From positions 1 to 64,000 of the IMG/VR virus record IMGVR_UViG_3300024359_000008: DNA of 64,000 nucleotides. One strand, 5' to 3'. Each line of letters begins with the position of its first letter. Within the stretch, counting starts at the first letter, position 1. The notes below the pieces were generated by a model, which did no database searches, was not told the origin of the DNA, and saw only the letters and a program-made list of their open reading frames with translations. This stretch comes from a virus. Of this stretch, positions 1 through 64,000 are shown piece by piece. The translations under genes were made by a program, and so were the position numbers.

Positions 1-305
1 TATTGAGAAGGGCATACTACCATTTTTGAACTTCCTATATTCCAGTGAAAATCAATTTTTTGATAAGCTTTTCCAACTAAAGGTGGTACAATCCTAATTT
101 CTTCACCCTCACTTGGTATTTTACCTTTTTTTGGATTATAAGTAGCATCCCTTAAATCTACCTTAACCTTTTCATTTCTGTTCATAGAAGAATTTGTTTC
201 TTCTACATCACTTAAAAATTCTTCAACATTCATTCCTTGACTGTAAGGTTGTTGATTTACACCCTCAAACTCTTGGTTTGAAGGATTGTTGTTGTAATCA
301 TTCAT
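1..305 (-). CDS. Putative ssDNA-binding protein (gp32-like), N-terminal part only
   Basis: The frame starts with ATG at 305 and runs off the left edge, giving about 101 residues. It begins MNDYNNNPSNQEFEGV, followed by an Asn/Gln/Glu-rich linker, then KGKIPSEGEEIRIVPPL and DFHWNIGSSKMVVCPSQ. A low-complexity start followed by a strand of the type 'xxxRixPPL' and then 'H...G..k.v.CP' resembles the beginning of the OB-fold core and first zinc-binding Cys of T4-type gp32 proteins. The rest of the zinc site and the OB fold lie outside the window, so this is a guess from pattern only. It lies just downstream of the DNA polymerase gene on the same strand, which fits a replication role. Two candidate promoter elements lie in the 173-base gap upstream. 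Confidence 0.4.
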   Translation of the reverse strand, partial: MNDYNNNPSNQEFEGVNQQPYSQGMNVEEFLSDVEETNSSMNRNEKVKVDLRDATYNPKKGKIPSEGEEIRIVPPLVGKAYQKIDFHWNIGSSKMVVCPSQ

Positions 306-366
306 ACTTTTCTCTTTTTTAAAGTTTTTAATCAGTCTAAATCGTTTTTCTTAACTTTTATAACCG

Positions 367-374
367 CAAATATA
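367..374 (-). promoter_or_regulatory. Candidate Bacteroidota-type -7 box
   Basis: The coding strand reads TATATTTG, matching the TAnnTTTG -7 box of Bacteroidota. No TTTG or TTG lies at the expected 19-21 nt upstream, so support is partial. It would serve the partial gene ending at 305, leaving a leader of roughly 55 nt. Confidence 0.35.
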
Positions 375-393
375 ACTCTTAATTGAGTCTAAT

Positions 394-401
394 TATAAAT
401 A
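394..401 (-). promoter_or_regulatory. Candidate late-type element TATTTATA
   Basis: The coding strand reads TATTTATA, the same octamer found before many structural genes in this window. It is 88 nt from the start at 305, farther than for other copies, so its function is uncertain. Together with the TATATTTG at 367-374 it could give the gene two promoters. Confidence 0.25.
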
Positions 402-478
402 TAGTTATTTTTAAATTTCATATACAAATAAAGTTAAAAAAAACATAAAAAACAATATTTTTTCAATTTATTTTTCAA

Positions 479-2113
479 CTAAATACATTCCATATAATTA
501 TCACCTAAAGAATAATCAATTTCAAACACCATATCATTATATTTTGATAATATTTTTTGAATTTCTCCTATTAAATTTAACTCTTCTGGATGTATATCTA
601 AAACAAAAGAATCAAACACTTGAAACATAAATGATGACTTGTGACTTTCTAGCCATTTTTTTAATTCATTTAATTTATCTACCACTATTTCTGCAGCTGT
701 AGATTGAACGTAATTATTAAATGCAGCATATGTCTTATTAGGTTTTATTAAAGTACCAAAAGGGTTTATTATATACCCCAATTCTTTATAAACATTATTA
801 ATATAATCAGAAGTATTTAAGATTGGATTTAAAAATTCTTTTATATTATTTAAAGCTTCCTCTACATTGATGCCTTCTATTTTAGAAATTAAACTTTTTA
901 TTAACGTATCACCTCCTCCATACAATATAGCATGATTAATGTCCTTTGCAACTTTTCTATGAAAAGATGTTACTTCAACACTTCCTCCCAACATAGCTTT
1001 AGCTGTATTGTAATGCAAATCAGAGTTCATATTTTTAATTATAAATTCTTCATCTCTAGATAAGTACATAGATAACCTTGTTTCAAAAGACTTATAATCA
1101 AATACTACAATTTTACCACCTTTATGTCTGGGGATAATTTCTTTTCTTATAGGACTATCTTTAGGTATCATTTGTGGATTAAACGAATCTACACAATTTA
1201 TCCTACCAGTTATAGTTCTTTTATCTGAATATCTTAACATTATATATTTCTTATCATTTTCCCAAGTGCTCCTTACTCCTTCTGGAATTTTAAAATTTGA
1301 ATTAAAATATATTTTATTTGTAGATAACCAAGAAGTTACTTTATCTTTAACTGTTTGCCTTATACAAGAATTTAACTCATCTTTAGTTAGAGTGTGTTTA
1401 CTTATTATGTCATTCATCATCATAGGTATAAACCTATAAACATCTTTATTTAAAAAGATTTTTATAAAATCTTTAGGTTCTATATGATTAGAATATTTAG
1501 ACCAAAAAACATTTTCCAAAGTCATAACATTTCTAACTTCATCGACATAAACATATTTAATAATATTTTGATAACTAAATAAAGTACATTCTATTTTATT
1601 GATTAATCCTGTAAAAATCTTCTTATAATCTTTGCCTACATATTCTAAACTAGAAACACTTATAGCATAAGTATTTGAATCATTGTAAATATAGCATACA
1701 TTTTTATGAAAATATATAAAAGACCTAGTTTTATTATTTATATTATTTAGAAAAAAATCTCTTATCTCTCCATCTAAAATAGCATCATAAGTTATAATGT
1801 TTTTATTGAAAAACTTTTTCATAGAAAATTCAAGAAACATTTTGATGTCTGTTTTGTTTTTTCCATCCTTTTCTGTTAAACTAAAAGTCCAAAATAAATT
1901 ATCTGATATTTTAGGATTATCAATAGATTGTTCTGGGAAAATTTCTCTAACTTTATTCCAACCTATTATTAAAGTAGGTAAATCTTGCTCTTCTGTAAAA
2001 CTAATAGTTTCTATTAACTCTAAAGCAAAATTATCATAATGGACATTTATATACTCCAAATCATCAGAAGAATAAGGGAGTATTTTACAAATTTTTATCA
2101 AACTATTAAGCAT
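479..2113 (-). CDS. Divergent family A DNA polymerase
   Basis: This 544-residue protein carries a recognisable polymerase I palm in its C-terminal half. TGRINC and NPQMIP (about residues 305-320) match the 'TGRLSS..PNLQNIP' segment. Motif A is VVFDYKSFETRL (about 335-347), where the usual DYSxxELR is changed. Motif B is HRKVAKDINHAILYGGG (about 385-402), retaining R, K and YG. Motif C is QVFDSFVLDI (about 496-506), which keeps the catalytic Asp but has Phe and Ser in place of the His and Glu of VHDE. The first 250 residues show no DEDD exonuclease motifs, so it probably lacks proofreading. It is shorter than bacterial Pol I and similar in size to a Klenow-like core. It likely acts in phage DNA replication or repair; the same window also encodes a DnaE-type polymerase. 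The ATG is only 4 nt from a TATATTTG box. Confidence 0.85.
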   Translation of the reverse strand: MLNSLIKICKILPYSSDDLEYINVHYDNFALELIETISFTEEQDLPTLIIGWNKVREIFPEQSIDNPKISDNLFWTFSLTEKDGKNKTDIKMFLEFSMKKFFNKNIITYDAILDGEIRDFFLNNINNKTRSFIYFHKNVCYIYNDSNTYAISVSSLEYVGKDYKKIFTGLINKIECTLFSYQNIIKYVYVDEVRNVMTLENVFWSKYSNHIEPKDFIKIFLNKDVYRFIPMMMNDIISKHTLTKDELNSCIRQTVKDKVTSWLSTNKIYFNSNFKIPEGVRSTWENDKKYIMLRYSDKRTITGRINCVDSFNPQMIPKDSPIRKEIIPRHKGGKIVVFDYKSFETRLSMYLSRDEEFIIKNMNSDLHYNTAKAMLGGSVEVTSFHRKVAKDINHAILYGGGDTLIKSLISKIEGINVEEALNNIKEFLNPILNTSDYINNVYKELGYIINPFGTLIKPNKTYAAFNNYVQSTAAEIVVDKLNELKKWLESHKSSFMFQVFDSFVLDIHPEELNLIGEIQKILSKYNDMVFEIDYSLGDNYMECI

Positions 2114-2117
2114 ATTG

Positions 2118-2129
2118 CAAATATAAATA
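2118..2129 (-). promoter_or_regulatory. Overlapping TATATTTG and TATTTATA boxes at the polymerase start
   Basis: The coding strand reads TATTTATATTTG, so the octamers TATTTATA (2122-2129) and TATATTTG (2118-2125) overlap. The TATATTTG box ends 4 nt before the polymerase ATG at 2113, implying a leaderless or nearly leaderless mRNA if it is the -7 box. No good -33 TTTG is present; a TTG lies only 13 nt upstream. Confidence 0.45.
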
Positions 2130-2170
2130 AATTATTTACAATAAACATATAAATTTATTTTTTTTAAAAA

Positions 2171-5100
2171 TTATGAAAAAGTTATACCTTTATCTTGAAA
2201 ATTTTCTTTTAAATACTCTAAGAAACTTGGAGCTCTTTGTTGCGCCCTATTCATTCCTCCTAATTTATCATTAGGGTCTAATTTTGCAGTAATGTGACTG
2301 ACTTCATAACCTGGGCCTGCATTTAAATGATAATAGAAAAATACTGCTTCTTTTAAAGAAGGGAAAGTTATACCATCATCTGTGCACCCATAAGCCTTTT
2401 CTCTACTTGTTCTTTTAGAAGAAGGTCCAAAGTTTTTAGTTGTTCTTCTACTATTAAAAAACCCAACTAAAGCAGATGTAGCAACATCTTCTTCTCCTAA
2501 TTTTTCAGGATTTTTAACTAAATCTACACCAGTATATTTTTTAGCAGCTTCATAACCAGATTTGAAAGTTATTTGATTATAACCTCTTCCTCTATATTTC
2601 CAACCATCACCTTGAGCAGTATTTCCATAACCATCTTTTCTAATACCTATAGGCTTTTGTGTATAAACAATATTTGCAATCTTTTCTTGATATTTATCTG
2701 AATCTGCTTTTTGAGTTTTTGGATTTACAAACCCTTTTTTAACAGGGTCATTCTTTTTAAAATAACTCCAGACTTCTGGTAATCTTGCTGCACTATAATT
2801 AAATCCTTCAGATTTTAACTCAAAAGAACTTTCTTTACTACAAATAGCTAACACAGAAGCTATAGCATAATCAGACTTAATACCCTTTTTAATACATTCA
2901 TTTATAATTTTATTTATCCTAGTCTTCTTAGTTGAACTATTTAAATAAGCACTAACTTCCTTACTGCCAGCATCTAAACCAAAAACTTTTTGATTACTAG
3001 CATCTGAAGAACCAGCATTATTTTGAGAACTTGAAATGTCTTGTGTAAAACTTGCATACTCTTCATAAATAGCTTTCTTTTCTTCTTCTGTATATTGAGA
3101 TGAACCCTCTAAAGGAGCTATCTTATCACTTATGGAAGTATAAGCCTTTTCATAATCTTGAAGAGTTATTGGAGTTATACCACCATAACTATCGCCTGCA
3201 TATCTCATTTTTATACCATTTAAATCTGTAGTCATATTGTTAGGACTAATCTTATGACTAACTTTAATAATTTGATATAATCCAGTAAAAATTGTATGAT
3301 TTTCTAAAAAGAAAAATTGCATTGGAGAAATTTGTGCATTACCAATAATTTCAACACCAGCTTTGTAACTTCTTCCTTCAAAGACAGATAATAAACTACA
3401 ATCAGTAGTTACTGTTCTATTTTTATTTTCATTATCAACGATAGCTTGTAAATTCACTATACTTTCAGCTGTTACTTTATTATCATCAGTTCCAACTTGA
3501 ACATTTTTAACAATTTTATTAGTTGGGTCTCCAAATGCTACAGGAAATGCTTGAACTTGAAAATTCCTCAAATCCTTAACTGATGACTGTTTTTTATCTG
3601 GGTTATTACCAACTAAAGTCCTACTTTCTGGTGTAGGTTGAAACATTACTTGAAAAAAGTTACCTATTTTTGGCCCCATCATTTCTTGAGGTGTAAAAAT
3701 ATCTGTAATCTTATCATATCTAGCATTTCCGCAAATAGGGAAAAACATAAAATTATTTTTAGTACAAAGTTGTTGAAAAATATTTAAAACAGTTGTATTT
3801 GCTTTTGCTGAATATAAAGGTTTTATATTAATAATAGAATCTTCAACTTTAACTTTTCTCTCTCCAGAAGAACCAATAGCCTGAAGTGGATAATCATATC
3901 TAAAACCACCTCCAGCAACACTTCCATCATTTCTTTTTCTATTTATTGGCGTACCTTTTCCTCCATCTAAATTCTGAGAATATGTTTCTTGAAGAATTTC
4001 AGCAACATTTGGAGTTAAAACTGAAGGGTCTCCAACTTGATTAATTCTAGAACCACTAGAATTTGTTCCTAAAATTTGCCACTGATGAAAAAGAGTATGC
4101 ATTTGTTGATAAATCAAATCTTCATGCTCTCCTGCTTTACCCAAAACTGAACCAAAAACTTTATTTATTTCATCTTGATTTTTTTGAATTTTTGACCTTA
4201 AACCTTTACAGAATTGTCTTAAAAATACTAAAGTAGCCTGAGCATAGAGAATTTCATCATCATTTACACTAGATATTGTAGCACCACTTTTCGCTGCTCC
4301 TACAGGTACTTCTTGCATAAAAGGAAACAAACCTCCAGCTAAAGGTATTATATTACACCTAACTTCTGTTCTTGAAGGATATTGAGCATAAGGAGCAATT
4401 ACTACAGGATTTAAATTAATATCTAAAAAACCATCTTTTGCAGCTCCATCACTATCTTCAAGTTTATCTTCATCAGTTGGTCCAAAAGTTTTTTTCCAAA
4501 CAAATTCAGAAGATTTAAAAGATTTGTCTATAGGATTTTTCATATCCTTATTTATTATTTTATTATAATCTAAAAAACTATTAATCAAATCATCACCTCT
4601 TTCTCCTTTTATAGTTTTATTATAAAATGAAATAAATTCACTTACTTTACTATTTTCTTTAGTTAAAGGTTCTTTTTTATCTTTCTTTACTAAGACTGAA
4701 GATAATTTAACTATTTGAGCTATTTCATCTTCTACTTCATCAGATTCTGTTTGAGTATCTTCTTTTTCTTCTCCTTCTTCATCCACTTCTGGTCTAGGTT
4801 GAACACCAGGTGCATTTAAAGATTCTGAAACTCTTGAAACATCTTCAGTAGAACTAAAAACCACATACTCCATACCATTACCATCATAAAGGAAACCATT
4901 TTTATTTAAACAAACATGGGTATAAATAACACCATTCATTCCTACAAAAGTACCTAAAGTAGTCTCAAAATCTAAACCATTACCATAAGTTCTTGGTTGG
5001 TAATAAGTTTGTGCTTTTGTTTTACCAAAAAATGCTTTATTTGGACCAATTAATTTTCCCATAAATTCCTCAACTGTATAACCAATAAAGTTAGCATTTT

Positions 5101-7138
5101 TCATTTCTAAACCAACACCATCATTTAAATTTAAAACATTTTTATCAACATCATATATTAAACCCATATCAGATGATTTAAATAAATATTCAGACTTATA
5201 TTTTGAATCTTCATCTTCTTCACCTTCACCTTTAATCTTGTTTCTAATCTTTTTAATATATTCTATTGCTGTTTTATCTTCTGTTAATGTTTCTAATCCT
5301 GGTTGTATAACAACAATTTTTTGCTTTAAATCTTGCCAATCAAACTCAACTTCTTCTTCTGCATCTGGGTCATATATAATAGCAGTTATTACATCACAGA
5401 AATTTTTTAACATTTGCAATCCATCAAAATCTAACTGATTTAATATTGATTGATTTATGTTATTTAAATCAGAATCAGCTAAAGACCTAACCTTATCTAA
5501 ATCCAACTTTTTATAATCTCCAGTAATAAAGGTTATATCCCCATCAGGTTCCATGTTTCCAGGTAAAGATGGATTGTAACTTTGAGTTAAAAAACCAAGT
5601 ATAGCAGCTCTTTTTATTATTACAGAAGCCATTACAGACCAATCAGTTACATCTATAAAAGGATTTTCAGTACCTATCTCTAAGTTATTGATTATATTTT
5701 TAATCTTTTTATCACCATCTAAATTAGCTTCCGCTTGTAATGATTTATTTTCAGCAATACCATAACTTATAGCAGTAGTAAATTCAGATACAAATTTTTT
5801 CTCAAATTCATTAACGCCTAAATTGCTAACTGGAACTTGCTTTCCTAAATCTTTAGAATCTTCAGAAGGTTTTTCAAATTTCATTGGAAAATATCTACCT
5901 ATAACATCTTCCTCTTCTGCCTTATTTCTAGCTTCATAATTATTTAAATAACCTTGTTCTCCAGCATCTATAATAAAACCCATAATATAAGCAGCGTCTT
6001 TAGCGATTGTTGAGAAAACTTCAGATATAGTTAGTTTTTTTAATTCATCTTTTTTCTCTTCATAAACACTACCTTTTATTGCTTCATCAATTAATTTTAA
6101 ATTTTTTTCTATTTTTTCATTTAGTTGCTTAGACTCTTCTTTTAATTTTTGCAAATCAGAATCACTAGGTGTTTTACCAAAATCAACTGTTACACTAGGT
6201 TTTTTACCTGATGATAATATTTTTATTTTATAATTTTCAACGTTACGAGAAGCACCATTCAAAGCTTTTAAATAGGTATTTAAATCTTCTTTATCTTCTT
6301 TTACATAAACTTCTCCTGGGCTTGTTATTGTAATTTTCTCAAATCCTTCAATTGCACCTTTGCCCCCAACAGTACTTTCTATAACGTCTCCAAAACTAAA
6401 AATACCACTAACTATACCTTGTATAGGGTCTCTTTTTAACACTTCTAACTTATTTACTAATTCATCGTATTCTTTGTTTATATTTTTAGTCTGAATTTCT
6501 ACAGTCTTACCAATATACATAAGGTCAATAACACCTTCAGTAGCTTTAATAAATTCTTTTGAGTCTTTAGGAAAATCCTTTACTCTATCTGCTCTTAATT
6601 TTTTTGCTGCATAAAGATACAAAAAAGGTAAATCAGCAAACATACCCCACTGATTAGGAACAAATGTTGCTCTTAAAGTATAACTACCATCATCAGAGTT
6701 ATATTGAGTAGAAGTAGTTTTCATATTTAAAAGCCAAGTAACTGGAGAGCCTAAATATCCTTTAAATGTAAATACAAATTTAGGTGGTGGCCACTGAAAT
6801 AATGAAGCATAATTGACTCCATCTATTTCATTGTCAGATAATTCACCAAATACTGTCTTTCCATATAAATCTTTAAATTCTATTTCAACTATAGGTTGTA
6901 AAGAAGTGTTAGTTTCTACTTTTATATTAGTAATTCCAAAACCTGTTGATTCTCTAAAAAAACCAACATTAAATGTTTTATATCCAGTAAAATCCTCAAC
7001 ACCAGCATGGTTAATTAAGCCAGTATCTTCATCATAAGAAACTTTACCTTCATTAGTTAAAGTGCTTAAACGAACATCTAAATATAAATCTTTCTCATTA
7101 TAATATAAATCAGATATGTTATTAGGTATTATTGGCAT
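2171..7138 (-). CDS. Giant baseplate hub protein with C-terminal GH19 lysozyme
   Basis: At 1655 residues this is the largest protein in the window. The C-terminal part (from about residue 1390) is a glycoside hydrolase family 19 domain: AICSKESSFELKSEGFNYSA carries the catalytic Glu region, and GDGWKYRGRGYNQIT is the typical GH19 'G..W.yRGRG..QiT' signature followed by YEAAKKYTGVDL. GH19 enzymes of this sort cut peptidoglycan in phage lysins. The region just before it contains FFLENHTIFTGLYQIIKVSH and a stretch ending GIKMRYAGD, which I read as a hub (gp27-like) beta domain; this is inference. The N-terminal 220 residues are beta-rich and look virion-structural. The long middle (about 230-900) has charged coiled-coil stretches (LKKLTISEVF, EEKKDELKK). 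It lies directly after the gp53-like gene (11-base gap). The likely role is a tail-tip hub that opens the cell wall during DNA injection. Confidence 0.8.
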   Translation of the reverse strand: MPIIPNNISDLYYNEKDLYLDVRLSTLTNEGKVSYDEDTGLINHAGVEDFTGYKTFNVGFFRESTGFGITNIKVETNTSLQPIVEIEFKDLYGKTVFGELSDNEIDGVNYASLFQWPPPKFVFTFKGYLGSPVTWLLNMKTTSTQYNSDDGSYTLRATFVPNQWGMFADLPFLYLYAAKKLRADRVKDFPKDSKEFIKATEGVIDLMYIGKTVEIQTKNINKEYDELVNKLEVLKRDPIQGIVSGIFSFGDVIESTVGGKGAIEGFEKITITSPGEVYVKEDKEDLNTYLKALNGASRNVENYKIKILSSGKKPSVTVDFGKTPSDSDLQKLKEESKQLNEKIEKNLKLIDEAIKGSVYEEKKDELKKLTISEVFSTIAKDAAYIMGFIIDAGEQGYLNNYEARNKAEEEDVIGRYFPMKFEKPSEDSKDLGKQVPVSNLGVNEFEKKFVSEFTTAISYGIAENKSLQAEANLDGDKKIKNIINNLEIGTENPFIDVTDWSVMASVIIKRAAILGFLTQSYNPSLPGNMEPDGDITFITGDYKKLDLDKVRSLADSDLNNINQSILNQLDFDGLQMLKNFCDVITAIIYDPDAEEEVEFDWQDLKQKIVVIQPGLETLTEDKTAIEYIKKIRNKIKGEGEEDEDSKYKSEYLFKSSDMGLIYDVDKNVLNLNDGVGLEMKNANFIGYTVEEFMGKLIGPNKAFFGKTKAQTYYQPRTYGNGLDFETTLGTFVGMNGVIYTHVCLNKNGFLYDGNGMEYVVFSSTEDVSRVSESLNAPGVQPRPEVDEEGEEKEDTQTESDEVEDEIAQIVKLSSVLVKKDKKEPLTKENSKVSEFISFYNKTIKGERGDDLINSFLDYNKIINKDMKNPIDKSFKSSEFVWKKTFGPTDEDKLEDSDGAAKDGFLDINLNPVVIAPYAQYPSRTEVRCNIIPLAGGLFPFMQEVPVGAAKSGATISSVNDDEILYAQATLVFLRQFCKGLRSKIQKNQDEINKVFGSVLGKAGEHEDLIYQQMHTLFHQWQILGTNSSGSRINQVGDPSVLTPNVAEILQETYSQNLDGGKGTPINRKRNDGSVAGGGFRYDYPLQAIGSSGERKVKVEDSIINIKPLYSAKANTTVLNIFQQLCTKNNFMFFPICGNARYDKITDIFTPQEMMGPKIGNFFQVMFQPTPESRTLVGNNPDKKQSSVKDLRNFQVQAFPVAFGDPTNKIVKNVQVGTDDNKVTAESIVNLQAIVDNENKNRTVTTDCSLLSVFEGRSYKAGVEIIGNAQISPMQFFFLENHTIFTGLYQIIKVSHKISPNNMTTDLNGIKMRYAGDSYGGITPITLQDYEKAYTSISDKIAPLEGSSQYTEEEKKAIYEEYASFTQDISSSQNNAGSSDASNQKVFGLDAGSKEVSAYLNSSTKKTRINKIINECIKKGIKSDYAIASVLAICSKESSFELKSEGFNYSAARLPEVWSYFKKNDPVKKGFVNPKTQKADSDKYQEKIANIVYTQKPIGIRKDGYGNTAQGDGWKYRGRGYNQITFKSGYEAAKKYTGVDLVKNPEKLGEEDVATSALVGFFNSRRTTKNFGPSSKRTSREKAYGCTDDGITFPSLKEAVFFYYHLNAGPGYEVSHITAKLDPNDKLGGMNRAQQRAPSFLEYLKENFQDKGITFS

Positions 7139-7149
7139 ATTTTTATAAA

Positions 7150-7461
7150 TTAATATTTAGTGTTTTTTCTTAAAATTTTACCTTCTACTTCCGTCAAAAC
7201 CTCCCTTAAAGGTAGTGGTATCCTTAATACAGTTTCTTTTGGAATATCAAATTCAATAGAATATTCTGGATTAGCCAACAATATTAACCAACCATAAGTA
7301 TCATCTTCATAAACTTCTGCTGAAATTCTATCTAATCTTGTTTTGTCTGAATTATATATCCTAAAAATATCCGTATTTCTCTCTTTTATTTTTATAGGAG
7401 GCATAACATCAATACCTTTTCCGTCTTCTCTTCTTAAAATTTTATACCTATCTTTTCCCAT
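7150..7461 (-). CDS. Baseplate wedge protein, gp53-like (LysM-like)
   Basis: This 103-residue protein contains RLDRISAEVYEDDTYGWLIL, then LANPE and an ending LRIPLP. This 'D.ia...Y.d...w..il.aNp...p....G..lriP' pattern is typical of the LysM-like fold in T4 gp53 and related small baseplate wedge proteins, which hold wedge arms together. It lies between the repeat-rich baseplate protein and the giant hub protein and has its own candidate late element 20 nt upstream. The length is close to what is usual for small wedge or tail protein X families. The fold call is by pattern; the precise T4 equivalence is inferred. Confidence 0.65.
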   Translation of the reverse strand: MGKDRYKILRREDGKGIDVMPPIKIKERNTDIFRIYNSDKTRLDRISAEVYEDDTYGWLILLANPEYSIEFDIPKETVLRIPLPLREVLTEVEGKILRKNTKY

Positions 7462-7481
7462 AACATTTAGTATATTGTATT

Positions 7482-7489
7482 AATAAATA
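7482..7489 (-). promoter_or_regulatory. Candidate late-type element TATTTATT
   Basis: The coding strand reads TATTTATT, 20 nt before the ATG of the gp53-like gene at 7461. Confidence 0.45.
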
Positions 7490-7543
7490 TTAATTGTTAT
7501 TTTTTTATAAATTAAAACAATATAAAAAAAATGTAAAGCAAAA

Positions 7544-10500
7544 CTAAACACTTGTTCTTCTACTGAAAAATCCTCCTTCATCTGTCGATAATGGTGGGTC
7601 TTCATTCAATCTTCCACCATAAGAACCTATAATATTAAAGTTTAAAGTAACTTCACACCACATAGGCTGAACTCTACCACCATCAAAAGTCCAAGGTGCA
7701 TCTGAATAACTATAAGAAACACTATTAACTACAATATCATGGTCTAACCAATCTCCTAAAGTTAAATGACACACAGGAGGTCTAGAAAAAGAAAATCCAG
7801 AATTAGTTCTTTCTGACAATCTATTTCTTGCAGGTCTAGTCATTTTAGCAATAAATTCCATTCTTTTTAAAAAATCAACTTTGCTTCCAGAAAAATAACT
7901 AGGTTGAAACATATTTTTTCTTTTCATTTCTGCAAGTTTCTTAACAGTATCTTCAGATTTGCTTTCTACATAATTATCTTCTCTAACTGTTGTATCAAAA
8001 CCTTCAAAGAATTTATATATATTTTCTCCTTGAGCTGTTTTTTCAGAATAAGAAACCCTCCTTTGAGCAACTAAAGTAGCTTCATCATCTAAAATGTTAG
8101 CTTGAGTCTTAAGCTCGTTTGCTTTTGTTATTTTTTCATCACTTTCTACCTTAACTCTTTTTTTCTCTTCTTCTGAAGCTGACTCATCAACATTTACTAT
8201 ACTTGCTTCTAACTTTCTAGCTTCAGCCCTTAATTCATCAGCTTGTGCAGTATTTGTAGCTATTAATTTAGAAAAATTATTATTCTCAAAATTTTCTATT
8301 ATTTTAGTAACTACACCATTTTGAGGATTAAAATCATAACCTATATCAACTTCTGTTGCAAAGTCAGTTAAAACAAAAAACGAAACACTACCATCTCTTG
8401 ATGAATTGCTGTAAGTATAAATTGGTTCTGGTCTTCCTAAAAATGTAGTAGAGTTCCAACTTGCAGAATCACCATGTTGAAAACTCTTTATATAAGCTGG
8501 GAAAGACATTGCAGAACCTTCTATAGCTGGTATAGAATAATTCGTCAAAACAAACCTTAATGTTTCAGCACCTTGTGGTGCATAAGGATTTTTAATACTA
8601 TATCTATTAAAATTCTTTTTATATTGTCCATCACTTTTCTTTCCTACAATAAAAACACTAGAAGAGCCCTCATTACCTTGTACGTTAAAATTTTGTGCAA
8701 AAGCAATTCTATTATCTGAAGCTATTGTATTAATGACATGCCTAACACCTCTCCTTCTACTACTTTCTCCATCAAAATCAAAAGCTATAGTGTCTGTTGT
8801 ATCAGTTTGAGAAGCCATAGAAACTCCTGTACCTAATTCTTGTGAATCATTTTGAGAAAGTGGTTTTAATATTTTTTCAGGAGAACTACTTAAATATTGT
8901 CCTCCATTTTGAGTTATTACATCTGCTGGAGTTGTGTTTGTTCTGACTTGTAATCTTTTTTGTATTCCAGACTTACTCAATAAATCTTGAAAGCCTGGTG
9001 AACCAAAACTCCTTAACTGTTCAATAGCATTTTGATTTCCAGGTTGATAATTATAACCTGGCTTAATTTGAAAAGTATTTTGTTGAACATTATGTAAAGA
9101 AATAAGATTTGTTATAAAACCTTCACTTTTAGGAGAAGAATAAAAACTTAAACCATCATCAGGTTTAGAAGAATCATCTACTAATGATGTACCATAAATA
9201 CCATATATATTTGATATACCTTCTATATTTTTTAGACTTTCTAATGAGTTTTTTTGAAGCAAATAATCTCTTCCACCAGAATTAATTTGACTAGAAGATA
9301 CCTCATCAAAAAACCTCTTAGATTCCTCATCATCAAAAACACTTTTTAAACTATTACCATTATTATTTAAAGCTTCATTTGCCTTCCTAAAAATACTACC
9401 AGAAATTTCAAGTCTAGAAACACCAATATAATCACTACTACCTGCCGTTATAATATTAGCACCTAAATTAAATCTACTAGGATTTTTTGATAATTGTTCA
9501 TTTCTAAAAATTTTAGATAAATTTTCTATATCTGAACCATTTGAAATATTAGCAGATTTTTGCTCTTCCCTTTCAACTTTTGATATTTCAGATAAATTAA
9601 TATCACTCTCTACATTGTGACTTAAATTATTACTTCTAAAACTAATAGAGCCATTAGATAAATCATTAGGTTGTGAAATATTATTATATAAATTATTCAA
9701 TCTAAAAGCATCTGAATCATCTTCTAAATTACCACTATTTGAAGTATTAGAATTTATATTACTAACTAAATATTGAAAACTATCTCCAGCTAAATCAGAA
9801 TTAGAAGAAACGTTAGATATTAAGTTATTATCCCTTGTTTGAGTAGAATCATTTTGCAAATCACTATTACTAGTTACATTTGTTGATAAATCATCATTCC
9901 TATATACAACAGAATCATTAAGTAAATCTGTCTGTATAGATGTATTTTTAGATAAATCATTCTGCCTAATAGATGTTGAATCAGATTCTAAATTAGAAAT
10001 TAAAGGATTATTATAAGATAAATCATCATTCCTAAAAACTTCACTATCTTGTTCTAAATTTGAAACTTTAGGGTTATTATAAGATAAATCATCATTTCTA
10101 TATACTCCAGATTCAAATTCTAAATTTGAAATTTTAGGATTATTATTAGATAAATCTTGTTGCCTAAATTCTATAGAATCATTTTCTAAACTAGATGAAT
10201 TTGAAGTATTATTTTGTAACCTTTCATTCCTAAAACCTTTTGAATAATCTTCTAAATCTGATTTTTTTGATTCATTTTTAGACATTAAAGTACTATTAAA
10301 ACCATCAGAAAAAGATTTTAAATCAAAATTTTTATTTAAATTTTTATTTTCAGAATCATTCCTATAAGGTATGGAATTTAATTCCAAATTAGAATTTAAA
10401 TTATTATTTTTAGAAAAATTATTTTCTCTTATTTCAACAGAACTATTTTCTAAATTATTATTTGAACTTACATTCTTATTTAATGAATTATTTCTATATT

Positions 10501-11482
10501 CTTCTGAATTTACATCTAAATTGAAATTTGTTTTATTATCATTTTTTGATTCATTAGAACTTTTATAAACTAAAGAATCACTTAATAAATCAGAATTATT
10601 TTGTAAATTTTTTCCAATAGAATTACTTCTATATATAGAACTATCTGAATCTAAATCTGAATTTTTATTTTCATTTTTATATTCATTATTGTTTCTAAAA
10701 ATCTCAGAATTTAATTGTAAATCTGTCTCACTTTCTTTATTTTTAGAAGTATTTCCATTTCTAAAACTCTCTGAATCAATAATTAAATCACTATTATTAG
10801 AAATGTTTTTAGATTCATTTAATTGTCTTACACTTTTTGATTCAGAGGATAAATCATTTAAACTTTCTTTATTATACTTTAAGTTTTTATTTCTAGCTTC
10901 TGAATTATCTAAGTCTAAATTTGAATTGTAAGGATTATTATCTTTTGATACGTTTTTAGATAATAAACCATCTCTAATTTCAGTACTAAAATTATTATTT
11001 AGTGCTGTATCATTATTATTATTTAGCGTTGTATTTTTTGAAATATTTTCATTCCTATAAACTTTAGATATTGTTTCTAATGTTTTTGTAAGGTTTAAAT
11101 TTTTTTGTACAGCTTTTTTTCTAGATTCTTCTCCAAAATCTTCTATCTTTTTAGAAGATTCAATTAATTTATTTTTAGACTCTAACCTTCTTCTTTGCAA
11201 CTCACCACTCTCTTCTAAATTAACTTGATTAGAAACAAATTTACTTAATAAACTATCTCTTATTATTTGAGACTCTGTTTCTAAATCATTAGAAGATATT
11301 ATATTTTTTGAAATATTCTCCTTTCTAACTTGAGGATATATTACATCATAAACATCTTTAGGTTTTTCTAAATTTTTAGATAGCAATTTACCTCTAACTT
11401 GATTAGAATACTCAGAAAAGAAAGCATCTAATCCAGTTCTTCTTTCAAATTCTTCAAAAGTCTCATCGTAAGGAGTGTTCAT
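7544..11482 (-). CDS. Baseplate/tail-tube-associated protein with about 28 tandem 22-residue repeats
   Basis: The protein has 1312 residues. Residues about 50-672 consist of some 28 tandem units of 22 residues with the pattern R-N-x-x-L-S-x-N-x(4)-S-[DN]-L-x-x-[DS]-S-x-x-[FY]; well conserved copies are RNDDLSYNNPKVSNLEQDS and RNDDLSYNNPLISNLESDS. The stretch is very rich in Asn, Ser and Asp and lacks Cys. The C-terminal half (about 880-1312) looks folded: NYSIPAIEGSAMSFPAYIKS, a beta-rich segment, a charged helix (about 1080-1150), then PPVCHLTLGDWLDHDIVVNS and WCEVTLNFNIIGSYGG. The last pattern resembles the C-terminal beta domain of phage tube-initiator or baseplate proteins (gp48/gp54-like). 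It lies between the tape measure and gp53-like genes, where such a protein is expected. I do not recognise the repeat family. A flexible spacer, a ruler or a coat around the tube are possible roles; all are inference. Confidence 0.6.
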   Translation of the reverse strand: MNTPYDETFEEFERRTGLDAFFSEYSNQVRGKLLSKNLEKPKDVYDVIYPQVRKENISKNIISSNDLETESQIIRDSLLSKFVSNQVNLEESGELQRRRLESKNKLIESSKKIEDFGEESRKKAVQKNLNLTKTLETISKVYRNENISKNTTLNNNNDTALNNNFSTEIRDGLLSKNVSKDNNPYNSNLDLDNSEARNKNLKYNKESLNDLSSESKSVRQLNESKNISNNSDLIIDSESFRNGNTSKNKESETDLQLNSEIFRNNNEYKNENKNSDLDSDSSIYRSNSIGKNLQNNSDLLSDSLVYKSSNESKNDNKTNFNLDVNSEEYRNNSLNKNVSSNNNLENSSVEIRENNFSKNNNLNSNLELNSIPYRNDSENKNLNKNFDLKSFSDGFNSTLMSKNESKKSDLEDYSKGFRNERLQNNTSNSSSLENDSIEFRQQDLSNNNPKISNLEFESGVYRNDDLSYNNPKVSNLEQDSEVFRNDDLSYNNPLISNLESDSTSIRQNDLSKNTSIQTDLLNDSVVYRNDDLSTNVTSNSDLQNDSTQTRDNNLISNVSSNSDLAGDSFQYLVSNINSNTSNSGNLEDDSDAFRLNNLYNNISQPNDLSNGSISFRSNNLSHNVESDINLSEISKVEREEQKSANISNGSDIENLSKIFRNEQLSKNPSRFNLGANIITAGSSDYIGVSRLEISGSIFRKANEALNNNGNSLKSVFDDEESKRFFDEVSSSQINSGGRDYLLQKNSLESLKNIEGISNIYGIYGTSLVDDSSKPDDGLSFYSSPKSEGFITNLISLHNVQQNTFQIKPGYNYQPGNQNAIEQLRSFGSPGFQDLLSKSGIQKRLQVRTNTTPADVITQNGGQYLSSSPEKILKPLSQNDSQELGTGVSMASQTDTTDTIAFDFDGESSRRRGVRHVINTIASDNRIAFAQNFNVQGNEGSSSVFIVGKKSDGQYKKNFNRYSIKNPYAPQGAETLRFVLTNYSIPAIEGSAMSFPAYIKSFQHGDSASWNSTTFLGRPEPIYTYSNSSRDGSVSFFVLTDFATEVDIGYDFNPQNGVVTKIIENFENNNFSKLIATNTAQADELRAEARKLEASIVNVDESASEEEKKRVKVESDEKITKANELKTQANILDDEATLVAQRRVSYSEKTAQGENIYKFFEGFDTTVREDNYVESKSEDTVKKLAEMKRKNMFQPSYFSGSKVDFLKRMEFIAKMTRPARNRLSERTNSGFSFSRPPVCHLTLGDWLDHDIVVNSVSYSYSDAPWTFDGGRVQPMWCEVTLNFNIIGSYGGRLNEDPPLSTDEGGFFSRRTSV
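9465..11335 (-). repeat. Coding tandem repeat array, period 66 nt (22 residues)
   Basis: About 28 consecutive in-frame units encode [FY]-R-N-x-x-L-S-K-N ... S-D-L-x-x-x-S. DNA copies are diverged except for the three adjacent units at about 9995-10150, which are close to identical. A few units at the array start (about 10930-11060) are longer than 22 residues. The unit ladder is regular enough to be seen as a recurring 'ttc cta ... gat aaa tc' pattern on the plus strand. Confidence 0.85.
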
Positions 11483-11499
11483 TATTGTTTATATTTATT

Positions 11500-11507
11500 T
11501 ATAAATA
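11500..11507 (-). promoter_or_regulatory. Candidate late-type element TATTTATA
   Basis: The coding strand reads TATTTATA, 17 nt before the ATG at 11482. A similar octamer on the opposite strand overlaps this site (11492-11498), so orientation is ambiguous here. Confidence 0.4.
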
Positions 11508-11523
11508 TTTTAAAATAAAAATA

Positions 11524-14500
11524 TTATTTTAAATGTTTAGTGTCCTTTAAAATAATTTCTTGTAAATCTTTACCGTCTATTTGTAATTGTACAACATGAG
11601 TAACTTTTCTATCTTCTGCTTTATTAATTTCTGCAACAAATTTACCCATTTCCGCTCCACCTTCTGCCATAACCTCAGAAAGTTGTTGAAGCTTTTCCAT
11701 ATTCATTGCAGCTACAGCAGCTTCTAATTGAGCAACACCAGCACTCATTCTCTCTAAACCATCAGCTCCCATTTGTAGATTTGGAGCTAAACTTGACATG
11801 TCATCTTTTAGTGCAGAAATTGCACTCAACATAACAGTTATACCCAAAATAGAAAGAGGGTTAAACATTAATAAACCAGCTGCAGCGAAACCTAACAAAG
11901 CAGGTCCTAATGCGTTAAGAGCACCAGCTAAACCTATTAAGCCACTCCATTCAGTTGTTGCCATTGATATTAATAATGGTGCAGCTTGAGCCAACATAGG
12001 CGCAGCTTGTGCTAACATAGCAGCTCCAATTAATAAACCTACACCAGCAATTGCAGTATCAATCCCAAAAGCACCTATAGCCTCTGCAAATGGTGCCAAA
12101 CCACTCCAGTCTGCATCTTTTATTTGCTCTAAAGGAGCGAGAGCTTGTACTAAATAATTTCCAGCTTGACTCATCATATAAGCTCCAACTAACAATGCAG
12201 CTCCAGCAATAGCTAAACCGCCTGCTCCAAGTAACAAGAAAGGCCAAGCAAAAGCCATACCTACACCTAACGCAGTCAAAGCGGCAACAACCAATATAGC
12301 TACACCAACACCAGCTAATACATTTAACCAGTCAACATCACTCATCATTTGTGCAGCATAAGCAAAAGGAACTAACGCTAATCCCATTGTACCCATAGCA
12401 AGAGCACCCTTTATGACATCTCCCATTTTGACTTTTCCTAAAATTTTAGTTGTCAACCAAAAACCACCAGCCATAATCGCCATAGCTCCAGCTGCAGCGA
12501 TAAGTTGTGAACCGTCAGGAGCTCCTACTGCAGATATACCAGCCATAAACAAAGCTACAGATGCTCCAATAGTAATTAAAGCAAATCCTAATTTTAAAAT
12601 ATCTCCATATTTAACTTCCTTGAACGATTTAAGACCTTCTGCCATAGATTCTATCCAACCTCCTTTAGCAGAATCTCCTTGTGGAGACTCTGGCGGTGTA
12701 GGACCTTGAATTGAATTACCTCCTGGTTTAATCTTGCTAAACATACTTTTAACACTTCCTAAAAAACCTTTTCCGCTCATTGAGGCATTAAACCCTCTAG
12801 CCATCATAATACCATTAGCAAAAGCTTTGGCTGGACCAAATAAAAGCATCATAGTAGCCATAAAACCTCCTATAGCAGTTTTCATACCTGTACCTAAACT
12901 ATTTATCCATTGAACTACATTGGTAGCAATTTGTACAGCTTTCTGTAAAAAAGGTAACAACACATTAGTAAAAGAAGTTTTTAAATTTGTAATACTTTCT
13001 TTTAAGCCCATATTTTGATTAGCCTGCTCTTCCAAGTCAGCCTTTTCTTTAGCTTTCTGGTCCATCAATGTCTTTATTTGTTGTTGATTCATATTTTGCA
13101 AATCATCTAAACCTTCAACACCAGCATTGACACTTAATTTACCATCTTTAATACTTGTAGCTTGCATTAAAAATGCTTTTTCTTCATCAGTTAAATTTTC
13201 TCCCAATAAACTTGGAGGTAACATTTCTAACTTTCTGTTATCATCTGCATTTTGAGCAATCATTTTTTGAAGACTATCCATAGATTGTCCTGTAGCATCA
13301 GAGACCATTTGCAATCTATCTACATCTATTGGGTCAAATTTATATTCACCATCTTCATTAAAAGCACCTATATCTTTACCCATTTGACCTAATATTTTTT
13401 GCATCTCTTCTGGACCTTTACGTGCAGCAGATAATAATTGCATAGGGTCTATAGCAGCAAATGAACCACCAGCCAATTGTAAATCAGCAGCCATTTGCAT
13501 TGCTCCTTCTATATTTCTAGCTCTTTTACCAGTTTCAAATATTTCATCCACATTCATTCCAAGCCTTTTTGATTCTAAGACCATCTTCCTTAAAGAAGCT
13601 TCTCCTCCAGTGAAACCCATTTGACGCATTTTTGACATACTTTTAGACATTTCTTGCATCACTTCTTTACCACTTAAACCATAAGCGGCAGCATCTTTCA
13701 TAGTTGCTGATGCATTTTCAGTCATTGCTTGAGTATTAGAACCAAATTTTAAATATTCTGCTGCTAATTTAGCCGTTTCTGCAGCATTTAAACCAGTCGC
13801 TTTTCCCATAGCAGCCAAATCTACTGCTGCTTCTTTTAAAGCACCAAAATTAGTAGTACGAAGTTCTTTTCCCAATTCACCCATGAATGCAGTCGCTTCT
13901 TGAACACCCATACCAAAACGTGCAGCTTCACCTGTTAATTGACTCATTCCAACAGCGTTTTGGTCAAAAGCTATACCTGTATCTATTTGTGCTTTTTTAA
14001 TAGTTGCATCATATTCTTTAGCTCCATTAATTAGATTTTCAAAACTAAAACCTTTAGTTATGTTTTGACCTATTGCAGAAAGACCAGAAGATAATGAAAA
14101 TGTAGTTTTTTTAAAGTTATCAATTTCATCAGAAACTATTGCCATTTCAGCTGACAATTCTTTACCTTCTTCAACAGATTTTGCTAATTCTTGTGTTAAT
14201 TTTTTATCTAAATTTGCAGTTTGTATTTTTTCCATAAAACCATCACCAAACTGACCCAAACTTTGAGATAAAGCCATAAAATCTATTTCACCTTTGTTCC
14301 AATGTTTTGATAATGCTTGAGCTTCTACTGTACTAAGACCTAATTTATCAGCAAATTGTTCAGAATTCTCAATTGCTACTCCTGATTTTTTAATTAAATC
14401 CTGAAATTGTTGATTCATTTCAGCACCTGATTCTAAACTTTTTTTCTTTAAGTCGTCTAATCTTGTAGTAAGATGTTCAGTTGCTTTTGCAAATTCATCA

Positions 14501-14673
14501 TTTGTTAAGTCTCTAAAGAACTTATTTCCATCTATACCCAATAAAGTACTAGATATTTCATCAAAATACTTTTTTTGCTTTTGTAAAGATTCTTCACTTT
14601 TAGCTAATGCTCTATTATAAGCTTTAGCTGCTTCTAAAGCCTTCCCACTAAGTCCTTCTTCGTTAACTGCCAT
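11524..14673 (-). CDS. Tail tape measure protein
   Basis: The 1049 residues follow the tape measure plan. A helical charged N-terminus (about 1-200) is followed by a long Ala/Gly/Met-rich helical region with segments such as GMGVQEATAFMGELGKEL and MGKATGLNAAETAKLAAEYL. From about residue 590 to 960 there are repeated very hydrophobic Ala/Gly-rich segments (for example AGVGVAILVVAALTALGVGM), which in other phages are thought to enter the host membrane. A short polar C-terminus follows. By the usual ruler relation the length would predict a tail of roughly 150 nm; this is an estimate only. It lies between the gp53/baseplate genes and a terminator, and has a late element 19 nt upstream. It would sit inside the tail tube and set tail length. 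Confidence 0.8.
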   Translation of the reverse strand: MAVNEEGLSGKALEAAKAYNRALAKSEESLQKQKKYFDEISSTLLGIDGNKFFRDLTNDEFAKATEHLTTRLDDLKKKSLESGAEMNQQFQDLIKKSGVAIENSEQFADKLGLSTVEAQALSKHWNKGEIDFMALSQSLGQFGDGFMEKIQTANLDKKLTQELAKSVEEGKELSAEMAIVSDEIDNFKKTTFSLSSGLSAIGQNITKGFSFENLINGAKEYDATIKKAQIDTGIAFDQNAVGMSQLTGEAARFGMGVQEATAFMGELGKELRTTNFGALKEAAVDLAAMGKATGLNAAETAKLAAEYLKFGSNTQAMTENASATMKDAAAYGLSGKEVMQEMSKSMSKMRQMGFTGGEASLRKMVLESKRLGMNVDEIFETGKRARNIEGAMQMAADLQLAGGSFAAIDPMQLLSAARKGPEEMQKILGQMGKDIGAFNEDGEYKFDPIDVDRLQMVSDATGQSMDSLQKMIAQNADDNRKLEMLPPSLLGENLTDEEKAFLMQATSIKDGKLSVNAGVEGLDDLQNMNQQQIKTLMDQKAKEKADLEEQANQNMGLKESITNLKTSFTNVLLPFLQKAVQIATNVVQWINSLGTGMKTAIGGFMATMMLLFGPAKAFANGIMMARGFNASMSGKGFLGSVKSMFSKIKPGGNSIQGPTPPESPQGDSAKGGWIESMAEGLKSFKEVKYGDILKLGFALITIGASVALFMAGISAVGAPDGSQLIAAAGAMAIMAGGFWLTTKILGKVKMGDVIKGALAMGTMGLALVPFAYAAQMMSDVDWLNVLAGVGVAILVVAALTALGVGMAFAWPFLLLGAGGLAIAGAALLVGAYMMSQAGNYLVQALAPLEQIKDADWSGLAPFAEAIGAFGIDTAIAGVGLLIGAAMLAQAAPMLAQAAPLLISMATTEWSGLIGLAGALNALGPALLGFAAAGLLMFNPLSILGITVMLSAISALKDDMSSLAPNLQMGADGLERMSAGVAQLEAAVAAMNMEKLQQLSEVMAEGGAEMGKFVAEINKAEDRKVTHVVQLQIDGKDLQEIILKDTKHLK

Positions 14674-14692
14674 TTTATCAATTTATATCAAT

Positions 14693-14700
14693 AATAAATA
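14693..14700 (-). promoter_or_regulatory. Candidate late-type element TATTTATT
   Basis: The coding strand reads TATTTATT, 19 nt before the tape measure ATG at 14673 and just downstream of a terminator, so a new transcript is expected to start here. Confidence 0.5.
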
Positions 14701-14740
14701 TATTTTAATAAAAATATCTTAACAACTTTTAAAGTAAATA

Positions 14741-14772
14741 AAAAAAAGGAAGTTTAAAACTTCCTTTTTTAT
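14741..14772. terminator. Intrinsic terminator, symmetric A/T flanks
   Basis: A perfect hairpin GGAAGTTT-A-AAACTTCC is flanked by a run of A on the left and a run of T on the right, so it can work on both strands. On the minus strand it ends the transcript of the membrane protein gene (14803-15399) before the tape measure gene. Confidence 0.85.
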
Positions 14773-14802
14773 TTTGTTATATTTTATTATTTTATTTTAT
14801 CC

Positions 14803-15399
14803 TCACTTATTTCCTCCATAAAAATCTTTTAAGTAATCTATTTTTTGAGAATTAGACATTTGTGCCATCTTTTGATTCATAATATTTTTAACTGTCTGAA
14901 ACTCATCTTCTTGACCACCACAAGAAGAATTGCCACCTGTAACAGGTCTTGTATCAGGTAGACTAGCAAGTCTTTTTATTTGCTCTGGAGTTAAAGGTTT
15001 ACCATCTGAAATTTGATTCCACCCACCTACAATAAATATTGCTCTAAGACATTGAATAATTAATAATATGCCTATAAAACCTGCAACACCTTTTTTCGTA
15101 GTAGTATCATCTGTGAAAATTTCAACAAAATCTGTTATTAAATCAGTTTCTACTAGTAATATGTAACCATTAAAGAAAAATAAAAATAATCCCATTAAAA
15201 TTACAGGTATTGGCTTTTGCCATCTAGCATCTGGCCCTGCTACAAATAATTGAAAAATAAACCTAATAAACAAAAAAGGATAAAGTATAATAGGCGTTTT
15301 AACTTCTTCTTCATTATCTATTTGAGGTTGATTATTTAAATTTAACTCACTAGATAAATGTTTACCAAATCTTTTTTCATATTCTTCAAATCTACTCAT
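14803..15399 (-). CDS. Membrane protein of unknown function, three TM segments
   Basis: This 198-residue protein has three clear hydrophobic segments: residues about 36-54 (IILYPFLFIRFIFQLFVAG), 63-84 (around PVILMGLFLFFFNGYILLV) and 104-126 (around GFIGILLIIQCLRAIFIVGG). A charged N-terminus and a polar C-terminal tail of about 70 residues (QKMAQMSNSQKIDYLKDFY) flank them. I do not recognise the family. It is in the tail gene block between the tape measure and two unknown genes and is followed by a strong terminator. It could be an inner-membrane or virion-associated protein; no function can be assigned. Confidence 0.7.
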   Translation of the reverse strand: MSRFEEYEKRFGKHLSSELNLNNQPQIDNEEEVKTPIILYPFLFIRFIFQLFVAGPDARWQKPIPVILMGLFLFFFNGYILLVETDLITDFVEIFTDDTTTKKGVAGFIGILLIIQCLRAIFIVGGWNQISDGKPLTPEQIKRLASLPDTRPVTGGNSSCGGQEDEFQTVKNIMNQKMAQMSNSQKIDYLKDFYGGNK

Positions 15400-15427
15400 A
15401 ACTGTAATTTTATTGTTTATTATATTA

Positions 15428-15435
15428 TATAAACG
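15428..15435 (-). promoter_or_regulatory. Variant late-type element CGTTTATA
   Basis: The coding strand reads CGTTTATA, two changes from TATTTATA, 28 nt before the ATG at 15399. The support is weak. Confidence 0.25.
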
Positions 15436-15460
15436 TATTAATTTAAAAAATATTACAATT

Positions 15461-16945
15461 TTAAATAATTTTTTTTAAAATTTTTACAATAGACATTTGA
15501 GAATCATTTTCAGTAAGGTACTTTTTTTGTAATGCAGCTATATGTGGTGGTAATTTTCCTGGAGTGGATTTTGTTTTTGTTTTATTTTCTTTTTCTCCAG
15601 AAATTTCTTTTTTTAATAAATTTAAGTAATATTGAGTTATATTATCAGACTTAAAATTATTTATAACATCTTGTCTAAACCTAGAAAAATAAGACATAAC
15701 CTTATCTCTCTCTGAATCTTTATTTTTAAAAGCTTCTCCTTTTTCTTTTGGGTACATAAATGCTAAACTAGGATATTCTCCATAACCATCTACCCTACCT
15801 TCTTCTACCAACCTTTTGAAGAAATTTAAATATTTAAAAAACATACCGCTATTAATATCTTCCTTAAATTTATTTACACTTTTAAACAACTCTTCATCAT
15901 CCTCTAAATCTAAAATATAATAACCTTTTCCTCCTGGTTTCCAACCTTTTCTTTTAGTTTTTATATCAAACCTATTAGATTTTGGTTCTTTTTTTTGTTC
16001 AGTAGTTTCTTCACCTTCCTTAGATTCATATTCTGAAGTTTTCACTTCTATATATTGAACTCCTTTATTAATATCTATCACTCCAGGTATACTAAAAACT
16101 TTACCTATTTGTACGTAAGAGTTTTCAAAGTCACTTTTAGTTCTATTATAATTCTCCCAAGACACTTCTACACCATTTATTTTCATATCTAAAGACTCAT
16201 AATCAATACCCTTATCAATTATTAAAAGATGTTCTACATCATTATTATCAACAATCTTTATCTGCATTCCTTCTGCCACTTGTATAATAGATAGCTTTTT
16301 ATGTTTTGTATTTTCTTTAGCCATCCTAAGACCCATAACAAAACCAGTGCCCACGGAACATCCTCCAGACTTAAAATCCCATGGACTTATTTTAAACCCA
16401 TCGGAACCAGCTATGTAATATCCATCAACTATCTGTCCGCCAGTTATAATACCATTAGAAAGTATACCCATAAAAGTTCCACTTTCCCATTCTCCTACAA
16501 AATTAATTAATCTACCTTTTATACCTCCTTTTGAATATTTTTTTGCAGTACTACTTAATGACAATCTTTTTGCAGACCAACTTCCTTTATAAATCCACTC
16601 TATTGAATTATTTACTTTTAAAGCCCTTTCTTTATTTGAAACGAAAACATTTTTACCAGAAGACTTAGTTTCTACTTCTTCCAATTCGAAAAAGAAAAAA
16701 GGTAATAAATCATCAGAAATTTCTTCAGCATAATTATCACCTATTTTATATAAATCAGCATTTGAAATATTTGATGTTTGCACACTAGAAGTGGTTTTTA
16801 CTTTAATTGGCTCACTCTCTTTATCTTCTAACGAATATTTTTGACCCAACAAACCTTTACCGAAAGATTTTAAAGCATGTCCAATACCTAATATTTCATC
16901 CAATCTTTCTTGTATTTCTTTTATATTTTTTTCGTATTTTCCCAT
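15461..16945 (-). CDS. Hypothetical protein, 494 aa, in the tail block
   Basis: No family is recognised. The N-terminus is helical (KNIKEIQERLDEILGIGHAL). The centre (about 110-215) contains short aromatic and glycine strands such as SIEWIYKGSW, GEWESGTFMGILSNG and GYYIAGSDGFKIS, which loosely recall MORN-like or beta-strand repeats. The C-terminal 170 residues are Lys/Glu-rich. It follows the 161-residue gene with a 12-base gap, so the two are probably co-transcribed from the late element at 17462. Association with the virion is inferred from position only. Confidence 0.6.
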   Translation of the reverse strand: MGKYEKNIKEIQERLDEILGIGHALKSFGKGLLGQKYSLEDKESEPIKVKTTSSVQTSNISNADLYKIGDNYAEEISDDLLPFFFFELEEVETKSSGKNVFVSNKERALKVNNSIEWIYKGSWSAKRLSLSSTAKKYSKGGIKGRLINFVGEWESGTFMGILSNGIITGGQIVDGYYIAGSDGFKISPWDFKSGGCSVGTGFVMGLRMAKENTKHKKLSIIQVAEGMQIKIVDNNDVEHLLIIDKGIDYESLDMKINGVEVSWENYNRTKSDFENSYVQIGKVFSIPGVIDINKGVQYIEVKTSEYESKEGEETTEQKKEPKSNRFDIKTKRKGWKPGGKGYYILDLEDDEELFKSVNKFKEDINSGMFFKYLNFFKRLVEEGRVDGYGEYPSLAFMYPKEKGEAFKNKDSERDKVMSYFSRFRQDVINNFKSDNITQYYLNLLKKEISGEKENKTKTKSTPGKLPPHIAALQKKYLTENDSQMSIVKILKKII

Positions 16946-16957
16946 TTTAATAAATTA

Positions 16958-17443
16958 TTAAATTCCTAAAAATTTCTTCATTTCATCATTTATTACTTCT
17001 TTTGCATTTGATTTTAAAAAATCAGAAAGTATTTTAGACCATTTATTTAAACTGTCAATTAAATCTTTTTTATGTGAACCATTTGCCTTATAATAAGATA
17101 AAGCTTCATTAAAAATTTTTAAAAATGTTTTGAAGTGTTTTTCAATAAAATTTTCATAACTACTTCCACCTTCATCTTTAATACTAACTAAATACTTTTT
17201 ATATTCATCAATTTTTTTATTTAAATCTTCTTTATTTTCAAAAGACAAACTTTTAGACCAAACATCTTTTATATTTGAATCTACTTTCTTATTTGATTTG
17301 TTATCGGAATTTAATTCACTTCCTGTGATAGATGCATATTTTGGGTCGTTAAATTGAGCAAAATTATGAAACATACCTCTTCCGTTACTTCCTAAATTTA
17401 AAGCCTCTCTTATAATATTTCTTAAGTATTTTTTAGAATCCAT
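16958..17443 (-). CDS. Hypothetical protein, 161 aa, helical
   Basis: The protein is mostly charged and helical, starting MDSKKYLRNIIREALNLG and containing NKKIDEYKKYLVSIKDEGG. No catalytic motif is visible and I do not recognise the family. It is the first gene of a pair with the 494-residue protein, behind a terminator (17488-17520) and a late element, so it is likely a late gene. Confidence 0.6.
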   Translation of the reverse strand: MDSKKYLRNIIREALNLGSNGRGMFHNFAQFNDPKYASITGSELNSDNKSNKKVDSNIKDVWSKSLSFENKEDLNKKIDEYKKYLVSIKDEGGSSYENFIEKHFKTFLKIFNEALSYYKANGSHKKDLIDSLNKWSKILSDFLKSNAKEVINDEMKKFLGI

Positions 17444-17461
17444 ATTTGAAATTAATTTAGT

Positions 17462-17469
17462 TATAAATA
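17462..17469 (-). promoter_or_regulatory. Candidate late-type element TATTTATA
   Basis: The coding strand reads CTATTTATA, 18 nt before the ATG at 17443, and follows directly after a terminator. This is one of the clearest copies. Confidence 0.5.
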
Positions 17470-17487
17470 GTTTTCTTTTTTAAAAAC

Positions 17488-17520
17488 AAAAAAAGCTCAA
17501 ACATAATTTGAGCTTTTATT
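17488..17520 (-). terminator. Intrinsic terminator
   Basis: A 10-bp stem AAAGCTCAAA / TTTGAGCTTT with a five-base loop is followed on the minus strand by TTTTTTTGTTTTT. It ends the two-gene operon 17539-18113. The opposite side is also T-rich, so weak function on the plus strand is possible. Confidence 0.85.
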
Positions 17521-17538
17521 TTTATATCTATGAAAATA

Positions 17539-17739
17539 TTAAATAGCTTTAACTTCTATCACTTCATAAAACCAACCACTATCAGTATTTGTATTAAAAA
17601 TTTCACACATTTTTTCAGCTTCTTTCTGATTTTTTGTCTCAAAAACTTCTGAATTTGAATCTAAAATTAAAACGTGAACAGTTTTATCCTTACGTTTCAT
17701 TATTTTTTTTATCTGGAAAATTGTTTTTTTATTAGACAT
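17539..17739 (-). CDS. Small hypothetical protein, 66 aa
   Basis: The protein starts MSNKKTIFQIKKIMKRKDKT and continues with a predicted strand and a helix (FETKNQKEAEKMCEIFNTNT). It is a compact alpha/beta peptide with no known motif. It is 2 bases from the preceding gene and shares its Bacteroidota-type promoter (18133-18164) and terminator (17488-17520), so it is probably an early or host-takeover gene; this is inference from regulation. Confidence 0.65.
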   Translation of the reverse strand: MSNKKTIFQIKKIMKRKDKTVHVLILDSNSEVFETKNQKEAEKMCEIFNTNTDSGWFYEVIEVKAI

Positions 17740-17741
17740 AA

Positions 17742-18113
17742 TTATTCTTTTATTAATTCATAAAATTCTTTCTCTTTTGAATTTACAATATCTTTTACCA
17801 TTTCATTTCTAACTTTCTCTCTAGAATCCATAAAGATTGAAGCTAAAGAGTTAAATTCTGAAAGGTCCATTTCAAATTCTTTATAATTTACATACTCCCC
17901 AAAAATAACACCAACTGAATATTTATAACTCTTACTTTGTTTTTCTTGAGCGGATACATAAATAGATATTCCATCTTTCAATATCAATAAATAATAAGGA
18001 CTAGAATCTGAACCTTCTAATAAAAATGAAGATTCTTTTTTTAACTCCTTACATTTTCTTGTCCACAAAGAAATTATTTGTTCTTTTTTTAATGAATTTT
18101 TATTATTTTCCAT
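17742..18113 (-). CDS. Hypothetical protein, 123 aa
   Basis: The protein begins with a charged helix, then strands (SPYYLLILKDGISIYVSAQE, YKYSVGVIFGEYVNYKEFE) and ends in a charged helix. I do not recognise the family. It is the first gene of a small two-gene operon with a strong TTTG-N20-TATATTTG promoter whose predicted start leaves a leader of only about 12 nt. The operon sits like an island of non-structural genes between two late tail clusters. Confidence 0.65.
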   Translation of the reverse strand: MENNKNSLKKEQIISLWTRKCKELKKESSFLLEGSDSSPYYLLILKDGISIYVSAQEKQSKSYKYSVGVIFGEYVNYKEFEMDLSEFNSLASIFMDSREKVRNEMVKDIVNSKEKEFYELIKE

Positions 18114-18132
18114 AATTTTTTATTTTATTTCA

Positions 18133-18164
18133 CAAATATATGCATTTTATAGAAATTATGCAAA
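18133..18164 (-). promoter_or_regulatory. Bacteroidota-type promoter, TTTG-N20-TATATTTG
   Basis: On the minus strand, TTTG (18161-18164) is followed after exactly 20 nt by TATATTTG (18133-18140). Both boxes match the Bacteroidota vegetative sigma consensus. It drives the 18113-17539 operon. Confidence 0.8.
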
Positions 18165-18170
18165 TTTTAT

Positions 18171-19145
18171 TTATTTTTTAGATTTAGCTCTATTTGCTGC
18201 ATCTCTATCTGCTTTATTTTTCTTTTCAACTTCTTCTTGTATCCTCTCTAATACCCATCTTCTTTCATATACTGGCATATTAAAGACATCATCTCTTGAA
18301 AATCCGCCCTTTCCATAATAGGTAATTAAAAATATTTCATCCATCATATGACTTCTATACTCTGGAGTTAAACCAAAAAAATCATAATCTATAGGAATTT
18401 TACTATAAGAAGTATGGTTACAAAAATTACACTCACTTTTAATTATATTATCTATTCCAGGTTCTATCCTCTCCATATATTCTCTTAATTTATATGAATC
18501 TTTTATGGGCATATTTTTGATTACTTTTTTTATAAACGTTTGGTCTCTAACACCATTTATGCTAATAATTTGATTTCTATATGTAGCTTCTATAATATTT
18601 TCAACTTTTTGACCACCTACAACCTTAAATTCTTCTGAAACTATTTTTTTTATTTGTTTTTCGTCTTTTAAAGTTTTAGGTCTAAACTTTACAATAACTT
18701 CTTCACCATTTAATTTCATATTTGGCATTTTAAAAGTATATTGATGATTTTCATCTGGCAAATCTTCTGAATGAAACTCTTTCATTTCTAAAGAAGATAA
18801 ATTAAAACTAGTTTCACTTTCTTTTTTACAATGTGGACAAACATACTTGAAAGAAACTTTATCTCCATAAGAAGTAGACCTCAAATAAACCATAAAAGCA
18901 TCTCTATCTCCAATTAAAAGATTTTCTACTTCACCCTCCCAGTCTAGCAAACACGAACTCATCAACATTTCTATAGCTTTACCAGAATCAATTAAAGTTG
19001 GTGAAGTTAGTAAATTCTCTTCTTTTGCAGTTATGTATTTAACTAAAAAAGTTGATTTTTTATTATCATAAAAAATACCCCTTGAAGGAATTGTAATCTC
19101 ATCAAAGGGTACATTATTATTTTTTACTATATCCTTATATAGCAT
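18171..19145 (-). CDS. Baseplate hub protein, T4 gp26-like, copy 1
   Basis: This 324-residue protein has ITIPSRGIFYDNK near the start, YITAKEENLLTS, LRSTSYGDKV and paired Cys motifs CPHC (103-106) and CNFC (239-242), which should bind one zinc. The C-terminus has PVYERRWVLERIQEEVEKKN. The set 'lPSrG.fY', 'taeEe.L', 'R..syG', 'CP.C' is typical of the T4_baseplate (gp26) family of hub assembly proteins. Five bases separate it from a paralogue upstream, which ends soon after the second Cys pair and lacks this C-terminal extension. It acts in baseplate assembly. Confidence 0.7.
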   Translation of the reverse strand: MLYKDIVKNNNVPFDEITIPSRGIFYDNKKSTFLVKYITAKEENLLTSPTLIDSGKAIEMLMSSCLLDWEGEVENLLIGDRDAFMVYLRSTSYGDKVSFKYVCPHCKKESETSFNLSSLEMKEFHSEDLPDENHQYTFKMPNMKLNGEEVIVKFRPKTLKDEKQIKKIVSEEFKVVGGQKVENIIEATYRNQIISINGVRDQTFIKKVIKNMPIKDSYKLREYMERIEPGIDNIIKSECNFCNHTSYSKIPIDYDFFGLTPEYRSHMMDEIFLITYYGKGGFSRDDVFNMPVYERRWVLERIQEEVEKKNKADRDAANRAKSKK

Positions 19146-19150
19146 ATCTT

Positions 19151-20065
19151 TTAAACGTTAGCGTTAGGCCAGAATAATTTTGCAGTAATAGGAACTTCTT
19201 GTGAATAATGAGTTCCACAATTGTTACATTCAAAATCATAATTTAAATCAACTCCTGGTTCAACTTCTGCTAAATATTCTCTAAAGAAAAAACTATCAGC
19301 TATAGGCATAACACCTATAAATTTTTTAATATAAGTTTTATCTCTATTTCCATTTACATCCATTATTTGTAACAAATACCTTTCAGTAAGAACTGTAGCA
19401 ACTTTAAGTTTACCTTTTATAGTTTTTTTACCTACTTCAGAAGCTTTTTGAAGTCTATTTTCATCTGAACCATTCAAAAGTCTAAATTTAATATTAGCTT
19501 TACATTTTGGTAATTGAACTGAAAACAATCCTTCAGAATCAGGCTCAATTAGCATTTCTTTATTTTTTAATTGAGATAAAAGAATGTTTTTTTCATTTAC
19601 TTCTGAACAATTTGGGCAAGTAGTTTTAGTTTCATATTCATCACCATAACCAGTTATTCTTAAAGCAATTAGAACTGCATTCCTATCTCCAGTAAGCATT
19701 TCGCTAGGAGTTATATCTTTATCAATCATAGCATTTTCTAATAAAACATCTAAAACCTTACCGCTCTTAATTAAATCGCCACTAGTTAAAATGTTTTCAT
19801 CTTCAGCAGTTAAATATTTAACTTCAACAGTTTTTTTTCTATTAGCATAAAACGCTCCTTTTGAAGGAAGTTCAACATAATCTGTAGGAACTTCAAATTC
19901 TGTATCAACAAATTGATTAGGGATATCGTGTTGTTGAGCAATAGTTTCTGTTCTTGTTTGATTTTGTTGATTAGATTGAGTTCTTGCTTGAACTTTTGGC
20001 TCTAAAGGGTCACTTGAGTTATACACTTCTCTTTCAGCACCTAAATTAATTTGTTCTTCTGACAT
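19151..20065 (-). CDS. Baseplate hub protein, T4 gp26-like, copy 2
   Basis: This 304-residue paralogue of the downstream gene shares VELPSKGAFYANRKKTVEVK, YLTAEDENILTS, LRITGYGDEY and the Cys pairs CPNC and CNNC. A Gln/Asn/Thr-rich N-terminal extension of about 55 residues (containing QARTQSNQQNQTRTETIAQQ) is probably disordered. It ends shortly after the second Cys pair and so lacks the C-terminal helical part of copy 1. The two copies are adjacent in one operon behind the late element at 20088, which suggests they form a hetero-complex in the baseplate hub. Confidence 0.7.
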   Translation of the reverse strand: MSEEQINLGAEREVYNSSDPLEPKVQARTQSNQQNQTRTETIAQQHDIPNQFVDTEFEVPTDYVELPSKGAFYANRKKTVEVKYLTAEDENILTSGDLIKSGKVLDVLLENAMIDKDITPSEMLTGDRNAVLIALRITGYGDEYETKTTCPNCSEVNEKNILLSQLKNKEMLIEPDSEGLFSVQLPKCKANIKFRLLNGSDENRLQKASEVGKKTIKGKLKVATVLTERYLLQIMDVNGNRDKTYIKKFIGVMPIADSFFFREYLAEVEPGVDLNYDFECNNCGTHYSQEVPITAKLFWPNANV

Positions 20066-20087
20066 AATTTATTTTTTATTTATTAAT

Positions 20088-20095
20088 TATAAATA
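20088..20095 (-). promoter_or_regulatory. Candidate late-type element TATTTATA
   Basis: The coding strand reads CTATTTATA, 22 nt before the ATG at 20065. A TATTTATT on the plus strand (20077-20084) points the other way, toward the endonuclease gene at 20155, so the 90-base gap could hold divergent late promoters. Confidence 0.45.
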
Positions 20096-20154
20096 GTATT
20101 ATCTAATTTTTTATAAAAATAATACTGGTTTATAAAAAGTAAACAATAATCATT

Positions 20155-20622
20155 ATGAATGAAGAAGAAAAAAAGAAAAAAGTTAACTCAATTTTAAAAC
20201 AAACTAAAAGAAAACTTTTAAAACCCAGAAACCAAATAAAGAAAATTAAATATTTACATGCTCAATCTTATAGGATGAGCAAAAATACAACTTGGCCTGA
20301 AAGAGAGTTTGAATCTATCCTCAAAGAAATGAATATAGAATATGAATCTCAAAAAATACTTAAAGGTAAGATATATGATTATTATATACCATCTGCTAAT
20401 ATGTTATGTGAAGTTGATGGTGATTATTATCATGGAAATGAAGAAAAATATGAAACTTTAAACGAAATGCAAAAAAAAGCGAAACAAAACGATAGATATA
20501 AAGATATCATTGCAAAAGGCATGGGTTACGGAATGTTTCGCATTTGGGAATCTGAACTTAAAAATAGTAGAGATTTAGCAAAAGAAAGAATAATAAACGA
20601 AATCTTAATTAAGAAACTCTAA
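20155..20622 (+). CDS. Vsr/DUF559-like endonuclease, possible homing endonuclease (EDxHD type)
   Basis: The 155-residue protein contains TTWPEREFESILKEMNIEYE, YDYYIPSANMLCEVDGDYYH, QKKAKQNDRYKD and YGMFRIWE. The E in WPER (49), D75 in YDYYIP, the EVDGD block (86-90), H93 and RIWE fit the Vsr-like PD-(D/E)XK fold shared by DUF559 proteins and by stand-alone phage homing endonucleases of the EDxHD group. A basic N-terminal 40 residues could bind DNA. The gene is on the plus strand and its 3' end overlaps the 3' end of the RecD2-like gene by 18 bases. Free-standing enzymes of this type have been linked to fractured genes with split inteins; this window has such a gene (DnaE) about 6 kb away. Whether this enzyme cuts a homing site or has a repair role cannot be read from the sequence. 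Confidence 0.75.
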   Translation: MNEEEKKKKVNSILKQTKRKLLKPRNQIKKIKYLHAQSYRMSKNTTWPEREFESILKEMNIEYESQKILKGKIYDYYIPSANMLCEVDGDYYHGNEEKYETLNEMQKKAKQNDRYKDIIAKGMGYGMFRIWESELKNSRDLAKERIINEILIKKL

Positions 20623-23600
20623 TTCAAATTCAGTTGTTTCATAATGTTCTTTCAAAAAGTATTGTAAAGAAGTTTGTCTTATATTTGGGTCTATATTATC
20701 TATACTTCTCTTAAACGCTTCTCTTTCGCCTATTAAAATTCCCATTTTTTTTGCTCTAGTAAGTCCTGTGTAAATAAGATTTCTATAAAGCATTATATAA
20801 TGTTGGTTTAATATCGGAATTATTACTATCTTAAACTCACTACCTTGAGATTTGTGTATAGTTATAGCATATGCTAATTCTATTTCTATTATATTAGACC
20901 TTTCATATCGTACAAGTTTAGTTTTTTTAGAGTCACCATAATTAATAATCAAACTATAATCTTTAGTATCAATTTTAGTTATATAACCAATATCACCATT
21001 AAAAACATTTAAATCATAATTGTTAGCTGTTTGTATAACCCTATCTCCTTCTCTAAAAGTTCTTTCTCCTATAGTTATTTCTTTTTTGTTTTCAGATTTT
21101 GGATTTACAGCAACTTGTACTCTCTTATTAATTTCTTTAGTTCCAACAGAACCTTTATTCATAGGTGTTAATATTTGTATTTCATTATCTTTACCCATAT
21201 ATTTTTCTATGGTTTCACTATATAATTTAACTATCATATCAATAGCATTCAAGCCATATTTAAGTGTTGAATTTGGCTCATTTTGATATTCTAAATTCAT
21301 AGATGAATCAATAAACATACAATCACTTCCATCTTTCCACATTTTAGGATTTGAAATTGGAGTTTCTACATTTGGAGTTTCACCTTTATTTATAGTATGT
21401 GCATAAGTAATAATTTTTGATTTTTCAGCTTGTCTAAAAACTTTTTTCAAACTAAACACCTTAACACATTGACTATTAATTAAATCTGATATTAAATTTC
21501 CTGGGCCAACAGATGGTAATTGGTCTTTATCTCCAACTAAAACAATTTGTGTATTTGGCGATATAGCTCTAAAAAATGAAGAAGCTAACCTAATATCAAT
21601 CATAGAGGATTCATCTAAAATAATAAAATCACATTCCAGCATATCTTTTTCAGATTTTCTAAAATTACCATTACCTGCATCCCATTTTAATAATCTATGT
21701 ATTGTTTTTGATTCTGCACCTATAACTTCAGACATTCTTTGAGCTGCCCTTCCTGTTGGTGCTGCTAAAAGTACTTTTTTACCTAAAGATAAAAGTATAT
21801 CATAAATAAACTTTACAGTAGTGGTATTATGAGTAACGACATAATTACCTAAAACAAATCTTTTATTTCCATCAATTTCAAAACCGTAATAATCTCCTTC
21901 TCCTTTATCTACCAACTTAAAACCAGAATGTAAATGATTTTTATTTTGATTATTCATTGCTTTTTTTCGCTTAATTTTAACAGGTACTCTTTGTAAATTT
22001 CCACTTATATTAATTCTATAAACTTTACAACTATAATAACTACCATCTTCTCTTTTCATTGTAGCAATCTTATCGGTTATAGATGTTTTAAAACCAAGAC
22101 TAGAACTTAACTCAAATATATCATATGCTAATTTTTTATTTTTTTGAGTTATTTCATATATACCACTACCAGTTAAATGACCATCCGAATCTATCAAACC
22201 TGCAAGTAAACTTAAACGATGCTCCCTGGAGTTAATTAGATGCTCATTAGGTATATGCTTATTATTAAATACATTTTCTTTTTTTAATAATGAATATAAA
22301 GACTTTTTTCCACCTGTAACAATTAAACTAGAAGCTCTATTAAGATTTTCTCTTAATCTAAATTTATAACCATTGTTATCTGACCATTCTCTAGAATAAT
22401 CTATTATTTCTTTATCTATATTTGTTATTATAAATGTTTTTGAGTTACTATGACCATCACCTAACCACAAACCTAACAAATAGGGGTCTAAATAAGTTTT
22501 CTTTAAAGGATATTCAACTCCTACACTATACTGCATTAATCTATGTCTGTTTCTTTTACTAACTTTCAAATAATCCTTAATAGATATATCTACAACATCA
22601 CCTTGAGAATATTTTTTACCATTAATTGTTATATCTCTCTCTTTAGTGTTATAAACAAGAGAAAGTATATGAGATTCATTACATCCCCAAATTTTTCCAT
22701 CATTAGAAATTACATCATACATTCTCTCTTTACCTCTCGCTAAACTCAAAACTTTTCTTGGAGTAGAATCATCTCCCATTAACAAATCTCCTTCTTTAAT
22801 GTTTTCCACCTTATTTTTAGTCCCATCAAACATCAAAACAGTTGTACCCTTCTTTAAACATTTGCCAACGCCTGGACCTCCTGTTAAAATAGACAAACCA
22901 TTAGAAACAACTCCTATAACTGAATCATATTGTTCTTCACTAAGTTTTATTTTAGAATTAGACAACATTTTATCTAACCTTTCTTTTAAATCACTTGTAT
23001 TGTTAGCATATCTTTTCTTTGATAATCTAACCACCTTTTCTGCTACATACATTTCATCATAATACAAATCTCTAGAATAAAACCTTTTTTGTTCTCTTAT
23101 TTTATCTTTAGAGAAATTTATAGATACTATCTTCTCTTCTAATTCCTCTTTATTTAAAATATATTCTATTAATGTATTAACTTCAATTCCAATTAATTTC
23201 CTAACTCTTTCTTTTGTTTGTTTTTCAGTTAAATAACAGTGTCCATCAGATTGATTATTAGATAAAATATGATGTACAGCTGCAGTAACTCTTTCTTCAC
23301 TTTTTTCATTGAAACCTAAACTCATAGCTAACTTATCAGCCATTGAAAATCCAAACCCAACTATATCTGTAGCCAATCTATATGGATTATTTTTTAAAGT
23401 TGAAATAGAATCTATACCATACTCTTTGTAAATTTTAACAGCCGAAGAAGTGGCAACCATATGGTCTTGCAAGAAAATCATAATATTATTCATTTCCCTA
23501 TTTTCTTTCCAACTCTCCTTAAGCACTTGTAATTTACTCCTATTTATTCCCTCTACTTCAATTATTCTATCAATGTTATTCCTAAAAATATCTAAAGCTT

Positions 23601-23940
23601 CATCACCGAAATAATTAACTATCTTTTTAGCTGTAACAGGTCCTATCCCTGGAAAAAATCCTGAACTTAAATACTTAACAAGAGATTCTGTTGTTGCTGG
23701 AGGCATTTCTTGACAAGAGTTAGTATTAAATTGTTTTCCAAACCTAGCATGTTTAGACCAATAACCTTCAAATTTCATTGTAACACCTTCAAATACTTTT
23801 GGTTGATTTATTGTTACGGTTATATTATCTTTAATGTCTTTATTATCAACAACTTCAACACTCAAAACTCCATAACCATTAATTGGATTATGAAACTTAA
23901 CTCTTCTTATAATCCCAACAAAGGAAGTTATATTATCCAT
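20605..23940 (-). CDS. RecD2-like 5'-3' DNA helicase with in-frame intein
   Basis: The precursor has 1111 residues. The N-terminal part has an OB-like segment (about 1-80, GIIRRVKFHNPINGYGVLSV) and helix-hairpin-helix motifs (FPGIGPVTAKKIVNYFG about 96-112, then VEGINRSKLQ), as in RecD2. The helicase Walker A is GGPGVGK/TTT, interrupted after Lys360 by a 345-residue intein (361-705). Walker B is FIILDESSMID, and the end has YAITIHKSQGSEF and YTGLTRAKKMG, typical superfamily 1 motifs. After splicing the helicase is 766 residues, near the size of bacterial RecD2. It would unwind DNA in phage replication or repair, ATP-dependent. It closes a four-gene operon starting at 25575, with gaps or overlaps of at most 8 bases. 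As Walker A is split, the unspliced protein should be inactive. Confidence 0.88.
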   Translation of the reverse strand: MDNITSFVGIIRRVKFHNPINGYGVLSVEVVDNKDIKDNITVTINQPKVFEGVTMKFEGYWSKHARFGKQFNTNSCQEMPPATTESLVKYLSSGFFPGIGPVTAKKIVNYFGDEALDIFRNNIDRIIEVEGINRSKLQVLKESWKENREMNNIMIFLQDHMVATSSAVKIYKEYGIDSISTLKNNPYRLATDIVGFGFSMADKLAMSLGFNEKSEERVTAAVHHILSNNQSDGHCYLTEKQTKERVRKLIGIEVNTLIEYILNKEELEEKIVSINFSKDKIREQKRFYSRDLYYDEMYVAEKVVRLSKKRYANNTSDLKERLDKMLSNSKIKLSEEQYDSVIGVVSNGLSILTGGPGVGKCLKKGTTVLMFDGTKNKVENIKEGDLLMGDDSTPRKVLSLARGKERMYDVISNDGKIWGCNESHILSLVYNTKERDITINGKKYSQGDVVDISIKDYLKVSKRNRHRLMQYSVGVEYPLKKTYLDPYLLGLWLGDGHSNSKTFIITNIDKEIIDYSREWSDNNGYKFRLRENLNRASSLIVTGGKKSLYSLLKKENVFNNKHIPNEHLINSREHRLSLLAGLIDSDGHLTGSGIYEITQKNKKLAYDIFELSSSLGFKTSITDKIATMKREDGSYYSCKVYRINISGNLQRVPVKIKRKKAMNNQNKNHLHSGFKLVDKGEGDYYGFEIDGNKRFVLGNYVVTHNTTTVKFIYDILLSLGKKVLLAAPTGRAAQRMSEVIGAESKTIHRLLKWDAGNGNFRKSEKDMLECDFIILDESSMIDIRLASSFFRAISPNTQIVLVGDKDQLPSVGPGNLISDLINSQCVKVFSLKKVFRQAEKSKIITYAHTINKGETPNVETPISNPKMWKDGSDCMFIDSSMNLEYQNEPNSTLKYGLNAIDMIVKLYSETIEKYMGKDNEIQILTPMNKGSVGTKEINKRVQVAVNPKSENKKEITIGERTFREGDRVIQTANNYDLNVFNGDIGYITKIDTKDYSLIINYGDSKKTKLVRYERSNIIEIELAYAITIHKSQGSEFKIVIIPILNQHYIMLYRNLIYTGLTRAKKMGILIGEREAFKRSIDNIDPNIRQTSLQYFLKEHYETTEFELEFLN
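21826..22860 (-). mobile_element. Intein with LAGLIDADG homing endonuclease in the RecD2 Walker A motif
   Basis: This 1035-base in-frame insertion encodes 345 residues. It begins with Cys directly after GGPGVGK (block A: CLKKGTTVLMFDG), has a block B-like GCNESHILSL, two LAGLIDADG helices (LLGLWLGDG at intein residues 128-136 and LLAGLIDSDG at 218-227), block F GDYYGFEIDG and block G VVTHN, followed by Thr as the +1 residue. All splice residues (Cys1, block B His, His-Asn at the end, Thr+1) are present, so it should splice, and the endonuclease Asp residues are intact, so homing may be active. Confidence 0.92.
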
Positions 23941-23946
23941 TTTACA

Positions 23947-25056
23947 TTATTTTTTAAATTCAACATTTATTTCGTCTACCAAAAACATACCCATCATTTT
24001 CATCCCCAAAACTAAATCTTCCATCATTCCAGTCAAAAAAACTTTAACATTATCATCAGTATTTATATCATACTCTTCATTTTCAATTATACTATTAATA
24101 TCATCACAAAGACTTACAATTCCCTCAAATAAAATATTTACATTTAAATACCAAATAGACTTACTCATAAGATACTGTAAAACATTAGAGTTAAAAGCAC
24201 TTTTATTTTCTTCTAAAAAAACATAATCTTTTAATTTTATATAAGTTTCAGTAATATAAAGCCCATAACTCTTTGAAAGATATTCTTTATTTGATAAGTC
24301 AACATATAATTCATTTTTAGTTAAATCTTGAGAAAATATTAAACCAATTATAATATTATAATATAAATACCTATCTTCAAAACTAAAATAATCATTCAAT
24401 AAATTTATTATATCATGAAAATTATTTAAATCTGAATTTTTAAAAATTAATTTTGGTAAAGTCAAATATTTAACTTGACCATCTTTTTTTGTTTTATTTT
24501 TTTTATTTTTAGTTAAATAAACAATTTTATTTTCTTTGTTAGCATTCAGAAATCTTGTTTTTACATAATCCAACTCATTAACACCTTCTTTCAAATCATT
24601 AACATAAATAACTTTATCTGGTTTGTTTTCAAAAGAATAATTTATATAATCAAAATATTTTAAACTTTTAGAATTAAATTCTTCTTTAGAAACGCCATAA
24701 ACAAAAGAAATAACTTCATTACAAACATTAATCTTTTTTAAAAATCTTGAATATAAGAAAATAAAAAAATCATCCAAATCCAACTTTACACCCTTCTCTT
24801 TATTTAAGCCAATCAAATATTTATAAGTTTCCCTCTCATAGAAACAACCAGATAAATCAAAAGATTTTGGATATAAAATATCAGTCTTATTCTCACTAAT
24901 TTCTTTAAATTTCATTCCAGAACTTTCAACCCATTTCTTAAGTCTATAAATTTCTGGATTTTTTGAAACATCTAAATTATGAGGAAAATATAAACTTAAC
25001 TTATTATCTTTAAATTTATGTGATACATAATTATGTAAAATTTTTATTTCACTCAT
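23947..25056 (-). CDS. Hypothetical protein, 369 aa, in the helicase operon
   Basis: The protein is Lys/Asn/Asp/Phe-rich, with helical stretches (LDDFFIFLYSRFLKKINV, LYVDLSNKEYLSKSYGLYI) and a Met-rich C-terminus (TGMMEDLVLGMKMMGMFLVD). No motif or family is recognised. It lies 6 bases upstream of the RecD2-like gene and overlaps the small gene before it by 8 bases, so it is translated with the helicase and may act in replication; that role is inferred from the operon only. Confidence 0.6.
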   Translation of the reverse strand: MSEIKILHNYVSHKFKDNKLSLYFPHNLDVSKNPEIYRLKKWVESSGMKFKEISENKTDILYPKSFDLSGCFYERETYKYLIGLNKEKGVKLDLDDFFIFLYSRFLKKINVCNEVISFVYGVSKEEFNSKSLKYFDYINYSFENKPDKVIYVNDLKEGVNELDYVKTRFLNANKENKIVYLTKNKKNKTKKDGQVKYLTLPKLIFKNSDLNNFHDIINLLNDYFSFEDRYLYYNIIIGLIFSQDLTKNELYVDLSNKEYLSKSYGLYITETYIKLKDYVFLEENKSAFNSNVLQYLMSKSIWYLNVNILFEGIVSLCDDINSIIENEEYDINTDDNVKVFLTGMMEDLVLGMKMMGMFLVDEINVEFKK

Positions 25057-25234
25057 ATATAATCTTTTTTAAATATTCAAAAACATTTCGCAACTCCACT
25101 TCTCGGTCTATTTTACTATTCCTTTCTATTAACAACTCCTTTTTGTTAGGATTATTGTTACAATAATTAAATATACCTTGTGAAGGTTTGAATCTTTTTG
25201 AAAAATCCCAAAAATCTTTTTTACTTTTTGACAC
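25049..25234 (-). CDS. Small hypothetical protein, 61 aa
   Basis: The protein begins MSKSKKDFWDFSKRFKPSQG and has a charged helical C-terminus. It ends with a TGA stop that overlaps the next gene by 8 bases, and its start overlaps the stop of the previous gene by one base. Tight packing in the 25575-20605 operon supports it being real. No function is visible. Confidence 0.55.
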   Translation of the reverse strand: MSKSKKDFWDFSKRFKPSQGIFNYCNNNPNKKELLIERNSKIDREVELRNVFEYLKKIIYE

Positions 25235-25575
25235 TACTCTTTTATTAATTTAGAATTTTTAATACCTTCTTTTTTAAAAGATTTTTGTTTAACTCTTTTA
25301 AAATCTAAGCCTAAATCTTTAAAATACTCTTCCATTGTAGGTAAAGCTAGATTAAAGTAATCGCAAATAGTCTCTTCATATTCTTTCAAATCTTCATCAG
25401 ACAAGTCTTTTGAATCTATTTCATATCCAGATATATATTTAACTTGCTCTTTTTCTAAATCTGAAAAAGAATTAAAAGATTCTTTTAGAAATTTTGGAGC
25501 TACAATATTTCTTACAGATTCTTCACCATCTTTTTTAACATAATCAAAAATTATTTTCTTTATGAATTCTGCCAT
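25234..25575 (-). CDS. Hypothetical acidic protein, 113 aa
   Basis: The protein begins MAEFIKKIIFDYVKKDGEES and continues with an acidic helical middle (KDLSDEDLKEYEETICDYFN). No known motif is seen. It is the first gene of the operon that ends in the RecD2-like helicase; the TATATTTG box at 25619 lies about 44 nt upstream. It is likely an early or middle gene by regulation. Confidence 0.6.
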   Translation of the reverse strand: MAEFIKKIIFDYVKKDGEESVRNIVAPKFLKESFNSFSDLEKEQVKYISGYEIDSKDLSDEDLKEYEETICDYFNLALPTMEEYFKDLGLDFKRVKQKSFKKEGIKNSKLIKE

Positions 25576-25602
25576 TTTTTTAATTTTTTAATTATTATTT
25601 GC

Positions 25603-25614
25603 TATTTATTTATA
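25603..25614 (+). promoter_or_regulatory. Candidate late-type element, two overlapping copies, before the holin
   Basis: The plus strand reads CTATTTATTTATA, which contains TATTTATT (25603-25610) and TATTTATA (25607-25614). It ends 29 nt before the holin ATG at 25644. This is a plus-strand late-class gene with the element in its own orientation, which supports the idea that the octamer is directional. Confidence 0.5.
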
Positions 25615-25618
25615 ACAA

Positions 25619-25649
25619 CAAATATACGAAAAAAAATAATCATATGAAA
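25619..25649 (-). promoter_or_regulatory. Candidate Bacteroidota-type promoter of the helicase operon
   Basis: On the minus strand TATATTTG (25619-25626) is preceded at 19 nt by TTTC (25646-25649), one base from TTTG. It would start transcription about 37 nt before the ATG at 25575. It overlaps the start region of the plus-strand holin, so the two promoters face in opposite directions within the same 60 bases. Confidence 0.55.
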
Positions 25650-26123
25650 GAAAATAAATTAATTTTAGGTTTTGAAAACACAAAAGAACTATTTAGTTCT
25701 ATTCTTGGATTAAAAAATTCTTTCATAAATTTCCTATTAGCTATGATTACAGCCTCAACTTCATTTATTACTCAATACATTTGGGATGATGCATCAGCTG
25801 TATATTTTATGTTATTCTTAATTATTGTAGATGCTTCCACTGGAATATGGAAATCTATAAAATATAGAACTTTTAGTAGTAGTAAGTTACCTAGAGTTTT
25901 AGTTATCTCAATAATATATGTTTTAATGCTTGCTATTAGTTGGAACGCTGCAAAACACTCAACTTTATTCATTTGGTTACCTGGAATGGTTTATGGAGGT
26001 CTTATTGGAACTCCATTAGTGTCAATATACGAAAACTTTGCAGAATTGGGATATGTACCAAAAGGTTTATTGTATGATATTAAAGAAAAAATAAAACATT
26101 ACTTCAACAAAAAGCAAAATTAA
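25644..26123 (+). CDS. Phage holin (family 4-like, four TM segments)
   Basis: From ATG 25644 the protein has 159 residues. Hydrophobic segments lie at about 26-45, 51-66, 83-101 and 106-128; between them is LIIVDASTGIWKSIKYRTFS and SSSKLPR, the loop pattern typical of the Bacteroidota/Firmicutes toxin-secretion/phage lysis holin family ('D...G..ka.k...ssskl'). The charged C-terminus (DIKEKIKHYFNKKQN) should face the cytoplasm. A TTG at 25599 could add 15 residues but would lie inside the promoter region and adds only polar sequence, so I prefer 25644. It would make the membrane lesion at lysis. Its stop overlaps the stop of the facing DnaE C-half gene by 4 bases. No stand-alone endolysin is next to it. 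Confidence 0.75.
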   Translation: MKENKLILGFENTKELFSSILGLKNSFINFLLAMITASTSFITQYIWDDASAVYFMLFLIIVDASTGIWKSIKYRTFSSSKLPRVLVISIIYVLMLAISWNAAKHSTLFIWLPGMVYGGLIGTPLVSIYENFAELGYVPKGLLYDIKEKIKHYFNKKQN

Positions 26124-28393
26124 GATATTTTTCTAAATTGACAACCATCTTGAAACTTTAACCAACCTTGTTCTTTTTTGAATTTAGTTATATATATACT
26201 TCCCTCTTCAATTAAATCACTTATTCTATCATAAGCATCAGCCCAAACGACCATCTTAACCACAGAACCTCCATCACTCAACTCTAAAGACCAATATTTT
26301 TTACCTTTTATAGAATACTTTTCTTGAACACCCTTTATTACAAAATAATAGTATTTATTTGGATTCTCAAATTCCGTTACAGGTTCTATATTAAAATCAT
26401 ATTTATCCATAAAATCTTGCTTTAACTTAGATATCTTATTAAACAAATTCAAATCTAAACTACAAACTTTTATAAAATCTTTATATTTAACCTCTTCAGG
26501 TGTTGGTTCATATTTATCTTTTAAGTTTTCTTCAATAATATCAAATCTATTTTGTCCAAACAAATCCATTTGCATAGTATTACTTTTCATTTTATACTTA
26601 CGAAATTCCATTAACTCTTCTCTTGAACTAGACCAATCATCAAAAACACCAGCATTTAAACAAGCTTCAAAGTTAGCTTTATTAAATTTACTAAATTGAT
26701 GCATAAAAAACTTATCTTTATCAATGTCAGATACCCCAATAGACTGAAGCTCTTCAAATGCTATCTCACCCATTCCATTAATGCTAGAAAAGCCCATAAG
26801 TATAGTGTTTTCGTCTAACATTCCCCATTCCCATTTAGATTTTCTGTTGGGGGGTAAAATCTTTATACCTTTTGTAAAAGATGTCATAATAGCTGAAGAT
26901 AACCAAGATTCATCATCTTTAGCGTGATTCAATAAAGCAGTATAAAACTCTGTAGGGTAATATCTTTTCATATACAAAGTTTGCATCGCAACATAAGAAT
27001 AACTTACTGAGTGACTTCTGTTGAACGAATATCCCAAATACTTAACTAACCACTCCTCTATATCTTTAACTTCATTCTCTTCTAAACCTTTCGCTTTACA
27101 ACCCTCTTTAAATTTATCCCAAAGTTTTAAATATTCTTTATAATTCTTATTTGAAGATTCACTTTCTTCCAACTCTTCTCCAGATAATGTCTTTTTTATA
27201 ACCTTAGAAGCTTTATCCATAACTTTTCTTAAATTATCACCTTCCCCTAAAGACATTCCAGCCAATTCATGAGCAATAAACATTAATTGCTCTTGAAAAA
27301 TTAATACTCCATTTGTATTTCTTAATAAAGGCTCTAAAGATGGATGAACTAAATCAATAGACTCTGGGCTTTTTTTATTCCTTATATACTCCTCATGAGC
27401 ACCTACACCCATAGGGCCTGGTCTATATAATGCATTGGCAGCAACCATTTCTTCAAAGTTTTCTGTATGCATATTTTTTATAAGCTTAGACATTCCTTCG
27501 GATTCAAACTGAAATACTCCTTGATTATTACCACTTCTTAACTCTTCAAAAAGTTCAGGATTATCTAAATCAACATATTTAACTTCTTCAGAAATATCTA
27601 TACCTCTATTTTCTTTTACTAATTTAATGGATTGTTTTAAAACGTTTAAAGTAGTCAAATTAAGTCTGTCTAACTTTAGTATTCCCAAGTCAGACAAATC
27701 TTTACCACTACCAGATTCTTGAAAACCAGATACAGTAACACCTTTTACTATATTTACTGGCATATATTCCCAAACTGGCCCTGGTGTAATAACTATACCA
27801 GCAGCATGTTTACCTAAATTTCTAACTTGACCTTGTAGAGTTAAAGTGGTATCTATAATTTTTTTATTTGATGGATTTTGTATCCAACTTTTGACTACTT
27901 CAGATGATTCTGGTGAATTTGGATGTTCTCTTAACCAATCTTTTAAGTCTCCTTCATATTTCATAAAAGATTTTGGCATTTCTTTAGTTACAGCAAAAAC
28001 ATTCGAATCAAAACCTGCATCTTGACCAAAAGCTTTAGCCACATCTTTAAGGCACCCTTTTTCGTTAAAAGTAGAAAATGTAATTACAGGAAAAACACAC
28101 TCTTTTCCATATTTATTATAAAGAAACTCATCAGTTTTAACATCTGAACCAGTTTCGAAGTCTATATCAATATCAGGAGGAGAATTTCTAGCTGGATTTA
28201 AAAATCTCTCAAAATATAAATCAAACCTTAAAGGGTCAATTTTCGTAATATCAAGACACCATGAAAGAAGACTTCCTGCTGCAGAATTGTGTACACCTAT
28301 TCCCTCAATATTATAAGAATGTGTTTCTTCAACAGTTAAATCATGAACTTTACCTTTGTAATTTTTAAATTTTCTACTTTTTAGTTTTGCCAT
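26120..28393 (-). CDS. dnaE: DNA polymerase III alpha (DnaE-type), C-terminal half with C-intein
   Basis: The protein has 757 residues. Residues 1-36 are the C-terminal fragment of a split intein, containing KGKVHDLTVEETHSYNIEG and ending GVHN. The extein begins at Ser37 with SAAGSLLSWCLDITKIDPLR and FERFLNPARNSPPDIDIDFE, where the palm aspartates 74 and 76 are catalytic in DnaE; LKLDRLNL (about 241) supplies the third acidic residue. Fingers and helix-hairpin-helix segments follow (YLGYSFNRSHSVSYSYVAMQ about 450-470, then YYPTEFYTALLNHA), with a C-terminal OB-like domain (YSIKGKKYWSLELSDGG). It lacks the N-terminal exonuclease and PHP domains, which are on the next gene upstream; the two must be joined by protein trans-splicing to give a polymerase of about 1327 residues. 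Confidence 0.92.
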   Translation of the reverse strand: MAKLKSRKFKNYKGKVHDLTVEETHSYNIEGIGVHNSAAGSLLSWCLDITKIDPLRFDLYFERFLNPARNSPPDIDIDFETGSDVKTDEFLYNKYGKECVFPVITFSTFNEKGCLKDVAKAFGQDAGFDSNVFAVTKEMPKSFMKYEGDLKDWLREHPNSPESSEVVKSWIQNPSNKKIIDTTLTLQGQVRNLGKHAAGIVITPGPVWEYMPVNIVKGVTVSGFQESGSGKDLSDLGILKLDRLNLTTLNVLKQSIKLVKENRGIDISEEVKYVDLDNPELFEELRSGNNQGVFQFESEGMSKLIKNMHTENFEEMVAANALYRPGPMGVGAHEEYIRNKKSPESIDLVHPSLEPLLRNTNGVLIFQEQLMFIAHELAGMSLGEGDNLRKVMDKASKVIKKTLSGEELEESESSNKNYKEYLKLWDKFKEGCKAKGLEENEVKDIEEWLVKYLGYSFNRSHSVSYSYVAMQTLYMKRYYPTEFYTALLNHAKDDESWLSSAIMTSFTKGIKILPPNRKSKWEWGMLDENTILMGFSSINGMGEIAFEELQSIGVSDIDKDKFFMHQFSKFNKANFEACLNAGVFDDWSSSREELMEFRKYKMKSNTMQMDLFGQNRFDIIEENLKDKYEPTPEEVKYKDFIKVCSLDLNLFNKISKLKQDFMDKYDFNIEPVTEFENPNKYYYFVIKGVQEKYSIKGKKYWSLELSDGGSVVKMVVWADAYDRISDLIEEGSIYITKFKKEQGWLKFQDGCQFRKIS
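28286..28393 (-). mobile_element. Split intein, C-terminal fragment (36 aa)
   Basis: Starting at the gene's own ATG, the fragment encodes block F-like VHDLTVEETHSYNIEGIG and the block G end VHN, with Ser as the +1 extein residue. The length fits natural split C-inteins (about 35-40 residues). It is complementary to the N-fragment at 28518-28796. Confidence 0.92.
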
Positions 28394-28514
28394 TATTATT
28401 TTCTTTATGTTCTTGTTTTGCTTTTCTATTTTATTAATTAATCAAAAATTTCACAAACTAAACATATTATATAAATCATAAACGAATAATTAATTAAAAG
28501 ATTTTCTCATAATT

Positions 28515-30614
28515 CTAATATTTATTTATATCAACAATATCATCTTCTTCAGTTAAATTTTTAGCTTCCACCCACCCACGATTTTCAGTAAGAATTTCAT
28601 GGTCAAGAGTACATTCTATCACTCTACCATCATCAAATTTAAGTTCAATAATCTCTTCTTGAATATCATACTCCAATGTATCAATAACTTTTCTTTCATC
28701 TCCGAATGCATCAATTACCTTATCTCCAATTTCAATTGTATCTATTGGAACATACATTCCATCAGCCATTTTTACTCTACTTCCTGGCAAAAAACAACCC
28801 CTCCCAGGGCCAACTTCTATATCATTATCAGCACAAAATCTTATTAATTCCCAAACAACCAGAAAATAATCTAACATCTTCTTATCTCTGATGACATCCA
28901 ATTCATAATCTAATCTCTTTCTATATTCTTCAATTTTCTTTTCATCTATTTTTATTGGACCTTTCTTTTGATATAAACTAAGTTTTTGGTTTAATTTGGC
29001 ATGCGAAAGTCTTCTAATTATCTCTTCAGTATCTTTTGTTTTAAAAAATTCAAAAACATCGTTAGTAGGTTTATATTGAGGATATTTTTCTACATTAGTT
29101 TCAAAATCAAAATTACATAAAGAAGATATTTTTTCACTATTAATCATACATATTCTAACAAAATCTTCTTCATAATCATATGCAAAGGATTCATTCATTT
29201 CGAATATATCAGATTCTGAAGGATAATACATATCTCCATTTTCTTTTGTTCTAGCTTTTTTGATAGGTCTTTTTTGATTAATTGATATCAATACATCTTG
29301 AAGAACTTTTTCATTCTTTTTAGGAAAGTAAACATCGTTTGAAACAATAATAGCCATATTATACTTGTTAGACATATTTATAATAAATTTATTATATTGT
29401 CTTTGTATCTCATTGTCTTCTAGAGATATTTCGGCTATATAATTTCTTCTTCCGAAAAGGTTAAGCATTTTAACTAAATATTCTTCAGCTTGTCTGTATT
29501 TACCCATTTGTAAATATTTAGATATAGTACCATGTTTTGAACTGGTAGTTAATATCAAACCTTCTTTTCCTTCTAAAATCCACTTAGTTTTTATTCTTGG
29601 AACTCTATAAAAACCTTCAGCAAATGAAAGATAATTGATTTTATTTATATTAACATATCCTTCATCATTTAAAACTATTATTTTTTGCAAAACATTAATA
29701 TCTTGCTCTTTTGGTTCATATTGACCACCTATACTATCATTTAAAAAGAATTCACAACCAATTATAGGTTTAATATCTTTTGATTTACATTTTTGATAAA
29801 ACGAAAAAGCACTAGATAAACTACCTTTATCAGTTAAAACTAAAGTTTTATGATTATACTCTTTAGCCATACTTATATAATCACTTGTGGAGCCAGCACC
29901 TTCTAAAACAGAATGATAAGTATGTAAGCCGAAATTAACCATTGAATGGTCTATTGGAACAGAGCCATTTTTTTGCTTCCATTTATTTATAATTTCTAAT
30001 TCTGAACTTTTTGAGTCTAAAAATTCTAAAACATCTTCTCCAAACCCTAATGCACCAACTCTTCTTAACTCAAAAAAACATTTAGCTAAAGCTTCAACGT
30101 CAATTAAAGCATCGTGGGCATCTTCAAATGTTTTATTAAAAAGTATTTTATGGAGTTCTGTTAAAGTTGGTGGTTTTAAACCGTTTTTGCCTTGTATTCT
30201 ACAAAAGTTTACTGTTGAATTCATAGTACATATATGAGTAATGTCTCTCATATAATTTTTCATGTTCAACCTATAAAATTCACATGCAGTTACCTTGTTA
30301 TCGAAACTAATATTATGAGCTACTAAAAATTTTGATTTCTCTATATCTTTAATAAACTCATTTAAAGCTTGTTCTAAAGGTACACCTTCAAAGTTGGCTC
30401 TTTCATTAGTTATTCTATGAATCCTAATACTTTCTTCAGGTATTATAAATTTATCTGGCTTTATGATTCTGTTATTTGAACCAATCTCCACACCATTAAT
30501 ATCGTAAACCTTCCATGCTAACTGAACTATTCTTGGCCAATTATTAACATCGGTTATGGGAGCACTGAAATCTTCTGGCAACCCTGTTGTTTCTGTATCA
30601 AATATTATAAACAT
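28515..30614 (-). CDS. dnaE: DNA polymerase III: DnaQ-type exonuclease + PHP + palm start, with N-intein (N-terminal half)
   Basis: From ATG 30614 the protein has 699 residues. Residues 1-190 are a DEDDh proofreading exonuclease: Exo I FDTETTG (5-11), Exo II VAHNISFD, Exo III HDALIDVEA. A PHP domain follows (about 227-520), but its metal ligands are altered: HTYHS in place of HxHS and LTDKGSL in place of TDHGxL. The palm begins at about 575 (LDYFLVVWELIRFCADNDIE) and stops at GPGRG. The last 93 residues are a split intein N-fragment starting at Cys (CFLPGSRVKMADGMY). Fusion of DnaQ directly to DnaE in one chain is unusual; in PolC the exonuclease is inside the PHP domain. A start at 30623 is possible but that codon lies in the -7 box of the promoter, so 30614 is preferred. 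Confidence 0.9.
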   Translation of the reverse strand: MFIIFDTETTGLPEDFSAPITDVNNWPRIVQLAWKVYDINGVEIGSNNRIIKPDKFIIPEESIRIHRITNERANFEGVPLEQALNEFIKDIEKSKFLVAHNISFDNKVTACEFYRLNMKNYMRDITHICTMNSTVNFCRIQGKNGLKPPTLTELHKILFNKTFEDAHDALIDVEALAKCFFELRRVGALGFGEDVLEFLDSKSSELEIINKWKQKNGSVPIDHSMVNFGLHTYHSVLEGAGSTSDYISMAKEYNHKTLVLTDKGSLSSAFSFYQKCKSKDIKPIIGCEFFLNDSIGGQYEPKEQDINVLQKIIVLNDEGYVNINKINYLSFAEGFYRVPRIKTKWILEGKEGLILTTSSKHGTISKYLQMGKYRQAEEYLVKMLNLFGRRNYIAEISLEDNEIQRQYNKFIINMSNKYNMAIIVSNDVYFPKKNEKVLQDVLISINQKRPIKKARTKENGDMYYPSESDIFEMNESFAYDYEEDFVRICMINSEKISSLCNFDFETNVEKYPQYKPTNDVFEFFKTKDTEEIIRRLSHAKLNQKLSLYQKKGPIKIDEKKIEEYRKRLDYELDVIRDKKMLDYFLVVWELIRFCADNDIEVGPGRGCFLPGSRVKMADGMYVPIDTIEIGDKVIDAFGDERKVIDTLEYDIQEEIIELKFDDGRVIECTLDHEILTENRGWVEAKNLTEEDDIVDINKY
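28518..28796 (-). mobile_element. Split intein, N-terminal fragment (93 aa)
   Basis: The fragment begins with Cys directly after the DnaE motif GPGRG, has block A (CFLPGSRVKMADG), DTIEIGDKVIDAFGDERKV and block B IECTLDHEILTENRGWVEAK, then ends EEDDIVDINKY and a stop. The 93-residue length is near that of the cyanobacterial DnaE N-intein. No endonuclease sequence lies in the 121 bases between the two halves. Confidence 0.92.
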
Positions 30615-30620
30615 ATGATA

Positions 30621-30651
30621 CAAATATAATTAGTTTTCACTTTAATTCAAA
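30621..30651 (-). promoter_or_regulatory. Bacteroidota-type promoter of the split dnaE, TTTG-N19-TATATTTG
   Basis: On the minus strand TTTG (30648-30651) is followed after 19 nt by TATATTTG (30621-30628). The ATG at 30614 is 6 nt past the -7 box, about where transcription should begin, so the mRNA is probably leaderless. Confidence 0.8.
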
Positions 30652-30670
30652 AGAAAGCTAATAAAAATTT

Positions 30671-30701
30671 AATAATTAATTCTGGGTGGTGGTTAATTAT
30701 T
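30671..30701 (-). terminator. Possible terminator: AT stem with C-rich loop
   Basis: A perfect 9-bp stem AATAATTAA / TTAATTATT encloses a 13-base loop that reads CCACCACCCAGAA on the minus strand, followed by AAATTTTTATT. It lies downstream of the portal operon (stop at 30721). The stem is AT-only, so efficiency is doubtful. A related C-rich sequence lies after the gene ending at 34700. Confidence 0.35.
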
Positions 30702-30720
30702 TTATTGAAAATATTAAATT

Positions 30721-31020
30721 TTAAGAGTAATCACTTTCATTATCTTGTCGCTGTTTCAAGATAGCACCCCTAAGTTCTATACATAATTTTCTTATATCAT
30801 TAAGATACTTCCTTGCATCAATGGAAGCGTCCACAGTACCTTTAAACATAAATTTATATAATCTAGGTTCTGCTCTTTCTGTTAAAAATTTAATTTTTTG
30901 AAATAACTCATCTATTCCATATTCATCATCTTCTATTAAATTTTCTTCTCTAACTTTTGTACCTTTAGATAATGCCTCTTTTTTTTCTCTTATTTGTTTT
31001 TTTAATTCTTCGTAATTCAT
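30721..31020 (-). CDS. Hypothetical protein downstream of the portal, 99 aa
   Basis: The protein is helical and charged: MNYEELKKQIREKKEALSKG, an acidic middle, and KYLNDIRKLCIELRGAILKQ. No family is recognised. It is 19 bases after the portal gene and is transcribed with it, so a role in head assembly (for example a scaffold or core component) is possible but not shown. Confidence 0.6.
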   Translation of the reverse strand: MNYEELKKQIREKKEALSKGTKVREENLIEDDEYGIDELFQKIKFLTERAEPRLYKFMFKGTVDASIDARKYLNDIRKLCIELRGAILKQRQDNESDYS

Positions 31021-31039
31021 AAAAATAAAATATTAATAA

Positions 31040-32869
31040 TTAAATTTTATCACCTTGATTTAATATATCATTTCCATCGTCATCTAATCCAGTTTCTTTA
31101 TTTATTTTATTTAATCTTTCTGTTATAGAATCAATTAATCTGTTTGTTTTAGTATTTAAATTATCATTTTTAACATTTAGAATATAATTTTCTTTAATTG
31201 AATTTTTATTACTTCTTTTTAAATCTTTATTATTTTCTTCTAAAAATAAAACATTTTCAGATAAAGATTCTTCTTCTCCTCCAAAATCTTCTTCAGAACC
31301 TGAATCAAAAGAACCTCCAGCATCTTCTCCACCTAAATCAGTCGCTTCTCCACCCATTTCACCACCTCCTTCTGGTGCTGTTTCTCCATTTATTCTAAAC
31401 TTCTCATCTATATCAGCAAATAAACCAGTTTCCATATATTCTTCTGGTGCAACTTCTATTTCTGAGAACATTTTTTTCTCTACCTTTTTCTGCCTTAATA
31501 TCTGCTTAATTTCAGCTTTAGAAAATCCCATAATATATTCCATAGCCCAAGTATATGACACGGGAGAAGTTGCTTCTGTTGTATACATTTTCTCGAAAAC
31601 TTCCATTCGACTTTTCATAGTTTCTAACTTCAACAATTCTTGTTGAGTTGATGGATTGGTTAATTTTAAGCTAAAATTATCCATATCATCTTCGAATCCT
31701 AATAAAAATAAGTGTATATTAGCTATTCTTCTAAGTTCAATGATTATATTTTCTTGAATCCTATTTATAGTTCTACTAAATCTCAAATCTGCTTGAGATA
31801 AAGCTGAACCCCCAGGCATAGATTCTGAATAATTTAAATAAGGTTTAGGAACTTTTAATGCTGCAAAAAGTTTATTTTGCAAATATTCAACATCTTGTAT
31901 TTCTCCCAAGTTTGAAGCACCAGGTAAAGTTTCAATTCTAGACGATTTATCCCCCCTAATTGGCATAAAATAATCTTCTTCCATAGTAAGAGGATTATAT
32001 TTCAAATTCATTTGTCCACTTTTTTGGTCAACAATAGGTGATTTTTTTAATTCTCTTTTAATTTTTTCTATATACTGATGAACATCTGCAGATTCTAAAT
32101 TACCAACCTCAATATAATGAACTCTTCTTTCTGGTGCTCTAATAATTCTATAAACTAACATAGCATCTTCAGCAAGTTGAAGTTGTTTCCATAATTTTCT
32201 AGCAGGGTCTAAAACACTTCTACCATAAGGTAATTTAGCACCATCAGAAACTAACCTAAAGTGAGCCATTTGAAATTCTTCAAAATACATATTGTTTATA
32301 TCCCACTTAAATCTTGAAGAGTTTATATTTCCATCAAAAGCTTCTTCTCTATGTATTTCCGAAACTGGTAACATTCTAGAATCATAAATACCTTCTTTTT
32401 GGTCTATTTCTAATTTGATAAAAGAATCACCAAACTTAATCATTTCTCTTACCCAGAAAGTTAAATTATATTCTATATTCATTCTTCCATGAAACAAATC
32501 TTTCAAAACAGTTTTAATTCTGTCATTTTCAGAATAAACTGATAAAATATCACCTCTTTCATTTCTAGTAACACTTTCATCAGTTATTATATCAAGTGCT
32601 GCAGATACCTCTGGTGACATATCCATTGCTCTATAATCATTATATGCACCTATTCTATCTGTATCATAATAAACACTTCTAGAATAAATGTCTTGAGATA
32701 TTTTTTGAGATTGAACATCAAGAAAATCTTGTTGTCTCTGTTGCATAGGTGTCAAATTATTATTTGACATATTTCCAGATATAACTTGTCTTTCATTAGG
32801 TAAAGGTCTAGAAGTTCTTCCTCTTTTTAATCTATCTAATAAATCTATAAATACACTTTTTTCTGACAT
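31040..32869 (-). CDS. Portal protein, T4 gp20-like
   Basis: The 609 residues match the T4 portal plan: YNDYRAMDMSPEVSAALDII near the N-terminus, VREMIKFGDSFIKLEID, VYRIIRAPERRVHYIEVGNL (about 240-260), YNPLTMEEDYFMPIRGDKSS, ETLPGASNLGEIQDVEYLQN and KLFAALKVPKPYLNYSES. The last 100 residues are acidic and Gly-rich (EGGGEMGGEATDLGGEDAGG), then Asn/Lys-rich, and probably disordered; this tail makes it longer than T4 gp20 (524). It forms the dodecameric DNA gate at the head vertex and contacts the terminase. It has a late element only 10 nt before its ATG. The 93 bases to the terminase gene hold no other clear signal. Confidence 0.92.
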   Translation of the reverse strand: MSEKSVFIDLLDRLKRGRTSRPLPNERQVISGNMSNNNLTPMQQRQQDFLDVQSQKISQDIYSRSVYYDTDRIGAYNDYRAMDMSPEVSAALDIITDESVTRNERGDILSVYSENDRIKTVLKDLFHGRMNIEYNLTFWVREMIKFGDSFIKLEIDQKEGIYDSRMLPVSEIHREEAFDGNINSSRFKWDINNMYFEEFQMAHFRLVSDGAKLPYGRSVLDPARKLWKQLQLAEDAMLVYRIIRAPERRVHYIEVGNLESADVHQYIEKIKRELKKSPIVDQKSGQMNLKYNPLTMEEDYFMPIRGDKSSRIETLPGASNLGEIQDVEYLQNKLFAALKVPKPYLNYSESMPGGSALSQADLRFSRTINRIQENIIIELRRIANIHLFLLGFEDDMDNFSLKLTNPSTQQELLKLETMKSRMEVFEKMYTTEATSPVSYTWAMEYIMGFSKAEIKQILRQKKVEKKMFSEIEVAPEEYMETGLFADIDEKFRINGETAPEGGGEMGGEATDLGGEDAGGSFDSGSEEDFGGEEESLSENVLFLEENNKDLKRSNKNSIKENYILNVKNDNLNTKTNRLIDSITERLNKINKETGLDDDGNDILNQGDKI

Positions 32870-32879
32870 TTTTTTTATT

Positions 32880-32887
32880 AATAAATA
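32880..32887 (-). promoter_or_regulatory. Candidate late-type element TATTTATT
   Basis: The coding strand reads ATATTTATTAATA, 10 nt before the portal ATG at 32869. Confidence 0.45.
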
Positions 32888-32963
32888 TTTAATTTTTCTT
32901 TTTTCTAAGCTTTCTAGAAGACTTTTTTAACAATAAAACACTTTTTTTCAAAAAGTAAATAGA

Positions 32964-34625
32964 TTATCCTTTTATTGAGCCATATAACCAAGAGTTATCA
33001 TTAAAATCATCATCATCTTCCCAATTTTCTTTTTTATTGCCATCTAAACTTAAATTCCCAACATCACTTGAACTATGACTTATCATATCTAACATTTCCA
33101 TTGTTTTCTTTTTGTTCCAGAATACAGATTCGAATTCAGTATCCCTAATCAATAAAGCGATAGCAAGTGCAAAAATTAAATCATCATTAAATCCAGGTTC
33201 ATGTTCAGCTTTGTCACCTTTATAAACAAAAGTTTCAAATTCAGTAAGAAGTCTTAATGAATTTATTTTTATATGCATTTCTCGCATATTTGTAACGATT
33301 GAATTTAAAAGGAGTGGTCTAGTTTTTACAGTAGTCTGAAAACCAGGAACATCAGTATCTTTATCTACCACATAATTATGTGTTCTATTATAAAGTTTAA
33401 CAGCTGATTTAGAAATATACATTCTATCTTTTGGATATTTTAATGTATTTTTCAAAATTAATGTTGTAGCTAAACCAAAACTGTTACATTCTACAGCCAT
33501 AAATGCATTATTATACTCAATACCAACTTTATAAAGTAGTTCAGCAAAAACATCTGGTACTATTTTACCTTGATATTCAGCAACTTGCTCTAAACTATCT
33601 GCATCTATAACTTGAACAGTAGAATAATCCGCTCCATCCCCTCTACCAACATCGGCTCCAATTATATAATTGCCATTTTCTTCTGGTTTTTTCCAAACAT
33701 GAAAAGAAGTTACATAATCACAAAATCCAGATTCTGTCCTTTTAAAATCATAATAACATATAGGTTGTTTATCACCTATATCTTTTACATATTTTTGTAT
33801 TATAGAACTCTCAACCACAACTGCTGTTGAACCTTCGAAAGATAAATCTAACTCTTGTGCTATCTTAATTTTATTATGATGCATTCTATTACATTCTCCT
33901 TCATACCAGGGACTCCAAGGATATTCTTTTCCATCAGAATCTACTCTTGTTTCTAAATCTTCTGATAAAATTGGATGTATAGACCAATGTAATTTAATTG
34001 GAACAAAGTTTCCTTTTCCTTTTGTGGCTTGCGTCCAAGTTTGATGATATAAATTTCCTGTTCCTTTGGGTGTTGATATCATTATACACTTACCTTGAGT
34101 TGCTGATAAAGCTAAACCAGCACCCATCCAGATATCTTGTGCATGTTCAATAAAAGCTGTCTCATCGAGAATTAAACAAGTTAAAGATTCACCTCTACCA
34201 GCTTGTTTACTACTTGCAACAGCCTTAACCCAAGAACCGTTTGAAAAAGAAATTTGTTTTGTATTATTTATTAGCCTTTCTTCAGGTAATAACCAATCTG
34301 GAAGTCTATCTAAAAACTGTCTAACTGTATTTAAAAATCTTACTGCACCATTACCATTATCTGCAACAACTAATATTCTTTCATCTGGACAAAAAACTAA
34401 CCTCCAAGCTACATATAAAGCTGATATTACTGAAAGTCCCATTTGTCTAGACTTTAAAACTATAGAATTTTGATTATCATTAAATGTGTTTAAACAAGAT
34501 TCTTGATATGGAAAACAAGTCATTTTATCTATCTGCTGTTTTTTCATATCAAAAACAAATCCATATGTGTTAGCAAAATAGACAGGACTTTGTACACATT
34601 TTATATATTCTTCTATATAATTCAT
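32964..34625 (-). CDS. terL: Terminase large subunit (packaging ATPase/nuclease)
   Basis: This is a 553-residue gp17-like terminase. The ATPase has a variant Walker A LKSRQMGLSVIS (SRQMGLS at 59-65), Walker B LILDETAF (151-157) and the coupling segment MISTPKGTGN (about 182-191). The RNase H-like nuclease has IIGADVGRGDGADYS (first Asp at 325), MAVECNSFG and GFNDDLIFALAIAL, which supply the acidic metal ligands. The last 35 residues are acidic and probably disordered. It pumps DNA into the head through the portal encoded next to it and cuts concatemers. A late element lies 15 nt upstream. No small terminase gene is recognised in the window. Confidence 0.95.
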   Translation of the reverse strand: MNYIEEYIKCVQSPVYFANTYGFVFDMKKQQIDKMTCFPYQESCLNTFNDNQNSIVLKSRQMGLSVISALYVAWRLVFCPDERILVVADNGNGAVRFLNTVRQFLDRLPDWLLPEERLINNTKQISFSNGSWVKAVASSKQAGRGESLTCLILDETAFIEHAQDIWMGAGLALSATQGKCIMISTPKGTGNLYHQTWTQATKGKGNFVPIKLHWSIHPILSEDLETRVDSDGKEYPWSPWYEGECNRMHHNKIKIAQELDLSFEGSTAVVVESSIIQKYVKDIGDKQPICYYDFKRTESGFCDYVTSFHVWKKPEENGNYIIGADVGRGDGADYSTVQVIDADSLEQVAEYQGKIVPDVFAELLYKVGIEYNNAFMAVECNSFGLATTLILKNTLKYPKDRMYISKSAVKLYNRTHNYVVDKDTDVPGFQTTVKTRPLLLNSIVTNMREMHIKINSLRLLTEFETFVYKGDKAEHEPGFNDDLIFALAIALLIRDTEFESVFWNKKKTMEMLDMISHSSSDVGNLSLDGNKKENWEDDDDFNDNSWLYGSIKG

Positions 34626-34640
34626 AATTATTTATTTAAT

Positions 34641-34648
34641 TATAAATA
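34641..34648 (-). promoter_or_regulatory. Candidate late-type element TATTTATA
   Basis: The coding strand reads ATATTTATAATTA, 15 nt before the terL ATG at 34625. A reverse-orientation TATTTATT also occurs at 34629-34636. Confidence 0.45.
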
Positions 34649-34699
34649 TTATTTTTTTTTAAAAAATGCTTTTAGAGGAGCTGGGGGTGGTTTTTTTAA

Positions 34700-35017
34700 T
34701 TATAACCCAACATATATAGTTGGTGAAGGATTAACTTCTGAATCTCTTTTTACATTATAAATTTCAGACACGTATACTACTCCAGTATCTAAATTATCTA
34801 CATATAATTGAAAAGTTCCTAATGTAGATGCTGACCAAGATATTGAATAAATACCTTCTGATGCATTAGATAAAACAGAATTTACAGTGACTCCTGTATT
34901 AACCAATCCGTCAGTATACATAGTGAAAGAAAGATTAACTGGGGTTATAGGTAAATTAGTTGTAGGATTAAATGACCTAATTAATTCATAAACTGTTTGA
35001 CCTGTTGTAATAATCAT
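34700..35017 (-). CDS. Small Ig-like virion protein, 105 aa
   Basis: The protein begins MIITTGQTVYELIRSFNPTT and continues with alternating polar and hydrophobic strands (SFTMYTDGLVNTGVTVN, EGIYSISWSASTLGTFQLYV). The layout suggests a single Ig-like beta sandwich. I do not recognise a specific family. It is the last gene of the fibre island, before terL, and may be a fibre adaptor or decoration protein; the 120-residue protein at 53612 has a comparable size and strand pattern. Confidence 0.55.
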   Translation of the reverse strand: MIITTGQTVYELIRSFNPTTNLPITPVNLSFTMYTDGLVNTGVTVNSVLSNASEGIYSISWSASTLGTFQLYVDNLDTGVVYVSEIYNVKRDSEVNPSPTIYVGL

Positions 35018-35029
35018 TTTATTTTAATT

Positions 35030-35362
35030 TTATTTTTCTAAATCCCAATCATTAGGCAATCGGTTAAAAAACTTATAAGCTTCCTTTTCTTCGTCATTCA
35101 TCTCTTTCCAAGTTAAAGGAAAAAAATGAAAATAAATAAACGTTACCAAAATAAAAGAACAACCAGTTGCAAATGGTAAAAATGCATATTTAGTAAAACC
35201 TAATAAAGTTAAAATTATAGTTATAACAAATGTTATAAATACAATAACTGCTGATGGTTGTAGTTTATTTTTTTTACTATAATTCCTAAATAAATTAACC
35301 CACATTCTCCTAAATTTAACAATATTAGGCTTATAAACTTTTTTTAATTTTTCTGTACTCAT
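35030..35362 (-). CDS. Small membrane protein, two TM segments
   Basis: The 110 residues have a basic N-terminus (KLKKVYKPNIVKFRRMWVNL), two hydrophobic segments (about 36-55, SAVIVFITFVITIILTLLGF, and 59-81) and an acidic C-terminal helix (WKEMNDEEKEAYKFFNRLP). The hairpin topology with a charged tail is compatible with a holin-like or spanin-like accessory protein, but no family is recognised. Confidence 0.6.
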   Translation of the reverse strand: MSTEKLKKVYKPNIVKFRRMWVNLFRNYSKKNKLQPSAVIVFITFVITIILTLLGFTKYAFLPFATGCSFILVTFIYFHFFPLTWKEMNDEEKEAYKFFNRLPNDWDLEK

Positions 35363-35366
35363 AATC

Positions 35367-35696
35367 TTAACCTTCTGTATTTGTTATTTCCATATATGAT
35401 ATAGATAAATCTATAGCATTATCATTACCACAACTTGCTTGTAAACTATCTAAATTATCTAAAGTAAAAGTTCCATCTAAAGCTTGAAATGACGATGATT
35501 GTGGTATCGTAATATCATAAGCTAAATAATATGTTTGAGAAGCACTATTATCAACCCAAGATAAGTTAAATGAAGTATCAGCACTAAAAACGTTAGTTGC
35601 GTGTACAGTCTTAACTAGATACTTTGTCGTAGTAGAAGCACTAAGTGCTACAGTTGAACCTGTTCCTAAATGACTACCTGTATTTAAATATTCCAT
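35367..35696 (-). CDS. Small beta-rich virion protein, 109 aa
   Basis: The protein is Ser/Thr/Asn-rich (MEYLNTGSHLGTGSTVALSA) with strands such as FNLSWVDNSASQTYYLAYDI. It has no charged helices and looks like a small fibre-associated or decoration protein. A late element lies 11 nt upstream. No family is recognised. Confidence 0.55.
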   Translation of the reverse strand: MEYLNTGSHLGTGSTVALSASTTTKYLVKTVHATNVFSADTSFNLSWVDNSASQTYYLAYDITIPQSSSFQALDGTFTLDNLDSLQASCGNDNAIDLSISYMEITNTEG

Positions 35697-35707
35697 CTTC
35701 TTTTTAT

Positions 35708-35715
35708 TATAAATA
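35708..35715 (-). promoter_or_regulatory. Candidate late-type element TATTTATA
   Basis: The coding strand reads ATATTTATAATAAA, 11 nt before the ATG at 35696. Confidence 0.45.
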
Positions 35716-35725
35716 TGTTAAATTA

Positions 35726-36319
35726 TTATAAACCATTAAGTTTATTTATTATTCCATTCTTTAATTCTTCTGTATAATAAGTTTTTTCTGAAAAACCTGA
35801 AGAAACATAATTACCTTCACTTTTTAACCAATCATACAAACCATCTTGACTATCTTCTGCAAAACTTTCAATGCCATATTTTATATAATTTTCATTTAGC
35901 AATGATGTTGATACTGCCAAGTTAGAAGAATCTGAAATTGAAAGTCTATAAGAAGCAAAAGACTTTGCTTTATCCCATCTTTCTTTTCTACAATTTTCTG
36001 AATTTACCACAAAATAATACCAATACTCTTCTTGTTCAGAACTTGTAAATATTTTATCTCTATCTATTGGTCCTACGCAGTAATTTTTAGCTGCATATGG
36101 TTTATCTAATTCACTTAAATTATCAAACCCTCCAACACTAGTTATGTATTCAATAGCCATTTGCCTTCTATACAAAAAATCTTTTTCTAATTCATCAATT
36201 TTAAACCAATGATATACATTAGTTATATCTTGATAATTAACATCTAAAATTTCTTTTATTTGATATGTTTCAAATCCTTGACTTTCACCAAAGTATTTTC
36301 CTATTTTTAAATAACTCAT
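35726..36319 (-). CDS. Hypothetical protein, 197 aa, in the fibre island
   Basis: The protein begins MSYLKIGKYFGESQGFETYQ and is helical, with many Tyr and Glu (FTSSEQEEYWYYFVVNSENC). It is more globular than its fibre neighbours and has no recognisable motif. It directly follows the LamG-type protein (1-base gap). A fibre chaperone or capping role is possible from position only. Confidence 0.5.
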   Translation of the reverse strand: MSYLKIGKYFGESQGFETYQIKEILDVNYQDITNVYHWFKIDELEKDFLYRRQMAIEYITSVGGFDNLSELDKPYAAKNYCVGPIDRDKIFTSSEQEEYWYYFVVNSENCRKERWDKAKSFASYRLSISDSSNLAVSTSLLNENYIKYGIESFAEDSQDGLYDWLKSEGNYVSSGFSEKTYYTEELKNGIINKLNGL

Positions 36320-36320
36320 T

Positions 36321-37127
36321 TTAACTTATATTATATTTTGTTTTTAAATAATTTTCAACTTGAATTTGTTCATCAGACGTTAAAGGTCTATTGTAAAATA
36401 TATATTCAGCATAATCAAAATCTGAATCATAAACATCACTACCACCAGCATTAAGCAACAACCCTTCAGAAGAAGGCTCTTGAACAGCACTTGTATATGG
36501 TTGAGTATCACTATCAGCTGAAGGTCCAATTATTTCAGCACTTATATTTATTTGGTCATACCTCATTTTAAATATATTTGAACCTATAGATGAAGGTAAA
36601 TTTGTTTCACAACGTTGTGAAGCTGTATTCCAATCATTTACAAACCATCTTAAAGTTCCTGAATAAGAAAATACACCCCACCCTAATGACCAAGATGTAC
36701 TATTTGTTCTTCCAATAAAAAAACCAAATGTAGATGGGAAAGAATCTAACTTACCAACGTAATATGCTGTAAAACCACCAGTACTTGTTAAGTCTAACAA
36801 AGTACTGTCAGATGTCTCCATACTGTCACCATTATCACAATCAACCGATGGTAAATTATTTAAATCAACATTTGATGAATTATATGGTGGTTGAGCTGAT
36901 GCTGTACTTTGTATCATATCTAAACCGTTTCCGCTTTTATCACCCCAAACAGAGACATTACTACCATTTAATGTTATGTTTTCAGCAGCATCGTACCATG
37001 CGGTTGGTGCTGGTATAAGTTCATTACTAAACCTGCCTTGTGTTCTTTCTAAAAAATGTTGTTCTCTACCAATAATACCAAACCTTTTATCTGTATCAAT
37101 AAACCCACTATTTCCTCTTATACTCAT
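36321..37127 (-). CDS. Tail adhesin with LamG/concanavalin-like domain
   Basis: The 268 residues start with a short anchor-like segment (IRGNSGFIDTDKRFGIIGRE, then HFLERTQGRF) that is shared in form with the next protein. A lectin-like domain follows: PTAWYDAAENITLNGSNVSV, WGDKSGNGLDM, GGFTAYYVGKL, and the C-terminal YAEYIFYNRPLTSDEQIQVE then NYLKTKYNIS. The 'E.i.ynr.Lt..E...ve.YL..KY' ending is typical of Bacteroidota LamG-like proteins. It probably binds a surface glycan. Its start overlaps the upstream gene stop by 1 base. Confidence 0.7.
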   Translation of the reverse strand: MSIRGNSGFIDTDKRFGIIGREQHFLERTQGRFSNELIPAPTAWYDAAENITLNGSNVSVWGDKSGNGLDMIQSTASAQPPYNSSNVDLNNLPSVDCDNGDSMETSDSTLLDLTSTGGFTAYYVGKLDSFPSTFGFFIGRTNSTSWSLGWGVFSYSGTLRWFVNDWNTASQRCETNLPSSIGSNIFKMRYDQINISAEIIGPSADSDTQPYTSAVQEPSSEGLLLNAGGSDVYDSDFDYAEYIFYNRPLTSDEQIQVENYLKTKYNIS

Positions 37128-37867
37128 TATACGTTATAAATTAATCTAATATTATCTATGCACATCCCTGGATTATTCTCAACTGAACTGTCGTTTGTCC
37201 AACTAAACACTATTCTTTGTGTTGTACCTGGTGTAAATAAAGGCCCATTACCTGTTGTGCCATCTATAGTTATTGTTTCACGAAACCAACTCAAATCAGC
37301 ACCAGGTTGATATAAATCATTAAATCTACCATTAGAATCACCACCTATTCTATCTGTTATTGATGTGTATTCAGTACCAGCTAAAGGAGTTGATGAAGTG
37401 TTCCAATAATTTACATAACCATTATCAAAACTACTCTCTCCATTACACCTCCAATCAAACTCTAAAGTAAGTGATGTTGCGACAGATGGGATATCAAAAT
37501 CAAAATAAATATGACTATCTCTTTGACTAGAACCATAATATTGTGCGTTAACACCATTATTATCTGAAATATAAGCTGACTGTGTACCACCACTTGATGA
37601 TACCGCTGTACCAACAACCCAATCAGATTTATTTGTACTGGTACCACCTTCATTAGCCACAGTCCATTTATTAAGTGTACCATCTTCAAAATCATCCTCA
37701 AATAATAAAAATGGGTCACCTGGTGTAATTGGAATGAAATTCCCTCTTTTTCTCTCTAAAAACTGTTTACGTACAGACACACTACCAGTAGTTCCAGTAC
37801 TAGAGACTTCACCACGCTTATCTAATCCAATATAACCACTATTTCCTTTTATTAAACTTAATCCCAT
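37127..37867 (-). CDS. Tail adhesin with MAM/jelly-roll-like domain
   Basis: The 246 residues start with SLIKGNSGYIGLDKRGEVSS and RKQFLERKRGNF, the same anchor form as the next gene. The main domain has FEDDFEDGTLNKWTVANEGG, SLTLEFDWRCNGESSFDNGY and TQRIVFSWTNDSSVENNPGM ending CIDNIRLIYNV; this 'FE..f......W' to 'iDni.l' pattern is typical of MAM-like or carbohydrate-binding jelly-roll domains. It is probably a receptor-binding accessory fibre. The sequence directly after the fibre gene 37869-39965 is compact, with a 1-base gap. Confidence 0.65.
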   Translation of the reverse strand: MGLSLIKGNSGYIGLDKRGEVSSTGTTGSVSVRKQFLERKRGNFIPITPGDPFLLFEDDFEDGTLNKWTVANEGGTSTNKSDWVVGTAVSSSGGTQSAYISDNNGVNAQYYGSSQRDSHIYFDFDIPSVATSLTLEFDWRCNGESSFDNGYVNYWNTSSTPLAGTEYTSITDRIGGDSNGRFNDLYQPGADLSWFRETITIDGTTGNGPLFTPGTTQRIVFSWTNDSSVENNPGMCIDNIRLIYNV

Positions 37868-37868
37868 T

Positions 37869-39965
37869 TTATGTTACATTCATAAACCAACTAAATATCT
37901 TATTATCGTCACTAACACCTGTTGTTCCACTAACAACATTACCACTACCATCAATACCTAAGTTTGTAACTGAAGTACCAGTGCCTAATGTACCTATATT
38001 AAGTGTTCCACTAATATCTAAATTACCACTTGGTAATTCTACATTTTGATTAGCATCTATACCTATAGCAGTTCTAGATGTACCACCACTATCTGTAGTA
38101 CTAATTATAATTTTAGAACCATGTTCTTCGTTTCGTATAAAAAGAGCATCTGTAGATGAAGTACTAGAAGGATAACCAATCCAACCCTTCCTTTCCGATG
38201 GGTCATAAAATTCTATAAAATTAGAATTATTAGCTGATGTAGTTTCTAACCTAAGTATTGAACTATCACCCTTTACGTGAAATTCTACTGAAGGTGTTGT
38301 AGTACCAACACCCACATTACCAGTACCAGCTTCAATAAATAAACCTTCTGTTGTTGCACCTGTACTTGTAGTAAACAATAAATCTCTACCATTTGATATA
38401 AACCTAGTGTCACCACCAGCATTCTGTATTTTAGATGTTAAAATAGCTCCACCTGGATTGTAGAATTCAAGTGCGGATTGTCCAGCATTACCATCTGAAA
38501 ATAAATGTACTTCACCGCCATTATTACCATCTTTAAGTATTATCTTAGTATCTTCATCTAAACCTTGAAAGGTTAAATTTCCATTAACCGATGCTATTGT
38601 GTTTAATGGTATAGTTCCATCACCACCATAAATACCTGTATTTGTATTTCCACTAACAACATTACCAGTAGAATCAACGCCTAAATTTGTAACTGAAGTA
38701 CCTGTACCTAATGTTCCTATATTAAGTGTTCCACTTATTTTTGTATCTCCACTAACATCTAACTCTACTAATGGACTTGTATTATTTATGCCTACAAAAT
38801 TATCTTCAGCTTGTAATGTTAGTGGTGTATCACTATTAGAATCTTTGAAATATAAAAACCCATCACCATCCTCTAATTTCCAAAAATTATTATTAATATT
38901 ATTATTTAATATGATATTTTCAAATGTATAACCATCGGATGCTGATGTAAATGGAGAACGAGCTACTGGATTTACTACACTTGTAGATGCTGATAACACA
39001 CCTGTATTTAAATTCCATGAACCTTCATATCCTAAATTTTTGTCAAAATAAATTTTAGCATTGTGACCAGCAGTAAGATTTGGTAAATACACTTCTAAAT
39101 GGTATGTTGTAGAATCAATTTCATCTTCTACTATCCTAACTTCATGGATATAATTTGATTGTCCGTATTTTTCTAATTGAAGTGTTGCTACAGAGTCAGA
39201 CCAATTTTTAAAAGCATTAATGACATATGTAGTTGGTGTCCAATTCCCACCAGCATATGAAATAAGAACTCGGATACCACCTCTATCACCACCTGATGTA
39301 TAACCAATTCGATACCAACCAGCTGTATTACCAGTTACAGTAGATATATTACCAAACTCTCTTAAATTAAAAGAACCTACAACTTCTAATTTTGATGTAG
39401 GCGTTTCTGTTCCAATACCTACGTACCCTTTTGTACTACCAGAACCTTGAATATGTAAATCCGATATATTAGTCTGTGGATTACCACCAGCATACAATCT
39501 AATATAATCATCTGTACCAGTACCAGGTGCACTTATTATACTTATTCCGTTAGCAGATGTGTTAGAATAAATAGAACTATCACCAGGGTCACCATACACA
39601 GTAGAACCAGTCCAATCAAAACCGACAGTATTCATAGTAGTTGAAACAACTCCATCAGATGCAGCAAATCTAGATACTATATCAGTTCGTGTTGTAGAAA
39701 GTGCAGCTTGTGGTCCATCCGCAAAATCTAGATTTAATCTAAATTTTTCTGTGTTTTGTACAACTTCTAATATTTCACTTGGAGTTTCTGTTCCAATACC
39801 AACATTACCATCATTATAATATATACTTGTACCTGATTGACTCCATGGTGTTGTTCCACTTAAATTAGAACCATCACCATAATATGTTGTAGCCGTTAAA
39901 CTACCTTGGACTTCACTATCACCTTTGGATATAAATCCATTTTTAATTACAAATTCGTTTCCCAT
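37869..39965 (-). CDS. Tail fibre protein with repeated shaft modules
   Basis: The 698 residues start MGNEFVIKNGFISKGDSEVQ and contain the module YYGDGSNLSGTTPWSQSGTS, IYYNDGNVGIGTETPSEILE, then DYIRLYAGGNPQTNISDLHI and GSGSTKGYVGIGTETPTSKL, as well as GTLNIGTLGTGTSVTNLG twice. Gly/Ser/Thr-rich short strands of this kind form trimeric fibre shafts. No peptidase chaperone (S74-type) with its Ser-Lys dyad is visible at the C-terminus. The 113 bases at 39793-39905 are nearly identical to a part of the 1459-residue fibre gene. The ATG is preceded by an AG-rich GGAAAGGAATT and a late element 39 nt upstream. Confidence 0.8.
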   Translation of the reverse strand: MGNEFVIKNGFISKGDSEVQGSLTATTYYGDGSNLSGTTPWSQSGTSIYYNDGNVGIGTETPSEILEVVQNTEKFRLNLDFADGPQAALSTTRTDIVSRFAASDGVVSTTMNTVGFDWTGSTVYGDPGDSSIYSNTSANGISIISAPGTGTDDYIRLYAGGNPQTNISDLHIQGSGSTKGYVGIGTETPTSKLEVVGSFNLREFGNISTVTGNTAGWYRIGYTSGGDRGGIRVLISYAGGNWTPTTYVINAFKNWSDSVATLQLEKYGQSNYIHEVRIVEDEIDSTTYHLEVYLPNLTAGHNAKIYFDKNLGYEGSWNLNTGVLSASTSVVNPVARSPFTSASDGYTFENIILNNNINNNFWKLEDGDGFLYFKDSNSDTPLTLQAEDNFVGINNTSPLVELDVSGDTKISGTLNIGTLGTGTSVTNLGVDSTGNVVSGNTNTGIYGGDGTIPLNTIASVNGNLTFQGLDEDTKIILKDGNNGGEVHLFSDGNAGQSALEFYNPGGAILTSKIQNAGGDTRFISNGRDLLFTTSTGATTEGLFIEAGTGNVGVGTTTPSVEFHVKGDSSILRLETTSANNSNFIEFYDPSERKGWIGYPSSTSSTDALFIRNEEHGSKIIISTTDSGGTSRTAIGIDANQNVELPSGNLDISGTLNIGTLGTGTSVTNLGIDGSGNVVSGTTGVSDDNKIFSWFMNVT
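39793..39905. repeat. Fibre module DNA repeat, copy 1 of 2
   Basis: 113 bases match 44354-44466 with 7 differences by eye (about 94% identity). The stretch encodes the module around GSNLSGTTPWSQSGTSIYYN, so it is a possible site of recombination between fibre genes. Confidence 0.85.
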
Positions 39966-40004
39966 AATTTTTAATTCCTTTCCCTATCCAGAAATTTTAT
40001 ATTA

Positions 40005-40012
40005 TATAAATA
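40005..40012 (-). promoter_or_regulatory. Candidate late-type element TATTTATA
   Basis: The coding strand reads ATATTTATATAATA, 39 nt before the ATG at 39965. A reverse-orientation TATTTAT lies at 40025-40031. Confidence 0.35.
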
Positions 40013-40033
40013 TGTTGTTTTTTTTATTTATTT

Positions 40034-40747
40034 TTATAATCCAAATCTTGATTTTGTTGCATTATAGTTTTGTTGTACTTCTTCTGGGGATAATATTTTA
40101 TTGTATATTTTTAAACTTGGGATTTTACCTTCAAAAAAATGCCTTGGATTTGTTATATCCCAAAATGCTATTCCTAATCTTCTATTAAAAACAGTTGAAT
40201 AATAAACTGTATCTACAGAATTGGGAATAGTTTCACTTACTTCAAGTTCTCCATTTACGTACATGTTAACTGTATTGTTTCCAGATGTAACATCTTGATT
40301 ATTTGTACACACAACATTATACCAAACATTATTTTGGAATGTATTGTTGGAATATAAATTCCTTTGTGTTGTAACGCTACTAATAACCGTAAATCTTGAA
40401 AAGTGAAATGTATTATCAGACCTAAATGCAAAATAAGGTAAATACATATTCCAAACCATATTATAAGTATTATTTGAAGCATATCTTTTAAACCAAAAAT
40501 CAAATGTCATTTCTGCTTTATTCATATTGTAAATTTCAGAATCAATACAATAATCATTCAAACCATCAAACTCTAAACTACCTAAGTTATCTGTTGTGTA
40601 TGAAACACCATTGTTTAGCTCTAAACTTTTCGAACCTACCAAATCATTAAATAAAGTGTTGCCACTTATATAACTTTTAGAATTAGAAGCATCAAGATAA
40701 AACTCTAAACCATCTGTAACTATATTTAAACCTCCTTTAGTTGCCAT
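40034..40747 (-). CDS. LamG-like lectin adhesin, paralogue 1
   Basis: The 237 residues form one concanavalin/LamG-like domain: NIVTDGLEFYLDASNSKSY, NNGVSYTTDNLGSLEFDGLN, TFDFWFKRY, WYNVVCTNNQDVTSGNNTVN, MYVNGELEVSE and a C-terminus KIPSLKIYNKILSPEEVQQN then YNATKSRFGL. It is clearly paralogous to the 232-residue protein at 41737-42435; the two differ mostly in the central strands. It probably binds a cell-surface glycan as part of the fibre complex. Confidence 0.75.
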   Translation of the reverse strand: MATKGGLNIVTDGLEFYLDASNSKSYISGNTLFNDLVGSKSLELNNGVSYTTDNLGSLEFDGLNDYCIDSEIYNMNKAEMTFDFWFKRYASNNTYNMVWNMYLPYFAFRSDNTFHFSRFTVISSVTTQRNLYSNNTFQNNVWYNVVCTNNQDVTSGNNTVNMYVNGELEVSETIPNSVDTVYYSTVFNRRLGIAFWDITNPRHFFEGKIPSLKIYNKILSPEEVQQNYNATKSRFGL

Positions 40748-40750
40748 AAA

Positions 40751-41008
40751 TCATAATTCTTCAGTTGAAGTCCATTCCGTACCACTTAAAATTGTTTTAA
40801 TTTCAGTGTATGTATATGGTCCTTCTTTTGTTGTTAGTGATTTAATAGAGGATGGTATTGTTTCACCTTCCCATTTAACAAATGTTTTAGTTTCATCAAC
40901 TGAACGTCTAATTGTATCTTGTGATGTTTCTAATACTTGTGTGAAATCAACTGTACCTAACTCAGATACATTAAAAATCATAAATTGTCTTGTTTCGTAA
41001 TTTGTCAT
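40751..41008 (-). CDS. Small hypothetical protein between LamG genes, 85 aa
   Basis: The protein contains ETRQFMIFNVSELGTVDFTQ, DTIRRSVDETKTFVKWEGET and LTTKEGPYTYTEIKTILSGT. I have a sense that this sequence style recurs in other large phages next to fibre genes, but I cannot name a family. It ends with a TGA stop. A possible role is a fibre chaperone or linker; this is a guess from position. Confidence 0.55.
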   Translation of the reverse strand: MTNYETRQFMIFNVSELGTVDFTQVLETSQDTIRRSVDETKTFVKWEGETIPSSIKSLTTKEGPYTYTEIKTILSGTEWTSTEEL

Positions 41009-41020
41009 AATATTTTATTT

Positions 41021-41740
41021 TTAAAGTCCAAATCTACCTTTGGTTGCGTTATAGTTTTGTAATGCTTCTGAATCAGTTAGAACTCTATTGTAGATTTGAG
41101 AATTCGCTATTTTTCCATTTGCGTGATAACCCCCAAAATCACTATCTCTTCCTACGTAAAAATTAGTAGAGTTATTATTCATTGCGGTATAAGAACCAGC
41201 TGACAAATTATTATAACCAGTAGCCTCTACTCCGTTAATATAATGTTTAATTCCAGTACTTAATCCAGAACCATCATATGTTGAAATTAATGAAGTCCAA
41301 ACATTTATTGGTATAGCTGTAGTAGTAGTTCTAGCGATATAATTTGAAGAGTTATTATCTAATAAAATTAAACCAAGTACACTATTACCAAAAGGACCAT
41401 GTAACCATTCAGTAGCTTTAGATAGTGTTCTAAACCTAACAGAACTATCACAGTACACCCAACAACCCACACTAAAAGGATTATCACTTGTACCGTTACC
41501 AAAACTAAATAAGTCACTATCATTAAAATTAACATAATCATTCACACCATCAAATGATATACTTCCACCACCATCGGTTACATATGATGCTCCATTAGTT
41601 AAAACCCCATCATTATTATTTGAAGTTAAATCGAACCAATCTGTTCCTGTACCTGGATAAGATGATGTATTACCAGCGTCTAAGTTTAAAACTAAACCTT
41701 CTTGTACTATTCCGAATCTTGGTCCTACTACTCCACTCAT
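41021..41740 (-). CDS. LamG-like lectin adhesin, paralogue 2
   Basis: The 239 residues begin MSGVVGPRFGIVQEGLVLNL, then DAGNTSSYPGTGTDWFDLTS, GSISFDGVNDYVNF, YDGSGLSTGIKHYINGVEAT and a C-terminus KIANSQIYNRVLTDSEALQN then YNATKGRFGL. The 'lDagn..SYpgtGt.w.Dltg..n.g.l.ng' plan is common in phage LamG proteins. It is more distant from paralogues 1 and 3 but keeps the same ending. The start overlaps the TGA stop of the upstream gene as ATGA. Confidence 0.75.
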   Translation of the reverse strand: MSGVVGPRFGIVQEGLVLNLDAGNTSSYPGTGTDWFDLTSNNNDGVLTNGASYVTDGGGSISFDGVNDYVNFNDSDLFSFGNGTSDNPFSVGCWVYCDSSVRFRTLSKATEWLHGPFGNSVLGLILLDNNSSNYIARTTTTAIPINVWTSLISTYDGSGLSTGIKHYINGVEATGYNNLSAGSYTAMNNNSTNFYVGRDSDFGGYHANGKIANSQIYNRVLTDSEALQNYNATKGRFGL

Positions 41741-42435
41741 AATCCAAATCTTGTTTTTAATGCGTTATAGTTTTGTCTAACTTCATCAGCACTTAATATT
41801 TTATTATATATTTTTAAACTTGGTATTTTGCCTTCAAATGGGTATGATGCTCCTCTATGGTTACCAATTCTTAGTTCATATGGTGTAGAATAATATTCAT
41901 CCACAATTCCAGTCCATGTATTTGACGTTTCCAATTCTCCATTCACATATATTTGTACCGTTACATCACCAGATGAAAAATCTTGATGTAGCGTAGAACA
42001 TACGTTATACCATGTGTTATCAGAATATGTTGTGGTAGTAAATAAACTTCTTTGAGTAGTGGTACCAGTTAATCTAGTCGAAAAAGAAAACATAAATCTA
42101 TTATCAAACCTAAATGCGAGATACGGTAAGAAATTTGACCATGGCATATTGTTATTATTGTTTGATTGTGTTCTATTAAACCAAACATCCCAACTCATAG
42201 ATGGTTTTTCACGATTATAGTTATTTACTGTCTGGGTATAATCATCTAAACCATCAAACACTAAACTACCTAAATTATCTGTTGTATATGAAACACCATT
42301 ATTTAATGTCATGTCTTGGGAACCAACTAAATCATATTCAGTTGTACTACCACTAACATAACTTTTATAATTAGAAGCATCAACATAAAACTCTAACCCA
42401 TCTGTAACTATTTTTGGTGAATAATGAAAACTCAT
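41737..42435 (-). CDS. LamG-like lectin adhesin, paralogue 3
   Basis: The 232 residues include KIVTDGLEFYVDASNYKSYV, NNGVSYTTDNLGSLVFDGLD, SWDVWFNRTQSNNNNNMPW, WYNVCSTLHQDFSSGDVTVQ and PFEGKIPSLKIYNKILSADE then RQNYNALKTRFGL. It is close to paralogue 1 along its whole length and lies 3 bases after the 1459-residue fibre gene. Keeping several lectins with conserved ends and variable centres suggests a broad or evolving glycan range. Confidence 0.75.
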   Translation of the reverse strand: MSFHYSPKIVTDGLEFYVDASNYKSYVSGSTTEYDLVGSQDMTLNNGVSYTTDNLGSLVFDGLDDYTQTVNNYNREKPSMSWDVWFNRTQSNNNNNMPWSNFLPYLAFRFDNRFMFSFSTRLTGTTTQRSLFTTTTYSDNTWYNVCSTLHQDFSSGDVTVQIYVNGELETSNTWTGIVDEYYSTPYELRIGNHRGASYPFEGKIPSLKIYNKILSADEVRQNYNALKTRFGL

Positions 42436-42438
42436 ATT

Positions 42439-45400
42439 TTATATACTTCTTACTATTGTTTTTATTTCCCAAGTACCAGTTGTTGCTGATACAGTTAAAT
42501 TAGCTGTACCTCCAGACACATTCATATCAAATGTAACAGGACTAGTATCACCTATATCTGTAGTAGTTGTTTCTGTATAGTTAACAGATGAACCACTAAA
42601 TATTGACATAATTGAACCAGCTCTAGCACCAGTTCCTGTTAAAGTATATTCAAAGAACCCACCAGTATATGCACTTAAAGGTATTGAATACAATTCTGTT
42701 AAACCTGATGTTATTGAAGTTTTGAATGTTGTATTTAATGAAGGAGCTTGATAATTACCCATCAAAATTTCATCATCACTATTAACTTCTAAAATAGGCA
42801 ATCCAGATATATCATTAACAGCGAATAGTGTACCAGTAAGATTGTCTGTAATACTAAATAATTCACCAGCAGAACCTTGAACTGTAAATAATGGGTCAGT
42901 AGAACTTGAACCAATAATTGTTAAAACATTTTGTCCACTTCCAGACAATCTTGTTTCTCCTAAAACATCTAAAGTGTATTGAGGATTTCCTATCCCTACA
43001 CCAATATACCCTTTTGTACTACCAGAACCATGAATATGTAAGTGTGGTGTTGCTGTAGCATTATTTCCTGCATAGAAATTAATACTATCTTCTGTGCCCG
43101 TTCCTGCACCATTAAATATATGTAAGTTATTTGCTGCTGTTGAAGCAAACATAAACGTATCATCTGATTCTCCACCATATGCAACAGATGCATCTCGATT
43201 TGAACCTAATACACCCATAACAATAGAACTTACATTATCGTTAATTAATTGCATTACTGTTGAACCAGAAGAATTTGTTGTCTTTCCATAAAATTCAGCT
43301 GTATATGGCAACGTTCTATCAACTCTTGCACGAAACTGACCTGTTGAACCAGATACCGACAATCTATCAGATGGAGTTTCTACACCAACACCAACATAAC
43401 CATCATTGTCAATAACTAACTTATCTCCTCCTGAAATATGCCCAAATGTAATAGTGTTTCCACTTGCTCCAATGACTGGTGTATTTGTCGTTAATGAATC
43501 ATTAAATCTAATATTTACTCTTTCATCTCCACTCTCAAAATTAGCTAAACTATTTGCAACTGAATCATAAATATGTAATTTTTGTGTTGGAGTTTCAGTA
43601 CCAATACCAATATATCCTTTTGTACTACCAGAACCTTGGATATGTAAATGCGAAGTTGATAACGCATTACCTCCAGCATAAAATCTAATGTAATCTTCTG
43701 TTCCAGTACCAGGTCCGTTAATCAAATTTAAACCATTTGCAGCAGAATTAGAATAAATATAACTATCACTAGGTACACCAAAAGATTGTATTCCAGAATA
43801 AGTAGTTCCGACAGTACCGACATTTATTGAACTAGTACCATCTGTTGCTCCAAATCTAATTAAACTATCTGTATCACTTGTTACAACACTTATAAGTGGT
43901 CCACTACCATTATCTAAATTAGTCGCAAATGTTGTTGTACCATCTGTCACTTCTAATATATCACTTGGTGTAATTGTACCAATACCAACTTTACCATCCG
44001 CTGTTACATCTAATAAGTTAGCACTATTGTTTCTAACTCTAACAATGGGTCTAGTAGTAACACCACTCCAAGGGTCAACCCCAGGGTTTGTGGTAACTCT
44101 ACCTTGTAACATTATCAATGGGTTGACACCAGTATCTACAGAAGGGTCTATAACTGATTGTATATATAAGTTTGTTGATGTATTAGTATTATTAAAAGAC
44201 CTAAAAACTGGGTTGAATGAACCATCTGTAGATACAGCATTAGTTATAGCTAAATAATCTGTACTATCTATAGTTCTAAATCTAGCAATATCTTCAAAAC
44301 TAGATGTGCCACCACTACTAACAATATCTAAATTAAATGTTGGGTCACTAACACCAATACCAACATTTCCATCATTATAATATATACTTGTGCCTGATTG
44401 ACTCCATGGAGTAGTTCCGCTTAAATTAGAACCATCACCATAATATGTTGTAGCAGTTAAACTGCCATCTACAATAGTATCACTATCTATGTATGTATCA
44501 TATCCAGCATTACCAACAAATACTCTATCTTGATTATCAACACCAATTAGAGATACATTAACATCAGCAATTGTTCTACCTTGTAAGAAATAAGAATTAT
44601 CTCTTAAATTAATATGTCCGTTAAATACATCTATTGCCGAGTTTGATGTAATACTACTAGCTGTTAGTGTATTAAGTGTTGTATCACCTGTAACATCTAA
44701 ATCACCATTTATTGTTAAACCACTAACTTGATTAAATGTTGAAGTAAGTGAACCACCATTATCATCGGTTATCGTAAATGTGTTATTATCATTATATGTA
44801 AATCCTGTAGTAGTTATACCCACATCAGTTCTAATAACTTCTTGTGGTAAATTGTCCCCATTACCAACCCATAAATAACCTGTTGTTAAGTTTGGTAAAC
44901 CAGCAGTTCTAGCAGTGTTAAATATAAATATTTGTCCGTTTGTAGTACCAACATTTAATACTTTAGCAATTCTTTGTATTTGTGTATTTGTACCAGTTGG
45001 TCTGAATTTAGTTAACCCACCATCAGTTTTTGACATATAAAGAACATCATTAACTTCCCATGTTTCACCAAATGGGTTAAGAGTTGTTGAACCACTTGTC
45101 GTATCAATACCGCTTAATTTACCGAAAGTGATAAGTGGATAAACACCAGCATTATCAAAATCTTCAGCAGTAAACCCAATTACTGGCATTGTACTACCAG
45201 TTGATGCATTAGCCAATTCAACTTCATGTATATCATTATCAAACCCTGTAATATAAACTGGACAACCCTTATCTATTGTTCCAGCAGAACCTTTTTTACT
45301 CCATATAGTTACATTACCAGCAGAAACATATTCTTCACCTGTTAACCATTGATTAGTAGGTGCATCAAAATAAAGTAATCTACCTTGATATGTATTATCT

Positions 45401-46818
45401 GGTGTTGCTGGTATATTTGTTGTTACATCATCTAAATCGTTAAGTGTTATACCTGTGTATGTAGATGCTGATAACACCCCATCTATTGTTAACCCTGTAA
45501 GAGTGTTAATAGTTGCTGATAAATCGCTTAAACCACCATTTCTACTAATTGTAAATGTGTTAGCATCATCATATGTAAATCCAGTAACATAGAAGTTATC
45601 ACCACCACCTGTTGTAAATCCTGTTACAACAACACTACCACCATCATTTCTATCTAATGTTAATGTTTCCGATGAGAATGTACCACCAGTAACAAATGTA
45701 TTTGTATCAATAGGTATAGAAACATCAACTTTAATAATATCATCTATTGTTGTGATTGTAGTATTACTACCACCACTAATTGTCCTAAAATATAAATCTG
45801 TTCCAGACTTGCCACTAAACACTTCATTAGCACCACCACTATTAATTCCGTTTTGAATTTTAGAATCTAATTCGGTCTGTAAATTGGTAACATCAGATAT
45901 TGTATGAGTATGTGCTGTAGATATTAAATTATTAAATGATGTTTGATGTGGGTTATTTGTATCGCCAGTATGTGTATCAAATAATGTTAAATCAGTTTTT
46001 CCACTTAAGACTGGGGAAAGGTTTACACTATACAAATTACCTCCTTGTATATTATTGTCAAACTCAATCGTTTCACCATTAAGATTAGCGGCTGTTGTAT
46101 AACTATCTGTCATTCCAGTGGTAAAACCACTAACCTGAAAAGTCCCTCCAGTAGAATTTGTATAAGTGACAATGCCTGTCAATATATCATAAATACCACT
46201 AACAACATAAACATCAGATGCTAAAGATGATAAATCAGTATTAATAGTAATACCATCATTTCTACTTGTTGATAAATTATAAGTTAAACTATTAAAAGTT
46301 TGACCAGTTACAAATGTATCATTAACATCTATTGACGATAAATCAACATCAAAAGAATTACCATCATTTCTTTCAAAAGTAATTAATGAAGTATTATTAT
46401 CGTAAGTACCTCCAGTGGTATAAAAATCTGTAAAACCACTAACTAAAACATTATTGCCATCATTTCTTTCTAATGTTAAAATTTGAGATGAAAAAGTACC
46501 GCCAGTTACATAAAAATTATCTGTTGATATACCACTTAAATTACTTCCATCACCATAAAAAGTACCTCCACTTATAATATTAGTTGATATTGAATTTAAA
46601 GAAATATCATCATCTAAATTTATAATAGGATTACTTGCTGTACCTCCTGTATTTATGTTAATACCTGGCTGAACATTTACATTAGAAGTAACAAATAAAT
46701 CAGATAAATCAGTAGAACCAGAATAAATAGTTCCACCACTTATTGTAACTCCAGAAACACTATCGAGAGATAAATTTCCTTGTATTTTTTCAGCATTTAT
46801 ATTTTTAGTTGCACTCAT
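42439..46818 (-). CDS. Long tail fibre protein, 1459 aa
   Basis: This is the longest fibre gene. The N-terminus (SATKNINAEKIQGNLSLDSV) leads into repeats with the theme FYVTGGTFSSQILTLERNDG / NNVLVSGFTDFYTTGGTYDN, then a conserved block (VYDILTGIVTYTNSTGGTFQ, VSGFTTGMTDSYTTAANLNG, GINSGGANEVFSGKSGTDLY) also present in the fibre at 49212. A central globular part (about 490-640, GNVTIWSKKGSAGTIDKGCP and NDIHEVELANASTGSTMPVI) is followed by many VGIGTETPS modules. The C-terminal 100 residues (ISGLPILEVNSDDEILMGNY onward) are beta-rich. It is a homotrimeric shaft-type fibre by style. A late element ends only 4 nt before the ATG. Confidence 0.82.
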   Translation of the reverse strand: MSATKNINAEKIQGNLSLDSVSGVTISGGTIYSGSTDLSDLFVTSNVNVQPGININTGGTASNPIINLDDDISLNSISTNIISGGTFYGDGSNLSGISTDNFYVTGGTFSSQILTLERNDGNNVLVSGFTDFYTTGGTYDNNTSLITFERNDGNSFDVDLSSIDVNDTFVTGQTFNSLTYNLSTSRNDGITINTDLSSLASDVYVVSGIYDILTGIVTYTNSTGGTFQVSGFTTGMTDSYTTAANLNGETIEFDNNIQGGNLYSVNLSPVLSGKTDLTLFDTHTGDTNNPHQTSFNNLISTAHTHTISDVTNLQTELDSKIQNGINSGGANEVFSGKSGTDLYFRTISGGSNTTITTIDDIIKVDVSIPIDTNTFVTGGTFSSETLTLDRNDGGSVVVTGFTTGGGDNFYVTGFTYDDANTFTISRNGGLSDLSATINTLTGLTIDGVLSASTYTGITLNDLDDVTTNIPATPDNTYQGRLLYFDAPTNQWLTGEEYVSAGNVTIWSKKGSAGTIDKGCPVYITGFDNDIHEVELANASTGSTMPVIGFTAEDFDNAGVYPLITFGKLSGIDTTSGSTTLNPFGETWEVNDVLYMSKTDGGLTKFRPTGTNTQIQRIAKVLNVGTTNGQIFIFNTARTAGLPNLTTGYLWVGNGDNLPQEVIRTDVGITTTGFTYNDNNTFTITDDNGGSLTSTFNQVSGLTINGDLDVTGDTTLNTLTASSITSNSAIDVFNGHINLRDNSYFLQGRTIADVNVSLIGVDNQDRVFVGNAGYDTYIDSDTIVDGSLTATTYYGDGSNLSGTTPWSQSGTSIYYNDGNVGIGVSDPTFNLDIVSSGGTSSFEDIARFRTIDSTDYLAITNAVSTDGSFNPVFRSFNNTNTSTNLYIQSVIDPSVDTGVNPLIMLQGRVTTNPGVDPWSGVTTRPIVRVRNNSANLLDVTADGKVGIGTITPSDILEVTDGTTTFATNLDNGSGPLISVVTSDTDSLIRFGATDGTSSINVGTVGTTYSGIQSFGVPSDSYIYSNSAANGLNLINGPGTGTEDYIRFYAGGNALSTSHLHIQGSGSTKGYIGIGTETPTQKLHIYDSVANSLANFESGDERVNIRFNDSLTTNTPVIGASGNTITFGHISGGDKLVIDNDGYVGVGVETPSDRLSVSGSTGQFRARVDRTLPYTAEFYGKTTNSSGSTVMQLINDNVSSIVMGVLGSNRDASVAYGGESDDTFMFASTAANNLHIFNGAGTGTEDSINFYAGNNATATPHLHIHGSGSTKGYIGVGIGNPQYTLDVLGETRLSGSGQNVLTIIGSSSTDPLFTVQGSAGELFSITDNLTGTLFAVNDISGLPILEVNSDDEILMGNYQAPSLNTTFKTSITSGLTELYSIPLSAYTGGFFEYTLTGTGARAGSIMSIFSGSSVNYTETTTTDIGDTSPVTFDMNVSGGTANLTVSATTGTWEIKTIVRSI
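44354..44466. repeat. Fibre module DNA repeat, copy 2 of 2
   Basis: These 113 bases are about 94% identical to 39793-39905 and lie within the 1459-residue fibre gene. Both copies have the same orientation and frame. Confidence 0.85.
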
Positions 46819-46822
46819 CTTT

Positions 46823-46830
46823 AATAAATA
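46823..46830 (-). promoter_or_regulatory. Candidate late-type element TATTTATT
   Basis: The coding strand reads ATATTTATTAAAGATG, so the box ends 4 nt before the ATG at 46818. If active, the mRNA would have essentially no leader. Confidence 0.3.
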
Positions 46831-46839
46831 TTATCATTT

Positions 46840-47037
46840 TTATTCTTTATTACTTTCTATCCAAATTAAATATTCTTCTGGAGACTCTTGACTCCAAAAC
46901 CAATCATCAATCGGATATTCATATGTATCTTTATTTTCTTTTAAAAGTGTATAATTTAAATTATAAACAGCATTAGGTGCATAAAACCATTTTTCACCAT
47001 CAAACTTATAAAATCCACTTGTATCTAATTTTTCCAT
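46840..47037 (-). CDS. Small hypothetical protein, 65 aa, between fibre genes
   Basis: The protein is aromatic and acidic: MEKLDTSGFYKFDGEKWFYA and PIDDWFWSQESPEEYLIWIE. It is packed 4 bases after the BspA-like fibre gene and before the long fibre gene. The Trp/Tyr content is unusual for its size. It could be a fibre assembly helper; no family is recognised. Confidence 0.55.
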   Translation of the reverse strand: MEKLDTSGFYKFDGEKWFYAPNAVYNLNYTLLKENKDTYEYPIDDWFWSQESPEEYLIWIESNKE

Positions 47038-47041
47038 TTTA

Positions 47042-49210
47042 TTATATTGTTACTGTCCATCCTTTGTTAGTTGCTATTAAAATATCAGTAGCAGATAAAT
47101 TTGCTGTACCTGGATTACCACTAACATTTATAACTTTAGCTGATGCTATACCTAAATTGTTGAATATATTCACTATGTTATCCCTATCTAAATTGTTATT
47201 TTGGAATTCTAAATTCTGTACAGCTCCATATATATTACAAATAGATAGATTGTATGTGGAACCATTAAACATATCTCTACCATCAGTCACGGAAGACAAA
47301 TCCCAAGAACCTATTTTCCTTAATTGGTTTGTTGTTGAATAAAAACACCTATATGTGTTTGTGACGTTAGATGTGTCAAGTGTTGGTAACTCAAATAACA
47401 TACCACAAGAATAAAACGTTTGATACAAACTGGTAACATTAGATGTGTTGTATTGTGGTATACTTTTCAGACGATTACAATCATAAAACATTTGTTGCAT
47501 ACTTGTACAACTTGACAAATCCATATCAGGACCTTCTTCTAATTTATAACAATTTTGAAACATGCTTTGCATTGTAGTTACATTTGATGTATCATCTAAA
47601 CTAACACTTTCCAACTCATAACAATTTTGGAACCATAACGAACAATATGTCACAGCTGACATACCAACACACGTTATTGATGATAAACTACGACAATCCT
47701 TGAACGTATATAATTCATTCGTAACACTATTACTGAAATCTATTGTTGGTAACCATTTCAACTCATAACAACCACTAAATGTTTCCCTAAAGTTTGTACC
47801 ACTACTCGTTGAAAAATCAACCCCAACAGATTGTAAACGAGTACAACCATAAAACATTCTATAAAAATTTTGGATGTTAGATGTATCCACATTTGGGAAC
47901 TCTCTTAATTCTGTAGCTTGTCTAAACATGTTATTAGCATCTGTGACACTAGACATATCTAGTGGTGGTAGTGTCTCTATATCCGATGAATAGAACATTT
48001 GTACCATATTAGTCACGTTAGATGTATCGAACAACGGTATTGTTTTAATGTTTTTTGTGTTGTAAAACATACTAGACATAGTAACCACACTACTCGTATC
48101 CATCATCGGTATTTTATATAACCCAGTACCATTAAACATACTAGACATATTAGTTACGTTACCAGTGTTACTAATAGATAAATTTTTAGTTAACCACCTA
48201 GTCACTTGAAACATTAAACTAGTTGTGGTACAATTACTCAAATCTAATGGTGGTAAACTCCATAATTCATAACAATTTTGGAATAACCCTTGACAGTTGG
48301 TTGAATTAACTGTGTTGATACCAAGAACCTTTCTTAATACAACACAGGTTGTGAATGTTTCTCTAAAGTTAGTACAAGATGTGGTATTATTAAGTTCAAC
48401 TTCTCTTAAACTCCTACAACTATAAAACATTCTATAAAGTGTTGTAACTGAAGAACAATCAAATATTGGGACTCTTTCTAAATTACTACAATTATAAAAC
48501 ATACTATCCATTTGTAACACGTTAGATGTATCTAAATCTGGTATTTCAATTAAATTACTACAACCAATAAACATACTAGATGCATCAGTAATTCCATACA
48601 TATCAAAATTACTCAACTTATATATTTGAGAATATCCAAACAAATTAGTAGCATTTGTAATTGAATGAGAACCAATCCAATCTATATGTTCTAACATATT
48701 ACTATAACTACTACCTAAATCACCCGATGTTAAATTAGGTACAGATAATCTAATCTCTAAAACACCATTATAAGTATTTCCATATCCACCTGTTCCAGCA
48801 AAAGGAACTTCATCAATATCAAAATTCGTTAATGTCTGTCCACTTTGTGGTGTAATGGTTACCACTGCCTGTCTATAACCATAACTTGTTGTTGTTGCTG
48901 ACGAAACGCCACTATATTGTATATTATATGTTGTTACATCACCACCAGTTGTTGGGTGGTTAGCAGTATATCCAGTACTAAAACCATCACCCCAATCAAC
49001 TTCAAAATCACCAGCACATCTAAAACCTAAATAATTATCACCATCTTCAAATACCGCAACCAATAAATGTATTATATCTTCACCACTAGTTACTGAAGGT
49101 AAATCAATCCATTCACTAGGTCTAGTATATGTTTTGTACGGTGTTGGGTCATCAGGTGGATTACCACTATTTACCGTTAATCTATTATTATTTACTAATA
49201 TAACTGACAT
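47042..49210 (-). CDS. Fibre protein with about 20 BspA-like leucine-rich repeats
   Basis: The 722 residues have an N-terminal beta-rich domain (about 1-165, TYTRPSEWIDLPSVTSGEDI, FRCAGDFEVDWGDGFSTGYT) and then about 20 repeats of roughly 23 residues from about residue 180 to 680 of the type DTSNVTNMxxMFxxCxxLxxxP. Examples are MFYNCSNLERVPIFDCSSVT and MFQNCYKLEEGPDMDLSSCT. This is the BspA-like (DUF285) leucine-rich repeat seen in surface proteins of Bacteroidota and other bacteria. A curved LRR solenoid on a tail fibre would be a broad binding surface, probably for host receptor recognition. It is 1 base from the preceding fibre gene. Confidence 0.85.
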   Translation of the reverse strand: MSVILVNNNRLTVNSGNPPDDPTPYKTYTRPSEWIDLPSVTSGEDIIHLLVAVFEDGDNYLGFRCAGDFEVDWGDGFSTGYTANHPTTGGDVTTYNIQYSGVSSATTTSYGYRQAVVTITPQSGQTLTNFDIDEVPFAGTGGYGNTYNGVLEIRLSVPNLTSGDLGSSYSNMLEHIDWIGSHSITNATNLFGYSQIYKLSNFDMYGITDASSMFIGCSNLIEIPDLDTSNVLQMDSMFYNCSNLERVPIFDCSSVTTLYRMFYSCRSLREVELNNTTSCTNFRETFTTCVVLRKVLGINTVNSTNCQGLFQNCYELWSLPPLDLSNCTTTSLMFQVTRWLTKNLSISNTGNVTNMSSMFNGTGLYKIPMMDTSSVVTMSSMFYNTKNIKTIPLFDTSNVTNMVQMFYSSDIETLPPLDMSSVTDANNMFRQATELREFPNVDTSNIQNFYRMFYGCTRLQSVGVDFSTSSGTNFRETFSGCYELKWLPTIDFSNSVTNELYTFKDCRSLSSITCVGMSAVTYCSLWFQNCYELESVSLDDTSNVTTMQSMFQNCYKLEEGPDMDLSSCTSMQQMFYDCNRLKSIPQYNTSNVTSLYQTFYSCGMLFELPTLDTSNVTNTYRCFYSTTNQLRKIGSWDLSSVTDGRDMFNGSTYNLSICNIYGAVQNLEFQNNNLDRDNIVNIFNNLGIASAKVINVSGNPGTANLSATDILIATNKGWTVTI

Positions 49211-49211
49211 T

Positions 49212-51221
49212 TTATCCTCTTATTAATCTAACCCAATCATTATCATTAATAGCAATGAAAAAATAATTTCCATCGAAATACATTTGTCCTTGATAAGTAT
49301 TTGATATAGTACTTCCTGTATATATTCCATTTATATCCCAATTACTAACATTACTCAAAAGAGTTGTTGCTAATCCTGAAGATAAAAATTGGTCAACAAT
49401 TGGTATTTCTGTTACAGTACCTCCACTAACAACATCTGAACCTAATACAGCTTTTTGAGTTACATCTTGCATTTTATTGTAAGTAACAGAATTTGGCTGT
49501 ATTGTTGTGACTCCTAAGTTATTTATATTTACATCACCAGTCATCTGAACTGATTGTGCTGTATTACCAGAATCTCCAACAAAAATTTCACCATAATTTA
49601 AATCTGGTTGTGAAGTAAATCCAGTAACAATAACACTATTTCCATCATTTCTGTCAAGTGTTAAAGTTTCTAACGAAAAACTACCTCCAGTAACATAAAA
49701 ATTATCTGTTGATATACCACTTAAATTACTTCCATCACCATAATAAGTAACTCCAGATAAAACTGATATAGTTGTTGTTAAGTCTGATAAACTATCATTT
49801 CTTGATATAGTGAATGTATTTATATCATCATATGTAAAACCAGTTACATAAGTATTTGTATCTGTATCTCCAGTTGTTCCAATAACAAGATTTCCATTGA
49901 TATCTACACCTAAATTGTTTACTGAAGTACCTGTGAATAAATTGTTTAATGTTAAACCACTTGTTATTGTAATAAAACTATCAAATGTCCTTGTACCACC
50001 AGTTGGTGCTTCAACAATTTCTTTTAATTGAATTTCATTTAAATTATTAACTTCTATTGTGACTTCATCTGTCGCTGGTAAGGATGTTAAATCAACATCA
50101 TATGTTGTGCTATCATTTTTTTCAAATGTAATAATAGATGTATTATCATCATAAGTTCCACCTGTTGTAAAAGTATCAGTAACACCAGTAATATCTATTG
50201 TAACAGAATCATTTCTCGTTAATGTAATTACATCAGTAGAGTCATCATATGTACCACCTGTAATAAATGTATTTGTATCGATAGGTACATTCACATCAAC
50301 TCTAATAACATCATCTATTGTAGTTATTGTTGTGTTACTACCTCCACTAAGTGTTCTAAAATATAAATCAGTTCCAGACTTACCACTAAAAACTTCATTT
50401 CCACCACCACTATTAATGCCATTCTCAATCTTAGAGTCTAATTGTGTTTGTACATCACCACTATAAACATTAAATGTATTTATATTTAATTTTGAATCTA
50501 TTTCTACTTTAGTATCTGCTGTATATGAATGAAAATCTGTATTATTAGTTTTTCCACTTAATACTGGGGAAAGATTTACATTATATAAATTAGTTCCTTG
50601 TATATTATTATCAAATTCAATTACTTCACCGTTAAGATTAGCTGCACTTGTATAACTATCTGTCATTCCAGTAGTAAAACCACTAACTTGAAAAGTTCCA
50701 CCACTAGAATTAGTATAAGTAACAACACCTGTTAATACATCATAAACACCACTAACAACATAAACATCTGAAGCTAAAATTGATAAATCTGAATTTATAG
50801 TAACACCATCATTTCTTTTAGTAGATAATATATAAGTATTATTATCAAATGTTTGACCTGTAATATATGTATCATTTAAATCTAAACTAGATAAATCTAC
50901 TAAAAAATTAGTTCCATCATTTTTATCAAAAGTAATTAATCCACTATTGTTATCATAAGTACCTCCAGTAGTAAAAGTGTCTGTTATTCCAGAAATCTCT
51001 AAATTTACATTATCATTTCTATTTAATGTTATAATATCAGTATTAGAATCATAAGTCCCCCCAGTTACATAATAATTAAAATTAGTATCTCCAGTAACAC
51101 CAACAACAACATTACCATTTATATCAATACCTAAATTATTTACAGAACTACCAGAATAAAGACTATTAATTTTTAAATAATCTAAGTCAACTAGCCCTTT
51201 TATTCTTTTTTCTAAACTCAT
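49212..51221 (-). CDS. Tail fibre protein, 669 aa
   Basis: The protein begins MSLEKRIKGLVDLDYLKINS and consists mainly of strand repeats with the theme FTTGGTYDNNSGLITFDKND followed by a residue pair and VDLSSL. It shares two long blocks with the 1459-residue fibre: VYDVLTGVVTYTNSSGGTFQ with VSGFTTGMTDSYTSAANLNG, and GINSGGGNEVFSGKSGTDLY with FRTLSGGSNTTITTIDDVIR. The C-terminus (STISNTYQGQMYFDGNYFFI then AINDNDWVRLIRG) may be the tip or trimerisation end. The two fibres probably diverged by duplication and shuffling of modules. Confidence 0.78.
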   Translation of the reverse strand: MSLEKRIKGLVDLDYLKINSLYSGSSVNNLGIDINGNVVVGVTGDTNFNYYVTGGTYDSNTDIITLNRNDNVNLEISGITDTFTTGGTYDNNSGLITFDKNDGTNFLVDLSSLDLNDTYITGQTFDNNTYILSTKRNDGVTINSDLSILASDVYVVSGVYDVLTGVVTYTNSSGGTFQVSGFTTGMTDSYTSAANLNGEVIEFDNNIQGTNLYNVNLSPVLSGKTNNTDFHSYTADTKVEIDSKLNINTFNVYSGDVQTQLDSKIENGINSGGGNEVFSGKSGTDLYFRTLSGGSNTTITTIDDVIRVDVNVPIDTNTFITGGTYDDSTDVITLTRNDSVTIDITGVTDTFTTGGTYDDNTSIITFEKNDSTTYDVDLTSLPATDEVTIEVNNLNEIQLKEIVEAPTGGTRTFDSFITITSGLTLNNLFTGTSVNNLGVDINGNLVIGTTGDTDTNTYVTGFTYDDINTFTISRNDSLSDLTTTISVLSGVTYYGDGSNLSGISTDNFYVTGGSFSLETLTLDRNDGNSVIVTGFTSQPDLNYGEIFVGDSGNTAQSVQMTGDVNINNLGVTTIQPNSVTYNKMQDVTQKAVLGSDVVSGGTVTEIPIVDQFLSSGLATTLLSNVSNWDINGIYTGSTISNTYQGQMYFDGNYFFIAINDNDWVRLIRG

Positions 51222-51257
51222 TTTTATTTAATATATTTTATATATTCTTTTTTTATT

Positions 51258-53246
51258 CTAATAAATTAAATCAGTTAATTTCGTTATTTCACCACTATGT
51301 GTTGTCGCACTATAATCAGTATTTACAGTTAAATTCGATGTGATTACTTCAGAAGTGGTTGGATAATTAATCGATAAACCACTATTTGAATAGATACTAC
51401 TATTAACTACTTGTAATCTACCAAAATTAGTTATATTAGTTAAAGTGTCTCCACTACCTGTATTAACTATATTTGAATTATTAATTAACACGTTTAAATA
51501 TTGTCCATCACCATAAGAATCTAAATCATTATAACCATTCACATAAGAGTTGTTCAATCTAAATGTTGATGTTGTAGTATCTGTATGGTCATATAATATA
51601 AACCTATCAGCAGTTGATATAATTTTACTATTATTCACATTTATCTCACCTCCAAATCTAGGATGAAATGTATAATTAAAATTACCCTCTATATTACCTC
51701 TAAAATTAACTTTTGAAGTTCCAAAAGATTGCATAATAACATTACTAGTTGTCCCAGTACCTAACAACTTGATATCTCCATCAAAATTAATTATATTACC
51801 ACTAGATGAACTAACAATAAACCTACCTACACCACTACTAGTTTTTGTTGTTATAGTACCTTTATAATTTATAATATTATTAGAATGATTTAACCAGAAT
51901 AAACCAGTAGTTAAACTGTTATCAGAATAATCATATAAATTTGAATTCATATTTAAAACCCAACCACCACTAATAAATGTTGATACAATTGCACCGTAAT
52001 ATGCGAATGTTGTATATGCATTTTGATAATAAATATCCTTTATGTTGACATTTATATTACCACAAGTTAATTGTCTCATATTAAAAACTTGAGCTAACGA
52101 CAACATATATTCGCCATTTATATCAATATTAGATGAAGTGCAATTGTTTCTAATATAAAAAGAATAAGCGCAATCATAATAGTATCTACGTTTTACGTAA
52201 GATGAAAAATCCAAAAACTCGGAATCCATAATAGTATAGACACTACCATATCCAGCATTACCAGATAAGAAGTATTTGTGTTCCTCATCAGATATTAATG
52301 TGAATTTACAGTCATTAACGGTATTTCTGATTTCAATTAATTGACAACTATTAGACCTTAAACTTTTAGTTTCTGAAAAGAAGTTAAAATTATTACCACC
52401 ATTACATGTGAAATACATCGATAAACCGTTACTTGTATCTGGTCCTAAACCAGTAGCTTCAAATTCTAAATAACCCAACACTGTACATGTTTCACCAGTT
52501 GTTCCGTTTGGTGAGAATAGACCAACACTTTGACCAGTTGGTGCCTCATTAATCATATTAATTTTAACACCAGCACAAAAATAATACGTTATACCATCTT
52601 TCCATAAATTTAATTCAGTCTGCCAAACACCATCATATTGATTACCAGTAGAATCACTATTATCAAAAACAATTGTTTGTGGTAACACATATATTAAATC
52701 ACCATATGTTGAAGCTGTTTTAGCACCATAAAGTGTTTTAAATGGTTTATCTAATCTACCTTTTTCACCAGTTGAGTCATCACCATTCTCATCAACAAAA
52801 AGTGTATTTGAAATAGTTACACCTGTAAAGAAACCATCAATGTTTATACTATTATTAGCATTATCTAATAATGTTAATACACCATTCTCTTTACTATAAG
52901 TGCTTCCTGTAATAAAAGTATCTGTTATACCTGTAACATCTATTGTAACAAAATCATTTCTAGAAATTGTTAATAAATCTAACTCTTGATTATAAGTAGC
53001 TCCAGTTACATATTTATCTTGAGATGTTGCTGCACTAATTATATGTTGAACATCAACATAATCTATATTCCCATTTGATGAATTTCTTGCTAATATTTGA
53101 AATAAAGAATTATCATTACTTGGAACATCTACAATATTTAATGTATTAGCAGATAAGTTAGCTTGAATATAAGTATTTCCACTTACAGTACCACCACTTA
53201 ATGGTAAAAATTTATCATCTATTTTAAAAAAATATTGTCCAGCCAC
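51258..53246 (-). CDS. Tail spike/fibre with beta-helix (pectin lyase-like) domain
   Basis: The 662 residues have an N-terminal fibre-like part (FFKIDDKFLPLSGGTVSGNT, ISRNDFVTIDVTGITDTFIT) and then, from about residue 175, LFVDENGDDSTGEKGRLDKP and FKTLYGAKTASTYGDLIYVL, the usual entry to a right-handed beta-helix ('yvd..gdD...G....Pf.tl..A......gd.i.v..'). The rest (200-620) is made of short irregular strands rich in Asn and Ser, as in parallel beta-helices (NNSNIVNTGSGDTLTNITNF). No catalytic pair can be assigned by eye, so it may bind or degrade a polysaccharide. Confidence 0.7.
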   Translation of the reverse strand: MAGQYFFKIDDKFLPLSGGTVSGNTYIQANLSANTLNIVDVPSNDNSLFQILARNSSNGNIDYVDVQHIISAATSQDKYVTGATYNQELDLLTISRNDFVTIDVTGITDTFITGSTYSKENGVLTLLDNANNSINIDGFFTGVTISNTLFVDENGDDSTGEKGRLDKPFKTLYGAKTASTYGDLIYVLPQTIVFDNSDSTGNQYDGVWQTELNLWKDGITYYFCAGVKINMINEAPTGQSVGLFSPNGTTGETCTVLGYLEFEATGLGPDTSNGLSMYFTCNGGNNFNFFSETKSLRSNSCQLIEIRNTVNDCKFTLISDEEHKYFLSGNAGYGSVYTIMDSEFLDFSSYVKRRYYYDCAYSFYIRNNCTSSNIDINGEYMLSLAQVFNMRQLTCGNINVNIKDIYYQNAYTTFAYYGAIVSTFISGGWVLNMNSNLYDYSDNSLTTGLFWLNHSNNIINYKGTITTKTSSGVGRFIVSSSSGNIINFDGDIKLLGTGTTSNVIMQSFGTSKVNFRGNIEGNFNYTFHPRFGGEINVNNSKIISTADRFILYDHTDTTTSTFRLNNSYVNGYNDLDSYGDGQYLNVLINNSNIVNTGSGDTLTNITNFGRLQVVNSSIYSNSGLSINYPTTSEVITSNLTVNTDYSATTHSGEITKLTDLIY

Positions 53247-53247
53247 T

Positions 53248-53607
53248 TTATATATTATTTATATCTTCTTCAATTTTAATACTTATACCTCCTTCTCTAG
53301 GTAAAGACATCTTTGTTCCATTTGCAAAAAACAATTCAAATTCACCAATAAAATTTCCAGAAATAGCAGTATCTCCTTCTACCCATTGATATTGTATTAT
53401 ACCAGAGTCATTAGAAATTACTTGAGCTACTTTAGAAGATATAACTAAAGCTCCACAATCATCTACCATAGAAAATTCAACTTTAGTTACAGCACTTAAA
53501 TTCAATCTATTCCAACCTCCTAAACAACCTTTATCATAAACGGTAGCTATCAAAGCTGGTGCTGTATCATTTCTTTTTATAATAAATGGTTTTTCTCCTC
53601 TTGCCAT
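53248..53607 (-). CDS. BppU N-terminal-like baseplate/fibre adaptor, 119 aa
   Basis: The protein contains FIIKRNDTAPALIATVYDKG, LNLSAVTKVEFSMVDDCGAL, DSGIIQYQWVEGDTAISGNF and IGEFELFFANGTKMSLPREG. The order 'ik.nDtaP.l...', 'dLt..t.v.f.m', 'sG.v.Y.W...dt..sG.y..Efe' and '.P..g' matches the N-terminal domain of upper baseplate proteins (BppU_N-like), which fix receptor-binding proteins to the tail. It lies at the head end of the fibre operon, 1 base before the beta-helix spike gene. Confidence 0.65.
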   Translation of the reverse strand: MARGEKPFIIKRNDTAPALIATVYDKGCLGGWNRLNLSAVTKVEFSMVDDCGALVISSKVAQVISNDSGIIQYQWVEGDTAISGNFIGEFELFFANGTKMSLPREGGISIKIEEDINNI

Positions 53608-53611
53608 ACTT

Positions 53612-53974
53612 TTAATTATTAACTATTTCTAATCTTACTTCTTGATTTTCAAGTCTTATGTCAATATTTTGACCAACTACAACAGGGCTTAATTTAAATC
53701 TTGTTATAAGTCTCTTTTCTGGACTATCTACTGTATATTTTAAAACCCAATTCATTTCATATATATCATCAATATTGTATAAACCTGGGGATAAATTTAC
53801 ATAATACCTTCCTAAAGAATCATTTATAACTTCAGGACTCTCTATAACAATAGAATCTCCTTCTATTGTTACATAACCAGATATTTCTTCTACATTTATT
53901 AAATCATATGTTTCTCCACTTAAAGTGGTTATATTGATACAATAAAAATCTCTATAAAGTCTTAAATAAGCCAT
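53612..53974 (-). CDS. Small Ig-like adaptor protein, 120 aa
   Basis: From ATG 53974 the protein begins MAYLRLYRDFYCINITTLSG and continues with beta strands (YDLINVEEISGYVTIEGDSI, SLGRYYVNLSPGLYNIDDIY, RFKLSPVVVGQNIDIRLENQ). An in-frame GTG at 53998 would add 8 residues but lies 1 nt from the late element, so 53974 is preferred; this leaves 25 nt between element and ATG. It opens the fibre operon just after the tail tube terminator. It is likely a structural adaptor, by position and fold pattern only. Confidence 0.6.
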   Translation of the reverse strand: MAYLRLYRDFYCINITTLSGETYDLINVEEISGYVTIEGDSIVIESPEVINDSLGRYYVNLSPGLYNIDDIYEMNWVLKYTVDSPEKRLITRFKLSPVVVGQNIDIRLENQEVRLEIVNN

Positions 53975-53999
53975 AATCAAAAAAAGATATTTCCTCACA

Positions 54000-54007
54000 A
54001 ATAAATA
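54000..54007 (-). promoter_or_regulatory. Candidate late-type element TATTTATT
   Basis: The coding strand reads CTATTTATTTGTG, directly downstream of a terminator and 25 nt before the ATG at 53974. It would start the fibre operon. Confidence 0.45.
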
Positions 54008-54012
54008 GTAAC

Positions 54013-54050
54013 AAAAAAGGAGACTGTATTAAAACAATCTCCTTTTTAAA
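54013..54050 (-). terminator. Intrinsic terminator after the tail tube gene
   Basis: The stem AAAAAGGAGA / TCTCCTTTTT with inner pairs TGT/ACA is followed on the minus strand by a T-run. It separates the tube gene from the fibre operon. Confidence 0.8.
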
Positions 54051-54069
54051 AAATTTATTTATATATGTT

Positions 54070-54558
54070 TTAAGCACTAAGAAGACATCTGTCTGGTTGA
54101 ACATTGATTTTAACTTTTGAAATATCATCTGAACCATAATCATAACTATCAAAAGAAGCATTTGTAATAAAACAACCTATTAAAGTCCACTTTTCAACTT
54201 CAACACCAACAGGGTCAAGAGCTTTTAAAACTAAATTCTTTTTGTATCCTACTGCATAACCCATTCTACCAGTTGCAGATTCAGCATGTAATCTTACCCA
54301 TTCCATCACTTTTTGAGTTGTTGATGGTCCGATAACATCAATAAATTCAATATCAATTGCTGACCATTTGTATCTACCAGCAACGTATGTACTAGTGTTC
54401 ATATATTGAATTTCAGTACTATTAATTTCTATCGTAGGTTTTCCAGAAGTTTGAACATTAAATGATTCAATACCTAATTCAGAAGGAAATTCCAATACGA
54501 ATCTATTTTTTCTTTTAGGTTCCTGGTCTACAGGAACTGGTCTAAACATTGTAGCCAT
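54070..54558 (-). CDS. Tail tube protein, T4 gp19-like
   Basis: The 162 residues match T4 gp19 in length (163) and plan: MFRPVPVDQEPKRKNRFVLE, then ESFNVQTSGKPTIEINSTEI, ITYVAGRYKW-like YVAGRYKWSAIDIEFIDVIG, VMEWVRLHAESATGRMGYAV and a C-terminus WTLIGCFITNASFDSYDYGS. It polymerises into the inner tail tube. It lies between terminators at 54013 and 54672, so it forms a single-gene transcript, as expected for a protein needed in many copies. Confidence 0.85.
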   Translation of the reverse strand: MATMFRPVPVDQEPKRKNRFVLEFPSELGIESFNVQTSGKPTIEINSTEIQYMNTSTYVAGRYKWSAIDIEFIDVIGPSTTQKVMEWVRLHAESATGRMGYAVGYKKNLVLKALDPVGVEVEKWTLIGCFITNASFDSYDYGSDDISKVKINVQPDRCLLSA

Positions 54559-54588
54559 CTTAAACTTGTTTTTATTATTTTAATTACT

Positions 54589-54596
54589 TATAAATA
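54589..54596 (-). promoter_or_regulatory. Candidate late-type element TATTTATA
   Basis: The coding strand reads AATATTTATAAGTA, 30 nt before the tail tube ATG at 54558 and downstream of the sheath terminator. Confidence 0.5.
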
Positions 54597-54671
54597 TTAA
54601 ACAAAAAAAATTATTTGATTATATTTAATTTTTTTTTTAATTTATTTCTATAAAATTTAAAATTCACCAAT

Positions 54672-54706
54672 AAAAAAAGGGAACTAAATAGCTCCCTTTA
54701 TTTTTA
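54672..54706 (-). terminator. Intrinsic terminator after the sheath gene
   Basis: The stem AAAGGGA / TCCCTTT with a further CT/AG pair is followed on the minus strand by TTTTTTTATT. It lies just after the sheath stop at 54737, so sheath and tube are transcribed separately. Confidence 0.75.
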
Positions 54707-54736
54707 TAAATTTGTAAATTCTTAATATTTAAAAAG

Positions 54737-57070
54737 TTAAAAATCTTCGAATCTAGCTCCAGTAGGTAAAACTTGAAAAGTTAAATCTATAAACTCAGCA
54801 GTTCTTGTAGGTTTCAATTGAATTTTACCAACTAAAGTATTTCTATCTACAACCTCTGGTGGATTATTTGTTTCATCCATTATAACTCTAAATCCAGTTA
54901 AACCTCTTTGATTTTGAATTTGTAATAATAAAGGTTCTACTTTAGATAAGAATTGGTCTCTTAAAGTTTGGTCATTTTGCTCAAACAATAAAGTTTGAGA
55001 TGTTGCAGCTACTACTCTTCTAATTTGTAACAATAATCTTCTTACACTAATTCTATCAAGAGCAGACTGTCTAATTTGAAGTGTTTTTTGTCCATAAATT
55101 ACCACTCCATTTTGAACAAATGTGGCGATTGGATTAATTCTTCCTTCATATAATGAATCTCTATCAGTTTGACTCAATTTAATATCTGCTTTTCTTACAG
55201 AATCTCCAACAGTACCTCTATTTATACCAGCAGGTGCAAACCAAGGGAATGATACATTATCTGTTAAAGCGATTGATTTAACAACTTCAGCTGTAGGAGG
55301 TAAATATAAAAATTGTCCAGTTGATTGGTCTTCAATTTGTACCCAAGGCCAATAAGTTGCTGCATAATTTGAATCAATACCTGTGTCTTGCATTGCTAAA
55401 ACGGCTTCTTCTGGAGTACCTTTTGCTGTATCTGTAGTTAACCTAGGAGCATCAATTATATATAAAGTATCAGCTCTATCTTCTATCTTTCCTAAAGCAT
55501 ACTTAACTAATTCTTGGTTATTTCCGTAATCAATACCTGGAGTAGCAAATAAGTTAACATCAACTTCTTCTGGGTTAGTGAAGATATCTATCGCTTCTTT
55601 AAAAGCCGTTCTATTAGAAGTGTCTGAAATATTTGTTGTAAATGTAGGAGTTCTAAATTTATTCCAACCATCAAAACCTCCAGCAGGAGCAAGTGTGAAC
55701 TTTCTTTCTGCTTTAGTGTAACCACTTAAAGTTAAACTTCCAGAAACAAACGTTGAAGGTGCTCCAGATTCTAAGTGAAAACCAGGTACTACAACTTTTC
55801 CAGCACTTCCAGTTCCTACATACTTAAACATATCTGCTTCAACAGTATTAATAACATTAGAAAAAGTAACTTTATCTGCAGTAAATTCAGTGTAAGCTAA
55901 TTCTGAAATACCTAAGAAAGTTTTATTTACAGAATCTCCTGATAAATAAGATGTTTTATAATATAAAGGTGTTGCAGTAGTTCCAGTTTCTACCTCTACT
56001 TGACTATATCCTTCAAAACCTGCTGGAACAACATTTGAAGGATGTCCTTCTTGCATATCTAACGTTACAAATACAGATTGTCTAGGATATTCTTCATCAG
56101 TAGTACCAATTACTCTAGCAATATAATTTCTTTGAGTAGGGTCCATAGTAACACCTCTAAATCTCTCTAAAGCTGTTTGAAAAGCTGCTGAATCATTATC
56201 GTTAAAATCTCTAATTATTACATCAAAAGTTTTTGTGATTGTATCTATATTTGATATAGATATCTTAATTTCTCTATTCGCAGAATCTCCATCAGAAATA
56301 GATTGAAATTTAAATAATTTTCTAACTTGACCACCAACTAAATTAGAAACAATATAAGGTGTCTCTGGATTAGTGTAAGGTCCAGCAAAATCTGTATAAG
56401 TTGAATCAGTTGAAAAAGTTATAGAATCTGAAATTCCTGTTATTGAACCTTCAGCTACTGCTTGTCTTAAAAAATGAGGATAAATAGATTCTACATAAAT
56501 GCCATAATCTCCTGATAATTTTTTAGGATTTTTACCTATAACATTAACAATATAATCTTCTCTACTTTCATCTAAAGAAACTGTTAAAGTATTTGCAGAA
56601 AAAGGCCCTGTTGAAGCACTTAATACAAAACTTCCTAAAGGAGATGAAGATACTCCCTTTTCTAAGTCAGTTGCAATATTGTGTAAAAAAGTATTTCCTT
56701 CATCATCTGATTTACTTTTTATTACAGCAATAATAGCTCCATCATCTATTGTTCCTCCAGTAGGAGATGTTGCTGTGATAATCCATGCATTAGAATCGGT
56801 AAAACCTTCTTTTCCTAAAACTCTAGTTACAGTTAATTCATTAGATTGTGTTAAAAAAGCGTTTGCTACATAAGGTAATTGTAAACTTGAATTTGTTCCT
56901 CCAAATCTAAACAAAAACTCATCAGTACTTCTAATACTAATTGGTTCAAATGCTGGTCCTTTTTGTGTTAATCCAACAAGGCCTAACTTAGTTAAACCAA
57001 CTCTTGATGCGAATACCGAAAAATCTTGCTCTTTTGTGTAAACGCCGGGCGATACGAATATAGTTGCCAT
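54737..57070 (-). CDS. Tail sheath protein, T4 gp18-like
   Basis: The 777 residues begin MATIFVSPGVYTKEQDFSVF, with GLVGLTQKGPAFEPISIRST and FGGTNSSLQLPYVANAFLTQ, the typical sheath N-terminus. The C-terminal core has ATYWPWVQIEDQSTGQFLYL, WFAPAGINRGTVGDSVRKAD, LYEGRINPIATFVQNGVVIY and YGQKTLQIRQSALDRISVRR, as in contractile sheath proteins. It is longer than T4 gp18 (659), owing to inserted surface domains in the middle. It contracts to drive the tube into the cell. A late element 40 nt upstream and its own terminator suggest a single-gene transcript. Confidence 0.93.
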   Translation of the reverse strand: MATIFVSPGVYTKEQDFSVFASRVGLTKLGLVGLTQKGPAFEPISIRSTDEFLFRFGGTNSSLQLPYVANAFLTQSNELTVTRVLGKEGFTDSNAWIITATSPTGGTIDDGAIIAVIKSKSDDEGNTFLHNIATDLEKGVSSSPLGSFVLSASTGPFSANTLTVSLDESREDYIVNVIGKNPKKLSGDYGIYVESIYPHFLRQAVAEGSITGISDSITFSTDSTYTDFAGPYTNPETPYIVSNLVGGQVRKLFKFQSISDGDSANREIKISISNIDTITKTFDVIIRDFNDNDSAAFQTALERFRGVTMDPTQRNYIARVIGTTDEEYPRQSVFVTLDMQEGHPSNVVPAGFEGYSQVEVETGTTATPLYYKTSYLSGDSVNKTFLGISELAYTEFTADKVTFSNVINTVEADMFKYVGTGSAGKVVVPGFHLESGAPSTFVSGSLTLSGYTKAERKFTLAPAGGFDGWNKFRTPTFTTNISDTSNRTAFKEAIDIFTNPEEVDVNLFATPGIDYGNNQELVKYALGKIEDRADTLYIIDAPRLTTDTAKGTPEEAVLAMQDTGIDSNYAATYWPWVQIEDQSTGQFLYLPPTAEVVKSIALTDNVSFPWFAPAGINRGTVGDSVRKADIKLSQTDRDSLYEGRINPIATFVQNGVVIYGQKTLQIRQSALDRISVRRLLLQIRRVVAATSQTLLFEQNDQTLRDQFLSKVEPLLLQIQNQRGLTGFRVIMDETNNPPEVVDRNTLVGKIQLKPTRTAEFIDLTFQVLPTGARFEDF

Positions 57071-57110
57071 CTGATTATTATTTTTTAATTTTAAATTTAT
57101 ACAGTTTTAC

Positions 57111-57118
57111 AATAAATA
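57111..57118 (-). promoter_or_regulatory. Candidate late-type element TATTTATT
   Basis: The coding strand reads CTATTTATTGTAAA, 40 nt before the sheath ATG at 57070. Confidence 0.4.
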
Positions 57119-57136
57119 GGATAAAAAAATTCAAAA

Positions 57137-57853
57137 CTAACATTCGTCCTCACGAATTTGTATAGAAATTTTTGTAATTGTCTGAACTCTCTCGAATTTC
57201 TTTGGGTCTACGATTCTAGAATGTACCGTTAAAGGATATACTAATTGAAAAAATCTATCTGAATCTATACTATCTACAGTGTTATCTTCACTAGGGTCTC
57301 CTAAAATAGCTGGTACATTATAACCATTAATTTTCATATAACCTTGTCCGTCAGAAAAACCTTCTTCTAACATTTTTTCATATGAAATATTTACATCTTG
57401 CATATAATGAGTTAAAAATCTTAATTCATATTCTACATCCACCCAAGTAGGTTGTGGAATTTTAAAAATTTCATAACCCCCCAGCACTCCATCTGTACTA
57501 GGAACTTTAACATAATTAAATTTTAATTTTTTTGGTACAGTTCTCCTTAATGGAGCTGTACCTTTTTTTACTGACTTTCTCCTCATAGTCATAAAAGGCA
57601 TTCTTATCTCCTCTCCACTTTCATCTTTAAGATATTTCCAGTTCATTTTAAATTCAGCCCACCTTTCTTGTGTTAAAAATATAACTGGAACTCTTATGTC
57701 TTTACCTTCTGCATCTTCAACAGTAATATTTAAATCATAAATGAAATCTCTCATACCCCTATCAACATCTTCTAATAAAAGTTTTTGAGGTAAATAATTA
57801 TTATTTTTAAAACTATCATCAAGATTATCATTAATATTTTTTTGTATAGACAT
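57137..57853 (-). CDS. Tail sheath stabiliser/terminator, T4 gp15-like (tentative)
   Basis: The 238 residues contain DIRVPVIFLTQERWAEFKMN, MPFMTMRRKSVKKGTAPLRR and PQPTWVDVEYELRFLTHYMQ then DVNISYEKML. T4 gp15 has comparable features: 'irVPi.ya.kehf', a strand pair and 'P..i.YelsiFTry.dDm.Qi'. It is encoded between the neck-type genes and the sheath, the same relative order as T4 13-14-15-18-19, which supports the call. It would cap the tail and join it to the head. Sequence similarity is remote. Confidence 0.55.
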   Translation of the reverse strand: MSIQKNINDNLDDSFKNNNYLPQKLLLEDVDRGMRDFIYDLNITVEDAEGKDIRVPVIFLTQERWAEFKMNWKYLKDESGEEIRMPFMTMRRKSVKKGTAPLRRTVPKKLKFNYVKVPSTDGVLGGYEIFKIPQPTWVDVEYELRFLTHYMQDVNISYEKMLEEGFSDGQGYMKINGYNVPAILGDPSEDNTVDSIDSDRFFQLVYPLTVHSRIVDPKKFERVQTITKISIQIREDEC

Positions 57854-57877
57854 TTATTTTTATTTTATCTTTTTTAT

Positions 57878-57885
57878 AATAAATA
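57878..57885 (-). promoter_or_regulatory. Candidate late-type element TATTTATT
   Basis: The coding strand reads AATATTTATTATAA, 24 nt before the ATG at 57853, only about 20 bases from the plus-strand promoter at 57907. Confidence 0.45.
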
Positions 57886-57906
57886 TTATATAATTTTAAT
57901 TAAACA

Positions 57907-57938
57907 TTTGATTTTAAAATAAATTATGTATATATTCG
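57907..57938 (+). promoter_or_regulatory. Bacteroidota-type promoter, TTTG-N20-TATATTCG
   Basis: On the plus strand TTTG (57907-57910) is followed after 20 nt by TATATTCG (57931-57938), one base from TAnnTTTG. The predicted start leaves about 8-10 nt before the TTG start codon at 57954. Confidence 0.65.
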
Positions 57939-57953
57939 CAAAAAGTTTTTAAA

Positions 57954-58733
57954 TTGAAGAGAGTAAGAATTACACATAACTTAATAAATAAATTGATAAA
58001 ATCTGAAGAGATTTTAACTTTTTCTTATTTTGTTAAATTAAAATACTTATACTCAAATTCTACTATTTATAATTTTTCATTAAGAAAAGCTGCTAGACTT
58101 ATAGGCGTTTCTCCTAATTCTATAAAATTCCATTTAAAAAAAATGGAAGAAATGGAAATTATAAAAATTGTAAAAAATAAAAAAGGGGGTACAAATATCA
58201 CCTTTTCTTCAATAGAAAAAATTTCAAAAAAATACGGAGTAAACCATAATAGTAAATGTGGTTCTATAATATTTCGTGATTCTGAAAATGTACAAGATAT
58301 TAAAACTAGATTTTATTCTAAAGTTTTAATTAACAATCTCAATAAACAGAGATATACTATCAAAGGAAAGTCCAACTCGCTTATGCGGAAAAGAGACCAA
58401 TTAAACAAGTTAAATAAAAGTGGAGTTAATCCAGATTTTTTACAAAGGTCAATTGCGAGTGAAAGGATAATGTTTGATACTTTTATATGCTGTGATACAA
58501 TTGGTGATATGTTAGATAAAACTAAAATGACAGGTTATAACCAACTAAAAAAAATGGTTAGGATGGGCTTGTTAAATATAAAAAAGAAACAAATGAAAGT
58601 TTTAGAAAATTGTAAAAAAGAAGACTTTGAACATTTATGCAAAAATGGCAATTTAATAAAAGGTAAACATTTTTATAGTGTAAAAGAATCTTCTATTTTG
58701 AAAAATGTTGGTTTTTCAGTTGAAGTATTATAA
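57954..58733 (+). CDS. Winged helix-turn-helix DNA-binding protein
   Basis: The 259 residues begin at a TTG codon (no ATG for about 65 codons; the promoter just upstream sets this start). Residues about 43-75 form a clear helix-turn-helix with wing: FSLRKAARLIGVSPNSIKFH then LKKMEEMEIIKIVKNKKGGT. A second weaker HTH-like stretch lies near the C-terminus (DMLDKTKMTGYNQLKKMVRM). Residues about 110-170 are very basic (QRYTIKGKSNSLMRKRDQLN). It is the only plus-strand gene inside the neck-tail cluster and has a Bacteroidota-type promoter, so it is likely an early regulator of phage transcription; the target cannot be read from the sequence. Confidence 0.7.
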   Translation: MKRVRITHNLINKLIKSEEILTFSYFVKLKYLYSNSTIYNFSLRKAARLIGVSPNSIKFHLKKMEEMEIIKIVKNKKGGTNITFSSIEKISKKYGVNHNSKCGSIIFRDSENVQDIKTRFYSKVLINNLNKQRYTIKGKSNSLMRKRDQLNKLNKSGVNPDFLQRSIASERIMFDTFICCDTIGDMLDKTKMTGYNQLKKMVRMGLLNIKKKQMKVLENCKKEDFEHLCKNGNLIKGKHFYSVKESSILKNVGFSVEVL

Positions 58734-58831
58734 TTTTTTTTGTGTGTGCATTTTATTTTACTAACATACGGCGAGTTAATATCTTATACAGTAAACTATA
58801 TGTTTTATTTTTGTTAATATTTTTTTGAAAA

Positions 58832-59395
58832 TTATCTTGCATTAAAAACATCACTGTTTACCTCAACAGCTATGATTGTAATTGAGAATAATTTATCACC
58901 ACCCCAAGAATGTTTATTATCTATATTTGAACTACCATCATCTGTTACTTCATAATAGTTACCTTTATGATAAACAAAGTCACCTACTCTTATTTCAGCA
59001 TCTAATTCATCTAAATGTGTAAGATATATGCTAGCAGTTAATTTACCATATCCCCTTCTTATTAATCCACCTGGTGCAATATAATTTGGAGACTGAGATT
59101 CTACGTTAATTCTTCCGAAAACTTCAACAGGAGTTAAATGAACTTTCTTTTTAGATTCGCCATACAAATCGTGAGTTCTTGTCTTTTGATAATCTATTCT
59201 ATATAAAATGAAAGATTCTTGTAATATCTCTTCAGTTATTTCTCTTCCTGAACTTTCAAAAAATCTTCTTTCTTTTTCGCCAAAAAATTTTTTAATCCCC
59301 TTTTGGGAATTATCCATCTCTCTTGCTTCAGCAGGTTTTTTTTGATTTCTATTTAATAACCTGTCTCTATTATTATTTCCTTTATTTCTAGACAT
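58832..59395 (-). CDS. Neck protein, T4 gp14-like (tentative)
   Basis: The 187 residues have a basic disordered N-terminus (MSRNKGNNNRDRLLNRNQKK), then FILYRIDYQKTRTHDLYGES, PVEVFGRINVESQSPNYIAP, a strand RVGDFVYHKGNYYEVTDDGS and a C-terminal beta part. The segment 'eGDlvy.....yeI' occurs at a similar point in T4 gp14. The gene lies between the putative gp13 and gp15 genes, as in T4. It would help close the neck between portal and tail. Confidence 0.5.
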   Translation of the reverse strand: MSRNKGNNNRDRLLNRNQKKPAEAREMDNSQKGIKKFFGEKERRFFESSGREITEEILQESFILYRIDYQKTRTHDLYGESKKKVHLTPVEVFGRINVESQSPNYIAPGGLIRRGYGKLTASIYLTHLDELDAEIRVGDFVYHKGNYYEVTDDGSSNIDNKHSWGGDKLFSITIIAVEVNSDVFNAR

Positions 59396-59409
59396 AAAAT
59401 ATCATTTAA

Positions 59410-60639
59410 TTAACCTAAATAAATAGGAAGTGGACCATAACCTAAAGTTTTGTTTACATACTCTTGCATTAATGCATTGTTTTCTAATAAAGATTTATAA
59501 TTTAATCTATCTAATAAATCTCTTAACTCCTCTTTTAAAGTTTTCATATCTTCTTTACCATTAGATATTAAATCTGCATGATTCATTGTTAGAGAAGCAT
59601 CTGGTATTGGTAATTCACCTGAAAATTTACCTCTAACACCAATTCCTAACAATTCTTTCGCATTAGCTTGTGCATATTTTTTAACCCATGTTTTTGCTGG
59701 GTCATTTAATTCATTAAATCTTAAATTATATAAAACAGCATCAGAAGGGCCAGAAACTAAACCATTACCTTGATTTTGTAAACCGTCTACTGAATTTGTA
59801 CTACCTGTAAATCCTGGATTTGCAGTATTTCCACTAAAAGCATCATTACCACCAATTCCTATTTTATCATAATAATAATAAAACATAGTTCCTGGAGTAC
59901 CAGCACCTCCACCAATACCCATATTGGAAGCACCAAGACCTGTAGTAGTGTTTATTCTAGGTATAGGATATAAAGAAATTACTTTAGTCCCATTTGCACC
60001 TCCTCTAACCCTGTATGAATATTCAGAACCTCTAACTTTATTTCTTAATTCAGCAGCTTGAGCTGTTAAAATAGTGTCATATACTGGCATCACATGGTAT
60101 AATGTGTGACCAGCAAAAGAAGCTCCAAATTCAGAAAAAGCTATATTTGAATTTGCAAAAGGGTCTAAACCAAATAAATTTATAAAGTTAGGAGTAAACC
60201 AAAGAACTTCATTTATTTCTTGACCTGCAGGAATTATGTAATCTTGTGTACCAGCTGTTAGGGGAATATTTCCTAACTTCAACTCCCTATTACTGTTCAT
60301 ACCCCCAAGACCACTTACTTGTTCAGCATAAGCAGTTGAGAATGTTTTTTCAAAACCAAAATTTTGTGAAACAAATTTTAAAGTAAAATCTATATCACTA
60401 GGCAAACCTAACATTTGTGAAAGTCTATTTTCTAAAGCCCATTGATGTATATAAGAAGAATATTCTTCAATAGCTTCACATAAACATTCTTCTAATTGTT
60501 CATCTTCTAATTCAACACCCATAACAGGCTCACCCAACTTTCTTCTAATTCTTCTATAAATTCTAGAAATTTGTTGGTCAGTCATTCCTTCTAAACAACC
60601 TTCAGAAATAATTTCACAATACCCAAAACCTTGACTCAT
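59410..60639 (-). CDS. Neck/head completion protein, T4 gp13-like (tentative)
   Basis: The 409 residues include IYRRIRRKLGEPVMGVELED, EQLEECLCEAIEEYSSYIHQ (a 'lG.p...vel.deqi...i..Ai..y' start like neck proteins), a Gly-rich middle (GASNMGIGGGAGTPGTMFYY) and the C-terminal WVKKYAQANAKELLGIGVRG then KFSGELPIPDASLTMNHADL. The 'W...ya.A..Ke.lG..RgKf.g.lp.Pg...tln...l' segment is common in head-tail connector proteins of large myophages. Its order relative to the gp14-, gp15-, sheath- and tube-like genes supports a neck role. The Gly-rich insert is probably a loop. Confidence 0.55.
   Translation of the reverse strand: MSQGFGYCEIISEGCLEGMTDQQISRIYRRIRRKLGEPVMGVELEDEQLEECLCEAIEEYSSYIHQWALENRLSQMLGLPSDIDFTLKFVSQNFGFEKTFSTAYAEQVSGLGGMNSNRELKLGNIPLTAGTQDYIIPAGQEINEVLWFTPNFINLFGLDPFANSNIAFSEFGASFAGHTLYHVMPVYDTILTAQAAELRNKVRGSEYSYRVRGGANGTKVISLYPIPRINTTTGLGASNMGIGGGAGTPGTMFYYYYDKIGIGGNDAFSGNTANPGFTGSTNSVDGLQNQGNGLVSGPSDAVLYNLRFNELNDPAKTWVKKYAQANAKELLGIGVRGKFSGELPIPDASLTMNHADLISNGKEDMKTLKEELRDLLDRLNYKSLLENNALMQEYVNKTLGYGPLPIYLG
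59418..59425 (-). promoter_or_regulatory. Candidate late-type element TATTTATT
   Basis: The coding strand reads CTATTTATTTAGG, 22 nt before the ATG at 59395 and inside the last codons of the upstream neck gene. Confidence 0.35.
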
Positions 60640-60658
60640 ATTATCTTTTTTTTAATTC

Positions 60659-60666
60659 AATAAATA
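60659..60666 (-). promoter_or_regulatory. Candidate late-type element TATTTATT
   Basis: The coding strand reads TTATTTATTGAATTA, 19 nt before the ATG at 60639. Confidence 0.4.
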
Positions 60667-60669
60667 AAA

Positions 60670-60927
60670 TTAATAAATGTTACTTTTTGATTTAAAACCT
60701 ATAAAAGTTCCACTATTAACATTAATTGATTTAACTACAACATCTATAGAACTATTTGTTGTACCACTCCAAGTAAAAGTTCCACCACCTAAAGCTGTTA
60801 TATCAATTGAACCATCTGAAAGACAATAAACTTGATGAACACTAGAACCTGTAATACCATCTCCTAAATCATTTAAATCCATAGTACCCACTAAAGGAAT
60901 AACTTTATAGTTCGCTTTTATATTCAT
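60670..60927 (-). CDS. Small beta-rich virion protein, 85 aa
   Basis: The protein reads MNIKANYKVIPLVGTMDLND, then GDGITGSSVHQVYCLSDGSI and GGGTFTWSGTTNSSIDVVVK. It is a small beta protein with Gly/Ser/Thr-rich strands, similar in style to the fibre-associated small proteins. It is the first gene of the neck cluster on the minus strand and has a late element 16 nt upstream. No family is recognised. Confidence 0.55.
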   Translation of the reverse strand: MNIKANYKVIPLVGTMDLNDLGDGITGSSVHQVYCLSDGSIDITALGGGTFTWSGTTNSSIDVVVKSINVNSGTFIGFKSKSNIY

Positions 60928-60943
60928 AATTTTATTTTTTATA

Positions 60944-60951
60944 TATAAATA
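60944..60951 (-). promoter_or_regulatory. Candidate late-type element TATTTATA
   Basis: The coding strand reads CTATTTATATATAA, 16 nt before the ATG at 60927. It is back to back with the plus-strand promoter at 60953-60983. Confidence 0.45.
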
Positions 60952-60952
60952 G

Positions 60953-60983
60953 TTGGAAAAAACAATCTATTTGGTTATATTTG
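60953..60983 (+). promoter_or_regulatory. Bacteroidota-type promoter, TTG-N20-TATATTTG
   Basis: On the plus strand TTG (60953-60955) is followed after 20 nt by TATATTTG (60976-60983). It would drive the PcfJ-like gene and possibly the tRNA genes. AAGGAG (60995-61000) is 15 nt from the ATG and AGGGGA touches it, so neither is well placed as a Shine-Dalgarno site. Confidence 0.7.
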
Positions 60984-61015
60984 TGTTTATTTTTAAGGAG
61001 TAATATTTTAGGGGA

Positions 61016-61687
61016 ATGAATAAAGATTATATAATTAATGTTGATAATAAAAAAGATAAAGAAGCTTTAAAATCTTTTTTTAATTATATTGAAGAAAATT
61101 ATGGTGAAGAATTTCCAATTCCTGATAATCATTTAGAAAATATTATTTCTAAAAAAATGTATAATGAATTGTTGTTTGAATATTATTTAGATACATATAC
61201 GACTCTTTCTATTATGGAAGATAGAAATGTTGATGAATTATTAGAGATTGAAAAAGAAGATTTATTAGGTTTTCATCATAATTTAACAAAAAAATTTAAA
61301 GTTAACTCAGATTTATATTTAACTAAACAGTATGAGAAACAATTAGAAGATTTTATTAATCTTTCTATTGATACAGATGATTATATTGTTAGTCCTATAA
61401 AAAAATTGAAAGAACTTGACTGGGAGGGGAGATATATGAATCATTGTATTTCTACATATAGATATAAAATAACAGATGGTGATTATGTAGCCTTTAAATT
61501 TTATAACAAAAAATCTTGGGAAAGACTGACTTTAGGTTTTAATATAAAAAATAATGAATTAATTTTTAATCAACTAAAAGCTCATTCTAATTTTTCAGCT
61601 TCAAAAGAAAGTAGAGAGATGGTAATTGATTATTGCAATAAATTAAATTTAAAATTTGATAAAAATAATTACGATTTAAGAATTTAA
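61016..61687 (+). CDS. PcfJ-like protein
   Basis: The 223 residues have an acidic helical N-terminal part and a C-terminal domain (about 120-215) with LKELDWEGRYMNHCISTYRY, KITDGDYVAFKFYNKKSWER and LTLGFNIKNNELIFNQLKAH then NFSASKESREM. The order 'eG..m.HCi.tY...i..gdy......k..eR.TL......i.nQ.k..hN' matches the PcfJ-like family, which occurs on plasmids, phages and other mobile elements. Its function is not known. It stands alone between a Bacteroidota-type promoter and the tRNA genes. Confidence 0.65.
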   Translation: MNKDYIINVDNKKDKEALKSFFNYIEENYGEEFPIPDNHLENIISKKMYNELLFEYYLDTYTTLSIMEDRNVDELLEIEKEDLLGFHHNLTKKFKVNSDLYLTKQYEKQLEDFINLSIDTDDYIVSPIKKLKELDWEGRYMNHCISTYRYKITDGDYVAFKFYNKKSWERLTLGFNIKNNELIFNQLKAHSNFSASKESREMVIDYCNKLNLKFDKNNYDLRI

Positions 61688-61708
61688 TTTATATTTATAT
61701 AATCTAAA

Positions 61709-61783
61709 GGCCCATTCGTCTAGTGGTTAGGACGCCAGGTTTTCATCCTGGAAACAGGAGTTCGATTCTCCTATGGGCTACCA
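61709..61783 (+). tRNA. tRNA-Glu (anticodon TTC), CCA encoded
   Basis: The acceptor stem GGCCCAT pairs with ATGGGCT (one G-U pair). The anticodon arm CCAGG-TTTTCAT-CCTGG gives anticodon TTC at 34-36. The T arm has GTTCGATTC. A discriminator A and encoded CCA end it, directly against the first base of tRNA-Asp. Confidence 0.95.
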
Positions 61784-61857
61784 GGTCTGGTAGTTCAGAT
61801 GGTTAGAATATCTGCCTGTCACGCAGAGGGTCGTGAGTTCGAATCTCATCCAGACCG
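61784..61857 (+). tRNA. tRNA-Asp (anticodon GTC)
   Basis: The acceptor stem GGTCTGG pairs with CCAGACC. The anticodon arm TCTGC-CTGTCAC-GCAGA gives GTC. The T arm has GTTCGAATC. The discriminator is G, as usual for Asp. CCA is not encoded (next bases are CAA), so the host enzyme must add it. Confidence 0.95.
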
Positions 61858-61862
61858 CAAAA

Positions 61863-61935
61863 TGACCTATGGTGTAACTGGTAACACATCTGATTTTGGT
61901 TCAGAAGAGTCTAGGTTCGAAACCTAGTAGGTCAA
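61863..61935 (+). tRNA. tRNA-Gln (anticodon TTG)
   Basis: The acceptor stem TGACCTA pairs with TAGGTCA, so the first pair is U1-A72, an identity feature of bacterial tRNA-Gln. The anticodon arm TCTGA-TTTTGGT-TCAGA gives TTG. The T arm has GTTCGAAAC. CCA is not encoded. A glutaminyl-tRNA synthetase gene follows 450 bases downstream. Confidence 0.95.
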
Positions 61936-61941
61936 CAAAAA

Positions 61942-61972
61942 AACACAATCATTAATGGTTGTGTTTTTTTTT
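61942..61972 (+). terminator. Intrinsic terminator after the tRNA genes
   Basis: A 10-bp stem AACACAATCA / TGGTTGTGTT (one G-U pair) with loop TTAA is followed by a run of eight or more T. It ends the PcfJ-tRNA transcript. Confidence 0.88.
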
Positions 61973-61987
61973 ATAATTTAAAAATAT

Positions 61988-62374
61988 ATGAAAGCTATAA
62001 TTGCAGTAAACAAATTGGGGTATATAGGTAAAGAAGAGAGTTTACCTTGGAAATGTAAAGATGATTTAAATCATTTTAAAAAAATGACTATGGGTTGCAA
62101 GTTACTTGTAGGTAGAAAAACTTATGAAACTTTACCCCCCCTAAAAGGAAGGGAATTAATTGTTGTAGGGAAAGGTTATAATACTTTAGAGGAAGCACTT
62201 GAACAAAAACCAGATTGGATTATAGGTGGAAAAAAAATTTATGAATCAACAATTCATTTATGTGACGAACTTCATATATCTGAAATAAATGATGAAACTA
62301 TAGGTGATACTAAAATGCCAGAGATAAAAAACTTTTTTGGTAAGAAAATTTTTTATAAATTTGACATAGATTAA
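61988..62374 (+). CDS. folA: Dihydrofolate reductase
   Basis: The 128 residues carry the DHFR motifs in order: IIAVNKLGYIGKEESLPW (4-21), DDLNHFKKMT (25-34, acidic catalytic residue), VGRKTYETLPPLKGRELIVV (41-60) and WIIGGKKIYE (77-86, NADPH-binding GG). It is shorter than E. coli DHFR (159) because C-terminal loops are trimmed, but all core motifs remain. It regenerates tetrahydrofolate for thymidylate synthesis, which an AT-rich phage needs; no thymidylate synthase gene is in this window. It starts 16 bases after the tRNA terminator and has no clear promoter of its own, so readthrough is likely. Confidence 0.92.
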   Translation: MKAIIAVNKLGYIGKEESLPWKCKDDLNHFKKMTMGCKLLVGRKTYETLPPLKGRELIVVGKGYNTLEEALEQKPDWIIGGKKIYESTIHLCDELHISEINDETIGDTKMPEIKNFFGKKIFYKFDID

Positions 62375-62385
62375 AAAAAAAATAA

Positions 62386-63990
62386 ATGGAAAATAAAAAT
62401 TTTATAGAAAGTATAATTGAAAATGATAATTTAAAAGAAATAGTAACTAGATTCCCCCCAGAAAATTCTGGTTACCTTCATTTGGGACATGCTAAATCTA
62501 TATTTTTAAATTTTGGGTTAGCAGAAAAGTATAAGGGAAAATGTAATTTAAGAATTGATGATACAAATCCTTCTAATGAATCTGACATTTATACAAAATC
62601 TATAATTGAAAACATTAAATGGTTAGGTTTAAATCCAAACAAGATTACTTATGCTTCAGATTATTTTGAAGAAATTTATAATTTTGCTATAGAATTAATA
62701 AAAAAAGGTAAAGCTTATGTATGTTCTTTAGATTCAAAAGAGATAAAAGAATACATGGGTACAACTGACAAGCCAGGAAAACCTAGTCCAAATAGAAATT
62801 TAACTGTAGAAGAAAATTTGCTTTTATTTGATTCTATGAAAAAAGGTCAAATTAATGATGGAGCAATGACTTTAAGAGCTAAAATAGATATGTCTTCTCC
62901 AAATGTACATATGAGAGACCCGATTATATACAGAATTAAAATGGAAAACCATCAAAAAACTGGAGATAAATGGTGTATATATCCTATGTATGATTTTGCT
63001 CATTGTTTGTCCGATGCTATTGAATGTATTACTCATTCTATTTGTACTTTAGAATTTGAACCGCATAGACCTCTTTATAATTGGATTTTAAATGAGTTAA
63101 TTGAAAGAGAAATTAAACCAAAACAAATAGAATTTTCTAGACTTAATTTATCTCATACTGTTATGAGTAAAAGGAAAATTAAAAAACTAGTAGAAGAAAA
63201 TGTTGTAGATGGTTGGGATGACCCTAGACTTCCTACTTTATCAAGTTTAAGAAGAAAAGGTGTACCAGCAAAAGCAATTAAAATCTTTTGTGATAAGATA
63301 GGAATTTCTAGAAGAGAGAGTTTAGTCGATTATTCTTTATTTGATTCTTGTATCAAAGAAGTATTAAATAAAGAAGCTAATAGAAGAATGGTTGTTTTTG
63401 ACCCAATAAAGGTAACAATAACAAATTGGGATAAAGAAGATGAAATGTTACCAGCTAAATTAAATCCTGAATCTGAAGAAGAAAAATATAGATATGTAAA
63501 TTTTGGTAAAAACTTATATATTGAAAGAGAAGATTTTATGGAAAATGCTCCAAAAAAATTCTTTAGATTGACTCAAGGTAGAGAAGTTAGGTTTAAATAT
63601 GGTTATTATGTTACTTGTAATGATATTATTAAAGATAGTGAAGGTAAAATTGTAGAACTTCTTTGCACTTATGACCCAAACACTAAAGGAGGTTGGTCAG
63701 ATGATGGAAGAAAAGTGAAAGGTACTATACATTGGGTTAATGCAGATAAAAATATACCAATTAAAGTTAATTTATATGATAGACTTTTTAATGTTGAAGA
63801 GCCTGGTGAAAACTTTTTAGATGAATTAAATGAAAAATCTAAAGTTGAAACAGATGCTTTTATGGAAATAGATGGAAATGATGAAAATGAAGGGGTTGGT
63901 ATTCAATTTGAAAGAAATGGATATTATGTTAGAGAAAATTTAGATATCTGGAATAGGATTACACCACTTAAAGATTCATTTAAAATTTAA
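62386..63990 (+). CDS. glnS: Glutaminyl-tRNA synthetase
   Basis: The 534 residues form a complete class I synthetase close to E. coli GlnRS in length (554). Motifs are RFPPENSGYLHLGHAKSIFL (HIGH box HLGH at 32-35), LRIDDTNPSNES (about 55-66), DKWCIYPMYDFAHCLSDAIE, THSICTLEFEPHRPLYNW (typical of GlnRS/eukaryotic GluRS) and SRLNLSHTVMSKRKI (KMSKS variant VMSKR, about 259-263). The C-terminal anticodon-binding beta barrels follow (EDFMENAPKKFFRLTQGREV). It attaches Gln to tRNA-Gln. The gene is 11 bases after DHFR and 450 bases after a phage tRNA-Gln, which suggests a paired supply of charged tRNA during infection. All the usual active-site boxes are intact. Confidence 0.95.
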   Translation: MENKNFIESIIENDNLKEIVTRFPPENSGYLHLGHAKSIFLNFGLAEKYKGKCNLRIDDTNPSNESDIYTKSIIENIKWLGLNPNKITYASDYFEEIYNFAIELIKKGKAYVCSLDSKEIKEYMGTTDKPGKPSPNRNLTVEENLLLFDSMKKGQINDGAMTLRAKIDMSSPNVHMRDPIIYRIKMENHQKTGDKWCIYPMYDFAHCLSDAIECITHSICTLEFEPHRPLYNWILNELIEREIKPKQIEFSRLNLSHTVMSKRKIKKLVEENVVDGWDDPRLPTLSSLRRKGVPAKAIKIFCDKIGISRRESLVDYSLFDSCIKEVLNKEANRRMVVFDPIKVTITNWDKEDEMLPAKLNPESEEEKYRYVNFGKNLYIEREDFMENAPKKFFRLTQGREVRFKYGYYVTCNDIIKDSEGKIVELLCTYDPNTKGGWSDDGRKVKGTIHWVNADKNIPIKVNLYDRLFNVEEPGENFLDELNEKSKVETDAFMEIDGNDENEGVGIQFERNGYYVRENLDIWNRITPLKDSFKI

Positions 63991-64000
63991 AAAAATGTAA

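What the first reader, a model, noticed from the sequence alone, without database searches (positions are those of the whole stretch)
26120..30614. Fractured replicative polymerase: exonuclease-PHP-DnaE split in two genes joined by a split intein
The upstream gene ends ...GPGRG followed by a 93-residue intein N-fragment; the downstream gene starts with a 36-residue intein C-fragment ending VHN, followed by SAAGSLLSWCL. Joining the exteins restores the DnaE motif GPGRG-SAAGS exactly. The two genes are adjacent and on the same strand, separated by 121 bases. Trans-splicing would give a polymerase of about 1327 residues. Both essential catalytic parts (palm aspartates, and the GRG segment before them) end up on different chains, so replication depends on splicing.
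Basis: partly seen in the sequence, partly recalled or inferred. Interest (0 to 1): 0.85.

Follow-up and report, generated by a model that had tools for sequence, protein, structure and literature searches.

The report
Phage DNA polymerase split by intein
A large virus of bacteria carries the gene for one of its DNA-copying enzymes in two pieces whose proteins bear matching halves of a self-splicing element that should weld them into one enzyme; the arrangement is of a known kind, but relatives show the same enzyme intact, in two, in three or in four pieces.

Summary
Confirmed. Minus strand 28515-30614 encodes exonuclease-PHP-first palm segment (606 aa) plus a 93-aa intein N-half; 26120-28393 encodes a 36-aa intein C-half plus the other 721 aa of DnaE. 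Class-1 splice residues are present, and a relative 82% identical to the joined product (L127) is one uninterrupted gene with exactly the predicted GPGRG-SAAGS junction. Trans-splicing is the best reading (0.9); no splicing was measured.

Corrections. The phage also has a family A polymerase gene (479-2113), so 'replication depends on splicing' is unproven. And the case is one of many: 15 complete pairs at this site were compared; 9 of 12 other gaps examined hold a nuclease-like ORF, which is gone here.

Relatives carry split inteins at two more sites. L003, otherwise nearly identical to this phage, has gained a second one beside a cluster of silent changes, as homing would leave; L005 has three (four genes). 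Gut and Cellulophaga-type phages have two-chain DnaE whose ends look like intein halves without splice residues, probably dead split inteins.

The window is a new member of a known kind; the family pattern is the more interesting part.

The parts
28797..30614 (-). N-extein, 606 aa: DEDDh exonuclease (aa 4-181), PHP (aa 231-397), start of the DnaE palm (aa 536-606), ending GPGRG
   Evidence: Pfam RNase_T 3e-13, PHP 1.1e-27, DNA_pol3_alpha 7.4e-14; last Gly aligns with E. coli G363 through the neighbouring S364
28518..28796 (-). Intein N-half, 93 aa, starting Cys; stop codon 28515-28517
   Evidence: C1 and T..H conserved in 15 of 15 complete pairs; Hint fold model
28394..28514 (.). 121-base gap; no nuclease ORF; no terminator-like site, promoter-like sites at chance level (3 found, 2.9 expected)
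28286..28393 (-). Intein C-half, 36 aa, ending VHN
   Evidence: VHN in 15 of 15 complete pairs
26123..28285 (-). C-extein, 721 aa, from Ser+1: rest of palm with D74, D76, D242 of the chain (E. coli D401, D403, D555), fingers, HhH, OB; stop 26120-26122
   Evidence: Pfam DNA_pol3_alpha 1.9e-46, DNA_pol3_finger 2.7e-45; alignment to 5fku_A
28183..28184 (-). Site 2, uninterrupted here (ARN-SPP); carries a split intein in L005 and L125
27016..27017 (-). Site 3, uninterrupted here (SFNR-SHS); carries a split intein N-half in the near-identical contig L003, and split inteins in L005, L085, L089, L090, L091
479..2113 (-). Family A DNA polymerase, 544 aa: a second polymerase of the same phage
   Evidence: DNA_pol_A 2.7e-27,

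Best explanation
The two genes encode the halves of one exonuclease-PHP-DnaE polymerase, broken by a class-1 mini split intein at GPGRG|SAAGS. After translation the intein halves bind each other, Cys1 and Ser+1 carry out the acyl shifts, Asn36 of the C-half cyclises, and a 1327-aa polymerase is left. The gene was fractured when a split intein with a free-standing nuclease-like homing gene invaded an intact dnaE (the state still seen in L127); the homing gene was later lost here, leaving 121 bases and an intein that stays because losing either half would break the enzyme. Shown: anatomy, splice residues, intact relatives with the exact junction, relatives with the nuclease-like gene in the gap or reduced to a remnant, strong conservation of the intein protein. 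Inferred: that it splices, that unspliced halves are inactive, the order of invasion and loss.
For: C1, CT..H, G.V.D and VHN are the same in 15 of 15 complete pairs; +1 is Ser in 14 and Cys in 1. L127 (82% to the joined product), L126, L122, L123 and L124 have the uninterrupted motif at this site. Intein N and C are 88% and 86% identical to L005 while exteins are 48% and 53%; four-fold third bases agree at 40% (10 of 25) and 30% (3 of 10) in the intein, 43% (34 of 79) and 41% (47 of 115) in the exteins, chance 44%: the intein protein is under purifying selection. Nuclease-like ORF of 272-348 aa in 9 of 12 other gaps examined and a 65-aa remnant in L091; remnant in L005 (read by eye). Bacillus phage G and Lactococcus phage 949 hold uninterrupted inteins at the same site. 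N-half model matches inteins.
Against: No splicing, expression or protein data. Intein family scores lie below the curated cut-offs. The block F His is Ala in 2 of 15. A two-chain DnaE without splice residues seems to exist in other phages at another break, so splicing is not compulsory in principle. No co-conversion trace at site 1 against L127, L126 or L125, so the invasion is inferred from distribution alone.
Confidence: 0.9

Rival explanations
1. The two chains work as a two-subunit polymerase without splicing; the intein halves only hold them together.
For: DnaE in two chains with intein-like ends lacking splice residues in gut and Cellulophaga-type phages. A ribonucleotide reductase split by a homing gene works as two chains (Friedrich et al., as cited in PMC10448857, passages).
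Against: Here all splice residues are kept, with 15 of 15 pairs alike; the break falls between residues aligned with E. coli G363 and S364.
Confidence: 0.06
2. The split dnaE is dispensable or on its way out, and the family A polymerase replicates the phage.
For: Family A polymerase in this phage and in L005.
Against: Both reading frames are open, exonuclease and palm residues are kept, and the intein is under purifying selection. Family A was found in only 3 of 16 split-dnaE records, most of them fragments.
Confidence: 0.1
3. Splicing is a timed switch that delays or conditions polymerase activity, and this is why the split intein is kept.
For: Only by analogy with reported conditional protein splicing (PMC7360933, search listing only).
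Against: No regulatory feature seen in the gap; close relatives do without the intein. Not exclusive of the best explanation.
Confidence: 0.1

Closest known systems
Fractured genes: split intein with a free-standing homing endonuclease (Dassa et al. 2009, doi 10.1093/nar/gkp095; not held, content recalled; AceL NrdHF is described as such in PMC7891396, passages)
   Same: DNA-synthesis enzyme broken into two genes by a split intein with halves of typical size (93/36 aa); 13 of the 30 loci read carry a related C-half in an IMPDH-like gene (recognised by eye), the gene of the known IMPDH-1 split intein; relatives have a nuclease-like gene between the halves
   Different: No endonuclease here; host gene is dnaE. 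I could not check whether dnaE is among that paper's enzymes
Cyanobacterial split DnaE inteins (Ssp, Npu DnaE)
   Same: Natural split intein in DnaE; Npu DnaE is among the best fold matches
   Different: Other insertion site (cyanobacteria Y|CFN, recalled; here GRG|SAAGS), adjacent genes, a virus. The phage site 3 (SFNK|SHS) lies four residues further on than the cyanobacterial site as I recall it
Aes123 PolB1 split intein of T4-like Aeromonas phages (PMC11923092, passages)
   Same: Natural split intein in a phage DNA polymerase
   Different: Family B polymerase, cysteine-less intein, 120/39 aa
Bacillus phage G gp329 and Lactococcus phage 949 ORF116
   Same: Intein at the same DnaE site
   Different: Uninterrupted inteins on one chain
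Exonuclease-PHP-DnaE1 of some Bacteroidetes (PMC3919608, passages)
   Same: Exonuclease joined in front of PHP on one chain
   Different: Cellular and not split by an intein at this site in what I read

Membership tests
Natural class-1 split intein | Cys or Ser as first intein residue | tested here: met
   C607 of the N chain; Cys in 15 of 15 complete pairs
Natural class-1 split intein | Block B TxxH | tested here: met
   TLDH; T..H in 15 of 15
Natural class-1 split intein | Terminal Asn and a nucleophile at +1 | tested here: met
   VHN|S; VHN in 15 of 15, +1 Ser in 14 and Cys in 1
Natural class-1 split intein | Halves on separate genes, exteins joining into one known protein | tested here: met
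   Uninterrupted relatives L127, L126, L122
Natural class-1 split intein | Hint fold | tested here: met
   N-half alone; the assembled pair was not modelled
Natural class-1 split intein | Trans-splicing activity | not testable with these tools
   needs expression
Fractured gene (recalled definition) | Conserved DNA-synthesis or repair enzyme broken by a split intein | tested here: met
Fractured gene (recalled definition) | Free-standing endonuclease gene between the halves | tested here: not met
   121 bases without such an ORF. Nuclease-like ORF in 9 of 12 other gaps examined, so the window is not filed as a full member but as a likely derived form
Cyanobacterial split DnaE intein | Insertion at Y|CFN (recalled) | tested here: not met
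   Insertion is at GRG|S; the region around SFNR-SHS is uninterrupted
Bacteroidetes-type exonuclease-DnaE1 | Exonuclease N-terminal to PHP on one chain | tested here: met
   definition from PMC3919608 passages

The most novel reading that the evidence does not exclude
Phage DnaE is a multi-site hub for split inteins. The sites are filled independently (none; 1; 2; 1+3; 1+2+3 among relatives), so the same polymerase is made from one, two, three or four chains, in the extreme by three separate trans-splicing reactions; and in gut and Cellulophaga-type phages one such split intein has lost splicing but kept its two Hint-like ends as a permanent clamp, turning a selfish element into the interface of a two-chain polymerase.
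Probability: 0.45. Interest if true: 0.75.

Novelty: new member of a known kind. Interest (0 to 1): 0.5.

Why it matters
A DnaE whose palm is made on two chains, with the catalytic aspartates on one and the residue before Ser364 (E. coli numbering) on the other, should be active only after protein splicing. The family offers a natural series (intact gene; split intein with nuclease-like gene; with a remnant of it; split intein alone; split intein apparently dead), which makes the question of how gene fracture becomes fixed directly testable. The split inteins at three sites may also serve as protein-joining tools.

Tried and rejected
Vertical inheritance of the site-1 intein from the common ancestor of window and L005: favoured, dropped, because the closest relatives found of each (L127 82%, L122 82%) have no intein; separate, not recent, acquisition fits better. 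The Mantel test (r 0.59, 0 of 2000 permutations as high, 15 loci) shows some shared history of intein and flanks, so neither reading is pure.

Co-conversion at site 1 was looked for in window vs L127, L126 and L125: flanks are about as similar as the rest of the gene.

'Only one intein in this phage' (as searches suggested) was wrong: those models missed the LAGLIDADG intein in the helicase at 20605-23940, seen and confirmed. Intein counts from those calls are therefore lower bounds.

Group I or other known introns as cause of the extra breaks: Rfam gathering search of 10 loci, 0 matches.

A link between the dead two-chain ends and the site-2 intein of L005, which breaks the gene at about the same place, is not supported: hhalign E 0.011, probability 3.7%.

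Host genomes: the C-half alignment scanned in genome contigs gave 17 pattern matches and 0 relatives. Named phages with the split form at this site: none seen in the parts of the tblastn lists shown (40 of 125, 40 of 552, 30 of 401, 30 of 458 records).

Literature: ten searches; in the listings I saw nothing on a split intein in phage DnaE. Dassa et al. 2009 is not held, so absence from print is not claimed. The role of G363/S364 in nucleotide binding is recalled only.

Full report
What is there. On the minus strand, 30614-28515 encodes 699 aa and 28393-26120 encodes 757 aa, 121 bases apart. The first has an exonuclease (Pfam RNase_T 3e-13), a PHP domain (1.1e-27) and the start of the DnaE palm (7.4e-14), then from Cys607 a 93-aa intein N-half. 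The second begins with a 36-aa intein C-half ending VHN and goes on with the rest of DnaE (palm 1.9e-46, fingers 2.7e-45). Joined, the product is 1327 aa. Alignment to E. coli Pol III alpha (5fku_A) puts Ser+1 on S364, and D74, D76 and D242 of the C chain on D401, D403 and D555; the last Gly of the N-extein is thus the place of G363. That G363/S364 bind the nucleotide, and that those three Asp are the catalytic ones, is recalled.

The record. The window is part of a 72,739-bp virus record; a 232,514-bp record (L004) is identical over the 14,097 nt compared. Exonuclease in front of PHP-DnaE on one chain is described for some Bacteroidetes DnaE1 (PMC3919608, passages), and the nearest terminases include Flavobacterium phages at 32%, behind a Microcystis phage at 35%. 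A Bacteroidota host is plausible, not shown.

Is it a working split intein? Fifteen complete pairs at this site (the window included; the near-duplicates L043, L088, L092 and L096, the repeat fetches L082-L084, and L003 and L006, which share the window's sequence, left out; L044 is partial and is not counted) all keep Cys1, CT..H, G.V.D and VHN. +1 is Ser in 14 and Cys in L093, whose break is shifted by one residue. The block F His is Ala in L087 and L095. Between window and L005 the intein halves are 88% and 86% identical and the exteins 48% and 53%, while four-fold third bases agree at 30-43% in all four parts against 44% by chance: selection holds the intein protein. The N-half folds well (mean pLDDT 83.6) and the 50 PDB matches shown of 184 are inteins, hedgehog or intein-like domains. 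By sequence the nearest solved ones are NrdJ-1 (4.4e-4) and a bacterial intein-like domain (0.0015).

Intact relatives settle the junction. L127, 82% identical to the joined window protein, is one frame of 1333 aa with the same 14 residues up to GPGRG and the same 22 after it. L126, L122, L123 and L124 are also uninterrupted at the three sites discussed below. L128 is uninterrupted at the sites but has an in-frame stop elsewhere.

How widespread. A scan of viral contigs with the C-half gave 33 loci. Of the 30 read, 17 are DnaE (L082-L098) and 13 look like IMPDH (L099-L111; by eye, no family search). So the site-1 split intein is a patchy minority trait. Between the halves, 9 of 12 other loci examined have an ORF of 272-348 aa, L091 has a 65-aa remnant, L090 and L097 have nothing; L005 has a remnant (by eye), L094 overlapping frames (gap not examined), and the window nothing. 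Three of these ORFs were put to Pfam and match nuclease families weakly, below the cut-offs (L041: TnsA-like 6.4e-4; L042: Phage_endo_I 2.9e-5; L087: Phage_endo_I 4.3e-4); their shared PD...E.K pattern recalls the Vsr-like homing endonucleases of fractured genes (recalled). The nuclease-like gene seems to have been lost several times with the split intein kept.

More sites in the same gene. L005 has DnaE in four genes with three split inteins: GRG|SAAGS, ERN|SSPDID and FNK|SHS. L125 has only the second, with a 372-aa nuclease-like frame in its gap. L085, L089, L090 and L091 have sites 1 and 3. L003 equals L004 over the first 9,198 nt of the locus, then differs at six positions in the last 400 nt before a site-3 intein N-half; five of the six are silent and four of them fall in the last four codons. 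That is the trace expected if the intein arrived by homing with a little donor sequence. The contig ends before the C-half, so this second break is only half seen.

Splice-dead relatives. In Tenacibaculum phage Larrie, Cellulophaga phage phiST, Bacteroides phage BS-TP1 and many gut contigs DnaE is two genes broken near site 2. By eye, the 19 distinct N-chain tails (of 26) have no Cys directly after the extein and no TxxH; 11 of 11 gut C-chain heads end HG, GG or SG, not HN. The gut tails match the site-1 N-half profile (hhalign E 1.6e-5, probability 79%) and the heads the C-half profile (7.7e-4, probability 25%), with 0 of 60 column shuffles reaching either score. The Cbastvirus tails match only weakly (0.002, probability 14%), and the gut tails do not match the site-2 intein of L005 (0.011, 3.7%). 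One gut N chain hits Pfam Intein_splicing at 3e-4, below cut-off; the C chains tested from L067 and Larrie have no intein hit. The tail model is poor (mean pLDDT 62), no PDB match has E below 0.18, yet the first 22 are all inteins or hedgehog domains. Tails are 45-96% identical between gut contigs, and third bases agree poorly in most pairs, so they are under selection. I read them as split inteins that lost splicing; another Hint-like origin is not excluded, nor is a splicing chemistry that I do not recognise.

Dependence. The phage also has a 544-aa family A polymerase. Family B was found in 0 of 3 records. Family A is in 3 of 16 split-dnaE records, most of them fragments. That DnaE is the main replicase is likely but not shown.

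Novelty. Natural split inteins are known in cyanobacterial DnaE, in a phage family B polymerase (PMC11923092, passages) and in fractured genes; several inteins in one gene are known in haloarchaeal MCM, and split inteins in the replicative polymerase have been called constructive neutral evolution (PMC10643990, passages). The window is therefore a new member of a known kind. PHROGs 13169 and 21652 align with the chains across their intein parts, so proteins of this shape are already in databases. In the listings of ten searches I saw no account of the three-site pattern in phage DnaE or of its apparently dead offshoots; the key 2009 paper could not be read.

Noticed in passing
window 20605-23940 (-): RecD2-like helicase interrupted at its Walker A motif (GGPGVGK|C ... 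THN|TTT) by an uninterrupted intein with a LAGLIDADG domain (Hom_end_hint 9.5e-21, LAGLIDADG_3 6.9e-10).
   Followed up: partly
window 20155-20622 (+): 155-aa DUF559 (restriction-endonuclease-like) gene beside the intein-bearing helicase, on the opposite strand (2.2e-6, over the cut-off); perhaps a free-standing homing nuclease.
   Followed up: partly
record of L005 (G002) at 9846-13271, 54287 and 72365: Besides the three split inteins in DnaE, intein N-terminal matches at three places in one 1788-aa frame (terminase region) and at two further places.
   Followed up: no
L045 about 5900-6500: RecA/UvsX-looking gene broken by an intein N-half and C-half in adjacent frames without a gap (by eye); no family search.
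   Followed up: no
L113 3960-8218 (Klebsiella phage GArcari-2022b): DnaE in two frames broken at yet another place, the N chain ending in a Hint-like tail without obvious splice residues (by eye).
   Followed up: no
L086, L087, L088, L089, L095, L097: A further break of DnaE after the palm with no intein-like ends; in L087, L089 and L095 the next chain starts with an F.CGCKF stretch. Rfam found nothing in the five searched (all but L088).
   Followed up: partly
L117 (Chryseobacterium phage MA9V-3) 5633-9190: Isolated phage with uninterrupted DnaE, a possible intact control.
   Followed up: no
L037 (Bacillus phage G) 3914-7886: DnaE has a mini-intein at site 1 and is broken again by a gene annotated as homing endonuclease shortly after.
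   Followed up: no
L128 3985-8187: DnaE with no intein at the three sites but one in-frame stop between two long frames; sequencing error or real break not tested.
   Followed up: no
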